Below, piece after piece: positions 1 to 64,000 of a stretch of DNA of 64,000 bases. The notes below the pieces were generated by a model. That model searched no databases, was not told the origin of the DNA, and saw only the letters and a program-made list of their open reading frames with translations. Each line of letters opens with the position of its first letter. Positions within the stretch are counted from its first letter, which is position 1. The stretch is from a virus. The translations under genes and the position numbers were made by a program. The stretch lies in the IMG/VR virus record IMGVR_UViG_3300008952_002784, positions 62,001 through 126,000 of that record. The stretch is one strand, 5' to 3'.

Positions 1-1
1 A

Positions 2-499
2 GAAATAGCACAAAATAGAAGGACGTACGACTTCAATAGTGTCGGCGATCTAGATTTAGACGAGAAAGAAAGATCTAGAAAAGCAAAGCTTGAGTCTGTA
101 CGTCTTCCAATTGGTATAAGAACACCGTTGCAATTGTCAGACAATTCCAACTCTTTGTTTAGAATGAATACTGTATTATTAGATCAAATATCAGACAATC
201 TACGCAATCTTATCATGACAAACCATGGTGAGCGTTTAGGTTTTTATGACTTTGGCGCAAACTTGATGGAGTTATGTTTTGAGTTAGGCGCAGAAAGTGC
301 TGATAAAGTTGCAGTACAAAGAATTAAAAAAGCAGTTGACAAATACATGCCATATGTCAACTTAGAGACGTTTGAGCCAATTGTAGATCGTCATGATAAT
401 GAGCATACAGCTAAAGTCGGTGTAAAAGTTACTTATGGCATACCGAAGCTAACACAAAAAAAACGTGAAATAGAAGTAATTCTATACGTAGCAGGATAA
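2..499 (+). CDS. 25: Baseplate wedge protein, gp25-like (5' end outside window)
   Basis: The reading frame is open from base 2 and has no start inside the window, so the gene begins upstream; TTG at 128 is an internal leucine, not the start. About 165 residues are visible. The central part (SDNSNSLFRMNT, then an Asp-Asn-Leu-Arg-Asn helix, NHGERLGFYDFGANL and a closing beta strand EVILYVAG) matches the GPW/gp25 family, the small lysozyme-like-fold protein that joins the inner baseplate wedge to the sheath end. It is followed after one base by the gp6-like gene, the same pairing of wedge proteins found in contractile tails. Family assignment is from remembered motifs; function in the baseplate is inferred from family and context. 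Confidence 0.85.
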   Translation, partial: EIAQNRRTYDFNSVGDLDLDEKERSRKAKLESVRLPIGIRTPLQLSDNSNSLFRMNTVLLDQISDNLRNLIMTNHGERLGFYDFGANLMELCFELGAESADKVAVQRIKKAVDKYMPYVNLETFEPIVDRHDNEHTAKVGVKVTYGIPKLTQKKREIEVILYVAG

Positions 500-500
500 T

Positions 501-2348
501 ATGTCTATAGATGTAAAGAAAAAGCTAAAAAGAAAGAACAATAGAACGTACCTGGCTAAAGATTTCAATAGCTTTAGGTCAGAACTTCTTCGATATGCCA
601 AGACATATTTTCCAAACCAGATACAAGACTTCTCAGAAGCATCTTTAGGGGGTTTGTTATTAGATATGGCAGCAATGGTCGGCGATACAATGACATTCTA
701 TCTAGATCATCAATTCAATGAGCTCAACGCATACACAGCAGTTGAGAGCAAGAATCTCATTAGGCATTTAAGGTCTGCGGGAATTCAAATATCTGGTGCA
801 TCACCAGCATCAGTTTACTCAACATTTTTTATAAAAGTATATTCTGAACAACTTTCTGACGGATCGTATGCTCCAAAGAGAAGTGCTTTACCGGTGATAT
901 TAGCAGGAACGCAATGTGAATCTTTCAATGGTGTAAAATTTAACTTGACAGAAGATCTAGACTTTGCCAAGCAAGACGACGGAGGAAATTACGATGCATC
1001 ATATGTTGTTGAAGATGTTAACTCAGACGGCTCCCCAGCATCATATATCATGACATTGGAAGGATTGATGGTCTCTGGAGATGAGTCTGAAGATTCATTC
1101 AGCATAGGCACAACTCATGTGCCGTTTAGAGAGGTTTCGCTTAAGCGATCTGATGTGTCTGACATTATGTCTGTTACAGATTCGGATGGAAATCAGTACT
1201 ACGAAGTAGAATCACTGTCACAAGACACTGTATTCAAGGCAGTCATGAATTTAAATGAAGATAGCGATCTTGTTCAGAGCAATCTTGAAGTTGCCCCAGC
1301 ACCGTATAGATTCGTACGTATTGTTGATCCCAATACTCGAGTTACTCGAGTGAAGTTTGGTTCTGGAGATGCTGACTCGCTAGATGACGATATTATTCCC
1401 GATCCCAGCAAGCTATCTTTACCGCTGTATGGTAAGACAACATTTTCTAGATTTTCTATCGACCCTAATGACCTTATAAAGAGCAGAACATTAGGAATAT
1501 CACCAAAGAACACAACAATAAGGATAAGATATAGATCAGGCGGAGGACTATCTCACAACGTTCCTGCAAGTGCGATTAGAAAAATATCAAATATTAAAAT
1601 ATCTTTTAGAAGAAATCCGTCTATGGCAGATGCTACATATGTTAGATCATCACTTGATGTGAAGAATCATGATCCTGCGCGAGGAGGAGATTCTGCACCT
1701 ACTTTATCTGAATTGCGAGAAAAAATACCGGTGGCACGCCAGCAACAGTCTAGAATTGTTAGCAAACAAGACTTACTAGCAAGGATATACACTTTGCCGG
1801 CCCAGTTTGGAAGAGTTTATCGAGCGGGAATATCTGACAATCCTGAGAATCCGCTATCTTCTTTATTGTATGTTATTTCTAGAAATAGAATGGGTCAATT
1901 AGATATCACTCCGGATTCTCTCAAGAAAAACATAGCCAAATATCTAAATGAATTCAGGCTCATATCAGACGCGATAGATATATTAGACGCTAGCGTTGTT
2001 AATTACTACGTCAAATTTGGCATACTTTGTAATCCCAACGTCAACAAACAAGCAACAGTGCAGACTGCTATTGCTAGAGTGAAAGAAATCTTAGAACTTA
2101 GACACTTTCAAATAGATCAACCGATCCTGATAGATGACATTAGAAATGTTATTATCAACACACCAGGTGTTATCTCACTTATTGAACTAGATATTGGCCC
2201 ACTGGCCGGAACAATAGAGAACAGAATTTACAGTGATACATCGTTTGACTTCAAGACATCAACAGTGAGGAATATGATTACTGGCCCACAAGGATCGATA
2301 TTTGAATTGAGGTTTCCAACAAATGACATTATTGGTACAGCACTGTAG
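501..2348 (+). CDS. 6: Baseplate wedge protein, gp6-like (Baseplate_J family)
   Basis: The 615-residue product is close in length to T4 gp6 (660). Near the N-terminus, residues about 15-75 (YLAKDFNSFRSELLRYAKTY, then SLGGLLLDMAAMVGDTMTFY and Asp-His-Gln) show the typical start of gp6/Baseplate_J wedge proteins: a helical segment ending in a conserved Asp-x-x-x-x-Tyr stretch. The C-terminal third holds the RQQSRIVSKQDLLARIYTLP segment and a region ending IIGTAL that resembles the dimerising part of gp6. It would form the inner ring of the baseplate by dimerising around the hub. It starts one base after the gp25-like stop. The next gene follows after 11 bases with an AGGGAG site. Confidence 0.85.
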   Translation: MSIDVKKKLKRKNNRTYLAKDFNSFRSELLRYAKTYFPNQIQDFSEASLGGLLLDMAAMVGDTMTFYLDHQFNELNAYTAVESKNLIRHLRSAGIQISGASPASVYSTFFIKVYSEQLSDGSYAPKRSALPVILAGTQCESFNGVKFNLTEDLDFAKQDDGGNYDASYVVEDVNSDGSPASYIMTLEGLMVSGDESEDSFSIGTTHVPFREVSLKRSDVSDIMSVTDSDGNQYYEVESLSQDTVFKAVMNLNEDSDLVQSNLEVAPAPYRFVRIVDPNTRVTRVKFGSGDADSLDDDIIPDPSKLSLPLYGKTTFSRFSIDPNDLIKSRTLGISPKNTTIRIRYRSGGGLSHNVPASAIRKISNIKISFRRNPSMADATYVRSSLDVKNHDPARGGDSAPTLSELREKIPVARQQQSRIVSKQDLLARIYTLPAQFGRVYRAGISDNPENPLSSLLYVISRNRMGQLDITPDSLKKNIAKYLNEFRLISDAIDILDASVVNYYVKFGILCNPNVNKQATVQTAIARVKEILELRHFQIDQPILIDDIRNVIINTPGVISLIELDIGPLAGTIENRIYSDTSFDFKTSTVRNMITGPQGSIFELRFPTNDIIGTAL

Positions 2349-2359
2349 GGAGATGAAAA

Positions 2360-3904
2360 ATGTATCTCATACTAACATCTAGCAAAGACACATACATTAC
2401 AAATAAAATTATCAACGGCAAGTTTAGAGCAACTGATGCAAATGTCGGCCGCGCTGGAACACTTGATCTTTTCAAATTGTACGATGAGTCAACACTGACA
2501 GGCGAAGATTCGCCAACAGAGCTATCCAGGATCCTGATAAAATTTGACATAGATCGCCTTAAGTCACTTACCGGATCGATACTTGACATTAGTAATTCAA
2601 CTTTCAAATGTACTCTGAAGTTAAAAAATATACTTGGGGGCCATGCAACACCAAGTAACTATCGAATTGCTGTCTACCCTTTGTCTAAAAGCTTTGATGA
2701 GGGTATCGGTCGTGATGTAATATCATTCAATGATATTGATGGGTGCAATTTTATTACAGCATCATACTCAAATGATACCATATCATCGTGGGAATTGACC
2801 GGTGCGAACAAGCCAGGACTATTAGGAAGCAGTGATATTGACTACATATCATCAGGAAATCTACACTCAGCCGGAATTGAAGACTTGGGTGCAACACAGC
2901 ATTTCGTAGTAGGCGATGAAGATTTGAGCATCGATGTTACAAAAATAATATCAGCAACACTCAAAGATGTAATTCCTGATTTGGGCTTTCGTCTATCGTT
3001 TTCAGGGTCAGAGGAGACAGACTCAAAAACTAGATTTGTAAAGAGATTTGCTTCAAGGCACTCTAGAAATCGCTATAATCAACCACAGTTACATGTATCA
3101 TTTGATGATACACTACACGATCATCATGAATCATTCTTTTTTGACGTAACAGGAACATTGTTTCTAAATAACTTTCATAGAGGACAGCCGTCTAATATAG
3201 TTTCTGGCAGCGGGTTGACACCAGTTGTGGGATCTGATTGTGTGATTGTGCGGCTAATGACAGGATCCTACACAAAATACATCACAGCATCACAGCATAC
3301 AGGAAGCTCTACTAACAAGGGTGCTACGGGTGTTTATTCAGCAACATTTGCACTTCCGTCTAGCACTACAGATATTGTAATTGGAAAAAGTCGTGTAACA
3401 GATTTCGCCAGAATTTCAGGCTCATTGAAATTTGATGAATTTTGGGAAAGCACAGATGGCAAAGTAGGATATTATACTGGTAGTTTGGAAATTAATTCTC
3501 CCAATAGAACAGCTATGAACTTTACATCTAGAAGGCCCATACTGAAAATAATAAATGCTAGAAGTGCTTATACCTCTAGAGACAAAGTAAGATTTAGATT
3601 GTTTGTTAGAGACTACAATGATGAACTAAATACTCCTGTTAAGAGACCGCTCAAGATAAAAAGTGAAGTACTTCAAGAAGTATACTATCGAGTGCGAGAT
3701 GCAGATACAGGCGATATACTGATACCATACGAAAAAAATAAAAATGGTACTAGGCTTTCATCTGATTCTGAGGGAATGTTTTTTGATTTTTACATGTATA
3801 ATCTTTTTCCCGGTAGAGTATATACGTTTGATTTTTTAGTAGTAGATCGTGGTGTTGAGTTTGTAGCAGACAATATTAGCACTAGATTTAGATTGGATGA
3901 ATAA
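2360..3904 (+). CDS. Structural protein with DNRLRE-like beta domain
   Basis: A 514-residue protein of unknown exact role. The first 150 residues (DTYI start, SRILIKFDIDRLKSL, then FKCTLKLKNI) have the layout of DNRLRE/disaggregatase-type beta-sandwich domains, in which an Arg-x-Leu-Ile-x-Phe-Asp strand is followed by a Leu-x-Leu strand. The middle is rich in Ser, Gly and Thr and predicted beta. Near residue 400 the segment RPILKIINARSAYTSRDKVR begins a second beta-rich domain. The start ATG at 2360 has an AGGGAG site; an ATG at 2353 is out of frame. Its stop overlaps the next ATG (TAATG). Position between wedge and LamG genes suggests a peripheral baseplate or fibre-attachment protein. Confidence 0.6.
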   Translation: MYLILTSSKDTYITNKIINGKFRATDANVGRAGTLDLFKLYDESTLTGEDSPTELSRILIKFDIDRLKSLTGSILDISNSTFKCTLKLKNILGGHATPSNYRIAVYPLSKSFDEGIGRDVISFNDIDGCNFITASYSNDTISSWELTGANKPGLLGSSDIDYISSGNLHSAGIEDLGATQHFVVGDEDLSIDVTKIISATLKDVIPDLGFRLSFSGSEETDSKTRFVKRFASRHSRNRYNQPQLHVSFDDTLHDHHESFFFDVTGTLFLNNFHRGQPSNIVSGSGLTPVVGSDCVIVRLMTGSYTKYITASQHTGSSTNKGATGVYSATFALPSSTTDIVIGKSRVTDFARISGSLKFDEFWESTDGKVGYYTGSLEINSPNRTAMNFTSRRPILKIINARSAYTSRDKVRFRLFVRDYNDELNTPVKRPLKIKSEVLQEVYYRVRDADTGDILIPYEKNKNGTRLSSDSEGMFFDFYMYNLFPGRVYTFDFLVVDRGVEFVADNISTRFRLDE

Positions 3905-6900
3905 TGGCGAGTAATAATCCATTCGGCACAGGACCACTTTTCTCTCCGTCAATTGTGAGAAGGCTGGCATCTGAGAATGTTGCATTCAAAGATATGACTA
4001 TCGACAACATGAGCCAGTCACTTCTTTCACCAACAGCATCGTTCATGCATGACCCACCCGGGTCTCCTCTCAAGTCAACCCAGCAAGTGTCTTTAGACTG
4101 GTCTAAATTTGAAAATCACACATTTTTTAATTCAGCAGAAGCAAATGTCAATGTTGCATTTGATACAATTATCAATTACTATCCTTTTGATGGCACTAAG
4201 AGAGAGCTAGATAAATTTCGTAATGACCTTACAGGTTTTGAAAAATATATACTGGATAGATTTCCAAAAAACTTAGGCTATTTGAATTTTTCTGGCACAG
4301 TATCAGGTGAGTCATCTAATGCTGGAACATTTATACGTATCAATGATTATGCTGGGACTACAATGCCGACTCTATCCAGAGATAGAACAGGTAAATCGAT
4401 TCTAGACGCCGGAGTAAATTCACTATCATTTGACTTTCACTTAAGTATACCAAAGAATATTGATCTAGGGCACTCTGTTTTGGTACAGAGGGTCAAGGAT
4501 AAGAAATATGGGTTTACCCTTGTAGTAAGTGAAACAAACGCTGCAGCTGTCTCTGGCGCAATTGAAGTAATAGTATCGTCAGGCAGTCATTTTATGAGTG
4601 CATCAATGGACTTGGCCCGGGGAAGATTCCAGCATATATGCGCAACAATAAACAATACTCCCGGCATTCAAAAGATTGAATTATACAGAAATTTCAAGCT
4701 TAAGTCTACATCATCAATGAGCACAGAAATGGGAGCTTTCGGCTATGCTGATCAACCGATGTTCATAGGATCAGGAACTGCACACGGGCCATATGGAGCT
4801 TCAGAGGGCACAACATGGGTACCAACAACATCGTTCTCCGGATCGATCGATGACTTTCGTATCTTTCATTCTGCTCGAACCCCGAAAATACAAGAAAGAG
4901 AAGCACATCGAAATGTTTACCCTAGCAAGAAGCTTAAGTTATATTTCAAGTTTAATGAACCTACAGGATCTTACTCGAACAACAGTATTCTAATTGACAG
5001 TTCAGGAAATTCACTACACTCAAACATTACAAATTATAGTTCAGCGCTAAGAGAGTTAGACACTTCAGGAATAGAGAATGCCGGACGAACACCCTTAGTA
5101 TTAGAGTCGCTAAGCGAAAATCCTGTTTTATTTCCAGCACATCCAGAACTTATATCACTAAATCAAGATTTGCTAACTTCTGCTTCTAGATATGACTATA
5201 ATAACCCAAATTTAATCACAAAGCTTGTTCCAAAACATTACCTTCACGAGGCATTACAAAATGAAGGTTTCGACTTCCCAGACCCGGAAATAGGCTCAGT
5301 TGGAAATGTCTACGGAGAGTCTAAAAACTTTCCTGGAGGCGGTCAACTAAGCCCACCACATCTAATGGCAACACTTTTGTTTATATGGGCTAAACAATTT
5401 GATGAGTTGAAAATATATCTAGATCATTTTGGCAGAATGTTGCATGTTGATTATGACGACAATGGCACTGTTGCTGATACATTCTTACCTTTTCTAGCTG
5501 AATACTATGGATTTTCATTACCAAACATGACAGCTCATGCATCATTAGGGCAGTACAATAATGGTGAAAATCTAAGACCGGCTTCTGAATTGCATGACAA
5601 CTCACTGAAATATGTCCAGAATCAAATTTGGCGAAGAATCTTGACCGATCTTTCAGAAATCATAAAGTCAAAGGGTACAATTCATAGCATAAAATCGCTA
5701 ATACGTAGGATGGGAATCAATCCGGATCAAAACTTTAGATTTAGAGAATTCGGCGGCTCTAAGTCTAGAAAAATTACAGATGTACGAGAAGCTAGAATAA
5801 CAACAACAAGAATGATATCATTCTCAGGATCGCAAGCAGTTGTTACAGAAGATCTCAACTCTCACGGTATTAGCACTAACAAACCGTTTGCGCAGTCATG
5901 TTTTCTTTCGGGTGCTAGGGTAGAGGTAGGTAAACCAGATCCAGCACCATATTTGCAGTCTATAGGCTATATAACATCCAGTGACTACTCAAAGATAACT
6001 GAGGGTGATAAATTCTTCATCACGTCTTCAGACGGGCAACGCCTTACATTTATATTTGCTGCTAATGCACCTGCAGGTACTAGTGGCTCTATAGAGACTT
6101 GTACTATAAAGATAGCGGGCACAAATAACAATCAAGCACAAGAGATTTATGAAGTTATAACGTCAAGCTTCAGCGGATCTGTTGGCGGAACTTATGATTC
6201 TGATTTAGTAACTGTAATACAATCTAGTAGAGAACGGCTAAACCTGGGTAATAATGCATTTATTTCTGGTACACACAGCCCGGATACAGCTGCTATATCA
6301 TTCCAAGATTTCTCTGGCGGTTCCGGATTCATAAAGCCACACCCGAATAAAGATAAATTTGGAAATCATAGAGATCCTCAAGCTAGTCCAAAAGCACCAA
6401 AGTCTGTACAGCCGTATGGTATACACGGAGTATCTGCAAGAGAGTCAGACGGATTGTTCACTTCAGGATCTTGGACATATGAGGCATACTATGCTTTCCC
6501 AGCAAGAACAGGTTCACTTTCATACAATGTTACACAAAGTTTGTCTAGAGTTTGTACAACAGGATCGGCGGGATCGATAACCGGTTCTGGTGCAATATTG
6601 GCAAACCTTATAGCATTCTCAGGGAGTTCTGATAATTTATCAACAGGCTCACTTACGTTGTACGTAAGGCCTGTGATATCAGGAAGTATGCTAGCACTGC
6701 CTGTTACAGGGGTGAACATATTTGATGGAAACAATTGGCACATTTCATTTGGAAGAATAAGATCAGACCTAACAGGGACTATTAACTCTTCTTCATACTT
6801 TCTTAGAGCTGGCCGCGCATCTAGTGATGGAATAGAAGAGTATCACAGCAAGAGTATTCTCTTTGATGATCATGATGGTACTAACTATTTTGAGTCTTTA

Positions 6901-7908
6901 CACAGCAGTTACAATGCCAGTGGTAGCTTTTTTGTTATCGGATCACAAAGTATTGACGCATATAATCCAAATGCTACAGCCGGTGGCTTTTTAAATGACA
7001 CTAACAAAAATATTCGCCCAAGATGGACGCTATTTGAAGGAAATGTAGGTCAAATAAGATTCTGGTCAAAAGATTTGAACGACACAGAAGACATGGAGCA
7101 TGTACGAAATTTCAAATCATTGGGTGTCTCTAATCCAAAGAAGAATTTTAACTTCGTAACAGTTGAGTCTGGCTCATTTGAAAGACTTCGTGTTGACATA
7201 TCTGCAGATCAAATAAGGACAGGCTCGAATTCCTCAGGATTTATTTCTTTCTTTGATTTCTCTCAAAATAATTTACACCTCTCAGGTACTGGATTTGAAG
7301 CAAATAAACCAGCATGTGTGCCTGTAACATTCCAGCACTCAATGATATCACCATACTTTGATCAAGCAATTAACAATCAAAAAATACGTCCAAGGAGTTT
7401 CAAGAATAGCGAAACGGCACGTAGAAACAAAGTAGAACAAGCACCTTTGCATAAAATACCACCCGGAGAAATTTCTCGAGATGATAAACGTTTTAGTATC
7501 GAAGTATCTTCTGTGCAGGCACTAAATGAAGACATTATCAATATATTCTCAACATTAGATTCACTAGACGAAATAATTGGGTCACCCAACCTTGTATTTT
7601 CTCTTGACTATCCGGACTTAGAAATACTGCGAGACATATATTTTCAGAGGCTGACAACAAAGATCAACAATAGGGCATTTTTTGAGTTTTTCAAGTGGTT
7701 TGATTCAACTATATCTGACATGATTGAAAAACTAGTTCCAAGAAAAACAAGATTTTTGGGAGTCAATTTTGTTATTGAGTCACATATGCTTGAAAGGCCA
7801 AAATTCACTTATAACTATAGCGATATATACTTGGGTGAAAACGATAGACATAGCTTGAAAGGAACACTTTTACTTCGTCAACTAGTAGCAACAATTAGGA
7901 AATATTAA
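3904..7908 (+). CDS. Large tail/baseplate protein with two LamG-like domains
   Basis: A 1334-residue protein. Residues about 170-340 form a concanavalin A/LamG-like jelly roll (LSFDFHLSIP at the start, FQHICATINN in the middle, GSIDDFRIFHSARTPKIQ at the end), followed by KLKLYFKFNEPTGSY. A second LamG-like unit spans about 855-1070 (GSWTYEAYYAF to VGQIRFWSKDLNDTED). Between them is an alpha-helical region near 560-620 (QIWRRILTDLSEIIKSKGT, then IKSLIRRMGI) that resembles tail-fibre attachment segments of environmental myophages, and the C-terminal 130 residues are again helical. The N-terminus is probably the virion anchor. LamG folds usually bind glycans, so a host-surface role is inferred. 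Both gene ends overlap their neighbours by TAATG, implying coupled translation. Confidence 0.65.
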   Translation: MASNNPFGTGPLFSPSIVRRLASENVAFKDMTIDNMSQSLLSPTASFMHDPPGSPLKSTQQVSLDWSKFENHTFFNSAEANVNVAFDTIINYYPFDGTKRELDKFRNDLTGFEKYILDRFPKNLGYLNFSGTVSGESSNAGTFIRINDYAGTTMPTLSRDRTGKSILDAGVNSLSFDFHLSIPKNIDLGHSVLVQRVKDKKYGFTLVVSETNAAAVSGAIEVIVSSGSHFMSASMDLARGRFQHICATINNTPGIQKIELYRNFKLKSTSSMSTEMGAFGYADQPMFIGSGTAHGPYGASEGTTWVPTTSFSGSIDDFRIFHSARTPKIQEREAHRNVYPSKKLKLYFKFNEPTGSYSNNSILIDSSGNSLHSNITNYSSALRELDTSGIENAGRTPLVLESLSENPVLFPAHPELISLNQDLLTSASRYDYNNPNLITKLVPKHYLHEALQNEGFDFPDPEIGSVGNVYGESKNFPGGGQLSPPHLMATLLFIWAKQFDELKIYLDHFGRMLHVDYDDNGTVADTFLPFLAEYYGFSLPNMTAHASLGQYNNGENLRPASELHDNSLKYVQNQIWRRILTDLSEIIKSKGTIHSIKSLIRRMGINPDQNFRFREFGGSKSRKITDVREARITTTRMISFSGSQAVVTEDLNSHGISTNKPFAQSCFLSGARVEVGKPDPAPYLQSIGYITSSDYSKITEGDKFFITSSDGQRLTFIFAANAPAGTSGSIETCTIKIAGTNNNQAQEIYEVITSSFSGSVGGTYDSDLVTVIQSSRERLNLGNNAFISGTHSPDTAAISFQDFSGGSGFIKPHPNKDKFGNHRDPQASPKAPKSVQPYGIHGVSARESDGLFTSGSWTYEAYYAFPARTGSLSYNVTQSLSRVCTTGSAGSITGSGAILANLIAFSGSSDNLSTGSLTLYVRPVISGSMLALPVTGVNIFDGNNWHISFGRIRSDLTGTINSSSYFLRAGRASSDGIEEYHSKSILFDDHDGTNYFESLHSSYNASGSFFVIGSQSIDAYNPNATAGGFLNDTNKNIRPRWTLFEGNVGQIRFWSKDLNDTEDMEHVRNFKSLGVSNPKKNFNFVTVESGSFERLRVDISADQIRTGSNSSGFISFFDFSQNNLHLSGTGFEANKPACVPVTFQHSMISPYFDQAINNQKIRPRSFKNSETARRNKVEQAPLHKIPPGEISRDDKRFSIEVSSVQALNEDIINIFSTLDSLDEIIGSPNLVFSLDYPDLEILRDIYFQRLTTKINNRAFFEFFKWFDSTISDMIEKLVPRKTRFLGVNFVIESHMLERPKFTYNYSDIYLGENDRHSLKGTLLLRQLVATIRKY

Positions 7909-9152
7909 TGCCCACTACATCTAGAGTTAATTCAGGGTCAATTACAAGAGGAAGTGTTTCTTCTGAGAGTGGGTCTATTGATTTCCTTAGAGAGGGTGTT
8001 CATATAAGATCTTGGGATCATCTAATCAGAGCAACGGCTGTAAAAGTAAGGGTCGGCTCAGGTGGAAGAATTAAAGTCATCAACGGCAGAGTTCAAACAG
8101 GATCATTTTATCCGTTCAATGATATGGAGTCACCGTCTACTTTTGGATCAATGGGTTATGTATCTCAATCGTATGTGACTTCTTCTACTGGAATTATAAC
8201 AGAGAAATTTACACGCATTGAAAAAGAAAGGTCATCTGTAAGGATGGATTCACACCAGTCTGCTTCTGGATCTATTGCATCGATACCAAGTCACTTCATG
8301 AAATTTGACGATTATGGGCAGCCGCGAGACTTTCAAGATGGAACGCCGTTTTCTGATCAAACACTTTCTGTAGATCGCCACTCTAAAGGGACGATCAACA
8401 CCTCAGATGAAGTAGACTCTTGGAAGAAGCGTTCAGATAATATTTTTCGCGGAGGTGCTATTGAATTCATATCTAGCAACCCCAATACTATTCTTATCTC
8501 ATCTGAAATGGTTGATGCATCAACTTCTCGTCATAATGAGGGAGCAATTGAAATATTCCCAATCAGAGATGAAGCTTCTAGAACGGGTACCGAATTTCCA
8601 TTCTTTGCAAGAGGTGTTAGGGGATCAGTATTCTGCACTGATGAATCTACATTTGGGAATAGTCAGATAATAACAGATCAGTATGAGCCCTACAATGGTC
8701 ACAGAAAAGAGACTTATTTTTTAGACGGAATAGAGTTGTTTGGCGCAGATCTAATAGCATCTCGGAGTTTTGATGTCTCGGGATCTTGGTCTTTGCACTA
8801 TTCTTATCCATTTAATACCGGTACCCTGCAAACAAACAGCACATCAGATCAATTTGCAACAGCTGGCCCTCTTTCAATGCAGGGATTTGTAACAGATCAG
8901 GTTACAGAAATACGACCGTACATCGACAGCACAGACAAGCTTGAAGCTTTGACAAAGCTAGCCGAAGCATCATATGAAGATTCGAATGGCCGAGAAATGT
9001 CAATTGTAGATGCACTTACATATGTGTCATCAAATCTCAGCCTTAACGATAGTGACCTTGGCGTAAACCATAGATATGCAACTCATGGTTTCGACTATAT
9101 CAACACACCTATAGGGACAGACTCAATCGCATTCGGGGGTCTCAAGAAGTAA
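7908..9152 (+). CDS. Virion-associated protein of unknown function, Ser/Gly-rich
   Basis: I do not recognise this 414-residue protein. It begins with a low-complexity Ser/Gly/Thr run (MPTTSRVNSGSITRGSVSSE) and has many Thr-Gly-Ser and Ser-Gly-Ser turns, like the neighbouring 1334- and 1954-residue proteins. A short segment near residue 295 (SGSWSLHYSYPFNTGTLQ) looks like a single LamG-type strand pair but no full domain is visible. No signal peptide or membrane segment is seen. The ATG overlaps the upstream stop (TAATG) and the next gene starts 2 bases after the stop, so it is translated with the two large adhesin-like genes and is probably part of the same tail structure. Confidence 0.5.
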   Translation: MPTTSRVNSGSITRGSVSSESGSIDFLREGVHIRSWDHLIRATAVKVRVGSGGRIKVINGRVQTGSFYPFNDMESPSTFGSMGYVSQSYVTSSTGIITEKFTRIEKERSSVRMDSHQSASGSIASIPSHFMKFDDYGQPRDFQDGTPFSDQTLSVDRHSKGTINTSDEVDSWKKRSDNIFRGGAIEFISSNPNTILISSEMVDASTSRHNEGAIEIFPIRDEASRTGTEFPFFARGVRGSVFCTDESTFGNSQIITDQYEPYNGHRKETYFLDGIELFGADLIASRSFDVSGSWSLHYSYPFNTGTLQTNSTSDQFATAGPLSMQGFVTDQVTEIRPYIDSTDKLEALTKLAEASYEDSNGREMSIVDALTYVSSNLSLNDSDLGVNHRYATHGFDYINTPIGTDSIAFGGLKK

Positions 9153-9154
9153 TA

Positions 9155-12100
9155 ATGCCCACATTCGGCCCAAAAGATGGTAATAAGTTACCATATGACT
9201 TAAAAACAATGTTCGTTTCTGAGAAGGGCGACTTATATCATTCATCAAACGATTTAGTTGCATGGTTTAGAGTTGTATCTGAGCCAGAAACACGAAATGG
9301 TACTTCTGGGTACGAAATGAATGCTCACTTTTCTGAGATTGCTGCATCTTCTGGTTCGTTTTCTGGGTCTATGAATGTCCCACCAGGATTCTCTTCAACA
9401 GAAGTAAAATATCTGACCGGCGCAGTCACATCAGGAAGAGGAAAATCAAGTTTGGATCTCCCTGCTATGGAGATTCTAAGACCCAGACGCGCTAAAACAG
9501 GTAGCTATTTTAAGATAACAGACTCAGAAGCTTTAAAAAATCTTTCTTTTGATGCCGGCGACGGTGGCGACAACAAAGATCCTGCATTTACATTTACATG
9601 CTGGGTAAAGCCACCAGCTAATACGTCCATAGTGAAGAATTCAGCAATTCATAGAGATGCTGTTAGACAATCCGGTACGATGGGATTAGTGTGGAAAGAT
9701 TATCAGTATAGTATGTGGATTAAGACAGGTACACTTGCCTGCTCGATATATCATATAACAGATGATCAAACAAACCCTGCAGGCATAGATAGAATATCTG
9801 CATTTACAGGGCAGGTAATTGGTGATGACCAGCCAGCTACATCTCATACAGGATCACTAAGGTCCGGCCCAGACATGTCAGCACAAAGAGGTCCATGGTG
9901 GCACGTAGCAGCAACATACGATGGGAGCCAAAGCGCGTCGGGAATGAAGCTATATGTAAATGGAATTCCCACACTAGCAGGAACATCTAGTAGATACACA
10001 GGGCCAACATTCTCAGGTGCTTCAGGAATGGTTCATACTGGGAGTGGGTTTTATATCGGTGCTGCAAGAGATGAAGATGACAGAGAAGTTTTCATTACGG
10101 GATCAATTTCTGATGTAGCTATCTGGAAGACAAACTTAACAGACGAGGGAATTAGAGCAGTTTATCATGCATCACTTAACGGAATGCGAAAAGCAAGATC
10201 TGGATATCTAACAAACCCGCCAAGAGTTAGATTGCATGAATATGATAATAAATACGGGACAGATACATACCACTATCCAGCAGCGAAAAGACTGCTAGGC
10301 GATGTTGACTTCAAGGGTAATAAGAAGTCTTGGTATGATGATACTAGATCAATTTATTTTCAATCACCATTTGCAGAATCTAAGATCTATTTTTGGAAAA
10401 GGCCAGAGCACAAGACAAAAATATCGCTAGAGGATAATCGTACAAACCCGCACAAGGTTCACTTTATATTCGATCACAATACTGGATCTGTGGGTGAAAT
10501 AGTCAACATTACTAGCGGCACTACATCTGGCACAGTATTTGACTTGACAGTAGGCATTCAAGGGAAGTATTCTGCTGAGAAAGTAAGTAAGGCATTTATT
10601 CGTGCAGTAAACGAATGTAAGCAACTTCATATTCGTGCAGAAAGATTCTACGACGACGATGACCCAGGAACAGTTTCACCTGTAAGACTAACTCAGCAGA
10701 ATGTGGGTAGCACCGGTAATACTGTCATCGGTTTGACAGGATCAGTCAATATTCACATAAAGAATGTGCCCTCAGGATCACCAGATTTGAGAACACCGAC
10801 TGGGCTGACAGACATAAAGAGATTCACTGGGGGTAGTGAGAGAAAAGTCGTCTATCCTATGATGTTACAATCATCAAGTATTTATCTAACATCATCAATT
10901 GTTAGCCCAAATCTATTTTCACCCCAGTCTCAAGCATCAGGATCATCTAATATAACACCGTCACAATGGGGCGGCGGAATTGTCGCTCCCGGGGTTGTCA
11001 AAAAAGGAGTATCAGATCACAGTGCCAGACACGGGTCTATAGACATAAACCCAGCACGTCTTTTCGAAAGAACAGGCATAAAATCCCAGACAGTCGAATC
11101 AGATTTAGGGCAATACAAATTACAGGGTTCTGGCACATTTGACCAGACAGAGTTCACCCGCGAAGTACTGACGCCGTTTGATGAGTCAGCACATCCGTTC
11201 TCATTTGACTTTAGACACAATAGGTTAGTTGATCCTAAACATAGCACAGATTTGTCTATGTCTGGCGAATTCTTTGGAACGGGATCAAACCCGTCCATTG
11301 TTGGTTATGGATTTGCTTCAAAATTGGGTTCAAAGCATGTAATTGAAATTGATTTGACGCCCACCACCGGATCAACTCAGTTAAAGTATACTACAGGCTC
11401 CGGTCAAATGACAATGGCATACTTTCAATTCAATGAGCATAACAAGGGCGGCTCACCAGCAAAAGGCGACGGACCAGACTATACATATTATGATGCAGAA
11501 GGGCCATCTAGATCATTTAAGGGAATTGGGTTGCAAAAGCAACTGCTTCTTTCTGCATCTGCATCTGACATTATTGACTCTGGTCAAGACGCTCCTGGAG
11601 GTCCAAGTAGCCCATCGACTGCTGAATTAAATTATTTTGTTGATAATCTATACGCCGGCTTTGGCCAGGGTACTTTGCAAAGATCTCATAATGAAAAGTC
11701 ACACCCGGCCGGCCCACGTGGTAAAGGCGCGGGTGTAATAAAGCGCACATGGGATAACGCATCATGGTCATCTCCAATAACTACATTTGGGTTTCCGTTT
11801 CATCCAAAGTATCATGCCACATCATCAATGACCTACCCACTGTCAGGTGTTATCGACGGTCCTTTCTTATTCGAAAAGGCAGTGTATGTATTTAAAGCAA
11901 GGACAACGGGTTCAAATGTTATCTCTTGGGGTGAGGGAAAGAATCAGGACGAAGACTGGGGAGGCCCAGATTACGGCGGCACTACAACAATTTCTGACTG
12001 GTCTAACTTGAGCTATGATACAACGCTCTCTAGCGCTCAACTCGGCCTTCAGTACCCAGCATATGCAAATCTTCCAGCGTACACATTTTTTATTCTGAAT

Positions 12101-15019
12101 CAGAGAAAAGCCAACGTAGACTCAGGTGTCGAACAGGCAGTGAACAGAGTTACGATGGTTGACAATCTATATACTAATACGGGATCAGCAAGCACTGACA
12201 TTGCTGAGTACCCTATTGCCAGACCGTTTATGATACCTACTGGGGCCATGTCTTCCGGGCACACTAGCATACAGACAGGCTCAAGTGTAACTCAAGGGTA
12301 CCAAATTTCGAAAGATGGCCCTGGGCTTTATGTTGACACAATTAGAGATATTGTTTCATTTTCCAGATTTATGCTAGCACCAGATATTGTCAGTGGGTCA
12401 GACCCAATGGCATACGCAAAAACAATACAGACAAAGAAAGGGGGATTTAAAGTTGACCCAAGAACATATGCAGACACAGTTATATCTGGTGTCAACCCGA
12501 ACAGCGAGTTTGTATTGGCCGCCGGAGGGTCGTCACTAGGGTCACACAATTTAAATTTAGATGGTGAAGTAATATCTTTGGCATTTGAAGCTCGATGTCC
12601 AATTCCAAACAAAAGATCAGGGCTTATGTTTTTGGGAGGACAAGACTGGACAGACGAAGGCCAGGCACAATTTGTTGACTCTCTTCAGACAGGCTATAAT
12701 AATCCTGGGTCTAGTGGTTTGGGAATATCATCGGGAAGAAGAATATTAGGTGGAGAATTTCCGGGACTAAACACGCTTTATAGAAATGACTTTAAATTTG
12801 GCACTGTATCCGAAGGCTTTATTGATAATGCCGAAAAAGATTATAAAGTTGCACCGTATCTTTTGCACCCGTCAGATGAGTTGATATTTGGCTGGCAAGC
12901 CCCCCTTCCTCAATCAATATCAGGGAGTAGTTATTCTCAACCTCAACCAGGCGGCCATGGCAATGCAGGTGACTGGGCTTCTGGTTCAAACTATTGCGGT
13001 TGGACTTTCCCCCCGCCATCAGTTTCAGGATATAATCCAGCACCCGGCGGAGGAGATAGATTACCCTCAATTCAAATACTTCCAGGTGAGGGAAAGCTTT
13101 ATATATTCGGGACGTATATCAAAGAGGGTAGCGAAAAAGTAGAACCAACCAGCACTCCAACGTCACTAAATATTCACGAAGCAATTATTGGTGGGTCAGA
13201 AGTATATGATCAATTTGATACAGAGCCTGCAATGATGCATAGCGGGACAATCTACGATAATATTGTAGAGGGTTCAATGAATGCCAGAGGCTTAGAGCTC
13301 AAACATAAAGACTCTGCTATCGTTCGAAGGGTATACAGCAGACAGTCAGAGTCAACAGCTGGGAGCACAGGATCATTCACAAGAGGTGTTCGGTTAGTAG
13401 ATCTAAATGAAAGATTTTATGACACATATTTGCCCGACTTGGGTGAAATGATGAAGATCAATGGAGATAGCCTTTTGGACGGTGCATCTGTGGGTGTTTC
13501 GAAATCGGGCAAGATGCTGACAATTGATGTGTCATACTCTGAACTAGACGGCGCCGGGGATTCTAATGATGTCTCCGGTGTTATAACAATACCTACACCA
13601 CACAGTGGTACTCACAATGTTTTAGTTTTGTCACAACCCTCATACTTTAGTGCGTCTAATAAGACGTCAGGTGACATTGTCCATGTGCAAAATGAAGGCC
13701 CGGCCGATGCATTTGATACGCAGTGGCCCATGATATTTCCATTTGAGCCAAAATATGCAAATATTGATAGATTATCTTCTCCTATCGACAAGAATAAGAG
13801 CATGGCAGTCATAACAGGATCAGACGGATCTAAAATTAGAGACGGAAAAATCACACATGTGCTATTGACTGGAACGCTTTCCTTTATGAAAAGTATAGGC
13901 GCAGGCCCAATAGACACAGAGTATGTATACGGTCATAGAAACATACGATATGCTTATAAGTTTGCCAACTTAAGTTCAAATAAAGTAGATGGACTTTCCT
14001 CAATGGGATTCCACTCAGCATCAGATGGTGGCGCCTCTTGGACGTCTGTTGACTCATGGGCTCACGGAACTTACGGTTATATGACCAGATCAAATGGCTA
14101 TATTATCCGAACCGGTGCATTTAAACTAAATGGAAGACATTATAAGACAACAGAGTCATCATACGGTTATATTGTTGACAATGCAGATTATTATGCAAAT
14201 TTGCATCCCAATGCTTTTGGCCCAGGCGGAGATCTGCACCCGGATAATACAGACTCTGATAGTGATTCTTCTCATTTTTGGTATAACTGGGATGCAGTTT
14301 TTGGTCAAGGCAGCGCCCCATCACACGGAAATACTTCCCCACGCGGCCTTATGACCGGCACTATAGCAGCAGAGAATAACTCCGGCGCCGGCGGAGTATT
14401 GGCTGACACAGAAGACAATCGAACGTTTGCAAATGGATTGCCTCCATCAAATTTGCCATTATCATCTGCTGTAGATCATATACAGTTTAATAGTCAAGTA
14501 GGATTCAATTTGACTGCACTGTATTTTGGCATCGGCGACGGCGTACACAATACTGTACAATTTGGAAGAACATCGGCTCCCGTAGGTAATGCTTTGAGAA
14601 CGATCAATAACAGTTATTATTTGCTCCACAAAACTCAAAAGTTTTATTTGATGTCTCAGCCTGTACTGCGAGGATTTAGATATGGAGTAAAAAACATAAA
14701 ACCAGAAAAGTCATCAGCAGTATTTAGTAGAACTCATTATGGTCACTTTAGAGATATGCATGAGCAACGTCTGTATAGTCGATTTACAAATGCTGACGGC
14801 TTGCAAGATCCTGTCATTACATCACTATTTGTTGATAGAGGAACGGGAAATGTAACATCGCCAGAAAGTACAAATTGTCAGAATCTAAGTCAACATTCCA
14901 CGTCATCGCTACCTTACTTTGATGGAGAAGCAAGGGATAGAAAATCAATACCTCCTGATATGGATATTTCTTCAACTAGCATAACAATTATAGACACTAC
15001 TGACTTAACCGAATTGTAG
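9155..15019 (+). CDS. Giant LamG-domain virion protein (putative adhesin/fibre)
   Basis: With 1954 residues this is the longest single uninterrupted structural protein in the window. Residues about 145-345 form a clear LamG/concanavalin-like domain: FTFTCWVKPP opens it, GPWWHVAATYDGSQSASGMK with LYVNGIP is the hallmark centre, and GSISDVAIWKTNLTDEGIRA closes it. The rest is a long succession of beta-rich, Gly/Ser/Asn-rich segments with frequent Thr-Gly-Ser turns, aromatic residues and many Pro/Gly-rich loops, without an obvious exact tandem repeat. It may be a long side fibre or receptor-binding plate. It lies 2 bases after the preceding gene, with no room for its own promoter. Glycan binding is inferred from the fold only. 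Confidence 0.6.
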   Translation: MPTFGPKDGNKLPYDLKTMFVSEKGDLYHSSNDLVAWFRVVSEPETRNGTSGYEMNAHFSEIAASSGSFSGSMNVPPGFSSTEVKYLTGAVTSGRGKSSLDLPAMEILRPRRAKTGSYFKITDSEALKNLSFDAGDGGDNKDPAFTFTCWVKPPANTSIVKNSAIHRDAVRQSGTMGLVWKDYQYSMWIKTGTLACSIYHITDDQTNPAGIDRISAFTGQVIGDDQPATSHTGSLRSGPDMSAQRGPWWHVAATYDGSQSASGMKLYVNGIPTLAGTSSRYTGPTFSGASGMVHTGSGFYIGAARDEDDREVFITGSISDVAIWKTNLTDEGIRAVYHASLNGMRKARSGYLTNPPRVRLHEYDNKYGTDTYHYPAAKRLLGDVDFKGNKKSWYDDTRSIYFQSPFAESKIYFWKRPEHKTKISLEDNRTNPHKVHFIFDHNTGSVGEIVNITSGTTSGTVFDLTVGIQGKYSAEKVSKAFIRAVNECKQLHIRAERFYDDDDPGTVSPVRLTQQNVGSTGNTVIGLTGSVNIHIKNVPSGSPDLRTPTGLTDIKRFTGGSERKVVYPMMLQSSSIYLTSSIVSPNLFSPQSQASGSSNITPSQWGGGIVAPGVVKKGVSDHSARHGSIDINPARLFERTGIKSQTVESDLGQYKLQGSGTFDQTEFTREVLTPFDESAHPFSFDFRHNRLVDPKHSTDLSMSGEFFGTGSNPSIVGYGFASKLGSKHVIEIDLTPTTGSTQLKYTTGSGQMTMAYFQFNEHNKGGSPAKGDGPDYTYYDAEGPSRSFKGIGLQKQLLLSASASDIIDSGQDAPGGPSSPSTAELNYFVDNLYAGFGQGTLQRSHNEKSHPAGPRGKGAGVIKRTWDNASWSSPITTFGFPFHPKYHATSSMTYPLSGVIDGPFLFEKAVYVFKARTTGSNVISWGEGKNQDEDWGGPDYGGTTTISDWSNLSYDTTLSSAQLGLQYPAYANLPAYTFFILNQRKANVDSGVEQAVNRVTMVDNLYTNTGSASTDIAEYPIARPFMIPTGAMSSGHTSIQTGSSVTQGYQISKDGPGLYVDTIRDIVSFSRFMLAPDIVSGSDPMAYAKTIQTKKGGFKVDPRTYADTVISGVNPNSEFVLAAGGSSLGSHNLNLDGEVISLAFEARCPIPNKRSGLMFLGGQDWTDEGQAQFVDSLQTGYNNPGSSGLGISSGRRILGGEFPGLNTLYRNDFKFGTVSEGFIDNAEKDYKVAPYLLHPSDELIFGWQAPLPQSISGSSYSQPQPGGHGNAGDWASGSNYCGWTFPPPSVSGYNPAPGGGDRLPSIQILPGEGKLYIFGTYIKEGSEKVEPTSTPTSLNIHEAIIGGSEVYDQFDTEPAMMHSGTIYDNIVEGSMNARGLELKHKDSAIVRRVYSRQSESTAGSTGSFTRGVRLVDLNERFYDTYLPDLGEMMKINGDSLLDGASVGVSKSGKMLTIDVSYSELDGAGDSNDVSGVITIPTPHSGTHNVLVLSQPSYFSASNKTSGDIVHVQNEGPADAFDTQWPMIFPFEPKYANIDRLSSPIDKNKSMAVITGSDGSKIRDGKITHVLLTGTLSFMKSIGAGPIDTEYVYGHRNIRYAYKFANLSSNKVDGLSSMGFHSASDGGASWTSVDSWAHGTYGYMTRSNGYIIRTGAFKLNGRHYKTTESSYGYIVDNADYYANLHPNAFGPGGDLHPDNTDSDSDSSHFWYNWDAVFGQGSAPSHGNTSPRGLMTGTIAAENNSGAGGVLADTEDNRTFANGLPPSNLPLSSAVDHIQFNSQVGFNLTALYFGIGDGVHNTVQFGRTSAPVGNALRTINNSYYLLHKTQKFYLMSQPVLRGFRYGVKNIKPEKSSAVFSRTHYGHFRDMHEQRLYSRFTNADGLQDPVITSLFVDRGTGNVTSPESTNCQNLSQHSTSSLPYFDGEARDRKSIPPDMDISSTSITIIDTTDLTEL

Positions 15020-15030
15020 AGTAATGTAAT

Positions 15031-15408
15031 ATGGCATCAAGCATTGATAAAAAATCGATTAAAACTTCTGAAAAACTATTAGTTGCCGATAATGAAGGCC
15101 AGATTTCATCTTTAGTTTTCCCGCATAAGATGCAAATAGGAATCCCTAGCAAAGATTATAATAGTAATTTAGAAGTGTACGGCTCAGTAATATTAAAGGG
15201 TGAAGAGAGTGTTGTCGCATCAAAAAATACATCGATGTTTCGAGGTGGTGGATTTATTTACGCTAATAGTTCAGTCATGACAGGTTCTCTAACATTTCCG
15301 GAAAATTATAATGGATTGATAATGGGCCCATACGTGATAGGTGATACATGCACCTTGACAATATCATCAGGCTCGTCATTAGTAGTGAAAGGATTTGAAG
15401 ACTTTTAG
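15031..15408 (+). CDS. Short fibre-like structural protein
   Basis: A 125-residue protein. The N-terminal part (SEKLLVADNEGQISSLVFP) resembles the register-setting segments seen at the head of trimeric fibre proteins, and the C-terminal part (PENYNGLIMGPYVIGDTCTL, then TISSGSSLVVKG) has the short beta-repeat pattern common in phage tail-fibre tips, where a Gly-Pro turn is followed by alternating hydrophobic strand residues. It sits 11 bases after the giant LamG gene and 8 bases before a fibre with an S74 chaperone, supporting a role as a small fibre component or connector. No enzyme motif is visible. Confidence 0.45.
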   Translation: MASSIDKKSIKTSEKLLVADNEGQISSLVFPHKMQIGIPSKDYNSNLEVYGSVILKGEESVVASKNTSMFRGGGFIYANSSVMTGSLTFPENYNGLIMGPYVIGDTCTLTISSGSSLVVKGFEDF

Positions 15409-15416
15409 GAAAGAAT

Positions 15417-16748
15417 ATGAGTAAACTCAAAGTAAATAAAATAGGCCCGCTAAGTGGAAATTCTTTCACAATTCTTGATGATGACGGTTCATCATCTAGA
15501 ATAACAATTGATACATCAGGTAACGTAGGTATAGGGCAATCGTCACCTTCAGCTAAGCTAGAAATAGAGGTAGGCTCTGCAGACGGAGTAACCGGTTTAT
15601 TGATTGATGCAGATGATGCAGATCAAATTGCATTGCAAATAGAATCAGATCAGACTACTGTAGATGTTATTGATATTACAGCAGACTCACTAACCACAGG
15701 TTATGTAATCGACATATCTGCTGATGCTCTAACATCAGGGAGAATACTAAACCTGGATTCTGATTCTTCTAGCACTTCAACTAGATATCTAGTTCATCTT
15801 GCTAATAATAATACTGCAGCGGTAAACACTATTCCGCTTATCATACAGCAAGACGCAGTTGAAATTGCTGCAAGAATATGGACGTCTCAATCATCATTTA
15901 CAGAGCCGTTATTAGAAGTGAAAAATCTAGGTTCAGATGCTCAAGGTCCTATTTTACGTCTAACCAAGAATGGATCATCAGCTGCAGCAGCTGATGAATG
16001 CGGTGAGATAAGCTTTTATGGCGAAGACTCTGACGGTAATGCTACTGAGTTTGGCAATATTCAATGTATTCAGATAGATGAGACAGCAGGCTCTGAAGAA
16101 GGAGCTCTTGTTTTTTCTGTCGCAGAGTATGATGGCACACTTACTGAAGGGATGAGAATATTGGGTCATTCAGCTGGTGCTAGAACTCAAGTATTGATTG
16201 GCCGGTCAACTTCATCATTTTCCACCCTGTTTGACTGCTATGCTAACTTGTCTGGATATGCAGGATCTTTTTACAATGATGGCGACTCTAGTGACCGAAA
16301 GGGTATTTACATCGTATGCGGCCCCGACACCCCGGCTTCTCAAGGTGATTGCGTATACATAGGCTTCGCCGACGGCAACTCAACAGCCGCGGGAGGAATT
16401 CAATGTGGCTCAACAGTAGCAAACCCTGAATTCTTCAACGGATCAGATGCTAGAATTAAAAACAATATTGCACCTACTAAAGTTATTGGCCTAGATGTAA
16501 TTAATGGGCTTGAAATGAAGGAATTTCGATGGGATCCTGATTTTTGCTCATACTCTGGGTTAAATAGAATTGGTTTTATTGCTCAAAATTGTGAAAACGT
16601 ATATCCTGAAATGGTTTCTGAGCATGATCATAATTTGTATGACTTCGACATCAAGACAGTTGCAAAAGGAGAACTAATTCCAGTTCTAGTTAAAGCAATT
16701 CAGGAATTAAGCAATAAGATTGATTACATAGAGTCACAATTATCATGA
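15417..16748 (+). CDS. Tail fibre with C-terminal S74 intramolecular chaperone
   Basis: A 443-residue fibre. The N-terminal 60 residues (MSKLKVNKIGPLSG, then SGNVGIGQSSPSAKLEI) carry the Gly-Asn-Val-Gly-Ile-Gly motif common to trimeric beta-helical fibres, followed by Asp/Ser-rich beta repeats. From about residue 343 the peptidase S74 chaperone domain begins: Ser343-Asp-Ala-Arg-Ile-Lys348-Asn-Asn, with FRWDPD, then IGFIAQNCENVYPEM, then a C-terminal amphipathic helix (LVKAIQELSNKIDYIESQ). In this family the Ser/Lys pair cleaves the chain just before the Ser after trimer folding and releases the chaperone, so the mature fibre should be about 342 residues. It is probably a receptor-binding fibre. 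Confidence 0.85.
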   Translation: MSKLKVNKIGPLSGNSFTILDDDGSSSRITIDTSGNVGIGQSSPSAKLEIEVGSADGVTGLLIDADDADQIALQIESDQTTVDVIDITADSLTTGYVIDISADALTSGRILNLDSDSSSTSTRYLVHLANNNTAAVNTIPLIIQQDAVEIAARIWTSQSSFTEPLLEVKNLGSDAQGPILRLTKNGSSAAAADECGEISFYGEDSDGNATEFGNIQCIQIDETAGSEEGALVFSVAEYDGTLTEGMRILGHSAGARTQVLIGRSTSSFSTLFDCYANLSGYAGSFYNDGDSSDRKGIYIVCGPDTPASQGDCVYIGFADGNSTAAGGIQCGSTVANPEFFNGSDARIKNNIAPTKVIGLDVINGLEMKEFRWDPDFCSYSGLNRIGFIAQNCENVYPEMVSEHDHNLYDFDIKTVAKGELIPVLVKAIQELSNKIDYIESQLS

Positions 16749-16782
16749 TCGATGAAAGTTTGCTTAGGGATAGTTAGATTAC

Positions 16783-17775
16783 ATGGCAGGAATTCTTAAC
16801 AATAAACAACGTGTATTCGACTTTATCTTTACAGATCAAGGAAAAGAACAGCTAGTCAACAATTCACTGGAAATAAAGTATGCATCTTTTACAGATAGGC
16901 ATACCTTCTATGAGACTTCAGGTTCAGATCGAGTAGCTACTGATGCTTCAAATAGAATAATGTTTGAAGCAGTGTCTAGAGCTAGTGACTTAATAGTAGT
17001 AGAGTACGATCCACTAGGGAAAGTCAAGCCATTCAAAGCCGGCGACTTTTCATATGGCGGAATGTCTGTCCTCACATCTTCTGTTGACTTAGAAAGCAGC
17101 GGTACTATAGTCACACAACTCACAGGCGCAGCAATCCTCGAGTCAGCAGACAGTCTTATTCATGCCATATCAAATAATTTCAGAGATCAGCAGCTATTAG
17201 GTACGCTTGACTCAACATCTTCAACAGAGGGTTTTGAAGTTGACAAGACTAGTCACACGTTTACTGTTGACGACACAAAACCCCACCCACACGGATCCCT
17301 AGCAGACACTGATACACTAGGTACTAATGCAAATAGAAATATCAACGTAGCATCAGTAAACGCAATTGAGAGCTTATTTCACGATAGAAGATTGGCACAC
17401 TTGCCCAATTTTAAATATTTACCGCCAGTAAATCCAATCCAACCCGGGAGTACTTCACCACCTCCCCTGGGGTCATATGTAAATCTTAATCAATCGTCTA
17501 TAATGACTATCCAAGATTTAGAAGCAAATTTGGATAGTAAAGAATACGTTGATATTGACTTTATTGAGACATCAAGAGATAACAATATTATCGTTCAGCC
17601 GTTTGAGTTTAGATCAGACACAGGATTTAGCAAGCTAGCAATAATCGACTACGGAGAATTTGAAGATGAAGATCCTTCTTCTTTCGGTAAAAGAGTCTTT
17701 TTTGTAGGCAAGCTATTAGTAGATGATTTCGGGCAACAAACATTTGTCAATGTCTTTACAGTGGTGTTCGACTAA
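16783..17775 (+). CDS. Structural protein with N-terminal T-D-x-G-K-E-x-L module
   Basis: A 330-residue protein of unknown function. Its first 45 residues (GILNNKQRVFDFIFTDQGKE, then QLVNNSLEIKYASFTD) share a pattern with the start of the protein encoded at 27660-28364: short N-terminal Gly-x-Leu, hydrophobic strand, Thr-(Asp/Glu)-x-Gly-(Lys/Arg)-Glu-x-Leu helix, Asn, then a strand ending in Asp. Proteins with this opening occur in large phages as virion proteins, but I know no assigned activity. The C-terminus is beta-rich and acidic. The start is ATG at 16783; upstream there is only a weak GGGATAG site. It overlaps the next gene by TAATG. Confidence 0.5.
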   Translation: MAGILNNKQRVFDFIFTDQGKEQLVNNSLEIKYASFTDRHTFYETSGSDRVATDASNRIMFEAVSRASDLIVVEYDPLGKVKPFKAGDFSYGGMSVLTSSVDLESSGTIVTQLTGAAILESADSLIHAISNNFRDQQLLGTLDSTSSTEGFEVDKTSHTFTVDDTKPHPHGSLADTDTLGTNANRNINVASVNAIESLFHDRRLAHLPNFKYLPPVNPIQPGSTSPPPLGSYVNLNQSSIMTIQDLEANLDSKEYVDIDFIETSRDNNIIVQPFEFRSDTGFSKLAIIDYGEFEDEDPSSFGKRVFFVGKLLVDDFGQQTFVNVFTVVFD

Positions 17776-20700
17776 TGAAAGTATTACAGCAAGTATCAAC
17801 TTCGACAACACTACAACAAGGTGCAGCTAATATAACTAGCGGCAAAAGTAGCAAAACGTCTACAGCTGCTTCTATTTCATCTTTAGCATCATCACCAGGT
17901 GTAACAGGTATATCAGTTTCGCAAGGTATCTCAGCTGCTTCAGCAGTCTCTAGCGTATCTAGTTTAGCCACACTGGGAACCACAAGAATGATTCCGATAA
18001 CAGATCCATCAATTTCGTTTAGTGATGTATTCGAAATTGATTCTGACCGAGGTTTATCTTTACTGGTTGATTTATTACCGGGACAATATGTCGATGATCA
18101 AAACTTGGGTGTTTTGTCCACAGAGGGTGATTTTACTTATCAGCTTAGATTCTTCATTGATAAAACAGCAGCAATATCAAATTCTGTAACAAAAGTAGTG
18201 TTCAAGTTTTTCGAAGATCCGACAGGTACAGCCACTTCAAGAGAAACTAGTGGGCTAAGAAATACTAATTTGAACGATGCACTGAGCTCTGTGTCTATGA
18301 TAAAAGGAAGGACAGCAGCATATAGTTCTGCAGTTTCAGCGCTTAGTACTTCTCCAGTTGTGTCATCTGTTAGCACAATATCACCCGCCACTAGTATCGC
18401 AACGTCTGTTGCATCTGTATCACTAACATCTCATCAATTAGAATTGATTAGTTCAACCTCAGCAACTGGTTATTTTAAAGAAGTGTCTGTTGATTTGTCC
18501 TCCTATCTTGGCATTGATGAAATACCATCTGTTACAGAATTAGCAGGGGGTGTCTTAGCGTCTATTCCAATTACATATACATTTGGTGTAAGTACAGCAG
18601 CAACACCGACAGCTGTTTCTGAAAAAATAACAAAGGGCTCACATACTACTATAACATCTCAAATTGATCTAAAGCCAAAAGCTTTATCTGTCAATCCATT
18701 CAATAATGCAGGATTAGAAAATGGAAATGGATTGACAACATCAACTACATCTGTTACTAATAGAATGTCATCTAACGCCGGCGTCACTGCAGTGCAAAAT
18801 TCTTTAATTGATCCAGCTGCACTTGGTCAATTATCATTTTCAGGAGCAACAATAAGTAGTGCGATGGGAACTTCCATCCCCGGCCTCGGTAGTATGGGTG
18901 CTTCTTCATTTTCTATGGGTAACGTTACATCGACAGGAATAAACAGTGTAGCAACAATGCAATCATTGCCAAACCCAGTAGCATTTGGCGTGTCATCTCC
19001 GATTAGTAATTTGAACAGTAATCTTGGATCGTTATCTATAGGAAATGATGACAATAAAACAGTATTGAATTCAACTGCTATGAGTAATTTCTCTCAGGAT
19101 TTATTTTCTAATCCTATAACTGATCTAAGCGCGCCAATAGACTCTATCTCGACATTGTCGTTACCTGCCAGCATAGCATCAGTAAGCATAGGCGAAATAC
19201 AGTCTGAATTAATTGAGATAATACAAAACGTTTCATTTGGCATAGATTTCTTAGCACAAAGAGAGAAATTTTATGTTGTTGTTGAATTGATGGGCGACAA
19301 CGGTGCAACACCGATTGCAACAAAAGAATTCTCCGTTCTTCACAGAGACATGTTGATCGAATTTTTATATCCCAGTATACCCCCTGCTGTTTCTTGTACT
19401 CTGAGTTTAGGTGATGTCAACAACATAATGATAACTCAACGAGATCCGATTGGAACACACGTAAGAATAGAAAGGAAGATAGTCGACCCAGACAACATGG
19501 ACAACGGATTTCAAGTTATTGAAGACAAGATTTTAGTGTCACCCTCTATGGGAAGCATAATATATACTGACAGAGACGCGAATTGTTATAATCCCAAGTC
19601 TGCAATTTATCGAGTTACGCCTATAGGCCCTACTGGAGGTGAGGGAACAACGTTTGGCTGGACAGTTGTCAACGGAGTTCCTGTGCCCGAACCTGTAAAA
19701 AAGAGTGATAGTAAATATAGTGTAGTACTCAGTGCTGAGAATTCGGGTGACGGAATAAAGATTGAATTGTCGAATATTTCTGAAGCAATTCAGTCTATTA
19801 CGTTGCTCAAAAAATGCTATTCTCTACGTGGTTTTCCTTCTCATTCTGAATATACACGAATTCCAATTCAGGGAAAGACAGTCTATAATTTGCCAGAGGG
19901 TAAAAAATCAGTAACTGTATTCGACAAGTCAGTTGTATCCAATTACGAGTACTTGTATCAGTGTGAAGTACACCCACGAGGCTTTGCAAGTTCTGAAGTT
20001 GCCAACGGTTACGCGCTCAAGGAGTATATAGCACCCGTGAGAGATAATGCTGCTGCGTCTATAGACGGATTTACATATGATAAAACAATTGGCGGTATAA
20101 AGTACAATTTGTCATCAACGCCTTCTGAACAATCATATCAAAGCATTCAAAATCTACTCAAGTTAGCAAATGTTGCTGAATCGTTCATTGAAGATCTTAA
20201 CGAAAATAGGTCTAGACTTGACGAGATGATAATGTTCCATGTTTCCAGATTCAATCTAAGCTCCGGAAAGAAATATTCGTACGGGATTTACCCACCGGGA
20301 AAATTTGAAGACAGTGCTAAAGTTCAAGGAGCGAAAAATATTCCAGCTTTAGAGCCGGGAGTAACTTATCGATATGTCAATGAATTGATGCTGACGCCCC
20401 CCGAAATACTATTCAAAGACGCTGTGACCAAGATATCTACTCAGGGTCTAGTAGAGACAACAACATCAGTTTTGTCAGAGAAATTTTATAGCTCTTTGCT
20501 TGGCGATAGGCGTATGCCAAGTCAAAGAGAACTGAACGATCGATCATCATCATCAGAAAAGCAGATATATCGAGGCAGAACAGGGATTGAGCTATCTCAA
20601 GAATACACAATCCCAGCAATACCTCCAGAGATATTATCAATAAGCGCTAGAAAGTCTTGTCTTGGGATTAATAATGTAACTTTCACATGCTCAGGAGATA

Positions 20701-21374
20701 TTTCTAGAGTTGATCATTTTCTTGTTTGCTGCAGATATATGGGTACAACGAGTGTGCTAGGATCAGTAACACCCGGTCAGTCTAAGGGGTCAACATACAC
20801 ATTTAGAGATTTACAATTGTCCCGTGAGTTGGGTGACATAGAGTACTTTATTATTCTTGTAAATAATAATTATACCAAAACGTACAATCCAACAAAGTCA
20901 GCAACTCTGTCACAATCGTCTGATGTTCCAAGCATATTGTTGAGCTTAAAACATGCACCCAAGAATTCAATGCCGGATAATATTGTAGGTGTTGGAGGTT
21001 CGAAAGCCGGCTCACACAAAGCTGCTAGACTGTCAAGTAAGAATTCTAAGAGCGTTATACCAGGTGGTAGATCTACCAAGACAGGCAAATTTACAATTAT
21101 GCGAGATGCTTCCGGAGTCTCACAAGCAGCATTAGTATCACAGAAAAGCGTCCAAGGTGCAGCTAGGGTAGGATCTACGTCTACAAAAAGAAGATCATCA
21201 TCTGCTTCAAGTAGCAAACCAAAGAAAGCAACTGCATCACAGATCAAATCTTTGTCAGTAGATGAATCTACAGCTAGGTTACAAGGTACATCAAGTTCAT
21301 CTAGGGCTAAGTCTACACAAAGCTCAACAAAAAGATCATCTCGTAGGTCTAGCGGAAAAGGAAGGAACAGGTAA
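17775..21374 (+). CDS. Large virion protein, Ser-rich head, FN3-like centre, basic tail
   Basis: A 1199-residue protein without a family I can name. Residues 1-120 and 270-430 are Ser/Thr/Ala-rich low complexity with short SSVSS-type runs. The centre (about 480-1090) is composed of beta-sandwich modules that look like fibronectin type III repeats: IPPAVSCTLSLGDVNNIMIT, then SAIYRVTPIGPTG; later IPAIPPEILSISARKS. The last about 110 residues are strongly basic and Ser/Lys/Arg-rich (SSTKRSSRRSSGKGRNR at the end), unlike anything else in the window. A charged disordered tail could bind DNA, RNA or an acidic partner. Both ends overlap neighbours by one base, so it is coupled to the following 1424-residue protein. 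Confidence 0.5.
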   Translation: MKVLQQVSTSTTLQQGAANITSGKSSKTSTAASISSLASSPGVTGISVSQGISAASAVSSVSSLATLGTTRMIPITDPSISFSDVFEIDSDRGLSLLVDLLPGQYVDDQNLGVLSTEGDFTYQLRFFIDKTAAISNSVTKVVFKFFEDPTGTATSRETSGLRNTNLNDALSSVSMIKGRTAAYSSAVSALSTSPVVSSVSTISPATSIATSVASVSLTSHQLELISSTSATGYFKEVSVDLSSYLGIDEIPSVTELAGGVLASIPITYTFGVSTAATPTAVSEKITKGSHTTITSQIDLKPKALSVNPFNNAGLENGNGLTTSTTSVTNRMSSNAGVTAVQNSLIDPAALGQLSFSGATISSAMGTSIPGLGSMGASSFSMGNVTSTGINSVATMQSLPNPVAFGVSSPISNLNSNLGSLSIGNDDNKTVLNSTAMSNFSQDLFSNPITDLSAPIDSISTLSLPASIASVSIGEIQSELIEIIQNVSFGIDFLAQREKFYVVVELMGDNGATPIATKEFSVLHRDMLIEFLYPSIPPAVSCTLSLGDVNNIMITQRDPIGTHVRIERKIVDPDNMDNGFQVIEDKILVSPSMGSIIYTDRDANCYNPKSAIYRVTPIGPTGGEGTTFGWTVVNGVPVPEPVKKSDSKYSVVLSAENSGDGIKIELSNISEAIQSITLLKKCYSLRGFPSHSEYTRIPIQGKTVYNLPEGKKSVTVFDKSVVSNYEYLYQCEVHPRGFASSEVANGYALKEYIAPVRDNAAASIDGFTYDKTIGGIKYNLSSTPSEQSYQSIQNLLKLANVAESFIEDLNENRSRLDEMIMFHVSRFNLSSGKKYSYGIYPPGKFEDSAKVQGAKNIPALEPGVTYRYVNELMLTPPEILFKDAVTKISTQGLVETTTSVLSEKFYSSLLGDRRMPSQRELNDRSSSSEKQIYRGRTGIELSQEYTIPAIPPEILSISARKSCLGINNVTFTCSGDISRVDHFLVCCRYMGTTSVLGSVTPGQSKGSTYTFRDLQLSRELGDIEYFIILVNNNYTKTYNPTKSATLSQSSDVPSILLSLKHAPKNSMPDNIVGVGGSKAGSHKAARLSSKNSKSVIPGGRSTKTGKFTIMRDASGVSQAALVSQKSVQGAARVGSTSTKRRSSSASSSKPKKATASQIKSLSVDESTARLQGTSSSSRAKSTQSSTKRSSRRSSGKGRNR

Positions 21375-24300
21375 TGGCATTGACAACGCTGGGCGGTACT
21401 ACAAGCACTACCAGAGACACTGGAGTAGCTACTAGTTCATCATCACAAACATCTAGCAAGAGTGGAACAGTTTCAGCTGATATAACTAATTTGCTCGAGA
21501 CTGGTACTAGTTATGATGATCTGATGTCGGTAAATCTGACTATAATTGCTGATGCGCTAACAGAAGAAGAAGAACCCGCGGGCGTTATAGATGCACTAGA
21601 ATTGGGTGTAGTTTCTCTAGAAACAGTTGCAGAGCCTACATCACAAAAAACTAGAGTAACTGTCAATAACTCATTCTCTTTGAGTGAAGTGACGGGATTT
21701 CTATCTGATATAAACACAGATGGCACTCGACCTAAAGTAATACTATCAATTGATGCAGCAGATTTTGCAGTATTTGATACACATAATTTATTGCAAGCAC
21801 GCCGTCTAGTCAGGTATATGCGCACTTCTAACTTAGATGCACTAACAGACTCTGCAATGAGTGTTGATCCAGATGGAATTATGACTGCACTGGCAGAGAA
21901 TGTTGCTGTGATAGACGAGGAATTGGTCGATCAATTTGCAGCAATACAGTATGCTAGAAAGACTATGAACACAGCAGCTGATGCAATAGATTTAAAATTC
22001 TCAGAAGTAGCAATAATGGATCTAGCTGCTTCAAATTCATCAGATCTACTAACTGATTCTGAAGCATCTGGATTTATACCGCCAGCATCATTTGAGGGCT
22101 TTCTCAAGTCAATGGTAGGGATTACAGGCTATGATCCTGGAGAAACATCAAATACTAAAATGATTGCAATTGCATGTAATGACATTGTGAGGTCAATATA
22201 TACACTCGGCCCTGGCGCAGACGCTGGCCCTAGTCGAGGAGGTCAATCAACAACTGAGGGATACGTTTCATTCGGAGTAACAGAAGCATCTTCTGGCCTC
22301 CCGGAATCTTCAACATATCATAATAGTCGAAAAGAAGATCTATTTTCACCCGGACTTCATAACTTAAGTGCGCTAAGATTTCGTAAGTCACTGTATTCTC
22401 CAGTTTGGGCTGGTGATATTTCACTTATTGATCAGCTCTCAACTGATTCTTTGAGTGACAGAGCAGTAGCAATTGCAACAACGTTGTCAAACATACTGAT
22501 AACATCGGCAGGAATAGGTCGTTTAAGCGGTACTGAAATGGGCTCGAGATTCTCAGTTACAGATGGTTATGGGGGTTTAGAAAAAGCTTTTGGTGCCCTT
22601 CCAATGACAGTCACAGATAATATACTCAATATGTCATTTGAAGAAGGCTCTATTCTCGACTCAGTTGTCATTGGCGAAGAATTGGGAGACACAGAGTTAA
22701 GAATTCTACCATTTGAGTCAGGACACTACCCGAATCAAACATCACCACCAGTTGTCTCGGGTCGTGACTATTTTACAGAGCTTCCAATACGTTATCCGAC
22801 TGCTGGAAGAACTAACAATTTTTCTGAATTTGCTAGCAGTTTTTCATCGATAGTTTCAGATTCGGGTGATTACTTAGAAGAATTGTATGCAGTATCTGAG
22901 GACACTAACTTATCACCCGACAAGATATTAGCTGCTGTTTTGCAAGAATTTGCAACGTATCTTCAAAAACTATCTATATCGTCTAGTAGTTTTGACTATA
23001 ATGAAATGACTGCTCTTTCATGCAAAGTATATAGTGAGGCGCGCGCTCATGACGGCGTAGCAAGATATGACGCATATTCAGATTCAGAAATGCCGTCTGC
23101 AATCTCATCAGGGTATGCGGGTATAGATTCATTTTATGGTGAAGCTACACTGTCAAGTATGCTTTCTGGACAATACACAACTAGCACATCCGGCGCCAGT
23201 GTGCGTGGTTTGACGATGATTCAAATGCTAGCACGTCAATCATACTTGATGTCTTACGAATATGATCAATTATTATCTGATACTGAAAAGTCGGTAATAC
23301 CCACATCAAGTAATCTAGATGTTTTTGCTGATGATGTATATGCATCAGATTCTTTGTCAACATCTGTCAAAAACTATAGAATTGCCCTAGAAAAACATTA
23401 TAATTCGGGAGGATCTTCATCAGTTACAGCAGACGGAATTCTAGACGAAACAATAAGTATATCACCCTCTATACTGTCGCAAGCTGAGTCTTTAATACTC
23501 TTTAGAGACATGACAAATAATAGGCGAGGTAACTTATCAAAAACAAGCTACATAGAAGAAGACGGTTGGAACATTGATAATAGTACAGATCCTCTATCAC
23601 TATACAATGGTGACGGATTTGGTGTAATTACTGATTCACCTGACGACTCTTTAGTATACTCATCTGTTAGATTCACTAGATCGTTGCAAAAAGCCGCGAT
23701 GGAATTGTCGAAACGTAACGGCGCCGACGAAACATCGTATCTAGATTCAAATGGATTGACTAACTTTGGAAATGTCAGTGATAATCAAATTATGTTTCTG
23801 GTTACAGATTTATATTCAACACTAGCCAAGATGTTATTTTCGATAAAGGCTGCATGGTGCAGTAGTGAATATCAAATAGATACAACAGAAACTACAGAGG
23901 CACAAAATGTAGCACTTGAGGTGAAATTTGGTGGTGTTAGCGGAACATCTGATGTAACTCTCAAATCCGGAGTTGCTATGCTTGATTGGGACCATGACAT
24001 GCACCAAAAGATGTCATCAACACTTGCAGCTTTAGTAAGTTCAATACAGACAGGGTCAAAATTAACTGACTTGTTCACATCAACAGGAGAAGAATCATCG
24101 ATAGCAGGGGTGTCTAAGACATCTGTTATTTCTTTAGAGGGTACAACTCCTGACATGCTGATAAACATGCTGGAGCGATCAAAATTAACACGACGACATG
24201 TAAAGTATTGTGCCAGCCTACTAAAATCTGTTGCAGACAACTTAACTAATTCTTCGTCCAATGCACTAGATCTAGTTGATTTTCTATCAAACCCCAGTAC

Positions 24301-25648
24301 AAACAGTCTAGAATCCTCAGGCATGTCAGATTCTTCTGTGGACTTTTTAGCAAAAATATATACTGCAGCAGCCAAACAACCCGGTGGTAATGAATATCAA
24401 ACATTTAGACACTTGACATCTCAGCAACTATCGCTTAAGTTAGTTGACAAAGAAAGGATGACGTCTGAAGACGGCAGATCATCTTACACAATGAAGTCAG
24501 CCACTATGTGCAAAGCAGAAAGAGTTGCTGTAGACTCACTAGTTGATAAGATTGCCGAAGAAGATGAAGAGTACGGTAACGGTTACATAATATCATCGAT
24601 AGGCATGCCATCAGGAGCAATTGAATTACTTCGAAGACCTACTGGCTTTTCCGGTGAAGCATTATCATCTAACACGTCTACACAAATAAAAGTAACTAAG
24701 TCAACAGTTTCTGAGGTTTTCAAGACTCTTACGTACCCAAGTCAATCTGTGACATTTGACTTTGAATTATTTTTGCTACCAGACTCTTTTGATAGCATAA
24801 CTACCATAGTAGACACTGGAGAAGACACGACAACGTCTGCGTTGTGGGCTGATGTTGTCGATTCTGCAATACTCTATAGAGTAAGAGCTGGAGAAATAGT
24901 AGAATCTGGAAACTGGACATCTCTGGGTATATCTGTAGATGTTGCGGAAGCACATGTTCGAAGCCATGTCGTATCTCTACTATTTTTTGAAATATTTGGA
25001 ATATCACTTTCAGAAGGCGATTTCTTTATCAATAGTATGTCATCAATATCAAAACCGGCTATAGATAAGGAAGCGTACGATACTTTAGAATCAGTGTTAT
25101 CTGACACTAGTGTGGCATCATCAAGCGGACTAAACGCAAATTCTTTGCACAAACTTCTACTGCCGGGAAAACATAACAATGATTTCTATTTTGCTATTTC
25201 TGATGGTACTCTAGACAACACAATTCATGGAAAGGACGTCACAGTTGATGTGGAGGGGACACAAGTAGTCGTTACAACCCCACCGTCAGCAACACGAGAA
25301 GAACTTCGAAGAATTGTCTCACTGGGTCAAACAAATCTTTACGCCGGGAAAATTAAGAATTCTAGAATAATGGCACCGTCTAGATTTGACAGAGTATTTA
25401 ATTTTATGTTACCAAAAGTGTATAGTGACGGTGATCAGGTAAACAACATAGCTTCGTCAGGAACTAGCAACTTGCCTGGCGCGACAGTAGATCTACAGTC
25501 AGATATTCAGTCACTGCAAGATGCAGTAGTCAATTATGATGTAGATGACACCGGAACAAGCACAATTAATGTTGGTAACAATTCAATTGAAGTTAAAGAA
25601 TTGGCTTATCACTTAGATACAATTTACTATTCAGTAGAAATGGTATAA
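21374..25648 (+). CDS. Large virion protein of unknown function (1424 aa)
   Basis: I do not recognise this protein. It begins with about 40 residues of Ser/Thr-rich low complexity, then becomes a mixed alpha/beta acidic protein with long helical stretches (for example near 650-700 and 930-1000) and few cysteines. No transmembrane helix, catalytic motif or known tail repeat is obvious; the composition (Ser, Asp, Leu, Thr) is unlike the Gly-rich LamG proteins upstream. It starts with TAATG overlap to the basic-tailed protein and ends 12 bases before the next gene, which has the strongest ribosome binding site of the region. Size, order and expression suggest a major part of the tail tip or baseplate; this is inference. 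Confidence 0.45.
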   Translation: MALTTLGGTTSTTRDTGVATSSSSQTSSKSGTVSADITNLLETGTSYDDLMSVNLTIIADALTEEEEPAGVIDALELGVVSLETVAEPTSQKTRVTVNNSFSLSEVTGFLSDINTDGTRPKVILSIDAADFAVFDTHNLLQARRLVRYMRTSNLDALTDSAMSVDPDGIMTALAENVAVIDEELVDQFAAIQYARKTMNTAADAIDLKFSEVAIMDLAASNSSDLLTDSEASGFIPPASFEGFLKSMVGITGYDPGETSNTKMIAIACNDIVRSIYTLGPGADAGPSRGGQSTTEGYVSFGVTEASSGLPESSTYHNSRKEDLFSPGLHNLSALRFRKSLYSPVWAGDISLIDQLSTDSLSDRAVAIATTLSNILITSAGIGRLSGTEMGSRFSVTDGYGGLEKAFGALPMTVTDNILNMSFEEGSILDSVVIGEELGDTELRILPFESGHYPNQTSPPVVSGRDYFTELPIRYPTAGRTNNFSEFASSFSSIVSDSGDYLEELYAVSEDTNLSPDKILAAVLQEFATYLQKLSISSSSFDYNEMTALSCKVYSEARAHDGVARYDAYSDSEMPSAISSGYAGIDSFYGEATLSSMLSGQYTTSTSGASVRGLTMIQMLARQSYLMSYEYDQLLSDTEKSVIPTSSNLDVFADDVYASDSLSTSVKNYRIALEKHYNSGGSSSVTADGILDETISISPSILSQAESLILFRDMTNNRRGNLSKTSYIEEDGWNIDNSTDPLSLYNGDGFGVITDSPDDSLVYSSVRFTRSLQKAAMELSKRNGADETSYLDSNGLTNFGNVSDNQIMFLVTDLYSTLAKMLFSIKAAWCSSEYQIDTTETTEAQNVALEVKFGGVSGTSDVTLKSGVAMLDWDHDMHQKMSSTLAALVSSIQTGSKLTDLFTSTGEESSIAGVSKTSVISLEGTTPDMLINMLERSKLTRRHVKYCASLLKSVADNLTNSSSNALDLVDFLSNPSTNSLESSGMSDSSVDFLAKIYTAAAKQPGGNEYQTFRHLTSQQLSLKLVDKERMTSEDGRSSYTMKSATMCKAERVAVDSLVDKIAEEDEEYGNGYIISSIGMPSGAIELLRRPTGFSGEALSSNTSTQIKVTKSTVSEVFKTLTYPSQSVTFDFELFLLPDSFDSITTIVDTGEDTTTSALWADVVDSAILYRVRAGEIVESGNWTSLGISVDVAEAHVRSHVVSLLFFEIFGISLSEGDFFINSMSSISKPAIDKEAYDTLESVLSDTSVASSSGLNANSLHKLLLPGKHNNDFYFAISDGTLDNTIHGKDVTVDVEGTQVVVTTPPSATREELRRIVSLGQTNLYAGKIKNSRIMAPSRFDRVFNFMLPKVYSDGDQVNNIASSGTSNLPGATVDLQSDIQSLQDAVVNYDVDDTGTSTINVGNNSIEVKELAYHLDTIYYSVEMV

Positions 25649-25660
25649 GGAGGAGGTACA

Positions 25661-27550
25661 ATGTCACAAACTGCACCTGTGGACTTTATCACAAAGTCTA
25701 TTACAGATTTAAACGTTCCAGACTGTCCTGTTGACTCTCTAGAGACGCGATTTATATATAATTATTTTGTCAACAATGAAATGATTGACGACACAGGCAT
25801 GCCATTACCTGACGGCGGCACTGCAACACAAATACAAGCTTTACTATCAGGTGGAACATCACTTAAGTCACTAGCTAGATATGTCACTTTGCAGTGGTCT
25901 ACGCCAGAACGATTCACATCAAATAATGTGGATCTTTTTCTAGACAATAGTCGACTTATTGATTTGAGTGCAGCATCATCTGCGGGCTTAGTAAATAGAG
26001 AGACAGATGTCACAATTGACGGCCGTGATATCGTAGTTTATCAGGACAAAGATCTAGTCAAACAGATAACTTCTTTGATTGACACATCAGCTCTATATAG
26101 ATTGGGTGCTCTTCCTGGGTCTGAACTTTCTCAAAATGAAGTAGCTACTCTATTGAATGACATGACGCCTGATGATGTAGACGGCGAGCTATTATTAGAG
26201 ATGGCTTCTGATCCAAGTAGATTTGGTGTCACGTACATTAATGAAGCTGAGGGGAAAAAGATCGAGCTAAATCCTTTGAGATCAGCAGCTTCACAAAGAT
26301 TTTCACTTCAAGTAGACAGATCAGTACTAAGAGACATAACAGATCAGCAGTCTAGAAATCCATTTTCGTCTGATTGCGTATTTTCTTTACTTGATAGAAA
26401 GCTAATTGAGGCGTATCAGATGAGCCAAGTTCAAAATGATCATACCGGAATCGATCTAGAGTCAGACTTTGAACCAGCCATTCAGGCTTTTGCTGTGTCT
26501 TCAGGTGTAACAACATACAGCCCACCTGAGCTTAAAATTGCTGGATATGTTGTAGAGAAGTTTGAAGTGTTCAAAGACGGCCGCCGCGAGCTCAAAGAAT
26601 CTATTTTTGTAAGTAATCCGGGTGTTAATCAAACCATTGATACGAAGATAAAATACGGAAAGGCATATGCATATACAGTAAGCACAGTATGTTTGCTCAG
26701 CTTTACAGAAGCAGTAGTGTCTGGTGGGGGAAGCTCAAATGCTAGTCTAGGGGGAAATGCAGCAGGTGGCACAACAACGATGTGTCATGTCTCTTGTCTA
26801 GTTAGATCACGTAGAAGTAGCGAAAGACTAGTTAATTGCACAGAAGAAATTCCGCCTACTCCACCAAATGCAATAACATTTACATACGACTATAAGAAAG
26901 AGTCATTATACATAGAATGGCAAAATCCAGTTGTCAGGCAAAATGATGTTAAAAAAATACAAATATTCCGGAGGTCCTCTATATTTGAGCCGTTTACAAT
27001 AATCGCACAATACGATTTTGACGATTCTATAGAGAAAATAGCAACAGCTGAAGTAGTCAATAGCAATATCAACTTTATTGTACCCGGGCCTATAAGCCAT
27101 CATAGTGATAAAGACTTCTCGAGAAGTACAGGGACAGCAGATGCAATTTACGCATTATGTTCTATAGACGCTCATGGAATGACTTCTAATTATTCAACTC
27201 AATATCATGTAAAATACAATGCTATGAAAAATAACGTAGCAGTCAAGCGGATATCTTCAAAGGGTGCACCAAAACAATATCCCAACTCTTTTTTAGACCC
27301 ACGCTTGGATAAAAATATTTCAAGCCAGCGACTATTAGAAGATAAAATGTCAGACTCTAGAAGATATTCTATGAGAGTATACTTTGATCCTGAATACTTA
27401 CAAGTAAACGACGGCAACGGAGAAGATATGAAATTAATGACATATGACTCCACCGGGGTGTATAAGTTCCTAATATTAAATTTAGACAGGCAAAGAACAA
27501 GAATGTTAACATTTACATTACAAGATAAGCGTACTCCTACACATCAATGA
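25661..27550 (+). CDS. Virion protein with FN3-like domains
   Basis: A 629-residue protein preceded by AAGGAGGAGG, a near-perfect Shine-Dalgarno site, so it is probably well expressed. Residues about 285-350 (GYVVEKFEVFKDGRRELKES, then YGKAYAYTVSTVCLLSF) and 405-520 (IPPTPPNAITFTYDYKKESL, YIEWQNP, KKIQIFRRSS, IYALCSIDAHGMTS) are typical fibronectin type III-like sandwiches, with Trp, the Tyr before the last strand and Pro-rich linker. The N-terminal half is helical and unassigned. The C-terminal 90 residues (YSMRVYFDPEYLQV, then YKFLILNLDRQRTRML) form another beta unit. FN3 modules in phage tails commonly space or bind carbohydrate. It ends the first giant-gene run before a 109-base gap. Confidence 0.5.
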   Translation: MSQTAPVDFITKSITDLNVPDCPVDSLETRFIYNYFVNNEMIDDTGMPLPDGGTATQIQALLSGGTSLKSLARYVTLQWSTPERFTSNNVDLFLDNSRLIDLSAASSAGLVNRETDVTIDGRDIVVYQDKDLVKQITSLIDTSALYRLGALPGSELSQNEVATLLNDMTPDDVDGELLLEMASDPSRFGVTYINEAEGKKIELNPLRSAASQRFSLQVDRSVLRDITDQQSRNPFSSDCVFSLLDRKLIEAYQMSQVQNDHTGIDLESDFEPAIQAFAVSSGVTTYSPPELKIAGYVVEKFEVFKDGRRELKESIFVSNPGVNQTIDTKIKYGKAYAYTVSTVCLLSFTEAVVSGGGSSNASLGGNAAGGTTTMCHVSCLVRSRRSSERLVNCTEEIPPTPPNAITFTYDYKKESLYIEWQNPVVRQNDVKKIQIFRRSSIFEPFTIIAQYDFDDSIEKIATAEVVNSNINFIVPGPISHHSDKDFSRSTGTADAIYALCSIDAHGMTSNYSTQYHVKYNAMKNNVAVKRISSKGAPKQYPNSFLDPRLDKNISSQRLLEDKMSDSRRYSMRVYFDPEYLQVNDGNGEDMKLMTYDSTGVYKFLILNLDRQRTRMLTFTLQDKRTPTHQ

Positions 27551-27591
27551 TAGAAAGTATTTTCAACCTTTTACCAGACACGATAAAGTCA

Positions 27592-27600
27592 TATACTTAA
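27592..27600 (+). promoter_or_regulatory. Candidate late-promoter motif TATACTTAA
   Basis: One of eight TAYTTAW motifs found in or next to gaps between genes. It lies in the 109-base gap 27551-27659, 59 bases before the start codon of the next gene. I see nothing else in this gap apart from the ribosome binding site CGGAGG near 27645. The motif is an inference from recurrence, not a known consensus. Confidence 0.3.
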
Positions 27601-27659
27601 TGAAGAATCGTAGAATAGTGTCACAGTGGCATATAACATAAAGCGGAGGGCAAGCAATT

Positions 27660-28364
27660 ATGGGTTTCCTTGATCACAGTTCTAATAATATAATCGTCGA
27701 TGCAGTACTTACAGAGAAGGGTAGAGAGATTTTAGCAACAAATGCTGGCGCATTTCAAGTTGTACAATATACTCTAGCAGATGACGAAGTCGACTACAGA
27801 ATTATTGAGAGATTCGGTCGAACAGTTGGAAAAGAAAAAATAATAAAGAATACACCTGTATTTGAAGCACAAACGATGGGTGAAATTGCGCTCAAACATC
27901 CTTTAGTGTCACAGTCAGGGCCCCTGGATACCTTGCCCGTAATGAGTATTGTTTCTCCGACTAGTCTATCTTTTAAGAAAAATAATACAGCAATTACATT
28001 ATCACTTGAAACTAAGATGGAAGGTGTATCAACATCAGTTCCGACAGGGTTTCAAGATACATCATTTATAGTAAGCCTTCCTACAAGATTTCTTAGCTTT
28101 AGATCTTCGACGTCGTCGCAGAAATTATATGATACACAAAATATGCACCAAACTGCAGTTTATAAAGTAGCAGGAAATGCAACAAATATGGGTACAACAT
28201 TATCATTGTCACTATCTGTAAATCAGGGTCTAACGACAACAGACTTCAATGTATACGGTGATCCAAGCACAAACAAATCATCGATTTCGACAATTGTTAC
28301 TGTAATTGGTCATCAATCTGGGCTTCGTGCTGATATGCAAATAGAGATAAGAGATGAAACATAA
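27660..28364 (+). CDS. Structural protein with N-terminal T-E-K-G-R-E-x-L module
   Basis: A 234-residue protein whose N-terminus (MGFLDHSSNNIIVDAVLTEK, then GREILATNAGAFQVVQYTLADD) shares its pattern with the start of the 330-residue protein at 16783, so the two look like paralogues of one virion family. The remainder is beta-rich, Ser/Thr-rich (SLSLSVNQGLTTTDFNVYGD) and ends in IEIRDET. The start codon is ATG at 27660, after CGGAGGG about ten bases upstream. A candidate promoter motif lies in the gap before it, and the next gene begins 23 bases after its stop. A structural role is inferred from context; no enzyme motif is visible. Confidence 0.5.
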   Translation: MGFLDHSSNNIIVDAVLTEKGREILATNAGAFQVVQYTLADDEVDYRIIERFGRTVGKEKIIKNTPVFEAQTMGEIALKHPLVSQSGPLDTLPVMSIVSPTSLSFKKNNTAITLSLETKMEGVSTSVPTGFQDTSFIVSLPTRFLSFRSSTSSQKLYDTQNMHQTAVYKVAGNATNMGTTLSLSLSVNQGLTTTDFNVYGDPSTNKSSISTIVTVIGHQSGLRADMQIEIRDET

Positions 28365-28387
28365 TCATCAATTTATAGAGGGTTGAG

Positions 28388-29656
28388 ATGGGTAGATTAA
28401 AAGACGTTGAGTCAACAAAACAGACTAAATCATATTTGAATCAGTTAGTTGATATCATACAAGAAGATATCTCGGGTTCAAACACGCGCAGAAAATATCA
28501 AGTATTTGTAACTGGTGGCGTCGGTCCCGGTGTTACTAGTTCTTTGTTCCAGACAATTTATGATCAGAATTTTACACTTCAAACTGCTAATCCGATCATG
28601 GATGTTACAGTAGGACTTTATCTTTCTGGCGCAACTGTTCAAACAGCATCAAGCGGGGAAGATAGTTCAGGGAAATTATTATTTCCTTCTACATCGCTAA
28701 TGATGAGGGAGAAAGTTGACATATACAGTCAGTATTCAAAGCTTCTTCTTGGCAATGCTAAGACTGCTTTTTATGCTCCGTATAATGATTCTAATGATGA
28801 CAACAGGATTGAAAATGCCTACTTCATCTCTTTCAAACGTCTTTTCTCACGAGATAAGATCAAGAAAGAAACATTTGCACTAAGATTTTATACTACCGGG
28901 GTTGTTGTTTACCCAGAAGAGAAAGATGGAGATTTGAGTGGAGAAACGTCAGGGATCAATGCAAAACAGCCATACTTCACAAATCTAAATAGAACCAGTA
29001 CAACGGGTAGTACGATATTCACAGATATCGGTGCAGCAACAAATACTGTACAGACATTTGGAGGAGAAGTAGCTAATATTGTACAGGCAGATAACACTGC
29101 AAACAAAGTCGGCCTGATCTTTTATGATCACGGCACTATAGTGTTTGATCTCAACAAGGTAATGTCTGGAACGCAATTCGTTTCCGGTGTTATTGACGGA
29201 ATGAACAATAACACTGCACTAGGGTTGTCTTCAGGGAAGACAGTTATTGGAGGTCTATACGGTGCTGGATCAAAATCAGCGAAATTTATTCCAGACTTAA
29301 TGACGTCAGCATCAATTGATGATATTGTGGATCACATATGTACTACACGATTCTCGTCAGGCACACTCACAGCAATGACATTTCAAAATATTACAACTAT
29401 CAATTCTATGTTGATATTTTGTCGAGCAACTGCAGATGACTTTAACTACTCTTCTAATCCCACATTTACAAATGATGTGGGAAAAATACGTGTCATCGAT
29501 CAGGGCCAGGAACAATTCCAGAGATCGTTTACATTTCCGACGACTGTAGGACTTTATGATGACGTCGGAAACTTATTAGCAGTTGCTAAGATGTCTAGAC
29601 CAATTGAGAAGAACGATGAAAAAGATGTCACGTTCCGCATACGTTTAGATTTTTAG
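28388..29656 (+). CDS. Structural protein, paired with following LamG protein
   Basis: A 422-residue protein of unknown activity with helical N-terminus (MGRLKDVESTKQTKSYLNQL) and beta-rich body. The last 35 residues (GLYDDVGNLLAVAKMSRPIE, then KNDEKDVTFRIRLDF) closely parallel the end of the next protein (INLHDENLNVIARANLSQPV, then VKREDDRYLFRFKMDF). A shared C-terminal strand-turn-strand module suggests that both bind the same virion partner or use the same attachment site. The start is ATG with AGAGGG upstream. The next gene begins 23 bases later. Confidence 0.5.
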   Translation: MGRLKDVESTKQTKSYLNQLVDIIQEDISGSNTRRKYQVFVTGGVGPGVTSSLFQTIYDQNFTLQTANPIMDVTVGLYLSGATVQTASSGEDSSGKLLFPSTSLMMREKVDIYSQYSKLLLGNAKTAFYAPYNDSNDDNRIENAYFISFKRLFSRDKIKKETFALRFYTTGVVVYPEEKDGDLSGETSGINAKQPYFTNLNRTSTTGSTIFTDIGAATNTVQTFGGEVANIVQADNTANKVGLIFYDHGTIVFDLNKVMSGTQFVSGVIDGMNNNTALGLSSGKTVIGGLYGAGSKSAKFIPDLMTSASIDDIVDHICTTRFSSGTLTAMTFQNITTINSMLIFCRATADDFNYSSNPTFTNDVGKIRVIDQGQEQFQRSFTFPTTVGLYDDVGNLLAVAKMSRPIEKNDEKDVTFRIRLDF

Positions 29657-29679
29657 TTTTAGTAGTAATATGAGTTTTT

Positions 29680-32145
29680 ATGTCAATAATTCCGCTTACA
29701 TCAGATAATTTTGAATTATTCAAATTAACTGCAAATCCTAAGCGAACATTTACTTCAGGAACAGCAGGAGCAACAGGATCTATACCTGTCTTTCCTCGTG
29801 CATCAAAGATAGAAAAAGATCCCCAGCCCTCTGATGATTTTGGAACAGGCTCTTTTGATGCATCGCAAATTGAAGAGTCTAGAAATCAAGCACTAAGCAA
29901 TTCTTTCCTAACTGGAACACAAGTTGCTGATATTAGTAAGTCTGTTGAATATTATATGGAGATGGTTAACTCCGGAACGTTCTCTCCTGTTCGCCAAAAA
30001 AAGTTAGATATTCTAAGATTTGAGCCGTCTTATAAGTTTACCAGTGACACACTGAGAAAAAATGTAGTTCAGAACATTATGTTTCCGTACTATAAGCATC
30101 GTTACCCTGATTTAGACTGGTCATATTACAATTATCACACATTGAACTTTTTCACAGCGTCAACAGTGCCAAGTGACTCTGTTCTGATATATCCTGCATC
30201 GGGAAATTCGTCGACAAATGATTACCCGTACACCCCATCAGATGGATTTACATTTGAGTTTTGGTTGAATGCAAGGTATTCTAATGATGTCTCCGGTACA
30301 TCTTATACTCCGGGTACTATATTTCACAAATCATCATCATATGCAGTTTCATTAGTTTCTGGAACGTCACGTGATAAGGACGGATTAGTTGACGGCTTTA
30401 GAATTCTTTTGCAGCTAAGCCACAGTGCAGATATTCCGCCGTCTAACATATTGACTACTGGAACGCTCAAGACGAACATTGATGGAACTTCTTTCAAGAA
30501 GGCTGATACCTACTCAGGAAGTGTATCTGGAATAGGTGATCTAATATTCTTGTCTAGTGATAATATGATACAAAAGAACAAGTGGCATCACGTAGCAGTT
30601 CGCTGGGGAGGTCCCAATATCAACAAAGGGACTGGTTCATTTGTCATAGACGGAATTGAAGATACACGTTTCATAATACAATCCTCGTCAATAATGCCAA
30701 CCACATTTTCAAGATCAGGACAAGGTGAGTCTGATTGTCTATTTGTAGGCAATTATTTTGAAGGTGTCAATAATGGTGATGATGATTGGGGTGGAAGTGT
30801 TACTGCACAATTCTTCAATGTCAATGCATCAAAGAAAGATGGCTTGGTAGACTTTTTTCACGGAAAGTCATCATTAGACTCAGCAGATTCTAGAGATCCG
30901 TCGTCTGTATTTTTTCAACACCCACTCAATGCAGAAGTTCACAATCTCAAAATATACTCAGAGCATAGAGATACAGAGCAGATATTCACTTCCAGTATGT
31001 ACGGTGATGAGTCTATAGAAGATAAGCTTCTATTTTTACTACCGCCATTTTTCGTAAAAGAGACAAATACAAGAGACGTGATGCTCACGCCATTCGAAAC
31101 AGAAGAGACAACTACAGATGATCCATTTAATGTATCATTGTCATTCGGTGTAGGCGGCCATCTCATTAATTTAGAAAACTTCTCAAGAGAGTTTGTCAGA
31201 AAGTCTTACCCAAGGCTTTATAATCTAACAGCATCAGTAGTTGAATCTTCTACTGGTGAATTCACAGCAAATCAATTTTTATACAAGACAGGATCAGCCT
31301 CAAAGAGAAATCTTACAGTACTGCCGTGTGATAATGGAAAATTTACCCCTAACTTTACGCTTTTGAAGTCTGGATCTGATCCCGACAATCCCACTTCATC
31401 TGACGAAACATCAAAATTTGTAGATGACATGGGCTTTGCGAAGTATGGTCTTATATCACTTCGCAATATGGTGTCGACATCCTCACTTCCGAGTGGGGCA
31501 CAGTCAACAGGCTCTATCGCAGATGTTTTACAGGGCGCAGGTCCAGAAGACCCAGGAGTCAGTGCAGGATCTATTCTTACAATTCTAAACAGAACACGAG
31601 ATCCCTCATCTAATGAAGTTGTATTTTTTGATGTGTCAAACATGTTTTATGGTAGAAAAATAGTTCCAGGGACATTCAAACTTTATGACTCGAGTGTAAC
31701 AGGTTCTGACGGCAAAGTCAAGATGACAATAAGAGATGACGGCAACGGTCGTCTATATCGCGCAGATAGTAGAACCACTAACGCAACGTGGAATACAATT
31801 GGAAACATCTTGTACGAAGAGGGTATTGTTGTAATAAAGACACCAAACATTCCTTTGCTTGGCATAGATGGTTATGAGGTATCATTGACAGGAGAACATA
31901 ATGTATATGTCATGGAAATGAATATTCCGTGCCCTAAGGGACTAGCCAACTCTTCGTCTAATCCAAACTGGATGCCCCTTAAGCCCACAGACTCTTCAAA
32001 TGAGTTAAGGGATCAGTTTACATACATAACCGGAATTAATCTTCACGATGAAAATCTCAATGTTATAGCTCGAGCAAACCTTTCCCAACCGGTTGTAAAA
32101 AGAGAAGACGATAGATACCTCTTTAGATTCAAGATGGATTTTTAG
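29680..32145 (+). CDS. LamG-domain tail protein
   Basis: An 821-residue protein. Residues about 188-435 form a LamG/concanavalin-like domain with long insertions: DGFTFEFWLNARYS opens it, NKWHHVAVRWGG is the hallmark centre strand, and EVHNLKIYSEHRDTEQIFTS closes it. The N-terminal 150 residues are helical and contain VRQKKLDILRFEPSYKF and a Tyr-rich stretch (YYKHRYPDLDWSYYNYH). The C-terminal module matches that of the preceding protein (ending FRFKMDF). It is the third LamG-bearing gene here. The ATG at 29680 is used; the ATG at 29670 opens only a 12-codon frame. The stop overlaps the GTG of the resolvase gene by one base (TAGTG). Confidence 0.65.
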   Translation: MSIIPLTSDNFELFKLTANPKRTFTSGTAGATGSIPVFPRASKIEKDPQPSDDFGTGSFDASQIEESRNQALSNSFLTGTQVADISKSVEYYMEMVNSGTFSPVRQKKLDILRFEPSYKFTSDTLRKNVVQNIMFPYYKHRYPDLDWSYYNYHTLNFFTASTVPSDSVLIYPASGNSSTNDYPYTPSDGFTFEFWLNARYSNDVSGTSYTPGTIFHKSSSYAVSLVSGTSRDKDGLVDGFRILLQLSHSADIPPSNILTTGTLKTNIDGTSFKKADTYSGSVSGIGDLIFLSSDNMIQKNKWHHVAVRWGGPNINKGTGSFVIDGIEDTRFIIQSSSIMPTTFSRSGQGESDCLFVGNYFEGVNNGDDDWGGSVTAQFFNVNASKKDGLVDFFHGKSSLDSADSRDPSSVFFQHPLNAEVHNLKIYSEHRDTEQIFTSSMYGDESIEDKLLFLLPPFFVKETNTRDVMLTPFETEETTTDDPFNVSLSFGVGGHLINLENFSREFVRKSYPRLYNLTASVVESSTGEFTANQFLYKTGSASKRNLTVLPCDNGKFTPNFTLLKSGSDPDNPTSSDETSKFVDDMGFAKYGLISLRNMVSTSSLPSGAQSTGSIADVLQGAGPEDPGVSAGSILTILNRTRDPSSNEVVFFDVSNMFYGRKIVPGTFKLYDSSVTGSDGKVKMTIRDDGNGRLYRADSRTTNATWNTIGNILYEEGIVVIKTPNIPLLGIDGYEVSLTGEHNVYVMEMNIPCPKGLANSSSNPNWMPLKPTDSSNELRDQFTYITGINLHDENLNVIARANLSQPVVKREDDRYLFRFKMDF

Positions 32146-32705
32146 TGATTATTTTAGGTTTAGACATATCTACATCTAGTACTGGCTGGTGTATAATATC
32201 ACAATCAGGTGATGTTATTGAAAAAATCGAAATGGGATTTATTGATTTATCTAAAGAAAAAAGCATGTTTCGCAAAGCCAGGATTGTCAAAGATCAATTA
32301 ACACGATTGCACATCATGTATTCTGTAGATCGTGTATGCATAGAAGAAAATTTACAATCATTCCGTTCTGGGTTTTCTTCAGCTCAAACACTTTCTACAC
32401 TAGCAAGATTCAACGGAATGGTATCATATCTGTGTTATGAAGAATTCTCGTACGATCCCGAATTCATGAATGTCAATACAGCAAGAAAGAGTATAGGTAT
32501 TAAGCTTATTCGAAAGAAAGACGGCGGAAAACCAACCAAAGATCAAGTTCTAGAGTGGGTATCAGCTCTAAGTGAGCTAGAAGGTTATTCGTGGCCAACA
32601 AAGACACTCAAAAGTGGCCCTCGAAAAGGCAAGACTATACTAGATCCAAAATGCTTTGACATGGCCGACGCATATGTTATGGCGAGAGCAGCTGCAACAG
32701 CTTAA
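32145..32705 (+). CDS. RuvC-like Holliday junction resolvase
   Basis: A 186-residue RNase H-fold nuclease. The first strand carries the catalytic Asp7 (LGLDISTSSTGW), the fourth strand the Glu pair at 66-67 (VCIEENLQS), and the C-terminal helix the last acidic residues Asp172 and Asp175 (DMADAYVMA); together these are the four metal-binding acids of the RuvC family. Length equals that of bacterial RuvC (about 170-190). It would cut branched DNA before packaging or during recombination, the job that endonuclease VII (gp49, an unrelated fold) does in T4. The start is GTG, overlapping the upstream stop by one base; no ATG fits before Asp7. The next genes are primase and the Mre11-Rad50 fusion, which supports a recombination role. 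Confidence 0.85.
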   Translation: MIILGLDISTSSTGWCIISQSGDVIEKIEMGFIDLSKEKSMFRKARIVKDQLTRLHIMYSVDRVCIEENLQSFRSGFSSAQTLSTLARFNGMVSYLCYEEFSYDPEFMNVNTARKSIGIKLIRKKDGGKPTKDQVLEWVSALSELEGYSWPTKTLKSGPRKGKTILDPKCFDMADAYVMARAAATA

Positions 32706-32737
32706 ACAAATCAACTATTTGTGATAATATTATAACA

Positions 32738-33706
32738 ATGAGTAGTTATAATGATAAATTGATGCTAGTCAGACGTGCCTTTGGGGCATGCGAGCTTAGC
32801 AGAGATAAAGTAAATGTTGCTGTTCGCTGCCCAAACTGTAATGACAAAAATGACTTTAAGAAAAAACTAGTTATCAAAATCGAAGACGGAATGTTTCATT
32901 GCTGGGTTTGTGGAATTAAGGGGAGGCGAATTGACAGACTTTTTCGTAAATTCGCCATATCACACACAGACAATGCTAGAAAATTATTTAGATGCACGAG
33001 CAATTACGAAGAAAGTATTATCAAAGATGAAGAAGAAGTTAAAGTTTCGATACCTAGCGGCTTTCAATTACTTGGTCGTGTCATGAATGCTAAGGATCCT
33101 GACATTCAAGAAACAATTCGATATGTAAAATCACGAGGTCTGACCCTTAGGGATATATGGTATTATAGATTAGGAACATGCTCAGCAGGAAGATTTCGAC
33201 GTCGTGTAATCATTCCATCTTTTAGTGAAGATGGAAAATTGAATTATTATTCAGGAAGAACTATCGATGCTGACAATTCTAGAAAGTATATGAATGTCGC
33301 AGTATCAAAGAATAAGATTATCTTTAATGACATTAACATTGACTGGCAGAAAGACTTGACATTAGTTGAGGGGCCTTTTGACCTTATGAAATGTAGAATG
33401 AATTCAACATGCCTTCTAGGGTCTCAACTATCAGAATCATCAGACTTATTTCGAAAAATTATAAAGAATCAAACTTCAGTCACATTAGCTTTAGATCAAG
33501 ATGCAATTGTTAAATCTCACAATATTGCAAAATGCTTGAGTGAATTTGGAATTAGGGTTAGAATGCTGAACATACCAAGTACAAAAGATGTCGGCGATCT
33601 AGATGCTGATATTGTTTCAAAGCTATATTCTAAATCTACGTTGTGGAATAGTAATGATAGACTTCGAAGTATGATCAAATCAATGAGTACAGGCTCTTTG
33701 CTATAG
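32738..33706 (+). CDS. DNA primase (zinc ribbon plus Toprim)
   Basis: A 322-residue DnaG-like primase similar in length to T4 gp61 (342). An N-terminal zinc ribbon uses Cys31/Cys34 (CPNC) and Cys55/Cys58 (CWVCG). The Toprim domain has the glutamate Glu211 (LVEGPFDLMK) and the Asp253-x-Asp255 pair (ALDQDA), the metal-binding residues for RNA primer synthesis. No helicase domain is fused, so it is a stand-alone primase that would need a separate phage or host helicase; none is in the window. The gene has its own 32-base leader (unusual in this tightly packed genome) and is followed after 11 bases by the Mre11-Rad50 fusion. Confidence 0.85.
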   Translation: MSSYNDKLMLVRRAFGACELSRDKVNVAVRCPNCNDKNDFKKKLVIKIEDGMFHCWVCGIKGRRIDRLFRKFAISHTDNARKLFRCTSNYEESIIKDEEEVKVSIPSGFQLLGRVMNAKDPDIQETIRYVKSRGLTLRDIWYYRLGTCSAGRFRRRVIIPSFSEDGKLNYYSGRTIDADNSRKYMNVAVSKNKIIFNDINIDWQKDLTLVEGPFDLMKCRMNSTCLLGSQLSESSDLFRKIIKNQTSVTLALDQDAIVKSHNIAKCLSEFGIRVRMLNIPSTKDVGDLDADIVSKLYSKSTLWNSNDRLRSMIKSMSTGSLL

Positions 33707-33717
33707 ACAGGAAACGA

Positions 33718-36700
33718 ATGAGTTTAAAATGTGTACATATTAGTGACATTCACTGGCGAGGATTGACTCGACATGATGAGTATGTCGAGTCATTTACAGC
33801 AATGTTTGACAATATAAAAGCTCTAAACCCAGATGTAATATTCATTGGTGGCGATATTGTTCATTCTAAGACACAAGGCATATCCCCAGAGATTATCGAC
33901 AAGCTTACCTGGTGGTTTACTATGATGGCAGATTTGTGTCCAACACACATCATTCTGGGTAATCATGATGGGCTTATATTGAATAAGAGCCGACAAGATG
34001 CAATAACTCCAATTATTAATGCAATTGATAATGACAATCTATTTTTATATAAAAAGTCCGGAACATACCCAATTGGTGTCCCGGGATTCAACTGGTGTAT
34101 ATTTTCTTGTTTTGATGAAGAAGGGTGGAAAGATGTCAAGCCAACCCCGGGTGACATCAATATTGCAACGTTTCACGGGGGAGTTAACGGATCGACAACA
34201 GACATAGAGTGGGAAATCGAAGGGGACGTTGACTTAGACTTTTTCGATGACTATGACTTTGCATTCTTGGGTGACATACACAAGGTCCAGTACCTTGACA
34301 AAGAAAAGCGAGTGGCCTACCCCGGATCTACAATTCAACAAAATTACGGTGAAGATCCAGGTAAAGGATTTCTATTCTGGGAAATTGAAGATAAAGACAC
34401 ATACAAAAGCACGTTCTACGAAATACCGCACAGTAAGCCATTCGTAACTATTGACTGGACTGGTGATGTCAGAACAACAGTAGAAGAAGCATTAAAATAC
34501 CCAGTAGGCGCTAGATTTAGAGTTAGAGTTGCTTCTCACATAAATCAAACTGAAATAAAACACTTGCACAGTGCCCTTAAGGATTATAGAAATGCAACTG
34601 AAATTGTTTTCAAATATGATAAAAAATCAGATCTTTCAGTTGTCTCAATCGATTCAGGAAAAATACACACCCAAGATCTTCAAAGTGTTTCAACACAAAC
34701 ACGATTAATGCGTGAGTATTACAAAAGTATGAACCTTTCAGACGAAGAGTGGAAAAGATTAGACAAATTAGTATTACAATATACATCGAAAGCTATAAAA
34801 AAAGATGCAGCAAGAAATATAAAGTGGACAATCAACAAGCTAGAATTTGATAATTTATTTTCATATGGCAAAGATAATGTAATTAATTTTGATTCAATGA
34901 CCGGAATCACTGGAATATTTGGAAAGAATCGATCAGGAAAATCGTCGATCCCAGGATCTTTGATGTACGGCTTATATAACACTACAGATCGAGGATCGAT
35001 TTCTAATTTGCATGTAATCAATATGAGGAAAGGCTATTGCCGAGCTCGAATTTATATGAGTGCTAATGGAAAAAATTACTTGGTAGATCGTCAATCTACC
35101 AAGAAGTCTAATAGAAAGGGAAAAATTAGCGCTACTACACACTTAAACTTAAGCGAAGTTGATGAATCTGGAAATGTAATAGTTGACATGAATGGCGAAC
35201 AGAGAAGAGCAACTGAAAAGACGTTGAGGACTCTGGTGGGCACACCTGAAGATTTCCTGATGACATCATTAGCTAGTCAGGGAGAAATGAATAACTTTAT
35301 CAAGAATGGCGCAACCCAAAGAAAGTCAATATTGACTAAATTCTTGGATTTGAATATTTTCGATGATATGATGGCTTTGGCTAAAGATGAATCTTCGCAA
35401 ATTAAAGCGCTGCTTAGTAGTTCATCAGATAGAGACTGGGATACATTAATTACAGAAAAGGGAATTGACAAGCGATCGAACGTACGATTGCGCCTAGATT
35501 TAGAGAATAATCTGACTAAGCTTCGTTCGAACATGGAAGAACTTAAGATATCTATGGCAACGAGCAAAGACAGTGAGCTAGTAACACAAATTGATATCGA
35601 CAAGCAACAAGAAGCTATTGAGTTATCACAATCTGAACTTAAGTCAATAGAGGAAAACTGTAATAAAATAAACAAAAGCATAGCGTCAGTACAATCAAAA
35701 ATATCATCAATTCAGACACTCAAGAGTCAATTTCCAATTGATGATCTCACAGAACGATATGAAGCACAGCAAGATTTAGAACGGGCATTGACAGATTTGA
35801 GTCATATTCATGAAAAGTCAAAGATTCTTCTCAAGGGACAAAAAAAATCTGTCAAGATTTTAGAAGATGTTCCATGCGGGGATCAATTTCCCAAGTGTAA
35901 ATTTATAAAAAATTCACACACTGCTAAGAAAAAAATAGACGAACAACAAAATCTCGTCAAAGAAAATTATGACAAAGTTAAATCTGCAAAAAAATCATTG
36001 AATACTCTCAAGAATGAATGCTTGCATGATAAAATTGAAAAATATGATGCAATATTGAGAAAAGAGAGTTCGCTACAAATAAATCTAAGAGATGAAAAAT
36101 TGTCACTCTCTGCAGTAGTATCTAGAAGAAAAATTGTAATAGATTCAATATCTGATGCTAGCAGAGATTTGCAAAGCATGAAATTAAGGGCTTCTGATAC
36201 TGAAGACGCAAAGAAAATGAGTTATGCTAGAAAAGAAATCCAGGCACTCACTGATCAGATCAATGACTTAGACACACAAAGAAGTGAATTAACAAAGACA
36301 GTAGGTCGACTTGATGCAGAGATTAAGAGCTTGAAAGCGGAGAAAGAAAAATATAATGACTTGATCCTCAGGTGGAAAACTTATACTCTATTCATGAATG
36401 CTGTGTCAAAAAAGGGAATTCCCTTGCAAATAATGTCAGCTCAGCTTCCAGTAATAAATGATGAAATATCAAAGATATTGCAGGGTGTTGTAGGATTTAC
36501 TGTAGAGCTCGAAGCAGACCCCAATTCCAATCAAATGGAAATATATATTAACTACGGCGATTCTAGAAGAATTATTGAATGTGGTAGTGGCATGGAGAAA
36601 ATGATGGCATCTTTGGCAATTAGAGTAGCACTTATCAATATGAGTGCCCTTCCAAAGCCGGGACTGCTTATCATTGATGAAGGGTTTGGGGCTCTAGATG

Positions 36701-36858
36701 ACATGAATGTTGAATCATGCGGGCGATTATTGAACTCACTCAAGCAGTGGTTTAGAAATATTTTAGTAATATCTCATGTTGATGCTGTAAAAGACATGGT
36801 AGACAATGTACTGCCCATAACCCAAAAAGAAAAGAATTCTATGGTGAAGTATGAATAA
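33718..36858 (+). CDS. Single-chain Mre11-Rad50 (gp47-gp46) recombination nuclease
   Basis: A 1046-residue fusion of two proteins that are separate in T4 and in bacteria (SbcD and SbcC). Residues 1-345 are an Mre11/SbcD metallophosphoesterase: Asp10-Ile-His12, Asp46 (GGDIVHS), Asn82-His83-Asp84 (LGNHDG), then FHGGVNG and LGDIHK. After a linker, residues about 370-1046 are Rad50/SbcC: Walker A Gly402-Lys-Asn-Arg-Ser-Gly-Lys408-Ser409, two long coiled-coil arms, a hook at 720-727, signature SGMEKMMASLAIRVAL from 957, and Walker B LLIIDEGFGALDD (Asp987, Glu988). It would resect double-strand ends for recombination-dependent replication and late DNA processing. No stop codon or frameshift separates the halves. 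The gene overlaps the next by 8 bases. Confidence 0.92.
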   Translation: MSLKCVHISDIHWRGLTRHDEYVESFTAMFDNIKALNPDVIFIGGDIVHSKTQGISPEIIDKLTWWFTMMADLCPTHIILGNHDGLILNKSRQDAITPIINAIDNDNLFLYKKSGTYPIGVPGFNWCIFSCFDEEGWKDVKPTPGDINIATFHGGVNGSTTDIEWEIEGDVDLDFFDDYDFAFLGDIHKVQYLDKEKRVAYPGSTIQQNYGEDPGKGFLFWEIEDKDTYKSTFYEIPHSKPFVTIDWTGDVRTTVEEALKYPVGARFRVRVASHINQTEIKHLHSALKDYRNATEIVFKYDKKSDLSVVSIDSGKIHTQDLQSVSTQTRLMREYYKSMNLSDEEWKRLDKLVLQYTSKAIKKDAARNIKWTINKLEFDNLFSYGKDNVINFDSMTGITGIFGKNRSGKSSIPGSLMYGLYNTTDRGSISNLHVINMRKGYCRARIYMSANGKNYLVDRQSTKKSNRKGKISATTHLNLSEVDESGNVIVDMNGEQRRATEKTLRTLVGTPEDFLMTSLASQGEMNNFIKNGATQRKSILTKFLDLNIFDDMMALAKDESSQIKALLSSSSDRDWDTLITEKGIDKRSNVRLRLDLENNLTKLRSNMEELKISMATSKDSELVTQIDIDKQQEAIELSQSELKSIEENCNKINKSIASVQSKISSIQTLKSQFPIDDLTERYEAQQDLERALTDLSHIHEKSKILLKGQKKSVKILEDVPCGDQFPKCKFIKNSHTAKKKIDEQQNLVKENYDKVKSAKKSLNTLKNECLHDKIEKYDAILRKESSLQINLRDEKLSLSAVVSRRKIVIDSISDASRDLQSMKLRASDTEDAKKMSYARKEIQALTDQINDLDTQRSELTKTVGRLDAEIKSLKAEKEKYNDLILRWKTYTLFMNAVSKKGIPLQIMSAQLPVINDEISKILQGVVGFTVELEADPNSNQMEIYINYGDSRRIIECGSGMEKMMASLAIRVALINMSALPKPGLLIIDEGFGALDDMNVESCGRLLNSLKQWFRNILVISHVDAVKDMVDNVLPITQKEKNSMVKYE

Positions 36859-37129
36859 CGAAAAAAAATACTATGAGAACGGATTTTGGATAATCGGAAA
36901 AGAACCAGAAGATTTAGTACCTACTGACTGCCCATTATGTAATTTGTCAATGAGAGACATGAAAGACATAACGTCATATGAGTCTTATAAGGTGTGTAAT
37001 ACATGCAAAGTTGAGTTAATTGAACCCAACAAGATAAAATATAATAAGGGCTGGCGCCCCGGAAAAGAAGAAATGACAAATATAAGAAAGTATGAGTTAG
37101 CTCGACCATCATATTTATTGAAGCAATAG
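36851..37129 (+). CDS. Small zinc-ribbon protein, unknown function
   Basis: A 92-residue protein overlapping the end of the recombination nuclease gene by 8 bases. It has two Cys pairs, Cys-Pro-Leu-Cys near residue 27 and Cys-Asn-Thr-Cys near 50, spaced to bind one zinc ion, and a basic C-terminus (NKGWRPGKEE, then RKYELARPSYLLKQ). It could be a small DNA- or protein-binding partner of the recombination or packaging genes around it. I know no family name for it. Confidence 0.55.
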   Translation: MNNEKKYYENGFWIIGKEPEDLVPTDCPLCNLSMRDMKDITSYESYKVCNTCKVELIEPNKIKYNKGWRPGKEEMTNIRKYELARPSYLLKQ

Positions 37130-37141
37130 GAGCACAGCGTA

Positions 37142-37519
37142 ATGAAAGAAATACATGTCCGAGCAATTGGTGAAGCGCTTAATACAACTTTTGGTCGAGA
37201 AAGTAGTCCAACAGGTAAGCAGTCAATAACATACTCACAGCACGGAGAGAAGTTAGTACTTAAGTTTACTTCAATCGTACACTTTGCTGAAGAGAGAGGA
37301 CTGCACATGCAGGTTGATAATATTGCCCATGAGGCAGTTCAATTACTGACAACTAAGCTAGCTGAACTTAAGTCATATTTTAAAGAAAGAACCGGCGAGA
37401 CTCTCAAGCTCAAAGAGCAGGGTAATAATGACAACATTGAATTAATTAGTGGTTCATCAAATTCACCTCGCAAGATAGCATATTATAAACGAAATCATAT
37501 ATTTCAAATACAGATGTAA
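37142..37519 (+). CDS. Hypothetical protein upstream of terminase
   Basis: A 125-residue protein with a mixed alpha/beta N-terminal domain (HVRAIGEALNTTFGRES, then GEKLVLKFTSIVHFAEERGL) and a helix (EAVQLLTTKLAELKSYFKER). It has the AGGAG site required for its ATG and its stop overlaps the terminase start (TAATG), so the two are translated together. Position suggests packaging: it is where a small terminase subunit might sit, but I see no helix-turn-helix and no similarity I can state to gp16, so that is only a possibility. Confidence 0.45.
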   Translation: MKEIHVRAIGEALNTTFGRESSPTGKQSITYSQHGEKLVLKFTSIVHFAEERGLHMQVDNIAHEAVQLLTTKLAELKSYFKERTGETLKLKEQGNNDNIELISGSSNSPRKIAYYKRNHIFQIQM

Positions 37520-39114
37520 TGGCCCCAACGACTAAGCAAAGGCAAATTAAAGAAATAGTCAAGTGCGGCAAAGACCCTGTTTATTTTATAAACCGATACC
37601 TGAAAATACAGCACCCAACCCGGGGCTTAATTCAATTTGACACTTATCCATTTCAAGATGAATGTATTAACGACTTTAATGAGCATAGATTCAACATAAT
37701 CTTAAAGTCTAGACAGTTGGGTATATCAACAATATCTGCAGCATATGCTGTTTGGCTTGGGTGCTTTTATAGAGATAAGTCTATTCTGATTATAGCAACT
37801 AAGCTTGCAGTTGCACAGAATTTTATTAAGAAAGTAAAGGTCGCAATTAGAAGCATGCCCAAGTGGCTTTTAGTCCCGGAAATTGTATCAAACAACAAGC
37901 AGACAATTGAATTTAGCAACGGTTCACAGATTAAAGCAGTTCCAACATCTGATGATGCAGGTCGTTCTGAAGCATTGTCGCTTCTAATTGTAGATGAAGC
38001 TGCTTTTATTAGGAATTTTGATGAGTTATTTACAGGATTATATCCCACACTAACTACCGGTGGCCGCGCTGTTATTCTCTCAACACCGAACGGAGTGGGT
38101 GGACAGTATCATGATCTTTGGATAAAAGCAGAGTCAGGAGAGAATGAGTTCAACCCAATTAAGCTTCCATGGGATATCCACCCAGACCATGATGTTGAGT
38201 GGTTCAAGAATGAATCTAAAAACTTGACTAAAAAGCAAGTAGCACAAGAGTTGTTGTGCGACTTTGCAGCTTCAGGTGACACAGTACTCAACAATGATGA
38301 TATTGAGTGGCTTGGATCATCGATACGACCACCAATTGAGAGGTGGGGACCAAACATGTCAGTCTGGGTATGGAAATACAGCCTCAGTGATCATCAATAC
38401 ATAATTTCAGCTGATGTTTCTCGGGGCGACTCTGGTGACTATAGCACATTTCATGTAATAGACACAGGGGAATCAGAAATTGTTGCTGAGTTCAAGTGCA
38501 AAATCCCGCCAGATCAATTTGCAATACTTTTGGCAGAGGCAGGTAAAAGATATAACACCGCGGTCTTATGCCCGGAAAATAATACGTATGGTTACGCTGT
38601 GATCATGAAATTATGTGAGCTAGATTATCCCAATCTCTATTATAAGAATGAAAAGGATAAATTTGCAGCTCTTTATGGAACTGGTGAAGTTGAGATTCAC
38701 AAGATAGGCTTTACAACATCGGGCAAATCTAGAAATCAAATACTGACTAAGCTTGAGCAGGTCATAAGAAACAAAGAAATCAAGTCATACTCTTCGAGAC
38801 TTTATGAAGAAGCTAAAACATTCATATGGAAGGGTCATAAGGCTCAAGCACAAAAAGGGAAGAACGATGACCTAATAATGTCATTAGCAATTGGGTTGTG
38901 GCTTTTTGATACTTCCCCAGTACATAGTCGTCATTCTTATGACCTAAATAAAGCAATGCTTGAAGGCTTTGGGGTAAATTCGAATAGTAAAGACACAATA
39001 GTTAACCCATGGGCCGGAAAAAATTATAACCCATTCAAGACATTTTCCGTTCAGACTATGCCAGAGTCAGGAAGCATTACCCCATATGGAGACATGTCGT
39101 GGTTACTTAAGTAG
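37519..39114 (+). CDS. 17: Terminase large subunit, gp17-like
   Basis: A 531-residue DNA-packaging motor (T4 gp17 is 610). The ATPase domain has the deviant Walker A SRQLGIST (64-71), Walker B LLIVDEAAF with Asp159-Glu160, and the coupling motif STPNG (188-192). The C-terminal nuclease is RNase H-like: Asp299 in IISADVSRGDSGDYS, the CPENNTYG strand with Glu353, and a final acidic GKNDDLIMSLAIGLW. It cuts concatemeric DNA and pumps it through the portal, whose gene follows. The ATG overlaps the previous stop. No intein or intron is seen in this gene, although large-terminase genes are frequent intein targets. Confidence 0.95.
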   Translation: MAPTTKQRQIKEIVKCGKDPVYFINRYLKIQHPTRGLIQFDTYPFQDECINDFNEHRFNIILKSRQLGISTISAAYAVWLGCFYRDKSILIIATKLAVAQNFIKKVKVAIRSMPKWLLVPEIVSNNKQTIEFSNGSQIKAVPTSDDAGRSEALSLLIVDEAAFIRNFDELFTGLYPTLTTGGRAVILSTPNGVGGQYHDLWIKAESGENEFNPIKLPWDIHPDHDVEWFKNESKNLTKKQVAQELLCDFAASGDTVLNNDDIEWLGSSIRPPIERWGPNMSVWVWKYSLSDHQYIISADVSRGDSGDYSTFHVIDTGESEIVAEFKCKIPPDQFAILLAEAGKRYNTAVLCPENNTYGYAVIMKLCELDYPNLYYKNEKDKFAALYGTGEVEIHKIGFTTSGKSRNQILTKLEQVIRNKEIKSYSSRLYEEAKTFIWKGHKAQAQKGKNDDLIMSLAIGLWLFDTSPVHSRHSYDLNKAMLEGFGVNSNSKDTIVNPWAGKNYNPFKTFSVQTMPESGSITPYGDMSWLLK

Positions 39115-39142
39115 TTTATGGTGCATAATATACGATTAGAAT

Positions 39143-39151
39143 CCTACTTAT
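39143..39151 (+). promoter_or_regulatory. Candidate late-promoter motif (CCTACTTAT)
   Basis: TACTTAT in the 64-base gap before the portal gene, ending 27 bases before its ATG. It matches the recurrent TAYTTAW pattern but lacks the preceding AT seen at most other copies, so it is a weaker example. The start itself follows a weak GGTGG site. Confidence 0.25.
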
Positions 39152-39178
39152 AGAAAAAGTGACTGTTATAGGTGGCAG

Positions 39179-42100
39179 ATGTCAAAGAAACCCGCGAATT
39201 TATTCGTTAGATTAACTAAATTATTTAGATCCGGCCCGGTAATCAAGAAGAAGGTGAAAAACTATGAACCTTCGTCTACATCAACTGCGCTTGAAATATT
39301 TAAGCAATCACACAGCGATGTCTACAATAGTACACTGTCAAGCTACGGTCAATTTGACAGAATGTGTCTAGATCTGAATACTATGATTGCTGTTCCAGGC
39401 ATAGAGAAGTATGTAAGTCTTGGAAGCTTAATCGATCAGTATGCGGATGGAGAAAAGTTTATTGTTTATGCATATGATCACGAAATACAGCAAATTGTTC
39501 CAGCATGGGCACATCACCCAAGATCCTCGGGCATTAGAAAAACTGTAAAAATAACATTTGACGATGGATCAAATTTGATTTGCACACATGATCATCCTTG
39601 TATGATGAGAGATGGATCTTTTGTAGAAGCTGCCAAACTTAATAAAAATGATTCAATGATGCCATTTTATCGCAAAGATTTTTCAGGCGGTGAAAGTGGA
39701 TATTATAATATCTACACAATGGAGAAGCATGGGTGGAACGGATGGACATCTGAGCATAGATTAATTGCAGAGTGGAAAGAGGAGAGAAGTGTCGAAAGAA
39801 AATCAGAGCACGTTCACCATAAAGACTTTAATCCTTCTAACAATACACCTGAAAATTTAGTGATAATGAATGCTCATGATCATTTGTCTATGCATGCTAA
39901 ATTAGCAACGCATATGAAATCGCCAAAGATGAGAGAACATCTTTCAAGACTTCAAAAAGAAAAGTGGGCGAATGATGATGGAACAAGAAGAAAGAACTTA
40001 GTCTCATTCAATAAGCGTTCTGACATTATTGAAAAGAGGCGACAGCATGCTACTGAAAATAACCAATCTAAAAACCCAAGTGTAGCAAAGAAAATATCTG
40101 AAAAAGCTATCAAAAGATATTCTAACCCTCACTGGAAAGAGTTTGCTTCTAAGCAAACATCTAGATTACACAAAGAAGGGAAGCTTAAAGTTACAAAGAA
40201 CTTTAGCAATTACTGGTCTGGGAAAACCCGACCACAAGCTTGGAAAGATGCTAGATCTGGAAAAGCAAATCATGCATTTGTCAATATTGAAAAAGATGAT
40301 TTGATAGACGCTATCCTTAGACATACAAAAAGAAAAGATGTTGCCATAGAAATGGGAGTATCACCCAGCACAGTAAAAAGAAGAGCAAGTGATCTATTTG
40401 ATCTAAACAGCTGGAAAGAAATAGTTGAACATGTACATCTTAGCTATCAAAATCACAAAGTAATCTCTGTAGAGCCTTGGGTATCACTAGAGACCGGAGA
40501 CATAACAGTCGATGGGTATGAAAATTTTGCTACAGACACAATAATTGTACATAATTCTCGCTACGGAGATTTTTCAGAAATGGAATCAACGCCTGAGATT
40601 GCTTCTGCACTAGACATATATGCAGAAGAGTGCGTATCACCATCTGCTAGCGGAGAAGTATTACACATCCACTCAGACAATCGAAAGATTCAAGAGATTC
40701 TCGAGGGATTATTTCATGATACACTAAACGTCGACTTCAATCTTGTAATGTGGGTAAGAAATCTTGTAAAGTACGGAGACTTCTTTTTATTCAACGATAT
40801 TTCACCAGAGTATGGTGTCATAAATGCATTCCCAATAGCAATATCAGAAATTGAAAGAGAAGAAGGCTTTGATAAGGATGATCCTGCAGCTGTCCGTTTT
40901 CGCTGGATTACTCAGGGCAATCAAGTATTAGAAAACTGGCAAGTATCTCACTTTAGACTTCTTGGTAATGACGCTTTTCTTCCTTACGGATCATCTGTTT
41001 TAGAATCGTCTCGCAGAATTTGGCGGCAATTAATTCTGATCGAAGATGCGATGTTAGTGTATCGAGTCATTCGTGCTCCTGAGCGACGAGTATTTTATAT
41101 TGATGTGGGTAATGTTCCGCCTGAAGATGTTGGAAATTATCTTGAGCAAGCAAAAACTAGCCTCAAGCGGAATCAGATTGTTGATAAAGATACTGGAAAA
41201 GTTGACCTGAGATACAATCCGCTTTGTATATATGGCGATAATAAAGTTCCTCTCTTAGATGGACGCACAATAAAAATAAAAGATTTGGTTGCTGAGTGGA
41301 ATGACGATAAAAGAGATCAAGAAGTATATTCTGTCAATCTCAAAGACGGAGGCACAATTGTTCCTGGAAAAATAATCTGGGCAGGAAAAACTGGAGAAGT
41401 AGAAAAGTTAATAGAAGTAGAGCTTGACGATGGTGGTTTGTACAGGGTAACGCCTGATCACAAGTTGATGCTACGAGATGGTAATCCAATAAAGGCAAAA
41501 GATCTGAAGCTTGGTGATTCGTTGATGCCGCTCTACAGACGTTATCAAGATATTTCACCAAATAAAAAGAATGCAAAGTATGAGCAAGTATATGTTCCAA
41601 AGCAAGATAAATTTGTGTACACACATCGTGTCGTTGCTGCTAGTAAGTACGATATAGCACTCAATGATGCATTTTTGCGTGTCAAGGATCATGTTGTTCA
41701 TCATGCAAATTTCAATAAGCATGATAACTCATCAGATAATTTGGTGTTAATGGAGCGAGATGAACATTCAAGATTACATGCAGAAATAGGTAGAAAGCAT
41801 CTGGTTAGATACAACAAATCAGATGAAAAAAGAAAGAAGCAGACTAAGTGGAATATTGAAAGAAATTCTATTGAAGCAATGTCATGGTATAACGGATCTG
41901 AACTTCATAAATCTCACAATAAGGCTCGAAAAGAAGCACAGCTTAAGTCTTGGGCGAGCAATAAAGAAAAGCGTTCAAAAGCAATGCGCTATAATTTTGA
42001 TGATGTATGTGTACAACTTTTAGGTGACATAGCTAGACAGCTAGACAAAAAAGTGAGCTTTGAAAATTTTGCTAATCTTGTTCGACATGATGAAACTTTT

Positions 42101-44833
42101 ATGTCACATTATAGGCACATTAATGAACATATCAAGCGTACACCAGAAAAATCTATACATAGAGGAAATTTACGAACCAAGCTTAAAGAAAAAGGATTTG
42201 CGAATTACTATGCATTTTTGACTGCATTCAATCCTAAGATAATGGGTCACAAGTTTGTTAATAATATAGTGCATGAAAAAGAAAAACAGTACACAAACCA
42301 CAAAGTTACTGCGATTAGAGAGATTATTACAAAAGAATCAGTTTATAATGTGACTGTAGAAGGCAATTTCAACCTTGGAATTGCTTCTTATAACGATATT
42401 GACAATCAAAAAAGTTCAATAATTACATATCAGTCGGTTGACGAAGATTATTTCCTTCCGGTTCGAGGTGGCGAGTCTGGTACTAAGATTGATACTCTCG
42501 CCGGCGGTCAAAACACAGCCGCGATTGAAGATGTAGAATACATTCAAAAGAAGCTTTTTGCAGCGCTCAAGATACCGAGAGCATATCTCGGTTATGACGA
42601 AGATGTCGGTTGTCTCACTGGAGACATCATGGTTGATCTTCTAGATGGCAGACAAGTTTCAATGAGCGAGCTTGTGAATGAATACGAGCAAGGAAAAAAC
42701 AACTGGGTGTATTCATTTGACTTAGACGGCACCCCAAAACCAGGCAAGATTTCGAATGCTTGGAAAACAAAAGACGTTACAGAACTATATGAGATTGAGC
42801 TAGATAATGGTAAGAAAATTAAGTGTACCGCTAATCATCCTTTCCTGCTCAAGCGAGGAGTGTATGTTCGAGCAGATGAACTTAAAGAAGACATGCCGTT
42901 GATGGCACTATATTCTCGTGATTCTAAAAAAAGCCTTAAGGATTATGAACAGATCTTCGATCACAATACTAGGAACTGGATTTATACACACCGAATGGTA
43001 AATGAGAACACTGAAATACCTATCCACGATTCAGCTGGCAAAGAAGACTATGACGTAGTTCATCATGCAACATTTGATAAGAAGAATAATAGTCCGGACT
43101 CGTTGTTGTTGATGGGTAGAAAATCACATATTAAGCTACATGCTGAGCATGGTGAAAATTTATTATCTGAAGTCTCCAGAGACAGATTACGCGAGGTGAT
43201 GAAATCCGAAAGCTATAAAATAAATCATATCAAAGGGGTTCAGGAAGCTTGGGATAATGATAAAGGTAATCGCCGCGCCAAACTATCAACAGATAATAAA
43301 AAATATGACAAAATTGACTTGATGACTTCACGTCTGCGCGAATTGATAAATTTAGGGAAGCTAAATCCATCTGAGTGCCTAAAGCAACCCCGCCCAGATT
43401 TTTCTGTCATTGTTGGTTCTGTCAAGGCTGGTAATCATACTCTAGAGATGATCTGCAATGATATTGGGTTTGGTCCTGTTGTTACTGCTGAGATTATCAA
43501 GACTGAGTGTGGGTCATGGAATGAATTTGTCGATATACATGATACAAAAGCTAGCCGCAAAGGCAGAGCATTAAGACACTATAATATTGTAAAAGCAAAA
43601 GAATTAGCAGCAACTTGCAAAACAAGAAAAGAATTCCATAACCGAAATATCGTATCCAGAACTGCTCATGAAAACCAGCTTACTAAGCACGGGCTATCTC
43701 CAACAGCCTGGTATAGCGAAAATATTGGAGCCTTCAATCACAAAGTAGCATCTGTGAAAAAGCTGATATTGACTGCCCCTATCCCTGTATTCGATATTCA
43801 GGTTGAGGGATGGTCAAACTTTGTCGTTGAGAATTCAATTGTCGTTCACAATTCTAAAGCTACGCTAGCTCAAGAAGATATCAGATTTTCTAGAACAATT
43901 CAGCGAATACAAAAAACAATTGTTTCAGAGTTGAATAAGCTGGCAATGATTCATCTTTACGCACATGGATATGAAGGTGAAGATCTAGTCGACTTTGTAA
44001 TTAAACTTTCTAATCCGTCGTCAATTGCACAGCAGCAAAAACTTGAGCTAATCAGGTCTAAATTTGAAATTGCAGGCACAGCTCCGGAGGGTTTAGTTGA
44101 TCGAAATTGGATTCGCAAGAATGTTCTAGAGTTGACAAAACAAGAAATTGAGTTCATAGAAGAGGGTAAGGTACATGACAAGCTTCGTGATGTAGAGCTT
44201 GAAGCTACAGGAGCTGAAGAATCTGCAGACACCCCTGCTGGTGATACTCCCGGTGGCGAAGAAGGTGGCGAAGATCTATTTGCAGGCGATACAGCACAGG
44301 GGTCGTTATTAGTCGCCACCCCCGGACCTAACAGATCAACAAAAATAGATGACAAAGATGACGATGACGAAGATGTAGATGAGATTGATCTGTCTTCTTT
44401 TTCTATAGAAGATTTAAATGCACCCACTAAAATTCAGAATAGAATAAGAAATGTCTTTAATGAGCCCATTCGAAACTCTAGAAAAAACACGTCAGGCCCT
44501 GGGTCCACACATATGCCTGACTTTCATAAGATGACGTCCATTGGTAGGTCTGGCCGAAGACAAGACACTCTTAATAAACCGTTTGATGATGATTTCATGA
44601 AAGATCCCTTTGGGGAGTCTATATTTCCGAAAAGTCCGACGATTGATAATTTCATCGACAACAAAATAAAACAGAGCAATAAAATGACACGTGAAATGGA
44701 GTCAGTGATACAGAATCTAGAAGGTATGTTCAGTGTTGGCAAGACGTCCATACTTAATGAAGACATAGATTCATCTATAGCTGATGAAGATCTAGGATTT
44801 GAAGTTACTGATGACAATGAGAGTGAAGAATGA
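39179..44833 (+). CDS. 20: Portal vertex protein, gp20-like, with three in-frame inteins
   Basis: A 1884-residue precursor. Removing the three inteins (63-459, 683-1085, 1145-1558) leaves a continuous 670-residue portal protein; T4 gp20 has 524, the excess being a long acidic, probably disordered C-terminus (DDKDDDDEDVDEIDL). The extein segments read without gaps: FDRM joined to SRYGDFSEMESTPEIASALD, RYNPL to SVDEDYFLPVRGG, and DEDVG to SKATLAQEDIRFSRTIQRIQ; these are conserved portal segments (T4 has SMTEDYWL and TRDELTFAKFIRELQ). The portal is the 12-subunit ring through which DNA enters and to which the neck attaches. All three inteins must be spliced out for a working ring. It overlaps the next gene by ATGA. 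Confidence 0.93.
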   Translation: MSKKPANLFVRLTKLFRSGPVIKKKVKNYEPSSTSTALEIFKQSHSDVYNSTLSSYGQFDRMCLDLNTMIAVPGIEKYVSLGSLIDQYADGEKFIVYAYDHEIQQIVPAWAHHPRSSGIRKTVKITFDDGSNLICTHDHPCMMRDGSFVEAAKLNKNDSMMPFYRKDFSGGESGYYNIYTMEKHGWNGWTSEHRLIAEWKEERSVERKSEHVHHKDFNPSNNTPENLVIMNAHDHLSMHAKLATHMKSPKMREHLSRLQKEKWANDDGTRRKNLVSFNKRSDIIEKRRQHATENNQSKNPSVAKKISEKAIKRYSNPHWKEFASKQTSRLHKEGKLKVTKNFSNYWSGKTRPQAWKDARSGKANHAFVNIEKDDLIDAILRHTKRKDVAIEMGVSPSTVKRRASDLFDLNSWKEIVEHVHLSYQNHKVISVEPWVSLETGDITVDGYENFATDTIIVHNSRYGDFSEMESTPEIASALDIYAEECVSPSASGEVLHIHSDNRKIQEILEGLFHDTLNVDFNLVMWVRNLVKYGDFFLFNDISPEYGVINAFPIAISEIEREEGFDKDDPAAVRFRWITQGNQVLENWQVSHFRLLGNDAFLPYGSSVLESSRRIWRQLILIEDAMLVYRVIRAPERRVFYIDVGNVPPEDVGNYLEQAKTSLKRNQIVDKDTGKVDLRYNPLCIYGDNKVPLLDGRTIKIKDLVAEWNDDKRDQEVYSVNLKDGGTIVPGKIIWAGKTGEVEKLIEVELDDGGLYRVTPDHKLMLRDGNPIKAKDLKLGDSLMPLYRRYQDISPNKKNAKYEQVYVPKQDKFVYTHRVVAASKYDIALNDAFLRVKDHVVHHANFNKHDNSSDNLVLMERDEHSRLHAEIGRKHLVRYNKSDEKRKKQTKWNIERNSIEAMSWYNGSELHKSHNKARKEAQLKSWASNKEKRSKAMRYNFDDVCVQLLGDIARQLDKKVSFENFANLVRHDETFMSHYRHINEHIKRTPEKSIHRGNLRTKLKEKGFANYYAFLTAFNPKIMGHKFVNNIVHEKEKQYTNHKVTAIREIITKESVYNVTVEGNFNLGIASYNDIDNQKSSIITYQSVDEDYFLPVRGGESGTKIDTLAGGQNTAAIEDVEYIQKKLFAALKIPRAYLGYDEDVGCLTGDIMVDLLDGRQVSMSELVNEYEQGKNNWVYSFDLDGTPKPGKISNAWKTKDVTELYEIELDNGKKIKCTANHPFLLKRGVYVRADELKEDMPLMALYSRDSKKSLKDYEQIFDHNTRNWIYTHRMVNENTEIPIHDSAGKEDYDVVHHATFDKKNNSPDSLLLMGRKSHIKLHAEHGENLLSEVSRDRLREVMKSESYKINHIKGVQEAWDNDKGNRRAKLSTDNKKYDKIDLMTSRLRELINLGKLNPSECLKQPRPDFSVIVGSVKAGNHTLEMICNDIGFGPVVTAEIIKTECGSWNEFVDIHDTKASRKGRALRHYNIVKAKELAATCKTRKEFHNRNIVSRTAHENQLTKHGLSPTAWYSENIGAFNHKVASVKKLILTAPIPVFDIQVEGWSNFVVENSIVVHNSKATLAQEDIRFSRTIQRIQKTIVSELNKLAMIHLYAHGYEGEDLVDFVIKLSNPSSIAQQQKLELIRSKFEIAGTAPEGLVDRNWIRKNVLELTKQEIEFIEEGKVHDKLRDVELEATGAEESADTPAGDTPGGEEGGEDLFAGDTAQGSLLVATPGPNRSTKIDDKDDDDEDVDEIDLSSFSIEDLNAPTKIQNRIRNVFNEPIRNSRKNTSGPGSTHMPDFHKMTSIGRSGRRQDTLNKPFDDDFMKDPFGESIFPKSPTIDNFIDNKIKQSNKMTREMESVIQNLEGMFSVGKTSILNEDIDSSIADEDLGFEVTDDNESEE
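39365..40555 (+). mobile_element. Intein 1 in portal gene, HNH homing type
   Basis: Residues 63-459 of the precursor, 397 residues. It starts with Cys63 (CLDLNTMIAV, block A) after Arg-Met, has block B Thr-His-Asp-His-Pro (LICTHDHPCMM), and ends in Val-His-Asn459 followed by Ser, the normal class 1 splice junction. Between the splicing halves is an HNH homing nuclease (His-His-Lys-Asp-Phe-Asn, Asn-Asn, ENLVIM, His-Asp-His; 39809-39900), basic NUMOD-like segments, and a helix-turn-helix (DVAIEMGVSPSTVKRRASDL, 40328-40401) that probably recognises the homing site. All splicing residues appear intact, so it should be active. Confidence 0.92.
41225..42433 (+). mobile_element. Intein 2 in portal gene, HNH type, Tyr-Gln C-terminus
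   Basis: Residues 683-1085, 403 residues. It begins with Cys683 (CIYGDNKVPLLDGR, block A), has block B Thr-Pro-Asp-His (VTPDHKLML), an HNH nuclease (HVVHHANFNK to SRLHAEIG, about 41689-41785) and block F YNVTVEGNFNLGI. The end is unusual: IITYQ followed by Ser, where His-Asn is normally found, so the terminal residue is Gln1085 and the residue before it Tyr. The junction is fixed by the surrounding portal sequence (RYNPL then SVDEDYF). Inteins that end in Gln are known and can splice, often more slowly, so the element may be active but weaker. Confidence 0.88.
42611..43852 (+). mobile_element. Intein 3 in portal gene, HNH homing type
   Basis: Residues 1145-1558, 414 residues. It starts with Cys1145 (CLTGDIMVDLLDGRQ), has block B Thr-Ala-Asn-His-Pro (IKCTANHPFLL), and ends IVVHN1558 followed by Ser, a canonical junction. 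The HNH region (VVHHATFDKKNNSPDSLLLM, near 43050-43152) resembles that of intein 2 but has Asp-Ser where the others have Glu/Asp-Asn before Leu, so its nuclease may be weakened. The N-terminal 200 residues are clearly related to intein 2 (shared DLLDGR-type start, VVHHA, LHAE), suggesting the two are paralogues. Confidence 0.9.
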
Positions 44834-45675
44834 GCAATACTCACAATAAAAAGAGAAATGTTGGAATCGTCTATGAGCAGCTAATTAATGTAATCTCTTC
44901 TTACTTAGTTGAGGGAGATCTTGACAAGGCAGACAATGTAATTGGTTTGATCAAAACACATTTTCAGCCTGGCAGTGAACTCTATAAAGAGTTCCGTCTA
45001 TTCAATGCGCTAGTAAAGACGACAGTAAGTTCAGACTCTTTGGCGTCTAGAATACTCGAAGAGGCAAAGATAGCTGCTAAAGACCATGATGCAACAAAAC
45101 TACGAAAAGAAAAATCGTTACTAATAAAGGATATCAATCTCAAAATTAGTAAAGATGAATTTTACGGAACACGTGTTGAAAATTATAGGACATATGCAAC
45201 AATACAGACAGTTCTCAATGGGTGGCGATCAAAATCACCCAACATTCGAATAGTGGCTGAGTATGAAGATAAAGTTCATGCATGGCTCCGTGAAGACAAG
45301 ACACCCGATACAGTTGAAGAACACATAACACCCGACATCGATCGATTGACAGTCAAGCTAATGAGAGAGAAGTTTGATGACAAGTACAAAAACTTATCAT
45401 GTCGGCAAAAATATATGCTCTCAGATTACATGTTTGACAGTACGGCTAAAAACGAAAAGCTTAAAGAAAATCTAGCGACTATTCAAAAAGACTTAATTGT
45501 AGAATTAACACAGCTTCACAGCAGTTGTGAGAATTCAATACTGCGTGATAAAATGCCGTCTGTGATAGAAAATGTAACACTGCTAAATCCAGAAACTTTG
45601 AATGATGAAAATATAAGCAAATTTCTGCTAGCTATTAAGCTGTGTGAAGAAATAACGGAGAAGATAGATGAGTAA
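44830..45675 (+). CDS. Putative prohead core/assembly protein
   Basis: A 281-residue, mostly helical and charged protein. Its N-terminus (KKRNVGIVYEQLINVISSYL) is followed by several heptad-like helices; there is no enzyme motif or membrane segment. It lies between portal and protease, where T4 keeps the prohead core genes 67 and 68, and it overlaps both neighbours (ATGA with the portal, 8 bases with the protease). A core or portal-associated role is therefore likely but only from position; no sequence similarity to gp67/gp68 is evident to me. Confidence 0.5.
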   Translation: MSNTHNKKRNVGIVYEQLINVISSYLVEGDLDKADNVIGLIKTHFQPGSELYKEFRLFNALVKTTVSSDSLASRILEEAKIAAKDHDATKLRKEKSLLIKDINLKISKDEFYGTRVENYRTYATIQTVLNGWRSKSPNIRIVAEYEDKVHAWLREDKTPDTVEEHITPDIDRLTVKLMREKFDDKYKNLSCRQKYMLSDYMFDSTAKNEKLKENLATIQKDLIVELTQLHSSCENSILRDKMPSVIENVTLLNPETLNDENISKFLLAIKLCEEITEKIDE

Positions 45676-46282
45676 CAACCTAAAGCTTTTAACTGAGTGG
45701 GCCCCATTCGAATACTCATCAGACATGATTGTAGAGTCCAAAGAAAAGAATGGTGGTAAGATTATAATGAAGGGAGTTCTTCAAAAATCTGAGACACTTA
45801 ATCAGAACGGAAGAATATACCCAAGGTCAATTTTAGAGAGAGAAATACGAAATTATCAAAAATTCATTTCTGAGAACAGAGCATTAGGGGAACTAGACCA
45901 TCCTGACAGTAGCGTTGTTGAATTGAAAAATGCTTCACACATTATTCGCGAAGCACATATGGATGGCGACGTTTGTTTTGGCACTGTAGAAATACTTGAT
46001 ACGCCTAGCGGAAAAATACTCAAGAGTTTAGTAGAATCCGGAGTTACACTTGGAATATCTTCAAGGGGGGTTGGATCTACTTCTCCGGATGGCGATTACC
46101 AGGTTGTTCAAGATGATTTTCAGCTTATATGCTGGGATTTTGTCTCAGAACCGTCTACTCCTGGTGCATTTATGATGCGTGAAGGCAGAGAAATTTCTAA
46201 GCGTGATTTAAATCGACATTTCACTAAGAGTGATAGACTAGATAGACTATTCAATGATATAATATTATGGGAGAGCGAATAG
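45668..46282 (+). CDS. 21: Prohead maturation protease, gp21-like
   Basis: A 204-residue serine protease of the T4 gp21/herpesvirus assemblin-like fold, close in length to T4 gp21 (212). The nucleophile motif is LGISSRGVGS (Ser131-Ser132 followed by Arg), and the catalytic His78 is in GELDHPDSS. SETLNQNGRIYPRSILEREI (41-60) is the conserved opening of the family. In such phages it cuts scaffold, core and capsid proteins after Glu once the prohead is complete. It starts inside the preceding gene (8-base overlap) and is followed directly by the next ATG. Confidence 0.92.
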   Translation: MSNNLKLLTEWAPFEYSSDMIVESKEKNGGKIIMKGVLQKSETLNQNGRIYPRSILEREIRNYQKFISENRALGELDHPDSSVVELKNASHIIREAHMDGDVCFGTVEILDTPSGKILKSLVESGVTLGISSRGVGSTSPDGDYQVVQDDFQLICWDFVSEPSTPGAFMMREGREISKRDLNRHFTKSDRLDRLFNDIILWESE

Positions 46283-46747
46283 ATGCCTTTAGAAAATCCA
46301 AGGCCCGGGCCAAATTACGTACCTGAGTATCAAGTTTCAGGTATACCATACGTGACGAGATCAGTAAGCGATGAAGTTCAAGACTCACCAATAAAATTAG
46401 AATTTCCTCATGTGTCACAGTGGGTAGTAATTAGAAATTTAGCAGCGTCAGGATCTGATATGAGAGTAGGATTCACGTCAAATGGTGTGCAGGGAGGCGG
46501 AGGAATTTCAGGATCCTATGCTGCTGGAAATAAAGAAGGTCCACAGACTAATGCACAAAGCAGAAATTATTTTGTCGTGCCAGGCAACACACAAACTCCT
46601 CGGATGCAGATAAGAACAAAAGACATGTATTTTATACGAGATGGATCAGCTAATTCCACGTTTACTGTTATTGCTGGATTGACAACTGTTCATAGAGAGC
46701 TATTCCCAGTGCTTACAGGTTCTGATGGGTTTGAAGGAGTGGGCTAA
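46283..46747 (+). CDS. Head-region structural protein, unknown function
   Basis: A 154-residue beta-rich protein (RPGPNYVPEYQVSGIPYVTR at the start; SQWVVIRNLAASGSDMRVGF and QSRNYFVVPGNTQTPRMQIR in the core). It is uninterrupted by charged helices, lacks enzyme motifs, and has a Gly-rich loop (GVQGGGGISGSYA), which fits a small capsid decoration or vertex protein. It starts right after the protease stop and precedes core-type proteins by 2 bases. The role is inferred from position and fold impression. Confidence 0.45.
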   Translation: MPLENPRPGPNYVPEYQVSGIPYVTRSVSDEVQDSPIKLEFPHVSQWVVIRNLAASGSDMRVGFTSNGVQGGGGISGSYAAGNKEGPQTNAQSRNYFVVPGNTQTPRMQIRTKDMYFIRDGSANSTFTVIAGLTTVHRELFPVLTGSDGFEGVG

Positions 46748-46749
46748 AA

Positions 46750-47196
46750 ATGGCTAAATTAACGAGATCGAAATTAAAGTCACTAGTCAAAGAGTGCTTA
46801 GTTGAAATTCTTGAAGAGGGTATTTCATCTAGCTCATCTTCACATGTGATGGAGTCAAAGACCCCGCACACCCACAAAACGAATAGCTTCAAAAGCAAGA
46901 AAAAACATGTTTTAAAAAATTCGTCTCTAGATGAAGTCAGGTATAATAACAATTATCAGGAATCAATTGATAAAAGAGTCGCTGCAGTAACGTCAGACCC
47001 CATAATGTCATCTATTTTTGCCGATACAGCTGCAACAACGCTGCAAGAACAGATTAATTCAGAGCCTCGTGGTCGTGGACAAAGCATGACTAGTATGGCA
47101 GAAGCTTTTGACGCGCCTGGCGGAGATATATCAAATGTAGATCTTTTTTCTGAGTCTTCTAAAAATTGGGCAGCGTTAGCATTCCCGGGAAAATAG
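46750..47196 (+). CDS. Putative prohead core protein (KLTRSKLKSL start)
   Basis: A 148-residue protein. Its N-terminus is a short amphipathic helix (LTRSKLKSLVKECLVEILEE) followed by a Ser-rich and Lys-rich linker, a pattern often seen at the start of scaffold or core proteins in T4-like phages. The end (MAEAFDAPGGDISNVDLF) contains a Met-Ala-Glu-Ala sequence that could be cut by the protease. Function in the head core is inferred; no other family match is known to me. It is followed by a 77-base gap. Confidence 0.45.
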   Translation: MAKLTRSKLKSLVKECLVEILEEGISSSSSSHVMESKTPHTHKTNSFKSKKKHVLKNSSLDEVRYNNNYQESIDKRVAAVTSDPIMSSIFADTAATTLQEQINSEPRGRGQSMTSMAEAFDAPGGDISNVDLFSESSKNWAALAFPGK

Positions 47197-47273
47197 AAAA
47201 ATTATTCTATATCTAGAAGATTTCTTTTCAAACTGATATGTATAGGCGTAGGCTTTTGTCACAGGAGAACATA

Positions 47274-47564
47274 ATGTCAAAACGCATTCGTAAACTCACA
47301 CCTTCTCTTCTTCGCAAGATGGTCATGCAAGAAAGAAAAAGAATCATGAGAGAAACATCAGATCCAGTATCATCTGGAATCGTACACCCAGAAAAAGTTT
47401 CGCCAGATGAGGTAGACGCTGATAAATTGGCAGACACTCTAGAAAAAGACATAGATCATATGAAGGCATTGAAAATTCACGAAAAACGCCTCAAGAAAAA
47501 GTTAGTTAGAATTGCTGAAGCGAAGAAAAAAATCCGAACCCGGGTTCTTCGTCGTATTAGATAA
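47274..47564 (+). CDS. Small basic coiled-coil head protein
   Basis: A 96-residue protein starting at ATG 47274, which follows AGGAGAA with correct spacing; an in-frame ATG at 47238 would add 12 residues but has no ribosome binding site. It is very basic at both ends (KRIRKLTPSLLRKMVMQERK at the start, KKIRTRVLRRIR at the end) and has a central acidic helix (DKLADTLEKDIDHMKAL) with heptad spacing. Small basic core proteins such as T4 gp67/gp68 sit in the same position. Its function is not known. Confidence 0.5.
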   Translation: MSKRIRKLTPSLLRKMVMQERKRIMRETSDPVSSGIVHPEKVSPDEVDADKLADTLEKDIDHMKALKIHEKRLKKKLVRIAEAKKKIRTRVLRRIR

Positions 47565-47588
47565 CAAAAATATTTTTAGGAGAAAGTG

Positions 47589-48062
47589 ATGCCCACGCAT
47601 AAACAAGGCACAGTAACACCCCCAACGTCTGATAGAAGTCTTGGTAAATCCGGATCGAATCAGTTAGCATCAGCCTACGGAGCATCGCCAATACATTCAG
47701 GTGAAATAGATGACGATACTATTCGTGAACAATTTCAATCTGACGTTTTAGATGCTATTATAAATGACGCTGGGCATACATTTGGTGAATTTGATACTTC
47801 ATATTCTGATGCTCCTGATATGAATTCAGTTGCCACTGGAGGCGGTGGACTTCCAGCTAGCCCATATGTTCCAAATGTGTCATCACCAGGCCCCGGCAGT
47901 CTCAACCCATCTGATCAGCCTGATCCACCCGAAGGGTTTGGACAAACACCATCTGACACATGGGGCACAGGTGTAGGCTCTCAGCTAACACCAAAGAATT
48001 CTTCAGAGAAGATTTCTGGCCAGACTTTGGGTGCATATATTATGGGCAAAAGTACTAAATAG
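47589..48062 (+). CDS. Disordered head-region protein, unknown
   Basis: A 157-residue protein rich in Pro, Gly, Ser, Asp and Thr, probably largely disordered (SSPGPGSLNPSDQPDPPEGF). One short helix (IREQFQSDVLDAIINDAGHT) may be the binding element. The start is taken as ATG 47589 because AGGAGA lies six or seven bases upstream; a GTG directly before it (47586) is possible. It shares style, though not sequence, with the next 186-residue protein. No activity can be assigned. Confidence 0.45.
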   Translation: MPTHKQGTVTPPTSDRSLGKSGSNQLASAYGASPIHSGEIDDDTIREQFQSDVLDAIINDAGHTFGEFDTSYSDAPDMNSVATGGGGLPASPYVPNVSSPGPGSLNPSDQPDPPEGFGQTPSDTWGTGVGSQLTPKNSSEKISGQTLGAYIMGKSTK

Positions 48063-48088
48063 TATTTAGGTGAGAGGGAACTAGACAG

Positions 48089-48649
48089 ATGCCAAGGATG
48101 ACACACAATACAGTTTATCCTGTTGAATCAGACGAAGCATCTGTTCTAGAGGGAGCTGTAAGCGGCAAGTCCGATCGAGCTAGACTCGAGTTACAATTTC
48201 CTGACTCACCGCTATACACACAGTATGATCCCCTTGAAGTGTTTAGTAATACTGTAATGAGCTCACAGGTGGTCAACACAGACGGAACACCAGCTAGTGT
48301 AGGGTATTGGGGACTAAATGGGTACAGTCGCAATTATTCTCAAGCAGAGACGGGAATAGGCTCGGCACCCAATATATCTGAGCTCTGGCCGAATGGTGAC
48401 GAGCCCAATCTAATTGGTAATAGCTTCACCCCGGCGGTAATATCACCATCAGCACCTGCAGGATCATTGTCAACATCACAACCAACATCAGAAACTCGCG
48501 CGCCGTTTACAGGCCCATCTGCTGATGATATTGACAGTCAACCTAGTAAAACATCAGTTGATATAAGAGCAAAAACAAAAGAAATTCTAGAGACTAGACA
48601 GTCCCTAGCGTCTTCAGGAATTCCATCACTAGCTACACTAATAGGATAG
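48089..48649 (+). CDS. Head-region protein, unknown function
   Basis: A 186-residue protein preceded by GAGAGGGAA. The N-terminal 100 residues carry beta-type segments (RARLELQFPDSPLYTQYDPL, then GYWGLNGYSRNYSQAETG) and the C-terminal half is Pro/Ser-rich with a final amphipathic helix (DIRAKTKEILETRQSL). No recognised family. It is in the chain of small genes between protease and scaffold, with 9 bases to the next start. Confidence 0.45.
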   Translation: MPRMTHNTVYPVESDEASVLEGAVSGKSDRARLELQFPDSPLYTQYDPLEVFSNTVMSSQVVNTDGTPASVGYWGLNGYSRNYSQAETGIGSAPNISELWPNGDEPNLIGNSFTPAVISPSAPAGSLSTSQPTSETRAPFTGPSADDIDSQPSKTSVDIRAKTKEILETRQSLASSGIPSLATLIG

Positions 48650-48658
48650 GAATACTTT

Positions 48659-49300
48659 TTGACTTGCAAAATCAAGATTGACGAAAAACAAGGCCACTTT
48701 CGAAAGTCTATGGTTAGAAGTCATGACGACAAAAAAGGGTTGGGCTACGGTGTTCTTGAGCCCTCCGGACGATTTGAACCAAGGACATATTCAACATTTT
48801 ACCCGTATCTAGATCCGGATCCATATGATGATTTAGAACCGGCAACTGAAGAGGAACAAAAGGGGGTGAGAAAAAAAGTTCCTCCATTAGTTAGAAATGA
48901 CTCAATGGCAGGCAATTCTGCTGATTCTTTTTATTTTGTAGCAGGTAATACTAAGCTTTCTGATTGCTTTGCCCGCCCGGATAATATATTAAGCGAGGTC
49001 GATGTAGCAGCTAAATCAATGTCGCCTGTTCCGAGTGCTTATAAAAATACTAAGGGTGCCAGTGCTTCTATTGGAAGGTCAGGTTCTTCTTTTCCCTTTT
49101 CTGTTGGGAATTATAAAAGAACTGGTACACAGTATGGATATTCTCGAGCACCCAAAATAGCATCGATATATGATGCTGATATAGACGACTTGTCAGATGA
49201 CGAAATAGATAGTGTTAGAAATTTTAATCTTAAAGATTTCATAGACGACGAAAAAACATACAATCTGATTAAGCATAACAAACGTCCGAGAGGGGAATAA
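48659..49300 (+). CDS. Head-region protein, unknown function, TTG start
   Basis: A 213-residue product if the TTG at 48659 is used; that codon follows AGGATAGGAA at proper distance, whereas the first in-frame ATG (48710) has no such site. It is hydrophilic, with an Asp/Glu-rich middle (PYDDLEPATEEEQKG) and end (DIDDLSDDEIDSVRN), plus basic C-terminal residues. No known family. Its stop overlaps the start of the bS21 homologue (TAATG), so the two should be expressed together. Confidence 0.45.
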   Translation: MTCKIKIDEKQGHFRKSMVRSHDDKKGLGYGVLEPSGRFEPRTYSTFYPYLDPDPYDDLEPATEEEQKGVRKKVPPLVRNDSMAGNSADSFYFVAGNTKLSDCFARPDNILSEVDVAAKSMSPVPSAYKNTKGASASIGRSGSSFPFSVGNYKRTGTQYGYSRAPKIASIYDADIDDLSDDEIDSVRNFNLKDFIDDEKTYNLIKHNKRPRGE

Positions 49301-49521
49301 TGTCTAAACCAGCACATGTAACAGCAAAATTAGGAGGAAGAGTAAAAACCTCAGAGCAGCTAATACGTGTCTTTATTCGCAAGTGCAAGAAAGAAAATGT
49401 ACTTCAAGATTACAAGAAAAAACAATATTATGAATCAAAAAGCGAAAAACGAAGAAGAAAAAAGTCAGCATCAAAACAAAGGTGTCTTTCAAAGATTAAT
49501 AAACAAAACAAAATACATTAA
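49300..49521 (+). CDS. Ribosomal protein bS21 homologue
   Basis: A 73-residue very basic protein whose middle (LIRVFIRKCKKENVLQDYKK, then KQYYESKSEKRRRKKSASKQ) aligns by eye with bacterial bS21 (helix with Arg-x-Phe-x-Arg-x-Cys, Val-Leu, then Arg/Lys-x-x-Tyr-Tyr-Glu-x-x-x-x-Lys-Arg-Lys). bS21 sits on the small subunit beside the anti-Shine-Dalgarno and affects initiation. Phage-encoded bS21 is known from some large environmental and pelagiphages. The TAATG overlap with the preceding gene puts it under the head operon, so it would be made late. The N-terminal 16 residues are extra relative to E. coli bS21. A purely virion role cannot be excluded. Confidence 0.75.
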   Translation: MSKPAHVTAKLGGRVKTSEQLIRVFIRKCKKENVLQDYKKKQYYESKSEKRRRKKSASKQRCLSKINKQNKIH

Positions 49522-49540
49522 AAAAAATCAATAGCTGACA

Positions 49541-49549
49541 TATATTTAA
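49541..49549 (+). promoter_or_regulatory. Candidate late-promoter motif TATATTTAA
   Basis: In the 53-base gap after the bS21 homologue, ending 25 bases before the scaffold ATG, which has its own GAGAGG site. One of eight TAYTTAW motifs found at gaps in this window. Proposed from recurrence only. Confidence 0.35.
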
Positions 49550-49574
49550 GTCAGGAATATTCAAGAGAGGTACG

Positions 49575-51263
49575 ATGAGTCAAACTATTTACCATGAAGC
49601 GATCGCTGACGCTCGAAAGCTCAGAGAGATGGCAGAGCAAAGTGCTAAAAATAAAATAATTGATGCGGTATCACCTCGCATACGTGAGCTAATTGAAATG
49701 CAACTGTTGGGCGAGGATTCTCACAATGATGTGTCAATGGATAATGAAGACGTTGTTGTCGACTTAGATACACTGTCTGGTGAGAATTATGAAGATGAAG
49801 AAATGTCAACTTATGAAATGACTGGAGACGACTCTGAAACTGCAGTAAAAGTAAGTCCGGACGGAGGCATTTCAGTTGATGTAGGCGATATATCTATTGA
49901 AGTTCAGGCCGGCGAAGAAGACGAAGATGATCTTATTCTTGGTCAAGAAATTGCTGAAGCCCTCGCAAATATTGTAAAAACGCGAGGTAAAAGTACACAA
50001 TTAACTGAGAATGTTGATTCTCTAGAACGTAGGTGGTCACTTTTACGTAGAGGATATCCTGTTGCACGACAGAGTGGAACAATATCTCAGAAGAAAAAAG
50101 TAGCAAAGATTTTTGAATCTCTCGCACGTGAAGCAGTAACTTTACGCCGCGAAGTGATACTTACTGAGCATAGACAAGGCTTACAAGCCTTGGATAAAAC
50201 ACGCATTGATCTTATCATTAAGGAGATGAAAAAAATGGCAGGGCGAAACAATAAAGATATCTTCGATTACTTATTCGAAGATGATTCAGCAGATAAGACA
50301 TCTGCCAAAGACATGGACGAAATGTCAGTATTCCTCGAGGAAGACGAGGAAGTCTTTGATGATGAGATAGCAGATGAAGAAGAAGTATCTGACGAAGAAG
50401 AAGACGTCGACGTTGATGCTGCTACGTCTGCTATTGAAGATCTAGGGTTAGCACTTGGTCTAGACGTTGTCGTCGGAGGCGAGGGTGAGGAATCCGATAT
50501 GCCTGACGAAGAAGTCCTAGATTTGGGAGGGGAGGAAGAAGACCCCATGGAAGAAACATATGAAATTGATGAGTCTGCTCTTCGAAGTGCACTGCGCAAA
50601 ATGAGAAATCGAAGACTAAATGAAAACGACCCGGTCGATGGTTCAGGTGACACTTCTTTTGGCGGCGGATCTGCTGAAGATGAAATGTTTATTGATGTCG
50701 ACGAAGACGATTTGCTTAACGCCCTAGCAGATGAGCTTGGTGACGTATCAATGCCAACTGCTGGTGCAAGTCAACCTCCCGGTGGAGACGCAATGCCAGA
50801 GTCTTTCCGCAGAAGACGTCGCATGCAATCCAGACGAAGGCGAACACAAGGATCTCGTAGTCGTGTATCCGAAAGTCGTCAGACGCGTGACATGAAAAGA
50901 AACTTAGCTGAGCACAAACTCGCCGTATCTGCTCTTAAGGGGCAGCTCACTGAGATGAATCTTTTCAACGCAAAACTACTTTACGCGAATAAGCTTATGC
51001 AAAATCGCAATCTTACAGCCAAACAACAAAGAGCAATTGTCGAAGCCCTAGATAATGCCAAGACGCTCAGAGAAGCTAAGCTGTTGTACAAGAGCCTGAC
51101 AACGTCACTAGATAAAGGTGCTAATAAAAAGAGCCTAAGTGAAGGTGCGTCTAGACGGCTTGTCGGATCATCCTCCAGATCAACCCGGTCGGGCTCTCCC
51201 GCCAATAGTGGGGCTGAGGTGGATAGATGGGCAGTTCTTGCTGGTCTCAACAAGGACAATTAA
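49575..51263 (+). CDS. 22: Prohead core scaffold protein, gp22-like
   Basis: A 562-residue, strongly acidic scaffold. The C-terminal third (ALKGQLTEMNLFNAKLLYAN, then LTAKQQRAIVEALDNAKTLR, KLLYKSLTTSL) is the helical signature of T4-like core scaffold proteins. The centre is an Asp/Glu tract (FDDEIADEEEVSDEEEDVD) followed by an Arg-rich patch (ESFRRRRRMQSRRRRTQG). T4 gp22 is 269 residues, so this one is about twice as long, with the additional N-terminal domain holding coiled coils. It should form the internal core on which the shell assembles and then be degraded by the gp21-like protease. The major capsid gene follows after 46 bases. Confidence 0.85.
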   Translation: MSQTIYHEAIADARKLREMAEQSAKNKIIDAVSPRIRELIEMQLLGEDSHNDVSMDNEDVVVDLDTLSGENYEDEEMSTYEMTGDDSETAVKVSPDGGISVDVGDISIEVQAGEEDEDDLILGQEIAEALANIVKTRGKSTQLTENVDSLERRWSLLRRGYPVARQSGTISQKKKVAKIFESLAREAVTLRREVILTEHRQGLQALDKTRIDLIIKEMKKMAGRNNKDIFDYLFEDDSADKTSAKDMDEMSVFLEEDEEVFDDEIADEEEVSDEEEDVDVDAATSAIEDLGLALGLDVVVGGEGEESDMPDEEVLDLGGEEEDPMEETYEIDESALRSALRKMRNRRLNENDPVDGSGDTSFGGGSAEDEMFIDVDEDDLLNALADELGDVSMPTAGASQPPGGDAMPESFRRRRRMQSRRRRTQGSRSRVSESRQTRDMKRNLAEHKLAVSALKGQLTEMNLFNAKLLYANKLMQNRNLTAKQQRAIVEALDNAKTLREAKLLYKSLTTSLDKGANKKSLSEGASRRLVGSSSRSTRSGSPANSGAEVDRWAVLAGLNKDN

Positions 51264-51309
51264 TCTAAACCTCAACTAAACAATTTAAGCTTATTAGGAG
51301 AAATACAAA

Positions 51310-53175
51310 ATGAGCAAAAGCTTTTCACTAGATCAACTTACTGAAGGGATTCGCCAGCGCCACCTGGGATCTCAAAATCGTAGGTTGATAGAAAAATGGG
51401 CCCGTACGGGTCTTCTTCGTGGCCTCGAGGGTGTACATCGTGAAAACATGTCACGCATGCTCGAGAATCAGGCAGCGCAAGTCCTTAAGGAAGCTTCCTC
51501 ACTCTCTACGGGTGGAGGTGCACTTGCTACCTCTGGCGACCTACGCGGTTTCACAAACATCGCATTCCCACTTGTACGTCGTGTTTTCGGCGGACTAGTT
51601 GCAAATGAGTTGGTATCAATTCAGCCGATGAGTCTTCCTTCGGGGCTTCTTTTCTATCTGGACTATACGTACGGATCTGAAGAAACGAACATAAGCGACG
51701 TTTCAGACGGTGTATCTATTTACCCATCTGGATCATCTATCTATAACAGCCCAACTGGTAAGGGTGTCCGTTCTGGTTCACTTGCAGTTGGTGGTCAGTA
51801 TGATCTAGCTGGTGTAGGATTCTCTAGAGTTCATGAAAATGTCGCCGGCGTTACACTTAGTGCTTCTGGTGCTATGGGTGGAACATCTAAGCAGATTTAT
51901 TCTGTTGCTAAGGTGATGACAACATCAGGTTCAGATGGAAGACTTCTTCAATTCGATCCTCAAATCACTAGCGATATTGAAGATGGAACAGGACGTTATT
52001 CACTAGCAATTGTTGACTTAACTACTGGATTTGGTAATGCAGATCTTAGTCTGGTCAAAGAGTTTGCTTTGCATCTTAACGGTGGCTCAAGCGCGGGTGT
52101 CAAGAATGTGCGTGCTGGTGTCCAAGATGGTAACAACATTGTAAATGTTAGACGTTTGAATCAGCTGGGTACATTTGCTAGTAGCAAGTTTACTTCTGAT
52201 CCTTTAGTTACGACTGCTACAGCCAATGCAGCAATGCTAATGGTTGTTTCTGGTGTTGTTACAACTACAGACAATGGTAACTTAGATGTGATTATACCAC
52301 AGTCTCCATCTCTTAGCACTGCTGATGATGGATCAACTTTGACTATACCATCATTTGAGTCTAACTTTGGTGCAACTCCGAGTCCGTCTATTCCAGAGAT
52401 TGATATCAAGATTGAGTCTATCGCTGTTACGGCTGCAACTCGTAAGTTACGTGCCAAGTGGTCCCCAGAGCTTGCTCAGGATCTGAATGCTTATCACAGC
52501 CTTGACGCTGAGGTTGAGCTAACCCAGATTCTTTCTGAGCAGATTGCTCTAGAGCTTGATCGGGAAATTCTCAATGACCTTCTTACACAAGCCAACGGTG
52601 CTAACCTTTATTGGTCACGTGCTCCCGGACGCTTTGTACATAAGGAGACAGGTGCTATTCAGTCTAGAGGCTCAACACTTGAACCAGGCCCAGCTTTCAC
52701 TGGTACAGTTCGTGAGTGGTATGAGACGCTAATTGAAACAGTCATTGACGTTGCAAACACGATTCATCGTAAGACCCTTCGTGGTTCTGCAAACTTTATC
52801 GTTGTAAGTCCTGACGTCGCAACTATCTTAGAAGCTTCGGTTTTCTATCGTCCATCTTATAGCCTTGATGGTGATGGTCAGGTAAGTGGTCCGATGACTC
52901 TGGGTGCTGAGAAGGTTGGTACTTTGAGCAACCGTTTCACAGTCTATAAAGATCCTTACTTCCCACGCAACAAGATTCTTGTTGGTTATAAGGGCGGTAG
53001 TTATCTTGAGACTGGTTATGTATATGCTCCTTACGTTCCACTTATTGTTACTCCTACGATATTCGCGCCTGAGGATTTCACTCCTCGCAAAGGTGTAATG
53101 ACTCGTTACGGTAAGAAAATGGTTCGTAGTGACTTCTACGGTACAGTTACAGTTCTGGACTTGAATATCATCTAA
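51310..53175 (+). CDS. 23: Major capsid protein, gp23-like
   Basis: A 621-residue HK97-fold major head protein (T4 gp23 is 521). Hallmarks are SGDLRGFTNIAFPLVRRVFG, then NELVSIQPMSLPSGLLFYLD (near residues 75-120) and the C-terminal FYGTVTVLDL. The N-terminus has a candidate maturation site, Leu59-Lys-Glu61 then Ala62, matching the Leu/Ile-x-Glu rule of the gp21 protease and the T4 cut after residue 65; cleavage here would leave 560 residues. An insertion of about 100 residues with Ser/Thr/Gly-rich turns (near 170-300) may form a surface domain. It has the best ribosome binding site of the area (TAGGAGAAA) and its end is closed by a strong terminator, as expected for the most abundant protein. 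Confidence 0.95.
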   Translation: MSKSFSLDQLTEGIRQRHLGSQNRRLIEKWARTGLLRGLEGVHRENMSRMLENQAAQVLKEASSLSTGGGALATSGDLRGFTNIAFPLVRRVFGGLVANELVSIQPMSLPSGLLFYLDYTYGSEETNISDVSDGVSIYPSGSSIYNSPTGKGVRSGSLAVGGQYDLAGVGFSRVHENVAGVTLSASGAMGGTSKQIYSVAKVMTTSGSDGRLLQFDPQITSDIEDGTGRYSLAIVDLTTGFGNADLSLVKEFALHLNGGSSAGVKNVRAGVQDGNNIVNVRRLNQLGTFASSKFTSDPLVTTATANAAMLMVVSGVVTTTDNGNLDVIIPQSPSLSTADDGSTLTIPSFESNFGATPSPSIPEIDIKIESIAVTAATRKLRAKWSPELAQDLNAYHSLDAEVELTQILSEQIALELDREILNDLLTQANGANLYWSRAPGRFVHKETGAIQSRGSTLEPGPAFTGTVREWYETLIETVIDVANTIHRKTLRGSANFIVVSPDVATILEASVFYRPSYSLDGDGQVSGPMTLGAEKVGTLSNRFTVYKDPYFPRNKILVGYKGGSYLETGYVYAPYVPLIVTPTIFAPEDFTPRKGVMTRYGKKMVRSDFYGTVTVLDLNII

Positions 53176-53196
53176 AGGATACTCATTTTCACTTGT

Positions 53197-53227
53197 AAGG
53201 GCTGCCCTTCGGGGCAGCCCTTTTTTT
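53197..53227 (+). terminator. Rho-independent terminator after major capsid gene
   Basis: A perfect 11-base stem (53197-53207 with 53212-53222) closed by a UUCG tetraloop with a C-G closing pair, followed by a T run to 53227. It begins 21 bases after the capsid stop codon and is the strongest hairpin seen in the window. It should end the head operon transcript and stabilise its 3' end. Confidence 0.95.
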
Positions 53228-53245
53228 CACTTAAATTATGATTAT

Positions 53246-53274
53246 TTTACATATACACCGCAAAAGGGTATAAT
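53246..53274 (+). promoter_or_regulatory. Sigma70-like promoter before homing endonuclease
   Basis: TTTACA at 53246-53251 and TATAAT at 53269-53274, with a 17-base spacer: one mismatch from the sigma70 consensus. The expected transcript start (near 53281) falls at the ATG of the following gene (53280), so the message would have almost no leader. The TATAATAA at 53269 also resembles a T4-type late promoter. Activity is inferred. Confidence 0.6.
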
Positions 53275-53279
53275 AACAT

Positions 53280-54695
53280 ATGATATGCAAAATATGTAGC
53301 TATGAGTCATGTGGAAAAGATTTTTCAAACCATCTTCAAAGAGAGCATAAACTTAGATCGAAAGAGTACACAGCTAAGCACATTTATAAATTTCAACCGA
53401 TATGTGAGCACTGCGGAAAAGAAACACGTTACGTAGCATTTCGTTTTAAGCGATTCTGCAAAGATTGTTCAAAAATAGCTTCATCTATAGGGGGCAAGTC
53501 CGGCGGAAAAGCGCCTGCTTGGAATAAAGGCTTGACAAAAGAAACTGATGAAAGAATCAAAAGACAAGCAGAGAAAAATATAGGTAAAGGTAATCCATTC
53601 CATGGAAGAGTTCACACGATTGAAACACGTACACAGATAAGTAAAACAAAAGTCCTCAATAGAATAACTGTTCAGCAACGGATCAATGAGCGATCAGGTG
53701 ATTTTGAGCTAGTAACTGATCTTGATGAATACTATTCGAGGCAAAAACAATATTTAGAGTTTAGATGTAAAAAATGCAATACAGTTTCTGATAAAACATT
53801 GCAAGCATTTGAAAGAGGATCATTATGTCCGATTTGTTATCCACCCAGTAGATCACAATTTGAAATAGAGATAAATGATTTTATTAGATCGCTAGGAATA
53901 AAGACAAAGACTAACGATAGGTCAGTTATCGGACCAAAAGAACTAGACATAGTAATACAAGGTAAGGATCTTGCAATAGAGGCAAATGGTTTGTATTGGC
54001 ACTCAGAAAATGCTAGAAGTGTTAATCATGACAAGTATCGCCATATAAGCAAAACATTAGAATGTCTATCACAAAGCTATAGATTAGTCCACATATTCAG
54101 TGACGAATGGAGTAATAAGGAAGATATTTGCAAATCAATGATTGCTAATAGGTTGGGTATGCCGAATATCAGGATTCACGGAAGAAAATGCCAGATAAAA
54201 GAAATTACAAAGTATCAAGAAAAAACGTTCTTCGACAAAACGCATATTTCAGGTTTTGTACCCTCTAGAAAGTGTTTTGCACTATTTTATGATGGAAAAA
54301 TCGTTGCAGCAATTTCGCTAAGAGTGCCAAGACAAAAAAAATATAAAGGTATGCTAGAGATAGCAAGATACTCTTCTGAGCTAAATCATCAAGTGATGGG
54401 AGGCTTGGGGAAGCTATTGTCTAAATCTATAGATTATGCTAGAAAAAATAATCATACCGGTATTTTGACATATTCTGATCGTCGATTTGGAGAAGGGGAC
54501 GGGTATTTGAAATGTGGGTTTGAGCACTCAGGAACTACAGGACTAGACTATTGGTATACTGACGGACAAATAAGAGTAGATAGATTTACACTAAAAACAT
54601 CAGATGGAAAAACAGAAAAACAAAGAATGTATGAGAACAAGCTGATGAAAATTTATGGATGCGGAAGCAACATATTTATAAAACTATTGACATAA
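53280..54695 (+). CDS. Free-standing homing endonuclease, EDxHD (Vsr-like) type with zinc fingers
   Basis: A 471-residue endonuclease. The N-terminus has a C2H2 finger (Cys3, Cys6, His18, His23) and a zinc ribbon (Cys42, Cys45, Cys60, Cys63); a NUMOD3 DNA-binding motif follows (GNPFHGRVHTIETRTQISKT), then another Cys-x2-Cys pair set. The nuclease core has Glu195/Glu197 (SQFEIEINDF), Asp223 (KELDIVI), Glu234 and His241 (AIEANGLYWHSE), which fit the EDxHD class of Vsr-like homing nucleases. The last 170 residues form a further domain (RYSSELNHQVMGGLGKLLSK, then YLKCGFEHSGTTGLDYWYTD) commonly attached to such enzymes. It interrupts the head operon just after the capsid terminator and probably cuts that locus in phages lacking it. 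No strong ribosome binding site is present. Confidence 0.88.
   Translation: MICKICSYESCGKDFSNHLQREHKLRSKEYTAKHIYKFQPICEHCGKETRYVAFRFKRFCKDCSKIASSIGGKSGGKAPAWNKGLTKETDERIKRQAEKNIGKGNPFHGRVHTIETRTQISKTKVLNRITVQQRINERSGDFELVTDLDEYYSRQKQYLEFRCKKCNTVSDKTLQAFERGSLCPICYPPSRSQFEIEINDFIRSLGIKTKTNDRSVIGPKELDIVIQGKDLAIEANGLYWHSENARSVNHDKYRHISKTLECLSQSYRLVHIFSDEWSNKEDICKSMIANRLGMPNIRIHGRKCQIKEITKYQEKTFFDKTHISGFVPSRKCFALFYDGKIVAAISLRVPRQKKYKGMLEIARYSSELNHQVMGGLGKLLSKSIDYARKNNHTGILTYSDRRFGEGDGYLKCGFEHSGTTGLDYWYTDGQIRVDRFTLKTSDGKTEKQRMYENKLMKIYGCGSNIFIKLLT
54671..54679 (+). promoter_or_regulatory. Candidate late-promoter motif CATATTTAT inside endonuclease 3' end
   Basis: The TAYTTAW motif lies in the last codons of the homing endonuclease, 63 bases before the next gene. 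It would allow that gene to be transcribed independently of the mobile endonuclease. Proposed from recurrence only. Confidence 0.3.
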
Positions 54696-54742
54696 ACAAA
54701 TAGCAAAACAGGCGTAGTGTTATTCAAACATAGGAGATTATT

Positions 54743-54973
54743 ATGGACGAACAACAGGCACAACAAGCAGATGAAACCGGACAACAAGTAACTCGCGAGC
54801 AATTGCAGCGCTGGGGAGTTTCTGTTTTAGTAAGTGCAGCAAAAATGTCACAGCAACGAGGTGTATTCTCATTAGAAGAAGCTGCTCTAGTAAGTAAGGC
54901 TGTCAACATATTTGCACCATCTGCCCCAGAAGTTCAAGACGAAGAAGCTTCGAGTGAAGAAGACAAAGAATAA
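54743..54973 (+). CDS. Small acidic protein, unknown function
   Basis: A 76-residue protein after TAGGAGATT. It is Gln-rich at the start and Glu/Asp-rich at the end (EVQDEEASSEEDKE); the centre is a helix pair (LQRWGVSVLVSAAKMSQQRG, then FSLEEAALVSKAVNIF). Length and charge suit a small head or scaffold-associated factor. I recognise no family. A candidate promoter motif lies 63 bases before the start. Confidence 0.45.
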   Translation: MDEQQAQQADETGQQVTREQLQRWGVSVLVSAAKMSQQRGVFSLEEAALVSKAVNIFAPSAPEVQDEEASSEEDKE

Positions 54974-55006
54974 TAGACAAACTTGGTTATAAGTTTAGCT
55001 GAGCGA

Positions 55007-55015
55007 GATATTTAT
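55007..55015 (+). promoter_or_regulatory. Candidate late-promoter motif GATATTTAT
   Basis: In the 117-base gap 54974-55090, upstream of the 159-residue structural protein and 75 bases before its ATG. Part of the TAYTTAW set. An inverted repeat follows it (next entry). Confidence 0.35.
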
Positions 55016-55023
55016 CATCAAGC

Positions 55024-55061
55024 CCGATTCATTTAATCAGCTGACACTACCAGTGAATCGG
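55024..55061 (+). promoter_or_regulatory. Leader hairpin before 55091 gene
   Basis: CCGATTCA (55024-55031) and TGAATCGG (55054-55061) form a perfect 8-base stem, extended by a U-G and a U-A pair, around a 20-base-class loop. It lies between the candidate promoter motif and the ribosome binding site AAGGAGAAA (55078-55086), with no T run, so it looks like a leader structure rather than a terminator. Confidence 0.5.
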
Positions 55062-55090
55062 AAGCATGTAGACAAATAAGGAGAAAGATT

Positions 55091-55570
55091 ATGCCTAAGG
55101 TGACAATTACAGACAGAAAAGGAATAGTTCAGACAACGGGAGGTTCAGTTGTTGTTGAAAATAATGTACATTTTCGACCAGACTCAGCTCCCGCAATGAC
55201 AGTAAAATATGCTGCTCCAGCAGCAGCCATTGGAACAGGTGCAGTAACACTTACAATTGCACAGATTCTGACGGGAATTCTTGAAGAGGATCCTGAGGGC
55301 GCTGTTACGTGGACTCTTCCTACAAATGCTCTTCTTCGAGCAGGACTAAATGATCCACAAACAGGAGACACACTTGATTTCTGTGTGATCAATAATGCTA
55401 CATCTACTGTAGATGAGCCAATCACAATTGCTGTCGGCGCAGGTGGTACTGCTGTTGGTAATATGATTGTTGAAGCTGCTATGGTCGCCGGCGAAGTTAA
55501 TTCCGGAAGTGGACTATTCAGAGTAAGACTTACATCTGCTACAGCATATTCGTGCTATAGACTTGCATAA
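55091..55570 (+). CDS. Putative head decoration protein
   Basis: A 159-residue beta-rich protein with few charged residues, after a strong AAGGAGAAA site. The sequence shows alternating hydrophobic strands and Gly/Ala turns (YAAPAAAIGTGAVTLTIAQI, then VWTLP-like strands and ITIAVGAGGTAVGNMI), which suits a small decoration or cement protein of the capsid surface. It is separated from the capsid gene by the mobile endonuclease but has a strong ribosome site, leader hairpin and terminator of its own, consistent with high independent expression. The role is inferred; the family is not known to me. Confidence 0.5.
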   Translation: MPKVTITDRKGIVQTTGGSVVVENNVHFRPDSAPAMTVKYAAPAAAIGTGAVTLTIAQILTGILEEDPEGAVTWTLPTNALLRAGLNDPQTGDTLDFCVINNATSTVDEPITIAVGAGGTAVGNMIVEAAMVAGEVNSGSGLFRVRLTSATAYSCYRLA

Positions 55571-55623
55571 AGAAGTAGTGTAATATTTTAAAATTTAGCT
55601 AAGCAGCTTTATTTTATCTAAGG

Positions 55624-55651
55624 AAGGCAGGGGAAACCCTGCCTTTTTTTT
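55624..55651 (+). terminator. Rho-independent terminator after 55091 gene
   Basis: A perfect 9-base stem (55624-55632 with 55637-55645) with a GAAA tetraloop, followed by a T run to 55651. It begins 54 bases after the stop codon and ends the transcript of the putative decoration gene. Confidence 0.93.
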
Positions 55652-55685
55652 ATTTCTACCGGTGGATTAATTGAGGTTGTAAATA

Positions 55686-55694
55686 GATATTTAT
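55686..55694 (+). promoter_or_regulatory. Candidate late-promoter motif GATATTTAT
   Basis: Sits directly after the terminator region and ends only five bases before the ATG at 55700. If it is a promoter, the message for the next gene would be leaderless; otherwise the true start lies downstream. Part of the TAYTTAW set. Confidence 0.3.
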
Positions 55695-55699
55695 GAATA

Positions 55700-55927
55700 A
55701 TGTCAAGGAAAACATCATTTGAGAATTTGAAAAACTTACGAGATCAATTGATTTCGAGAGAAAGCAAATTAGCAATTGACAATAAAACGATGTTGTCGCT
55801 TTTGTCATGTGTTAAGTTAGTTCATAAAGACTTATCGAAAGATAAGCCCGATATTCAATCAGCAATTGATCGTCTAGACGAGTTGCTTGCTACTGCGAGT
55901 ATTAAGAAATATAGCGGAGCACAATAA
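55700..55927 (+). CDS. Small helical protein, unknown function
   Basis: A 75-residue charged, mostly helical protein (ENLKNLRDQLISRESKLAID, then KDKPDIQSAIDRLDELLATA). The ATG at 55700 has no ribosome binding site and lies right after a candidate promoter motif, so the start is uncertain; TTG codons at 55727 or 55748 are alternatives. The next gene begins 2 bases after its stop, so the two are probably an operon. Confidence 0.45.
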   Translation: MSRKTSFENLKNLRDQLISRESKLAIDNKTMLSLLSCVKLVHKDLSKDKPDIQSAIDRLDELLATASIKKYSGAQ

Positions 55928-55929
55928 AA

Positions 55930-56262
55930 ATGACAGAAGTAGATAGTAACAACAATTGGAGTGAATATTCTCGGCTAGTTTTAAAAGAATTAGAAACACT
56001 AGCATCAAGTATTCAAGCCCTAAATACAGAGATCCAAGATCTTAAGCAAGAAATTGCTAGAATGCGTGAAAGGGAAGATCGAGTTGAAGAGCTCAGAGCT
56101 TGGAAAGATAAAATCGATGAAGTAGTGTCACCCACACAAATGCAGGGATATGTCAATGATATAGAAGAGCTTAAGGCGTTTCGAACGAGGGCAATTACCA
56201 TATTCGCAGTTGTTCAGTTTGGAATGGCATCATCGATGTGGATGATGAAGATGTTCATGTAG
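55930..56262 (+). CDS. Coiled-coil protein with C-terminal membrane segment (holin/XhlA-like)
   Basis: A 110-residue protein. Residues about 12-60 form a coiled coil (KELETLASSIQALNTEIQDL, then KQEIARMREREDRVEELR), and the last about 23 residues (AITIFAVVQFGMASSMWMMK) are a single hydrophobic span able to cross the membrane. This layout, N-terminal coiled coil plus one C-terminal membrane helix, is that of XhlA-type lysis accessory proteins, although the same design occurs in unrelated phage proteins. No endolysin is next to it; the neighbours are neck genes. A lysis or membrane role is therefore a hypothesis. Confidence 0.45.
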   Translation: MTEVDSNNNWSEYSRLVLKELETLASSIQALNTEIQDLKQEIARMREREDRVEELRAWKDKIDEVVSPTQMQGYVNDIEELKAFRTRAITIFAVVQFGMASSMWMMKMFM

Positions 56263-56282
56263 TACTCAGTTGGTTTGAGACG

Positions 56283-56291
56283 TATATTTAT
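56283..56291 (+). promoter_or_regulatory. Candidate late-promoter motif TATATTTAT
   Basis: In the 62-base gap before the neck gene, ending 33 bases before its ATG, which has GGGAG upstream. Part of the TAYTTAW set; would drive the neck and tail-completion operon. Confidence 0.35.
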
Positions 56292-56324
56292 TAGATGACT
56301 AAACCGCATCGGGAGATTTAAGCT

Positions 56325-57497
56325 ATGAGTACATTTGCCAACACACTAAGCCCGACACCTTTTGGGTTTTTTGATCAAGAGGGGTCATTCCAGACAGAAG
56401 CTGACTCTATGATTACGTTTGTCAAGCGAAAGTTGGGTGATGACATACTCAGTGTCGAGCTTACCAAAAAACAGATTTGGTCGTGCTTCGAAGAGGCATT
56501 CTTAGAGTATGGATCGATAATAAACCAGTATCAGGCAAAGTCACAGTTGGCAAATCTTTTAGGCGCTGCTACAGGTTCTTTATTGTCAGGTAGTGAACAA
56601 AAATATCCCAGAGAAAATCTAGAATTCATGCTACGTCGCGGTGAGCCTTATTCTATGGAAGCTGGTTTGGGTGGGTCATATAACTCGGTATCCGGATCTA
56701 TATCATTGACAAAAGATGTGCAAGATTACGATATATACAGCACGCTTAAAGACTCATCAGGAAATTTGATATTCTCTAGCAGTAAAAACTCGCCAAGGAC
56801 AAAAATGAGAGTAATGGAAGTGATGCATTATTCACCTCAAGCTGCTTATAGATTTTTTGATACGACTAGTGCAGTCAACTATCTCAATAATGAGTTTTCA
56901 TTTGAGTCATTTACCCCAGAAACAGCGTTCTATGTTTTGCCCGTATTTGAAGACGTTCTTAGGGCTGGCATGCTATCAATGTCATCCCGCGTAAGAAGAT
57001 CACACTATAGTTATAAAATTGTAGGAACAAATATTCGAATATTTCCGAAGCCCACGCAGGAAAATCCCAAGAGTCTGTGGATTCGTGTATCATACTCTCC
57101 TGACCCCATGAACCCGGCCTTTCAAGACGATAGTATATACGGTGTAAGTAATCTTTCAAATGTCCCCTACGGTAACCTCATGTTCTCTAGGATAAACTCT
57201 ATAGGGCGCCAGTGGGTTAGGCAATACACACTATCGTTAAGCAAAGAATTGTTGGGTATGGTTCGATCAAAATTCAGCACTGTTCCAATTCCTGGCGGAG
57301 AATTGTCACTAAATGGAAATGATTTGATAACTAGTGCACGATCTGAATTGGAGACATTACAGACACAGCTTCGTGATATGCTTGAGGATCTTACATATTC
57401 TAAAATGCTAGAAGACGAAGCAGCTGCAACAGAAAACTTGCAACGAATTCTTAGAAACATTCCAATTCCTAATGGGAAATCAATAATCATGGGCTAG
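56325..57497 (+). CDS. 13: Neck protein, gp13-like
   Basis: A 390-residue protein (T4 gp13 has 309). Residues about 25-60 (EADSMITFVKRKLGDDILSV, then ELTKKQIWSCFEEAFLEYGS) and LEFMLRRGEPYSMEAGLGGS (105-125) fit neck proteins of T4-like phages. The C-terminus is a coiled-coil-like helix (ITSARSELETLQTQLRDMLE). In T4, gp13 and gp14 seal the filled head and offer the tail-binding surface. The next gene, 9 bases downstream, is the likely partner. The assignment is from remembered pattern and gene order. Confidence 0.65.
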   Translation: MSTFANTLSPTPFGFFDQEGSFQTEADSMITFVKRKLGDDILSVELTKKQIWSCFEEAFLEYGSIINQYQAKSQLANLLGAATGSLLSGSEQKYPRENLEFMLRRGEPYSMEAGLGGSYNSVSGSISLTKDVQDYDIYSTLKDSSGNLIFSSSKNSPRTKMRVMEVMHYSPQAAYRFFDTTSAVNYLNNEFSFESFTPETAFYVLPVFEDVLRAGMLSMSSRVRRSHYSYKIVGTNIRIFPKPTQENPKSLWIRVSYSPDPMNPAFQDDSIYGVSNLSNVPYGNLMFSRINSIGRQWVRQYTLSLSKELLGMVRSKFSTVPIPGGELSLNGNDLITSARSELETLQTQLRDMLEDLTYSKMLEDEAAATENLQRILRNIPIPNGKSIIMG

Positions 57498-57506
57498 GAG
57501 TGAATT

Positions 57507-58175
57507 ATGGCAAGACTATTTATAACGCCTCGTGAAGTTGATTTTATATCTGACCTTACTAAGGAAATTACTAAAGATGTAATAGGACAAAAGATATACT
57601 ATTATAAAGTTAGAGAAGATCTTACTAGTGTGCATGACATATACGAAGAAGCTATAGATAAAATATTTGATAGACCCATCGAAATCGAAGCGCTAATTGA
57701 ATGGGAACCTGCAGAGTTTAGAACAAATAGATTTGGTGCTGAAGAATACTCTACAATATCAGTATATATTCATGCTCGAGATATGCTAGACAGAGAAATA
57801 ACACTCAGAGACGGTGATTATTTTAGCTATGGTACAGTATTTTTTGAGATAACATCTATTATTGTTGACAAGCAGATACATGGCCAAATTGAACACAAAA
57901 CCGGTTATAAGGTAATCGGCAAACAAGCACGACAGGGACAAATTGATGTAATGCCTAACGGGCCGACTGATGAGGAGTATACAGATGAGGGTTCTGTACA
58001 GGAAGAATTCGTGCAACAGCGAGGATTTGAGAAAAATCGATTAGGTGAAACAGGAGATAAGCGCCAGCTTCAAGAAGATGGAAAGCTTACATCACCAATT
58101 TCTGAGCCGGCAGAAATTTCTGAAAAAGGAGATGACTCTGGAATTAATTCATCATTCTACGGAGACAATTCTTAG
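57507..58175 (+). CDS. 14: Neck protein, gp14-like
   Basis: A 222-residue protein (T4 gp14 has 256). The first 150 residues are a compact alpha/beta domain (FITPREVDFISDLTKEITKD, then GQKIYYYKVREDL); the last 70 are acidic and disordered (GPTDEEYTDEGSVQEEF). Position between the gp13-like and gp15-like genes is exactly that of gp14 in T4, and the folding pattern fits, but sequence evidence alone is modest. The start is ATG at 57507, after TAGGAG. Confidence 0.55.
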   Translation: MARLFITPREVDFISDLTKEITKDVIGQKIYYYKVREDLTSVHDIYEEAIDKIFDRPIEIEALIEWEPAEFRTNRFGAEEYSTISVYIHARDMLDREITLRDGDYFSYGTVFFEITSIIVDKQIHGQIEHKTGYKVIGKQARQGQIDVMPNGPTDEEYTDEGSVQEEFVQQRGFEKNRLGETGDKRQLQEDGKLTSPISEPAEISEKGDDSGINSSFYGDNS

Positions 58176-58188
58176 TAGGTAATATATT

Positions 58189-59559
58189 ATGAGTACAAGA
58201 CTAGACCAACAGCCAAAAAACCCTGCAGATCGAAGAAGATCTGGTTATGAGGGTACAGATATACCGGGTGACATAACAATCCCTCCCTGTACAATTGAAG
58301 ATGTAGACAGATCTGTCTTCAATCTTTTTAACGAATCAATACCACTTCAGTATGAAAAGTCAGGTGTAGTAAAGAGAACACCGGTAATTTATGCTTCTGG
58401 CGAGAGGTTTGCTGTGCTTAGAAGAAAAGAACCGCTAAGAGATAAGAATAATGCACTTATTCTCCCGCTAGTGTCTATTATGAGAACAAGCGTAACACAA
58501 GAAGTCCAAAGAGGCATGGGACCTGGTGAAGGAAGCCCAATAACTATTAAGCGTCGTCTTAATGAATCTGATCCCGTATACAAAAGATTGAAAAATCTGC
58601 ATGGATTTGCTAATCAAGATAATTTAGCATCATCAGAGCATAGAACAGGTCACTCACCAGAAAGACCCGCTGGTCCATACTCCACGGGCTCAAACCCGGG
58701 TACTGTAGCGTCTAGAAGGTCACCATCAGGGCCTACTACCAATACACGATCTGGAAAAATTCTAACTCCAAATTTGGGATCCTCAATAGTAGAAATTATC
58801 GAGATTCCACCTACGAAATTCTTCAATGTAACGTATGATGTTACATTTTGGGCACAGTATACACAGCAAATGAATGATATGATCATGGCAATGATGTCTG
58901 TTTATCAAGACAATAGAAGACGAACATTCAAATTGGAGACTGATAAGGGCTACTGGTTTGTTGGTTACGTCGGATCTGATATTTCACCGGGTAACAATTA
59001 TGATGATTTCACAGACAACGAAAGATTAGTAAGATATAGCTTTGAGATTCAAGTCGCCGGATATATGATAGCACCTGACTATTCCGGAGCACCCCCAGTT
59101 TTGAGAAGATACGTCTCAGCACCTGATATTACATTTGATGTTACGTCATTTGGCGGCAATTTGATAGGTACACCCGTACATGGACCTTTTAGTGGCGATC
59201 CGACTAGTTATATGCTTGATGACTTAGCTGCAGAGGACGATCCACTCCCGGGAAGTGGCATTGGCAGGTCATCGTTAGGCTCTGCAAGAAGTGCTATTGG
59301 TGATCCTGTTTTAGGAGCAACATATGCAGGATCCGACCTTAGGGGCATCGGGTCTAGAGCACCGACAGCTGAATCAACATCAGTAGGCGGACACACATCA
59401 GGCCCCAGTAGAGTTGATATTATTAGAATTACTAAGGATCCTTTTACCGGAAAGACAATTAGATCCATAGTCAAAGTTAAAACAAGGAACCAAAGGCAAG
59501 GAGAGACGGTATATTCTTCAGCTATTCCAATTAATCTTGGAATTTTGCTGCCAGACTGA
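58189..59559 (+). CDS. 15: Tail completion/sheath stabiliser protein, gp15-like
   Basis: A 456-residue protein that shares with T4 gp15 (272 residues) the segments TPVIYASGERFAV followed by LPLVSIMRTSV, then FNVTYDVTFWAQYTQQMND, and RYSFEIQVAGYMIAP near residue 290; T4 has VPITYASKEHFMM, IYELSIFTRYEDDM and EWSLTFEVNGWMYPP. It would form the ring that caps the tube and sheath and binds the neck. The added length is Ser/Gly/Pro-rich insertions (about 145-200) and a tail with GIGRSSLGSARSAIG. The gene stands directly before the sheath gene in the order neck, completion, sheath. Confidence 0.8.
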   Translation: MSTRLDQQPKNPADRRRSGYEGTDIPGDITIPPCTIEDVDRSVFNLFNESIPLQYEKSGVVKRTPVIYASGERFAVLRRKEPLRDKNNALILPLVSIMRTSVTQEVQRGMGPGEGSPITIKRRLNESDPVYKRLKNLHGFANQDNLASSEHRTGHSPERPAGPYSTGSNPGTVASRRSPSGPTTNTRSGKILTPNLGSSIVEIIEIPPTKFFNVTYDVTFWAQYTQQMNDMIMAMMSVYQDNRRRTFKLETDKGYWFVGYVGSDISPGNNYDDFTDNERLVRYSFEIQVAGYMIAPDYSGAPPVLRRYVSAPDITFDVTSFGGNLIGTPVHGPFSGDPTSYMLDDLAAEDDPLPGSGIGRSSLGSARSAIGDPVLGATYAGSDLRGIGSRAPTAESTSVGGHTSGPSRVDIIRITKDPFTGKTIRSIVKVKTRNQRQGETVYSSAIPINLGILLPD

Positions 59560-59590
59560 TTTACTAGTATGGAACTTTGGACCACATCGC

Positions 59591-59599
59591 GATACTTAT
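59591..59599 (+). promoter_or_regulatory. Candidate late-promoter motif GATACTTAT
   Basis: In the 74-base gap before the first sheath gene, ending 34 bases before its ATG, which has TAAGGAGAG upstream. Part of the TAYTTAW set. Confidence 0.35.
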
Positions 59600-59633
59600 C
59601 ATAGAATGATTCGCGTCTAAGGAGAGATATTCA

Positions 59634-62600
59634 ATGGCTGAACAGACATTTAAGTCACCTGGATTTTTTGAACAGGAAATTGATTTGTCCGCAACCCGGG
59701 CAACCCCGCTAGGAACACCTGCTGGTGTTATCGGTACTTCAGAAAAAGGTCCTGCATTCGTACCTGTTACTGTTGGATCCTATGCGGATTTTGAGTCTAA
59801 GTTTGGAACGCTAGATTCTAATAGATTTGGGCCCTATGCGGTACGAGAATTTCTAAAATACAAAAAATCTGCAACGTACCTTCGAGTTTTAGGTGCAGGT
59901 GCAAATTCAACAACAGCAGATATTACAACTACACGTAATAAGGGTACAGTGAAAAATGCTGGCTTTTATGTAGGTGGTACAGCAACAACATCAATGGGCT
60001 CAGCCGGCGGGCATCGTGGAGTAGTCCAATTTCTTTGTGCAGAGCACTCAGTTAATTTCGCTCACGAACAAGCTGGATATCCTGTTTTTAGTGATAATGA
60101 CTCATTTACAGGAAAATTTGGATCCAGATCAGCAGATGGTACTGTCAATCTAGTACGTGCTGTATTATTCACAACTACAGGCTCTAGATTTGAAGTTATC
60201 GACGGAAATCAACGTTATACTGATGCAGGAGGTCTAACAGGTCTTTCTGATGCAAACGGCGGGATGGACGATCTTGCAGGAATATATGATTTGGGATTGG
60301 GAGATCCTCGAACTGCCACAGGTGCAGGACACTTCAAACTAGTACTATCATGCTCTGCAGGTACTTCTTTTGCTAATGATGAATCAGCAAGCGGAAGAAG
60401 AATATATACAGCATCACTAGACCCTAGTGACAAGAACTATGTTGGAAAAATTCTCAACACAGATCCATGGAAATTTCAAGAGCAGCAGCATTTACTCTAC
60501 TTGGACTTTGCTGTTGAAAATGAATTAGCTTCAGGCTCACTAAATCCAGGATCAGTAGCACTACTTTCTGGATCAACATCTACCACATCCACCGGTGGAG
60601 ATACATCTACACAGTTCTTGCAACTGTTTGGTAGATATGATACTAGATATACGACACCACAGACGCCAGAAATTATTTCACAGCCATACGGCAAGACTGA
60701 GTACGATCTCTTTCGTTTTGAGACTATATCAGATGGTGCTTGGGGAAATGACAAAGTAAAGATTAGTATTGCCAATCTACGTGCGTCATCTGATCCTAAA
60801 AACAAGTACGGAACATTTGATGTTCAAGTAAGGAAGTTTGACGATACTGATTTGAATACTCAAATAGTTGAACACTATCCTAAGTGCACCTTAGATCCCA
60901 ATGATGAAAGATATATTGCTCGTCAAATTGGCGACAAGAAGGTTTATTATAACTTCGACGCAGACGAACCAGACGAGCGTCGCTTAGTAATACATGGAAA
61001 ATATCCAAACAGATCTAATAGAATAAGAGTTGTTATGAATAGCAAGCTGGAGGCTGGTGAAGTACCTCAAGAGGCATTGCCATTCGGCTTCAGGGGCGTC
61101 CCAGTACTCAAGACGTCAGATACTCTTACAGATTTAGGTCACTTAGCACTCAAGAATGAGCACAATATTTCGATTGGTGAGACACATTCAGCATCAAATA
61201 CTAGACTTTCATGCTCAGGTTCAACAAATCTGACAGGATCAATCGTTCCGCCATTACCATTTAGATTCAAAGTAACACGAGGTGATGTTAGTCAAACTCA
61301 TTCAGGTTACGTGGGACAAACAGGTACTAATGAAAGGGTTGATTCTAAGTTATACTGGGGTGTGAAGTTTGAAAGAATGCCAGTATCATCGTCATCACCA
61401 AGCGGTGACTTTAGTAATTCATGTTTGAACTCTAATGTAGCAGCACTGCCAAACCCGCTAATTAAGGCATATTCAAAGTTTGGAGGCATTGCCAAGCTTG
61501 ATACAGTAGTTACGGGCGGCGCAGCAGATAACTTCAACAACAATAAATTTACACTAGCGAGAGTAGCGCTTTACAACCAGTTACAAAGTGGACATATTAC
61601 ACATGTTTCCGGGACAGCAAAAGAGCACATGTTGGAAGCTGCATATATAAGAAACGGTCGTCCGGATCCAAACACATATACAGTCGATGATCCCAATAAC
61701 TTCTCTAGAGTAACACTGGCAACGCTAGTTCATTCGTCTTCGACGGTATTCAATAGATTCACAGACTATCTCAAGTTCAGTACAATGTTTTACGGCGGCT
61801 TTGATGGACTTAACATCTTAGATAAAGATAGCCACTTGATGAGAGACCGCGCAGCGTCCATGGATACAGGGGGTAAAGCAACAACTGCAACTCCCAATAT
61901 TGGATTATTTACACATGTCGCAGGATCAGGAAGAAACAACAATGTAGTTAGCTCTTACAAGCGAGCTGCACAAATTCTAACAGATCCTTTAGCGTCTAGA
62001 ATTAACGTTCTGGCCATCCCGGGTATTCGAGATTCTTTTGTAACAGATCATGTACTTTCTTATGTAAAAGATTATGGCATGGCCATTTATCTTATGGAGA
62101 TGCTCAACTATGACGTTGATGCTACACGTCTATACGATGATTCAAAAACAAAAGTAAACGTACAGGAAACAGTCGAACAATTTGATAGTCGTTCAATAGA
62201 TAATAACTACGCAGCTGCATACTTTCCAGATGTCAGAATAAATGATCCCGTCAATAACAGACATGTAAAAGTACCTGCATCTGTTGTGGCATTGGGAGCA
62301 CTGGCCTATAATGACAAAGTATCATTCCCATGGTTTGCACCTGCAGGATTCAATAGAGGTGCACTAGATAACGTCAAGAATGTTTCTGTTAGGCTTAATG
62401 CTGCTGATCGCGATGATTTGTACGATGGGAGAATCAACCCGATTGCTGTATTCCCTAATGGGGGTCACGTAATCTTTGGTCAAAAGACACTCCAACAAGC
62501 AAAGTCTGCACTAGACAGAGTAAACGTAAGAAGGCTTTTACTTGAAGTTAAAAGACTTATCGTTAATGTTGCTAGAGGTCTATTGTTTGAACAGAATACA

Positions 62601-62828
62601 CCTGAGACACGTGCGAGGTTTGTCAATCAGGCAGCACCTCTTCTTGCACTAGTCCAAGCTCAAGCGGGAATTGAATCCTTTAGGGTTGTCATGGATGACA
62701 CTAATAACACAGAGGCAGATAGAGAATCAAATAGATTGAACGGAAGAATAATAATTGTTCCTACTAGATCGATTGAGTTTATATCAATCGACTTTGTGGT
62801 CACAAATAGTGGGGTTTCATTCGAGTAA
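59634..62828 (+). CDS. 18: Tail sheath protein 1, gp18-like
   Basis: A 1064-residue sheath subunit, much longer than T4 gp18 (659). The N-terminus (MAEQTFKSPGFFEQEIDLSA, then GTPAGVIGTSEKGPAFVPVT) and the C-terminal core (KSALDRVNVRRLLLEVKRLI, then NVARGLLFEQNTPETRARFV and SIEFISIDFVVTNSG) are the conserved ends of contractile sheath proteins that interlock neighbouring subunits. The extra length lies in the middle, Gly/Ser/Thr-rich inserted domains that would face outwards. Hundreds of copies would be made per particle set; the start follows AAGGAGAG. A second sheath-like gene begins 48 bases downstream. Confidence 0.93.
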   Translation: MAEQTFKSPGFFEQEIDLSATRATPLGTPAGVIGTSEKGPAFVPVTVGSYADFESKFGTLDSNRFGPYAVREFLKYKKSATYLRVLGAGANSTTADITTTRNKGTVKNAGFYVGGTATTSMGSAGGHRGVVQFLCAEHSVNFAHEQAGYPVFSDNDSFTGKFGSRSADGTVNLVRAVLFTTTGSRFEVIDGNQRYTDAGGLTGLSDANGGMDDLAGIYDLGLGDPRTATGAGHFKLVLSCSAGTSFANDESASGRRIYTASLDPSDKNYVGKILNTDPWKFQEQQHLLYLDFAVENELASGSLNPGSVALLSGSTSTTSTGGDTSTQFLQLFGRYDTRYTTPQTPEIISQPYGKTEYDLFRFETISDGAWGNDKVKISIANLRASSDPKNKYGTFDVQVRKFDDTDLNTQIVEHYPKCTLDPNDERYIARQIGDKKVYYNFDADEPDERRLVIHGKYPNRSNRIRVVMNSKLEAGEVPQEALPFGFRGVPVLKTSDTLTDLGHLALKNEHNISIGETHSASNTRLSCSGSTNLTGSIVPPLPFRFKVTRGDVSQTHSGYVGQTGTNERVDSKLYWGVKFERMPVSSSSPSGDFSNSCLNSNVAALPNPLIKAYSKFGGIAKLDTVVTGGAADNFNNNKFTLARVALYNQLQSGHITHVSGTAKEHMLEAAYIRNGRPDPNTYTVDDPNNFSRVTLATLVHSSSTVFNRFTDYLKFSTMFYGGFDGLNILDKDSHLMRDRAASMDTGGKATTATPNIGLFTHVAGSGRNNNVVSSYKRAAQILTDPLASRINVLAIPGIRDSFVTDHVLSYVKDYGMAIYLMEMLNYDVDATRLYDDSKTKVNVQETVEQFDSRSIDNNYAAAYFPDVRINDPVNNRHVKVPASVVALGALAYNDKVSFPWFAPAGFNRGALDNVKNVSVRLNAADRDDLYDGRINPIAVFPNGGHVIFGQKTLQQAKSALDRVNVRRLLLEVKRLIVNVARGLLFEQNTPETRARFVNQAAPLLALVQAQAGIESFRVVMDDTNNTEADRESNRLNGRIIIVPTRSIEFISIDFVVTNSGVSFE

Positions 62829-62876
62829 TGAATACCTATAATATGAAATTAAGATCTACAGTTAGGAGCGAACAGA

Positions 62877-64000
62877 ATGGCTGAGCTTACCTTTAAAAGC
62901 CCTGGTATAAGTACCCGAGAGATAGACCTAAGCGGTCCCACCACAATATCTCCACAAGGAACACCCGCCGGGATCATAGGAACATCACTTAAGGGTCATG
63001 CCTTTGTTCCAATCACAGTTGCAACCTATCAGGATTTTGTAGCTGAATTTGGAGGAACGGACGGTGAAAAGTTTGGTCCTTTAGCAATGAGAGAGTGGAT
63101 GAGAAGTGCACGGGCGGGAACATATGTTAGAGTTCTTGGTGTTGGGGACGGAAAGAAAAGATCAACTTCTGGTGATAACACAGGAAGAGTAAATAATGCA
63201 GGATTTACAGTCGGGCAAAGATTAGTTCAAGCTAACGGAAATGTCAGCGACAATACATATGCAGGCTCAACTAATGCTAACGGTGGTGCACTCGGTAGGT
63301 CATACTTCTTGGGGTGCTATTTATCTGATTCTAACGGCTCTACAGTGCTCAAGGGAGCAGGAATTACTGGCAAATCAATATTAGGTGCGTCAGGTTCGCA
63401 TCCGATGGTCCGAGGTGTACTTTTTGCGCCCTCCGGTGTTTTACTAGCACTTTCATCAACAGCAGTTGGTGTAGGCACAAATGATCCCGTAACAAATCTT
63501 GCAGCGTATAGTACGTTTGGCGCTTCAGCTAATGCAGGATCTGCCATAGGCTCAGTCAACTTATCAAACTCAAATCAGAACTTTGTAATGTTGCTCAACG
63601 GACATTCAGCTACTGATGAATATCCGTCAATTTACTCAGCCTCATTCGACCCGGATGCTGCACAATATTTCCACAAAGTATTCAATACTGATCCAGCAAA
63701 AATTGAAAAAGCTGGACATTATCTATACGCACATTGGAATTCATATCAGTCACATACAACTCTGACCGGATCCGGAATCACTGCGGGAATTGCGCCGACA
63801 GGATCTCTCCATGAAGCAGCATTCCTTCTTTCAGGAACACAAGGTAGAAACGCAGGAACAACTTCAGTACCTAACTTCGAAGGCTTTGAAGAAAGGTATC
63901 AAGCAGCCTTCTCCCCATGGATCGTTTCTCAAAAGTTCGGTGGACAAAGAAAGAATCTTTTCAAGTTTCATGCACTAGACGATGGAGCACGAGGAAATGA
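62877..64000 (+). CDS. Tail sheath protein 2, gp18-like (3' end outside window)
   Basis: Open from ATG 62877 (after AGGAGCG) to the window end: 374 codons and a partial one, no stop seen. The start (MAELTFKSPGISTREIDLSG, then GTPAGIIGTSLKGHAFVPIT) matches that of the first sheath protein almost segment by segment, including FGPLAMREWMRSARAGTYVR against FGPYAVREFLKYKKSATYLR, so this is a second sheath paralogue. The middle region diverges. It is either a second structural subunit that co-assembles, or a sheath variant. The end of the gene, and the tube gene expected after it, lie beyond the window. Confidence 0.9.
   Translation, partial: MAELTFKSPGISTREIDLSGPTTISPQGTPAGIIGTSLKGHAFVPITVATYQDFVAEFGGTDGEKFGPLAMREWMRSARAGTYVRVLGVGDGKKRSTSGDNTGRVNNAGFTVGQRLVQANGNVSDNTYAGSTNANGGALGRSYFLGCYLSDSNGSTVLKGAGITGKSILGASGSHPMVRGVLFAPSGVLLALSSTAVGVGTNDPVTNLAAYSTFGASANAGSAIGSVNLSNSNQNFVMLLNGHSATDEYPSIYSASFDPDAAQYFHKVFNTDPAKIEKAGHYLYAHWNSYQSHTTLTGSGITAGIAPTGSLHEAAFLLSGTQGRNAGTTSVPNFEGFEERYQAAFSPWIVSQKFGGQRKNLFKFHALDDGARGN

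Follow-up and report, generated by a model that had tools for sequence, protein, structure and literature searches.

A large uncultured myovirus very probably carries, as its recombination nuclease, a single-chain Mre11-Rad50 of the Mimivirus R555 type that would resect DNA ends for RecA. The gene encoding this fused Mre11-Rad50 (SbcDC) protein starts with ATG and comprises 1046 codons at positions 33718-36858 of the window, by which is meant the whole 64,000-nucleotide stretch of viral DNA analysed here; inspection of the sequence revealed a Shine-Dalgarno-like AGGAAA (33709-33714) 3 nt 5' of the ATG, and all window coordinates of the gene, its parts, and its neighbours refer to the + strand. 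As in R555-type fusions, an N-terminal Mre11/SbcD calcineurin-like nuclease domain (PF00149) with its invariant motifs, capping and helix-loop-helix regions, a short linker, and a C-terminal Rad50/SbcC ATPase with Walker A, signature, and Walker B motifs and coiled coils are found on one continuous chain.

The preliminary description of this DNA had read the frame as holding both an Mre11-type nuclease and a Rad50-type ATPase, and this is borne out by the ORF list and by matches to Pfam families Metallophos (PF00149; residues 4-189, 1.7e-12), AAA_23 (residues 374-661, 1.2e-8), and SbcC_Walker_B (residues 951-1006) and to PHROG 77 (SbcC-like; 6.4e-58). The parent IMG/VR record (G000; 136,953 bp) contains the same ORF with no internal stops. 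The chance that a sequencing or assembly error erased the stop and start separating two ordinary genes is negligible, given that the ORF recurs at 100% identity on two more IMG/VR contigs (L005 and L006) and that the junction is uninterrupted, with a linker of 8-10 residues, in more than 150 homologous loci at 42-100% identity. The loss of a stop/start at residues 345-370, the stretch singled out earlier as the place where an artefact might lie, is excluded because more than 150 further loci have a continuous frame there. ATGs at residues 331 and 338 were considered as internal starts for a free Rad50 and rejected, as they have no Shine-Dalgarno-like sequence.

Fusion is the standard state within this phage group, a finding that the preliminary description had itself named as refuting its claim, and the rarity at first supposed for it is not upheld. 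The search for other fused forms, proposed earlier as a check, found at least 593 relatives among the 600 IMG/VR candidates listed with a whole-protein profile, at least 585 among 600 with the Mre11 half, and at least 555 among 599 with the Rad50 head. ORF analysis covered the best 80 loci from each of these three scans; none has separate nuclease and ATPase genes and, barring genes cut by contig ends and the split loci described below, each has one ORF. A motif count gave 158 distinct fused ORFs, and tblastn showed that Microcystis phage Mel-JY01 and some huge uncultured phages also have homologues in fused form. On a 30-row tree, the 14 fused rows (one of them, L002, a split locus with its halves joined for the tree) are all divided by a 100/100 branch from the 16 separate phage or bacterial pairs. 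The best 80 matches of one scan of genome contigs included no fused ORF in cellular genomes and consisted of lone SbcC genes or SbcC/SbcD pairs encoded as separate genes, and a plasmid search gave no full-length match to the fused protein. The architecture itself is not novel, having been known since 2011, when Yoshida, Claverie, and Ogata reported Mre11/Rad50 fusions from Mimivirus and Bacillus phage 0305phi8-36, and also from plasmids, bacteria, and eukaryotes; they attributed abundant marine-virome homologues, with primases adjacent, to phages (Yoshida et al., 2011; PMC3175470).

The Mre11 half begins with the phosphodiesterase domain (residues 1-235; 33718-34422), delimited by PF00149, a 44-protein alignment, and an AlphaFold2 (AF2) model built on 44 relatives (mean pLDDT 83, pTM 0.50). 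A capping domain (residues 236-317; 34423-34668) follows in the model, and in Foldseek this region matches the nuclease and capping domain of Staphylococcus aureus SbcD (7dog). The helix-loop-helix element (residues 324-359; 34687-34794) was placed by AF2 secondary structure and by a profile match to E. coli SbcD that extends to residue 363, and by analogy with known MR complexes it would bind Rad50. Residues D10, H12, D46, H49, N82, H83, H153, D186, and H188 are invariant in all 44 aligned proteins. The statement that all catalytic motifs are present holds for every classical metal or catalytic residue except one: the position of Pyrococcus furiosus Mre11 His206 is occupied by Asp186 (GDIH), again in 44/44. 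T5-like SbcD has GDxH at the same place, and in Mimivirus R555 an Asp likewise replaces His206 (PMC3175470). Because of this replacement, the specificity of the nuclease could differ from that of classic Mre11. It might also be taken as a sign that the nuclease half is degenerate and that the protein is a structural, bridging SMC-like one, coiled-coil bridging being a known MR function. Such a role is highly improbable, however, as the remaining metal and catalytic residues are invariant across the 44 proteins, Asp is able to coordinate metal and is shared with both R555 and the GDxH of T5-like SbcD, and the nuclease domain is one of the better conserved regions of the fused protein.

The interdomain linker (residues 360-368; 34795-34821), defined by the AF2 model and the alignment, leads into the Rad50 N-terminal ATPase lobe (residues 369-525; 34822-35292), identified by Pfam, AF2, and motifs including Walker A GKNRSGKS. 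The model continues with coiled-coil arm 1 (residues 526-716; 35293-35865) and, beyond the hook, arm 2 (residues 731-896; 35908-36405), and the C-terminal ATPase lobe (residues 897-1046; 36406-36855), with signature SGMEK and Walker B LLIIDEGF, is assigned from Pfam, motifs, alignment, and AF2. The best Foldseek matches in the PDB are Rad50, SbcC, and SbcD chains from Mre11-Rad50(-Nbs1) (MRN) and SbcCD complexes. In the Foldseek ranking of viral models, full-length proteins of about 1000-1400 aa come first or nearly so; they belong to giant viruses (Tupanvirus, Harvfovirus, and Yasminevirus) and to phages (Tenacibaculum phages pT24 and PTm1, and Listeria phage LMTA-57). Two consequences had been proposed for the covalent connection, namely an obligate one-to-one stoichiometry and a changed opening of the ATPase heads. 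The first adds little because the canonical Mre11-Rad50 complex is already M2R2, and it has been abandoned by relatives whose gene is re-split within the nuclease domain. There is no hint of the second, because the linker length of 8-10 residues, found in 44/44 aligned relatives, is close to the 9-12 residues estimated for ordinary Mre11-Rad50 geometry (Yoshida et al., 2011; PMC3175470). The RNxxW signature at the junction, carried by about two-thirds of window-type and most Microcystis-type proteins, is not universal, because only one of seven L003-type proteins has it.

The coiled-coil hook, on which the preliminary description was silent, differs from that of canonical Rad50/SbcC. At its apex, DVPCGDQFPKCKFI (residues 717-730; 35866-35907; AF2 and alignment), the CxxC motif is absent and two cysteines, C720 (35875-35877) and C727 (35896-35898), are instead spaced C-x6-C. 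The CxxC of the Rad50 hook has been called "absolutely conserved" (PMC13402864) and is said to be conserved throughout all life forms, viruses included (PMC5093744). In the alignment, the apex VPC-GDQFPK-CKFIK retains both C720 and C727 in 44/44 proteins, with P725 in 42/44 and H734 in 38/44, and the conserved hook sequence of the clade is PCGDxFPxCKFIKDSH. In a wider set of 133 window-type proteins, C-x6-C is found in 129, CxxC in two, and neither in two; the addition of L361, which was found via Mel-JY01, has the C-x6-C hook, and lies inside the window clade on the tree, brings the total to about 130 of 134 group proteins. The CxxC is retained by all nine separate phage Rad50s, by the four bacterial Rad50s inspected, and by the other fusions, both Microcystis-type (17/17, L361 aside) and L003-type (7/7). 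Measured by the majority residue, conservation of the 20-residue hook (0.76) is similar to that of the ATPase C-lobe, the values for the flanking coiled coils being 0.38-0.44. The C-x6-C hook appears to be a derived variant that has been strongly conserved. It seems to be new and apparently undescribed, no description having been found in the limited library of literature searched. A tblastn search with the hook segment among named phages returned nothing significant. The two window-type fused proteins with CxxC, L233 (CTYC) and L244 (CRFC), are possible reversions or basal forms.

A DNA-pattern search for the C-x6-C hook also exposed loci in which the fused gene has been divided again. This second division, like the hook, seems to be new. 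In this sister subclade, the split lies within the Mre11 domain, in the loop that follows motif V (GDIHK). Motifs I-V are contained in ORF1 (about 220 aa), whose C-terminal sequence is ..REVELVIDExDLxKYPGAEVIE; ORF2 (about 860 aa) starts with MSKKIKIRxKKPWIAYPGSTVQQNY and encodes the remainder of Mre11 together with Rad50. In many pairs the ORFs overlap by 4 nt (NTGA), with GAGGTGAT immediately 5' of the ORF2 start. The tail of ORF1 resembles the head of ORF2 around YPG, a likeness that may have arisen by duplication of an edge strand. The net charge is -3 to -9 for the ORF1 tail and +1 to +9 for the ORF2 head in 26/26 split pairs, which do not amount to 26 independent cases because the pairs are related; the halves would reassemble via these acidic and basic ends. 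Split members include L506, L394, L397, L454, L464, L489, L491, L493, L507, L527, L559, L376, L381, L534, L087, and L002. At least six changes are needed to account for the split state on a tree of 86 rows, and 22 of the 23 split rows fall within one 38-row clade that also contains continuous genes, L002 lying outside it.

Traces of homing endonucleases accompany these splits. In L506 (2973-7071), a complete ORF of 295 aa that matches homing-endonuclease PHROGs 559 and 3339 stands between the halves; remnants were found in L559 and L087 (shorter) and L527 (deleted), and L002 has a different endonuclease-like ORF. The split loci L527 and L559 are near-identical at the cassette borders and more diverged in the flanks, which is the pattern of co-conversion. 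A self-splicing intron was considered for L002 and rejected, there being no Rfam match worth naming. The window itself has a free-standing homing endonuclease (53280-54695) directly after the gp23-like capsid gene, matching the same two PHROGs (3339/559) as the gene-splitting ORF of L506. Phage genes cut at homing sites have precedents in Aeromonas phage Aeh1 nrdA with mobE, T4 gene 39/60 with mobA, and phage 25 gene 43 (PMC2988022). These cases serve as a model for the split subclade in that an essential phage gene is cut in a critical region to give two polypeptides, but the subclade differs from them in that the cut falls in the Mre11 domain of a fused protein, the new ends are oppositely charged, and the endonuclease is mostly gone. 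The chances seem evenly balanced that the C-x6-C hook joins the coils through a geometry or metal site other than that of CxxC and that Mre11 is a recurrent homing target in this clade, with translationally coupled chains that reassemble through their acidic and basic end strands.

The fused gene has conserved neighbours. A RuvC-like resolvase (32145-32705) and a DnaG-like primase (32738-33706), both identified by Pfam and PHROG, are found in 89 and 92 of 97 long loci, respectively, and the terminase large subunit downstream (37519-39114; Pfam) and the portal in 97/97; the order in most is RuvC, primase, fused gene, small ORFs, terminase, and portal. Nine longer records of the group (178-289 kb) each have exactly one MR match, and encode RecA (9/9), a DnaB-type helicase (9/9), and a match to family-A polymerase (8/9, seven above the family cut-off). 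No match to RecA, DnaB, or polymerase was found in the window's own 137-kb record, which is probably a fragment. T4 gp46/gp47, which resects ends for UvsX (PMC3016280), is also annotated as required for host-DNA degradation, and the fused protein could thus be imagined as a counter-defence or host-takeover nuclease in place of a replication or recombination enzyme. This is very unlikely in view of its conserved single copy beside primase and RuvC, as would be expected of a core recombination gene, and of the RecA and replisome genes in the longer records. By analogy with T4, the fused protein most likely processes DNA ends for replication and repair that depend on RecA.

Two fused chains would most likely make up the usual M2R2 assembly, in which the Mre11 domains would dimerise and ATP would close the Rad50 heads. 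Each Mre11 helix-loop-helix is expected to clasp the base of the adjacent Rad50 coiled coil in cis via the 9-residue linker, an arrangement suggested by the length of that linker, and the coiled-coil tips would be joined by the C-x6-C hook, perhaps with bound zinc. DNA ends would then be resected to 3' tails for the phage RecA, with the polarity presumed, and these tails may feed recombination-dependent replication and repair as gp46/gp47 does in T4.

Several other genes in the window and its record were noted. The portal (gp20-like) ORF (39179-44833) runs to 1884 codons and includes an HNH domain as well as three intein-splicing stretches; the portal ORF of the relative L007 has 683 codons. 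The major capsid protein (51310-53175; 621 aa) and the tail sheath (59634-62828; 1064 aa) are both long, with their best family matches C-terminal. Elsewhere in the same phage record are a DUF444-SpoVR-PrkA triplet (L339:10796-15301, 5' of the window) and a PhoH ATPase with a fused N-terminal PIN domain (L340:826-2124).

Among known systems, the published R555 (PMC3175470) is the closest in design, with Mre11 preceding Rad50 on one chain, capping and helix-loop-helix regions kept, a short linker, and GDxxH in motif II along with the Asp at the P. furiosus His206 position; its homologues are reported to be common in viral metagenomes, where they lie close to phage primases. The window protein differs in being phage-borne, shorter (1046 versus 1351 aa), part of a large monophyletic phage clade, and equipped with the C-x6-C hook. 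The shared Asp replacement and the Foldseek matches to giant-virus proteins point towards kinship with R555. The fused protein of Microcystis phage Mel-JY01 (WWT39521.1, named "AAA domain containing protein") is full-length at 1066 aa, with 29.7% identity, and is encoded beside a primase-like gene, but it has a classic CxxC hook (CKHC). T4 gp46/gp47 and the SbcC/SbcD of Herelleviridae, cyanophages, and T5-like phages have the same two activities and a presumed role in recombination or replication, but are encoded by separate genes, several with a small intervening ORF, have CxxC hooks, and lie across the 100/100 branch from the fusions. E. coli SbcCD and archaeal and eukaryotic Mre11-Rad50 have fold and motifs in common with the fused protein but consist of two polypeptides, with a CPVC hook in the bacterial examples checked.

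The fusion itself chiefly confirms the inference of 2011 that fused genes are abundant in viruses, to which full-length genes seen in their genomic context are now added. With about 120 kDa in a single chain, the fused protein is a compact form of MR suited to structural studies, as the preliminary description proposed. The clade matters more, since it provides a natural test of whether the Rad50 hook can dispense with CxxC, and of whether the Mre11 nuclease domain must be a single chain.
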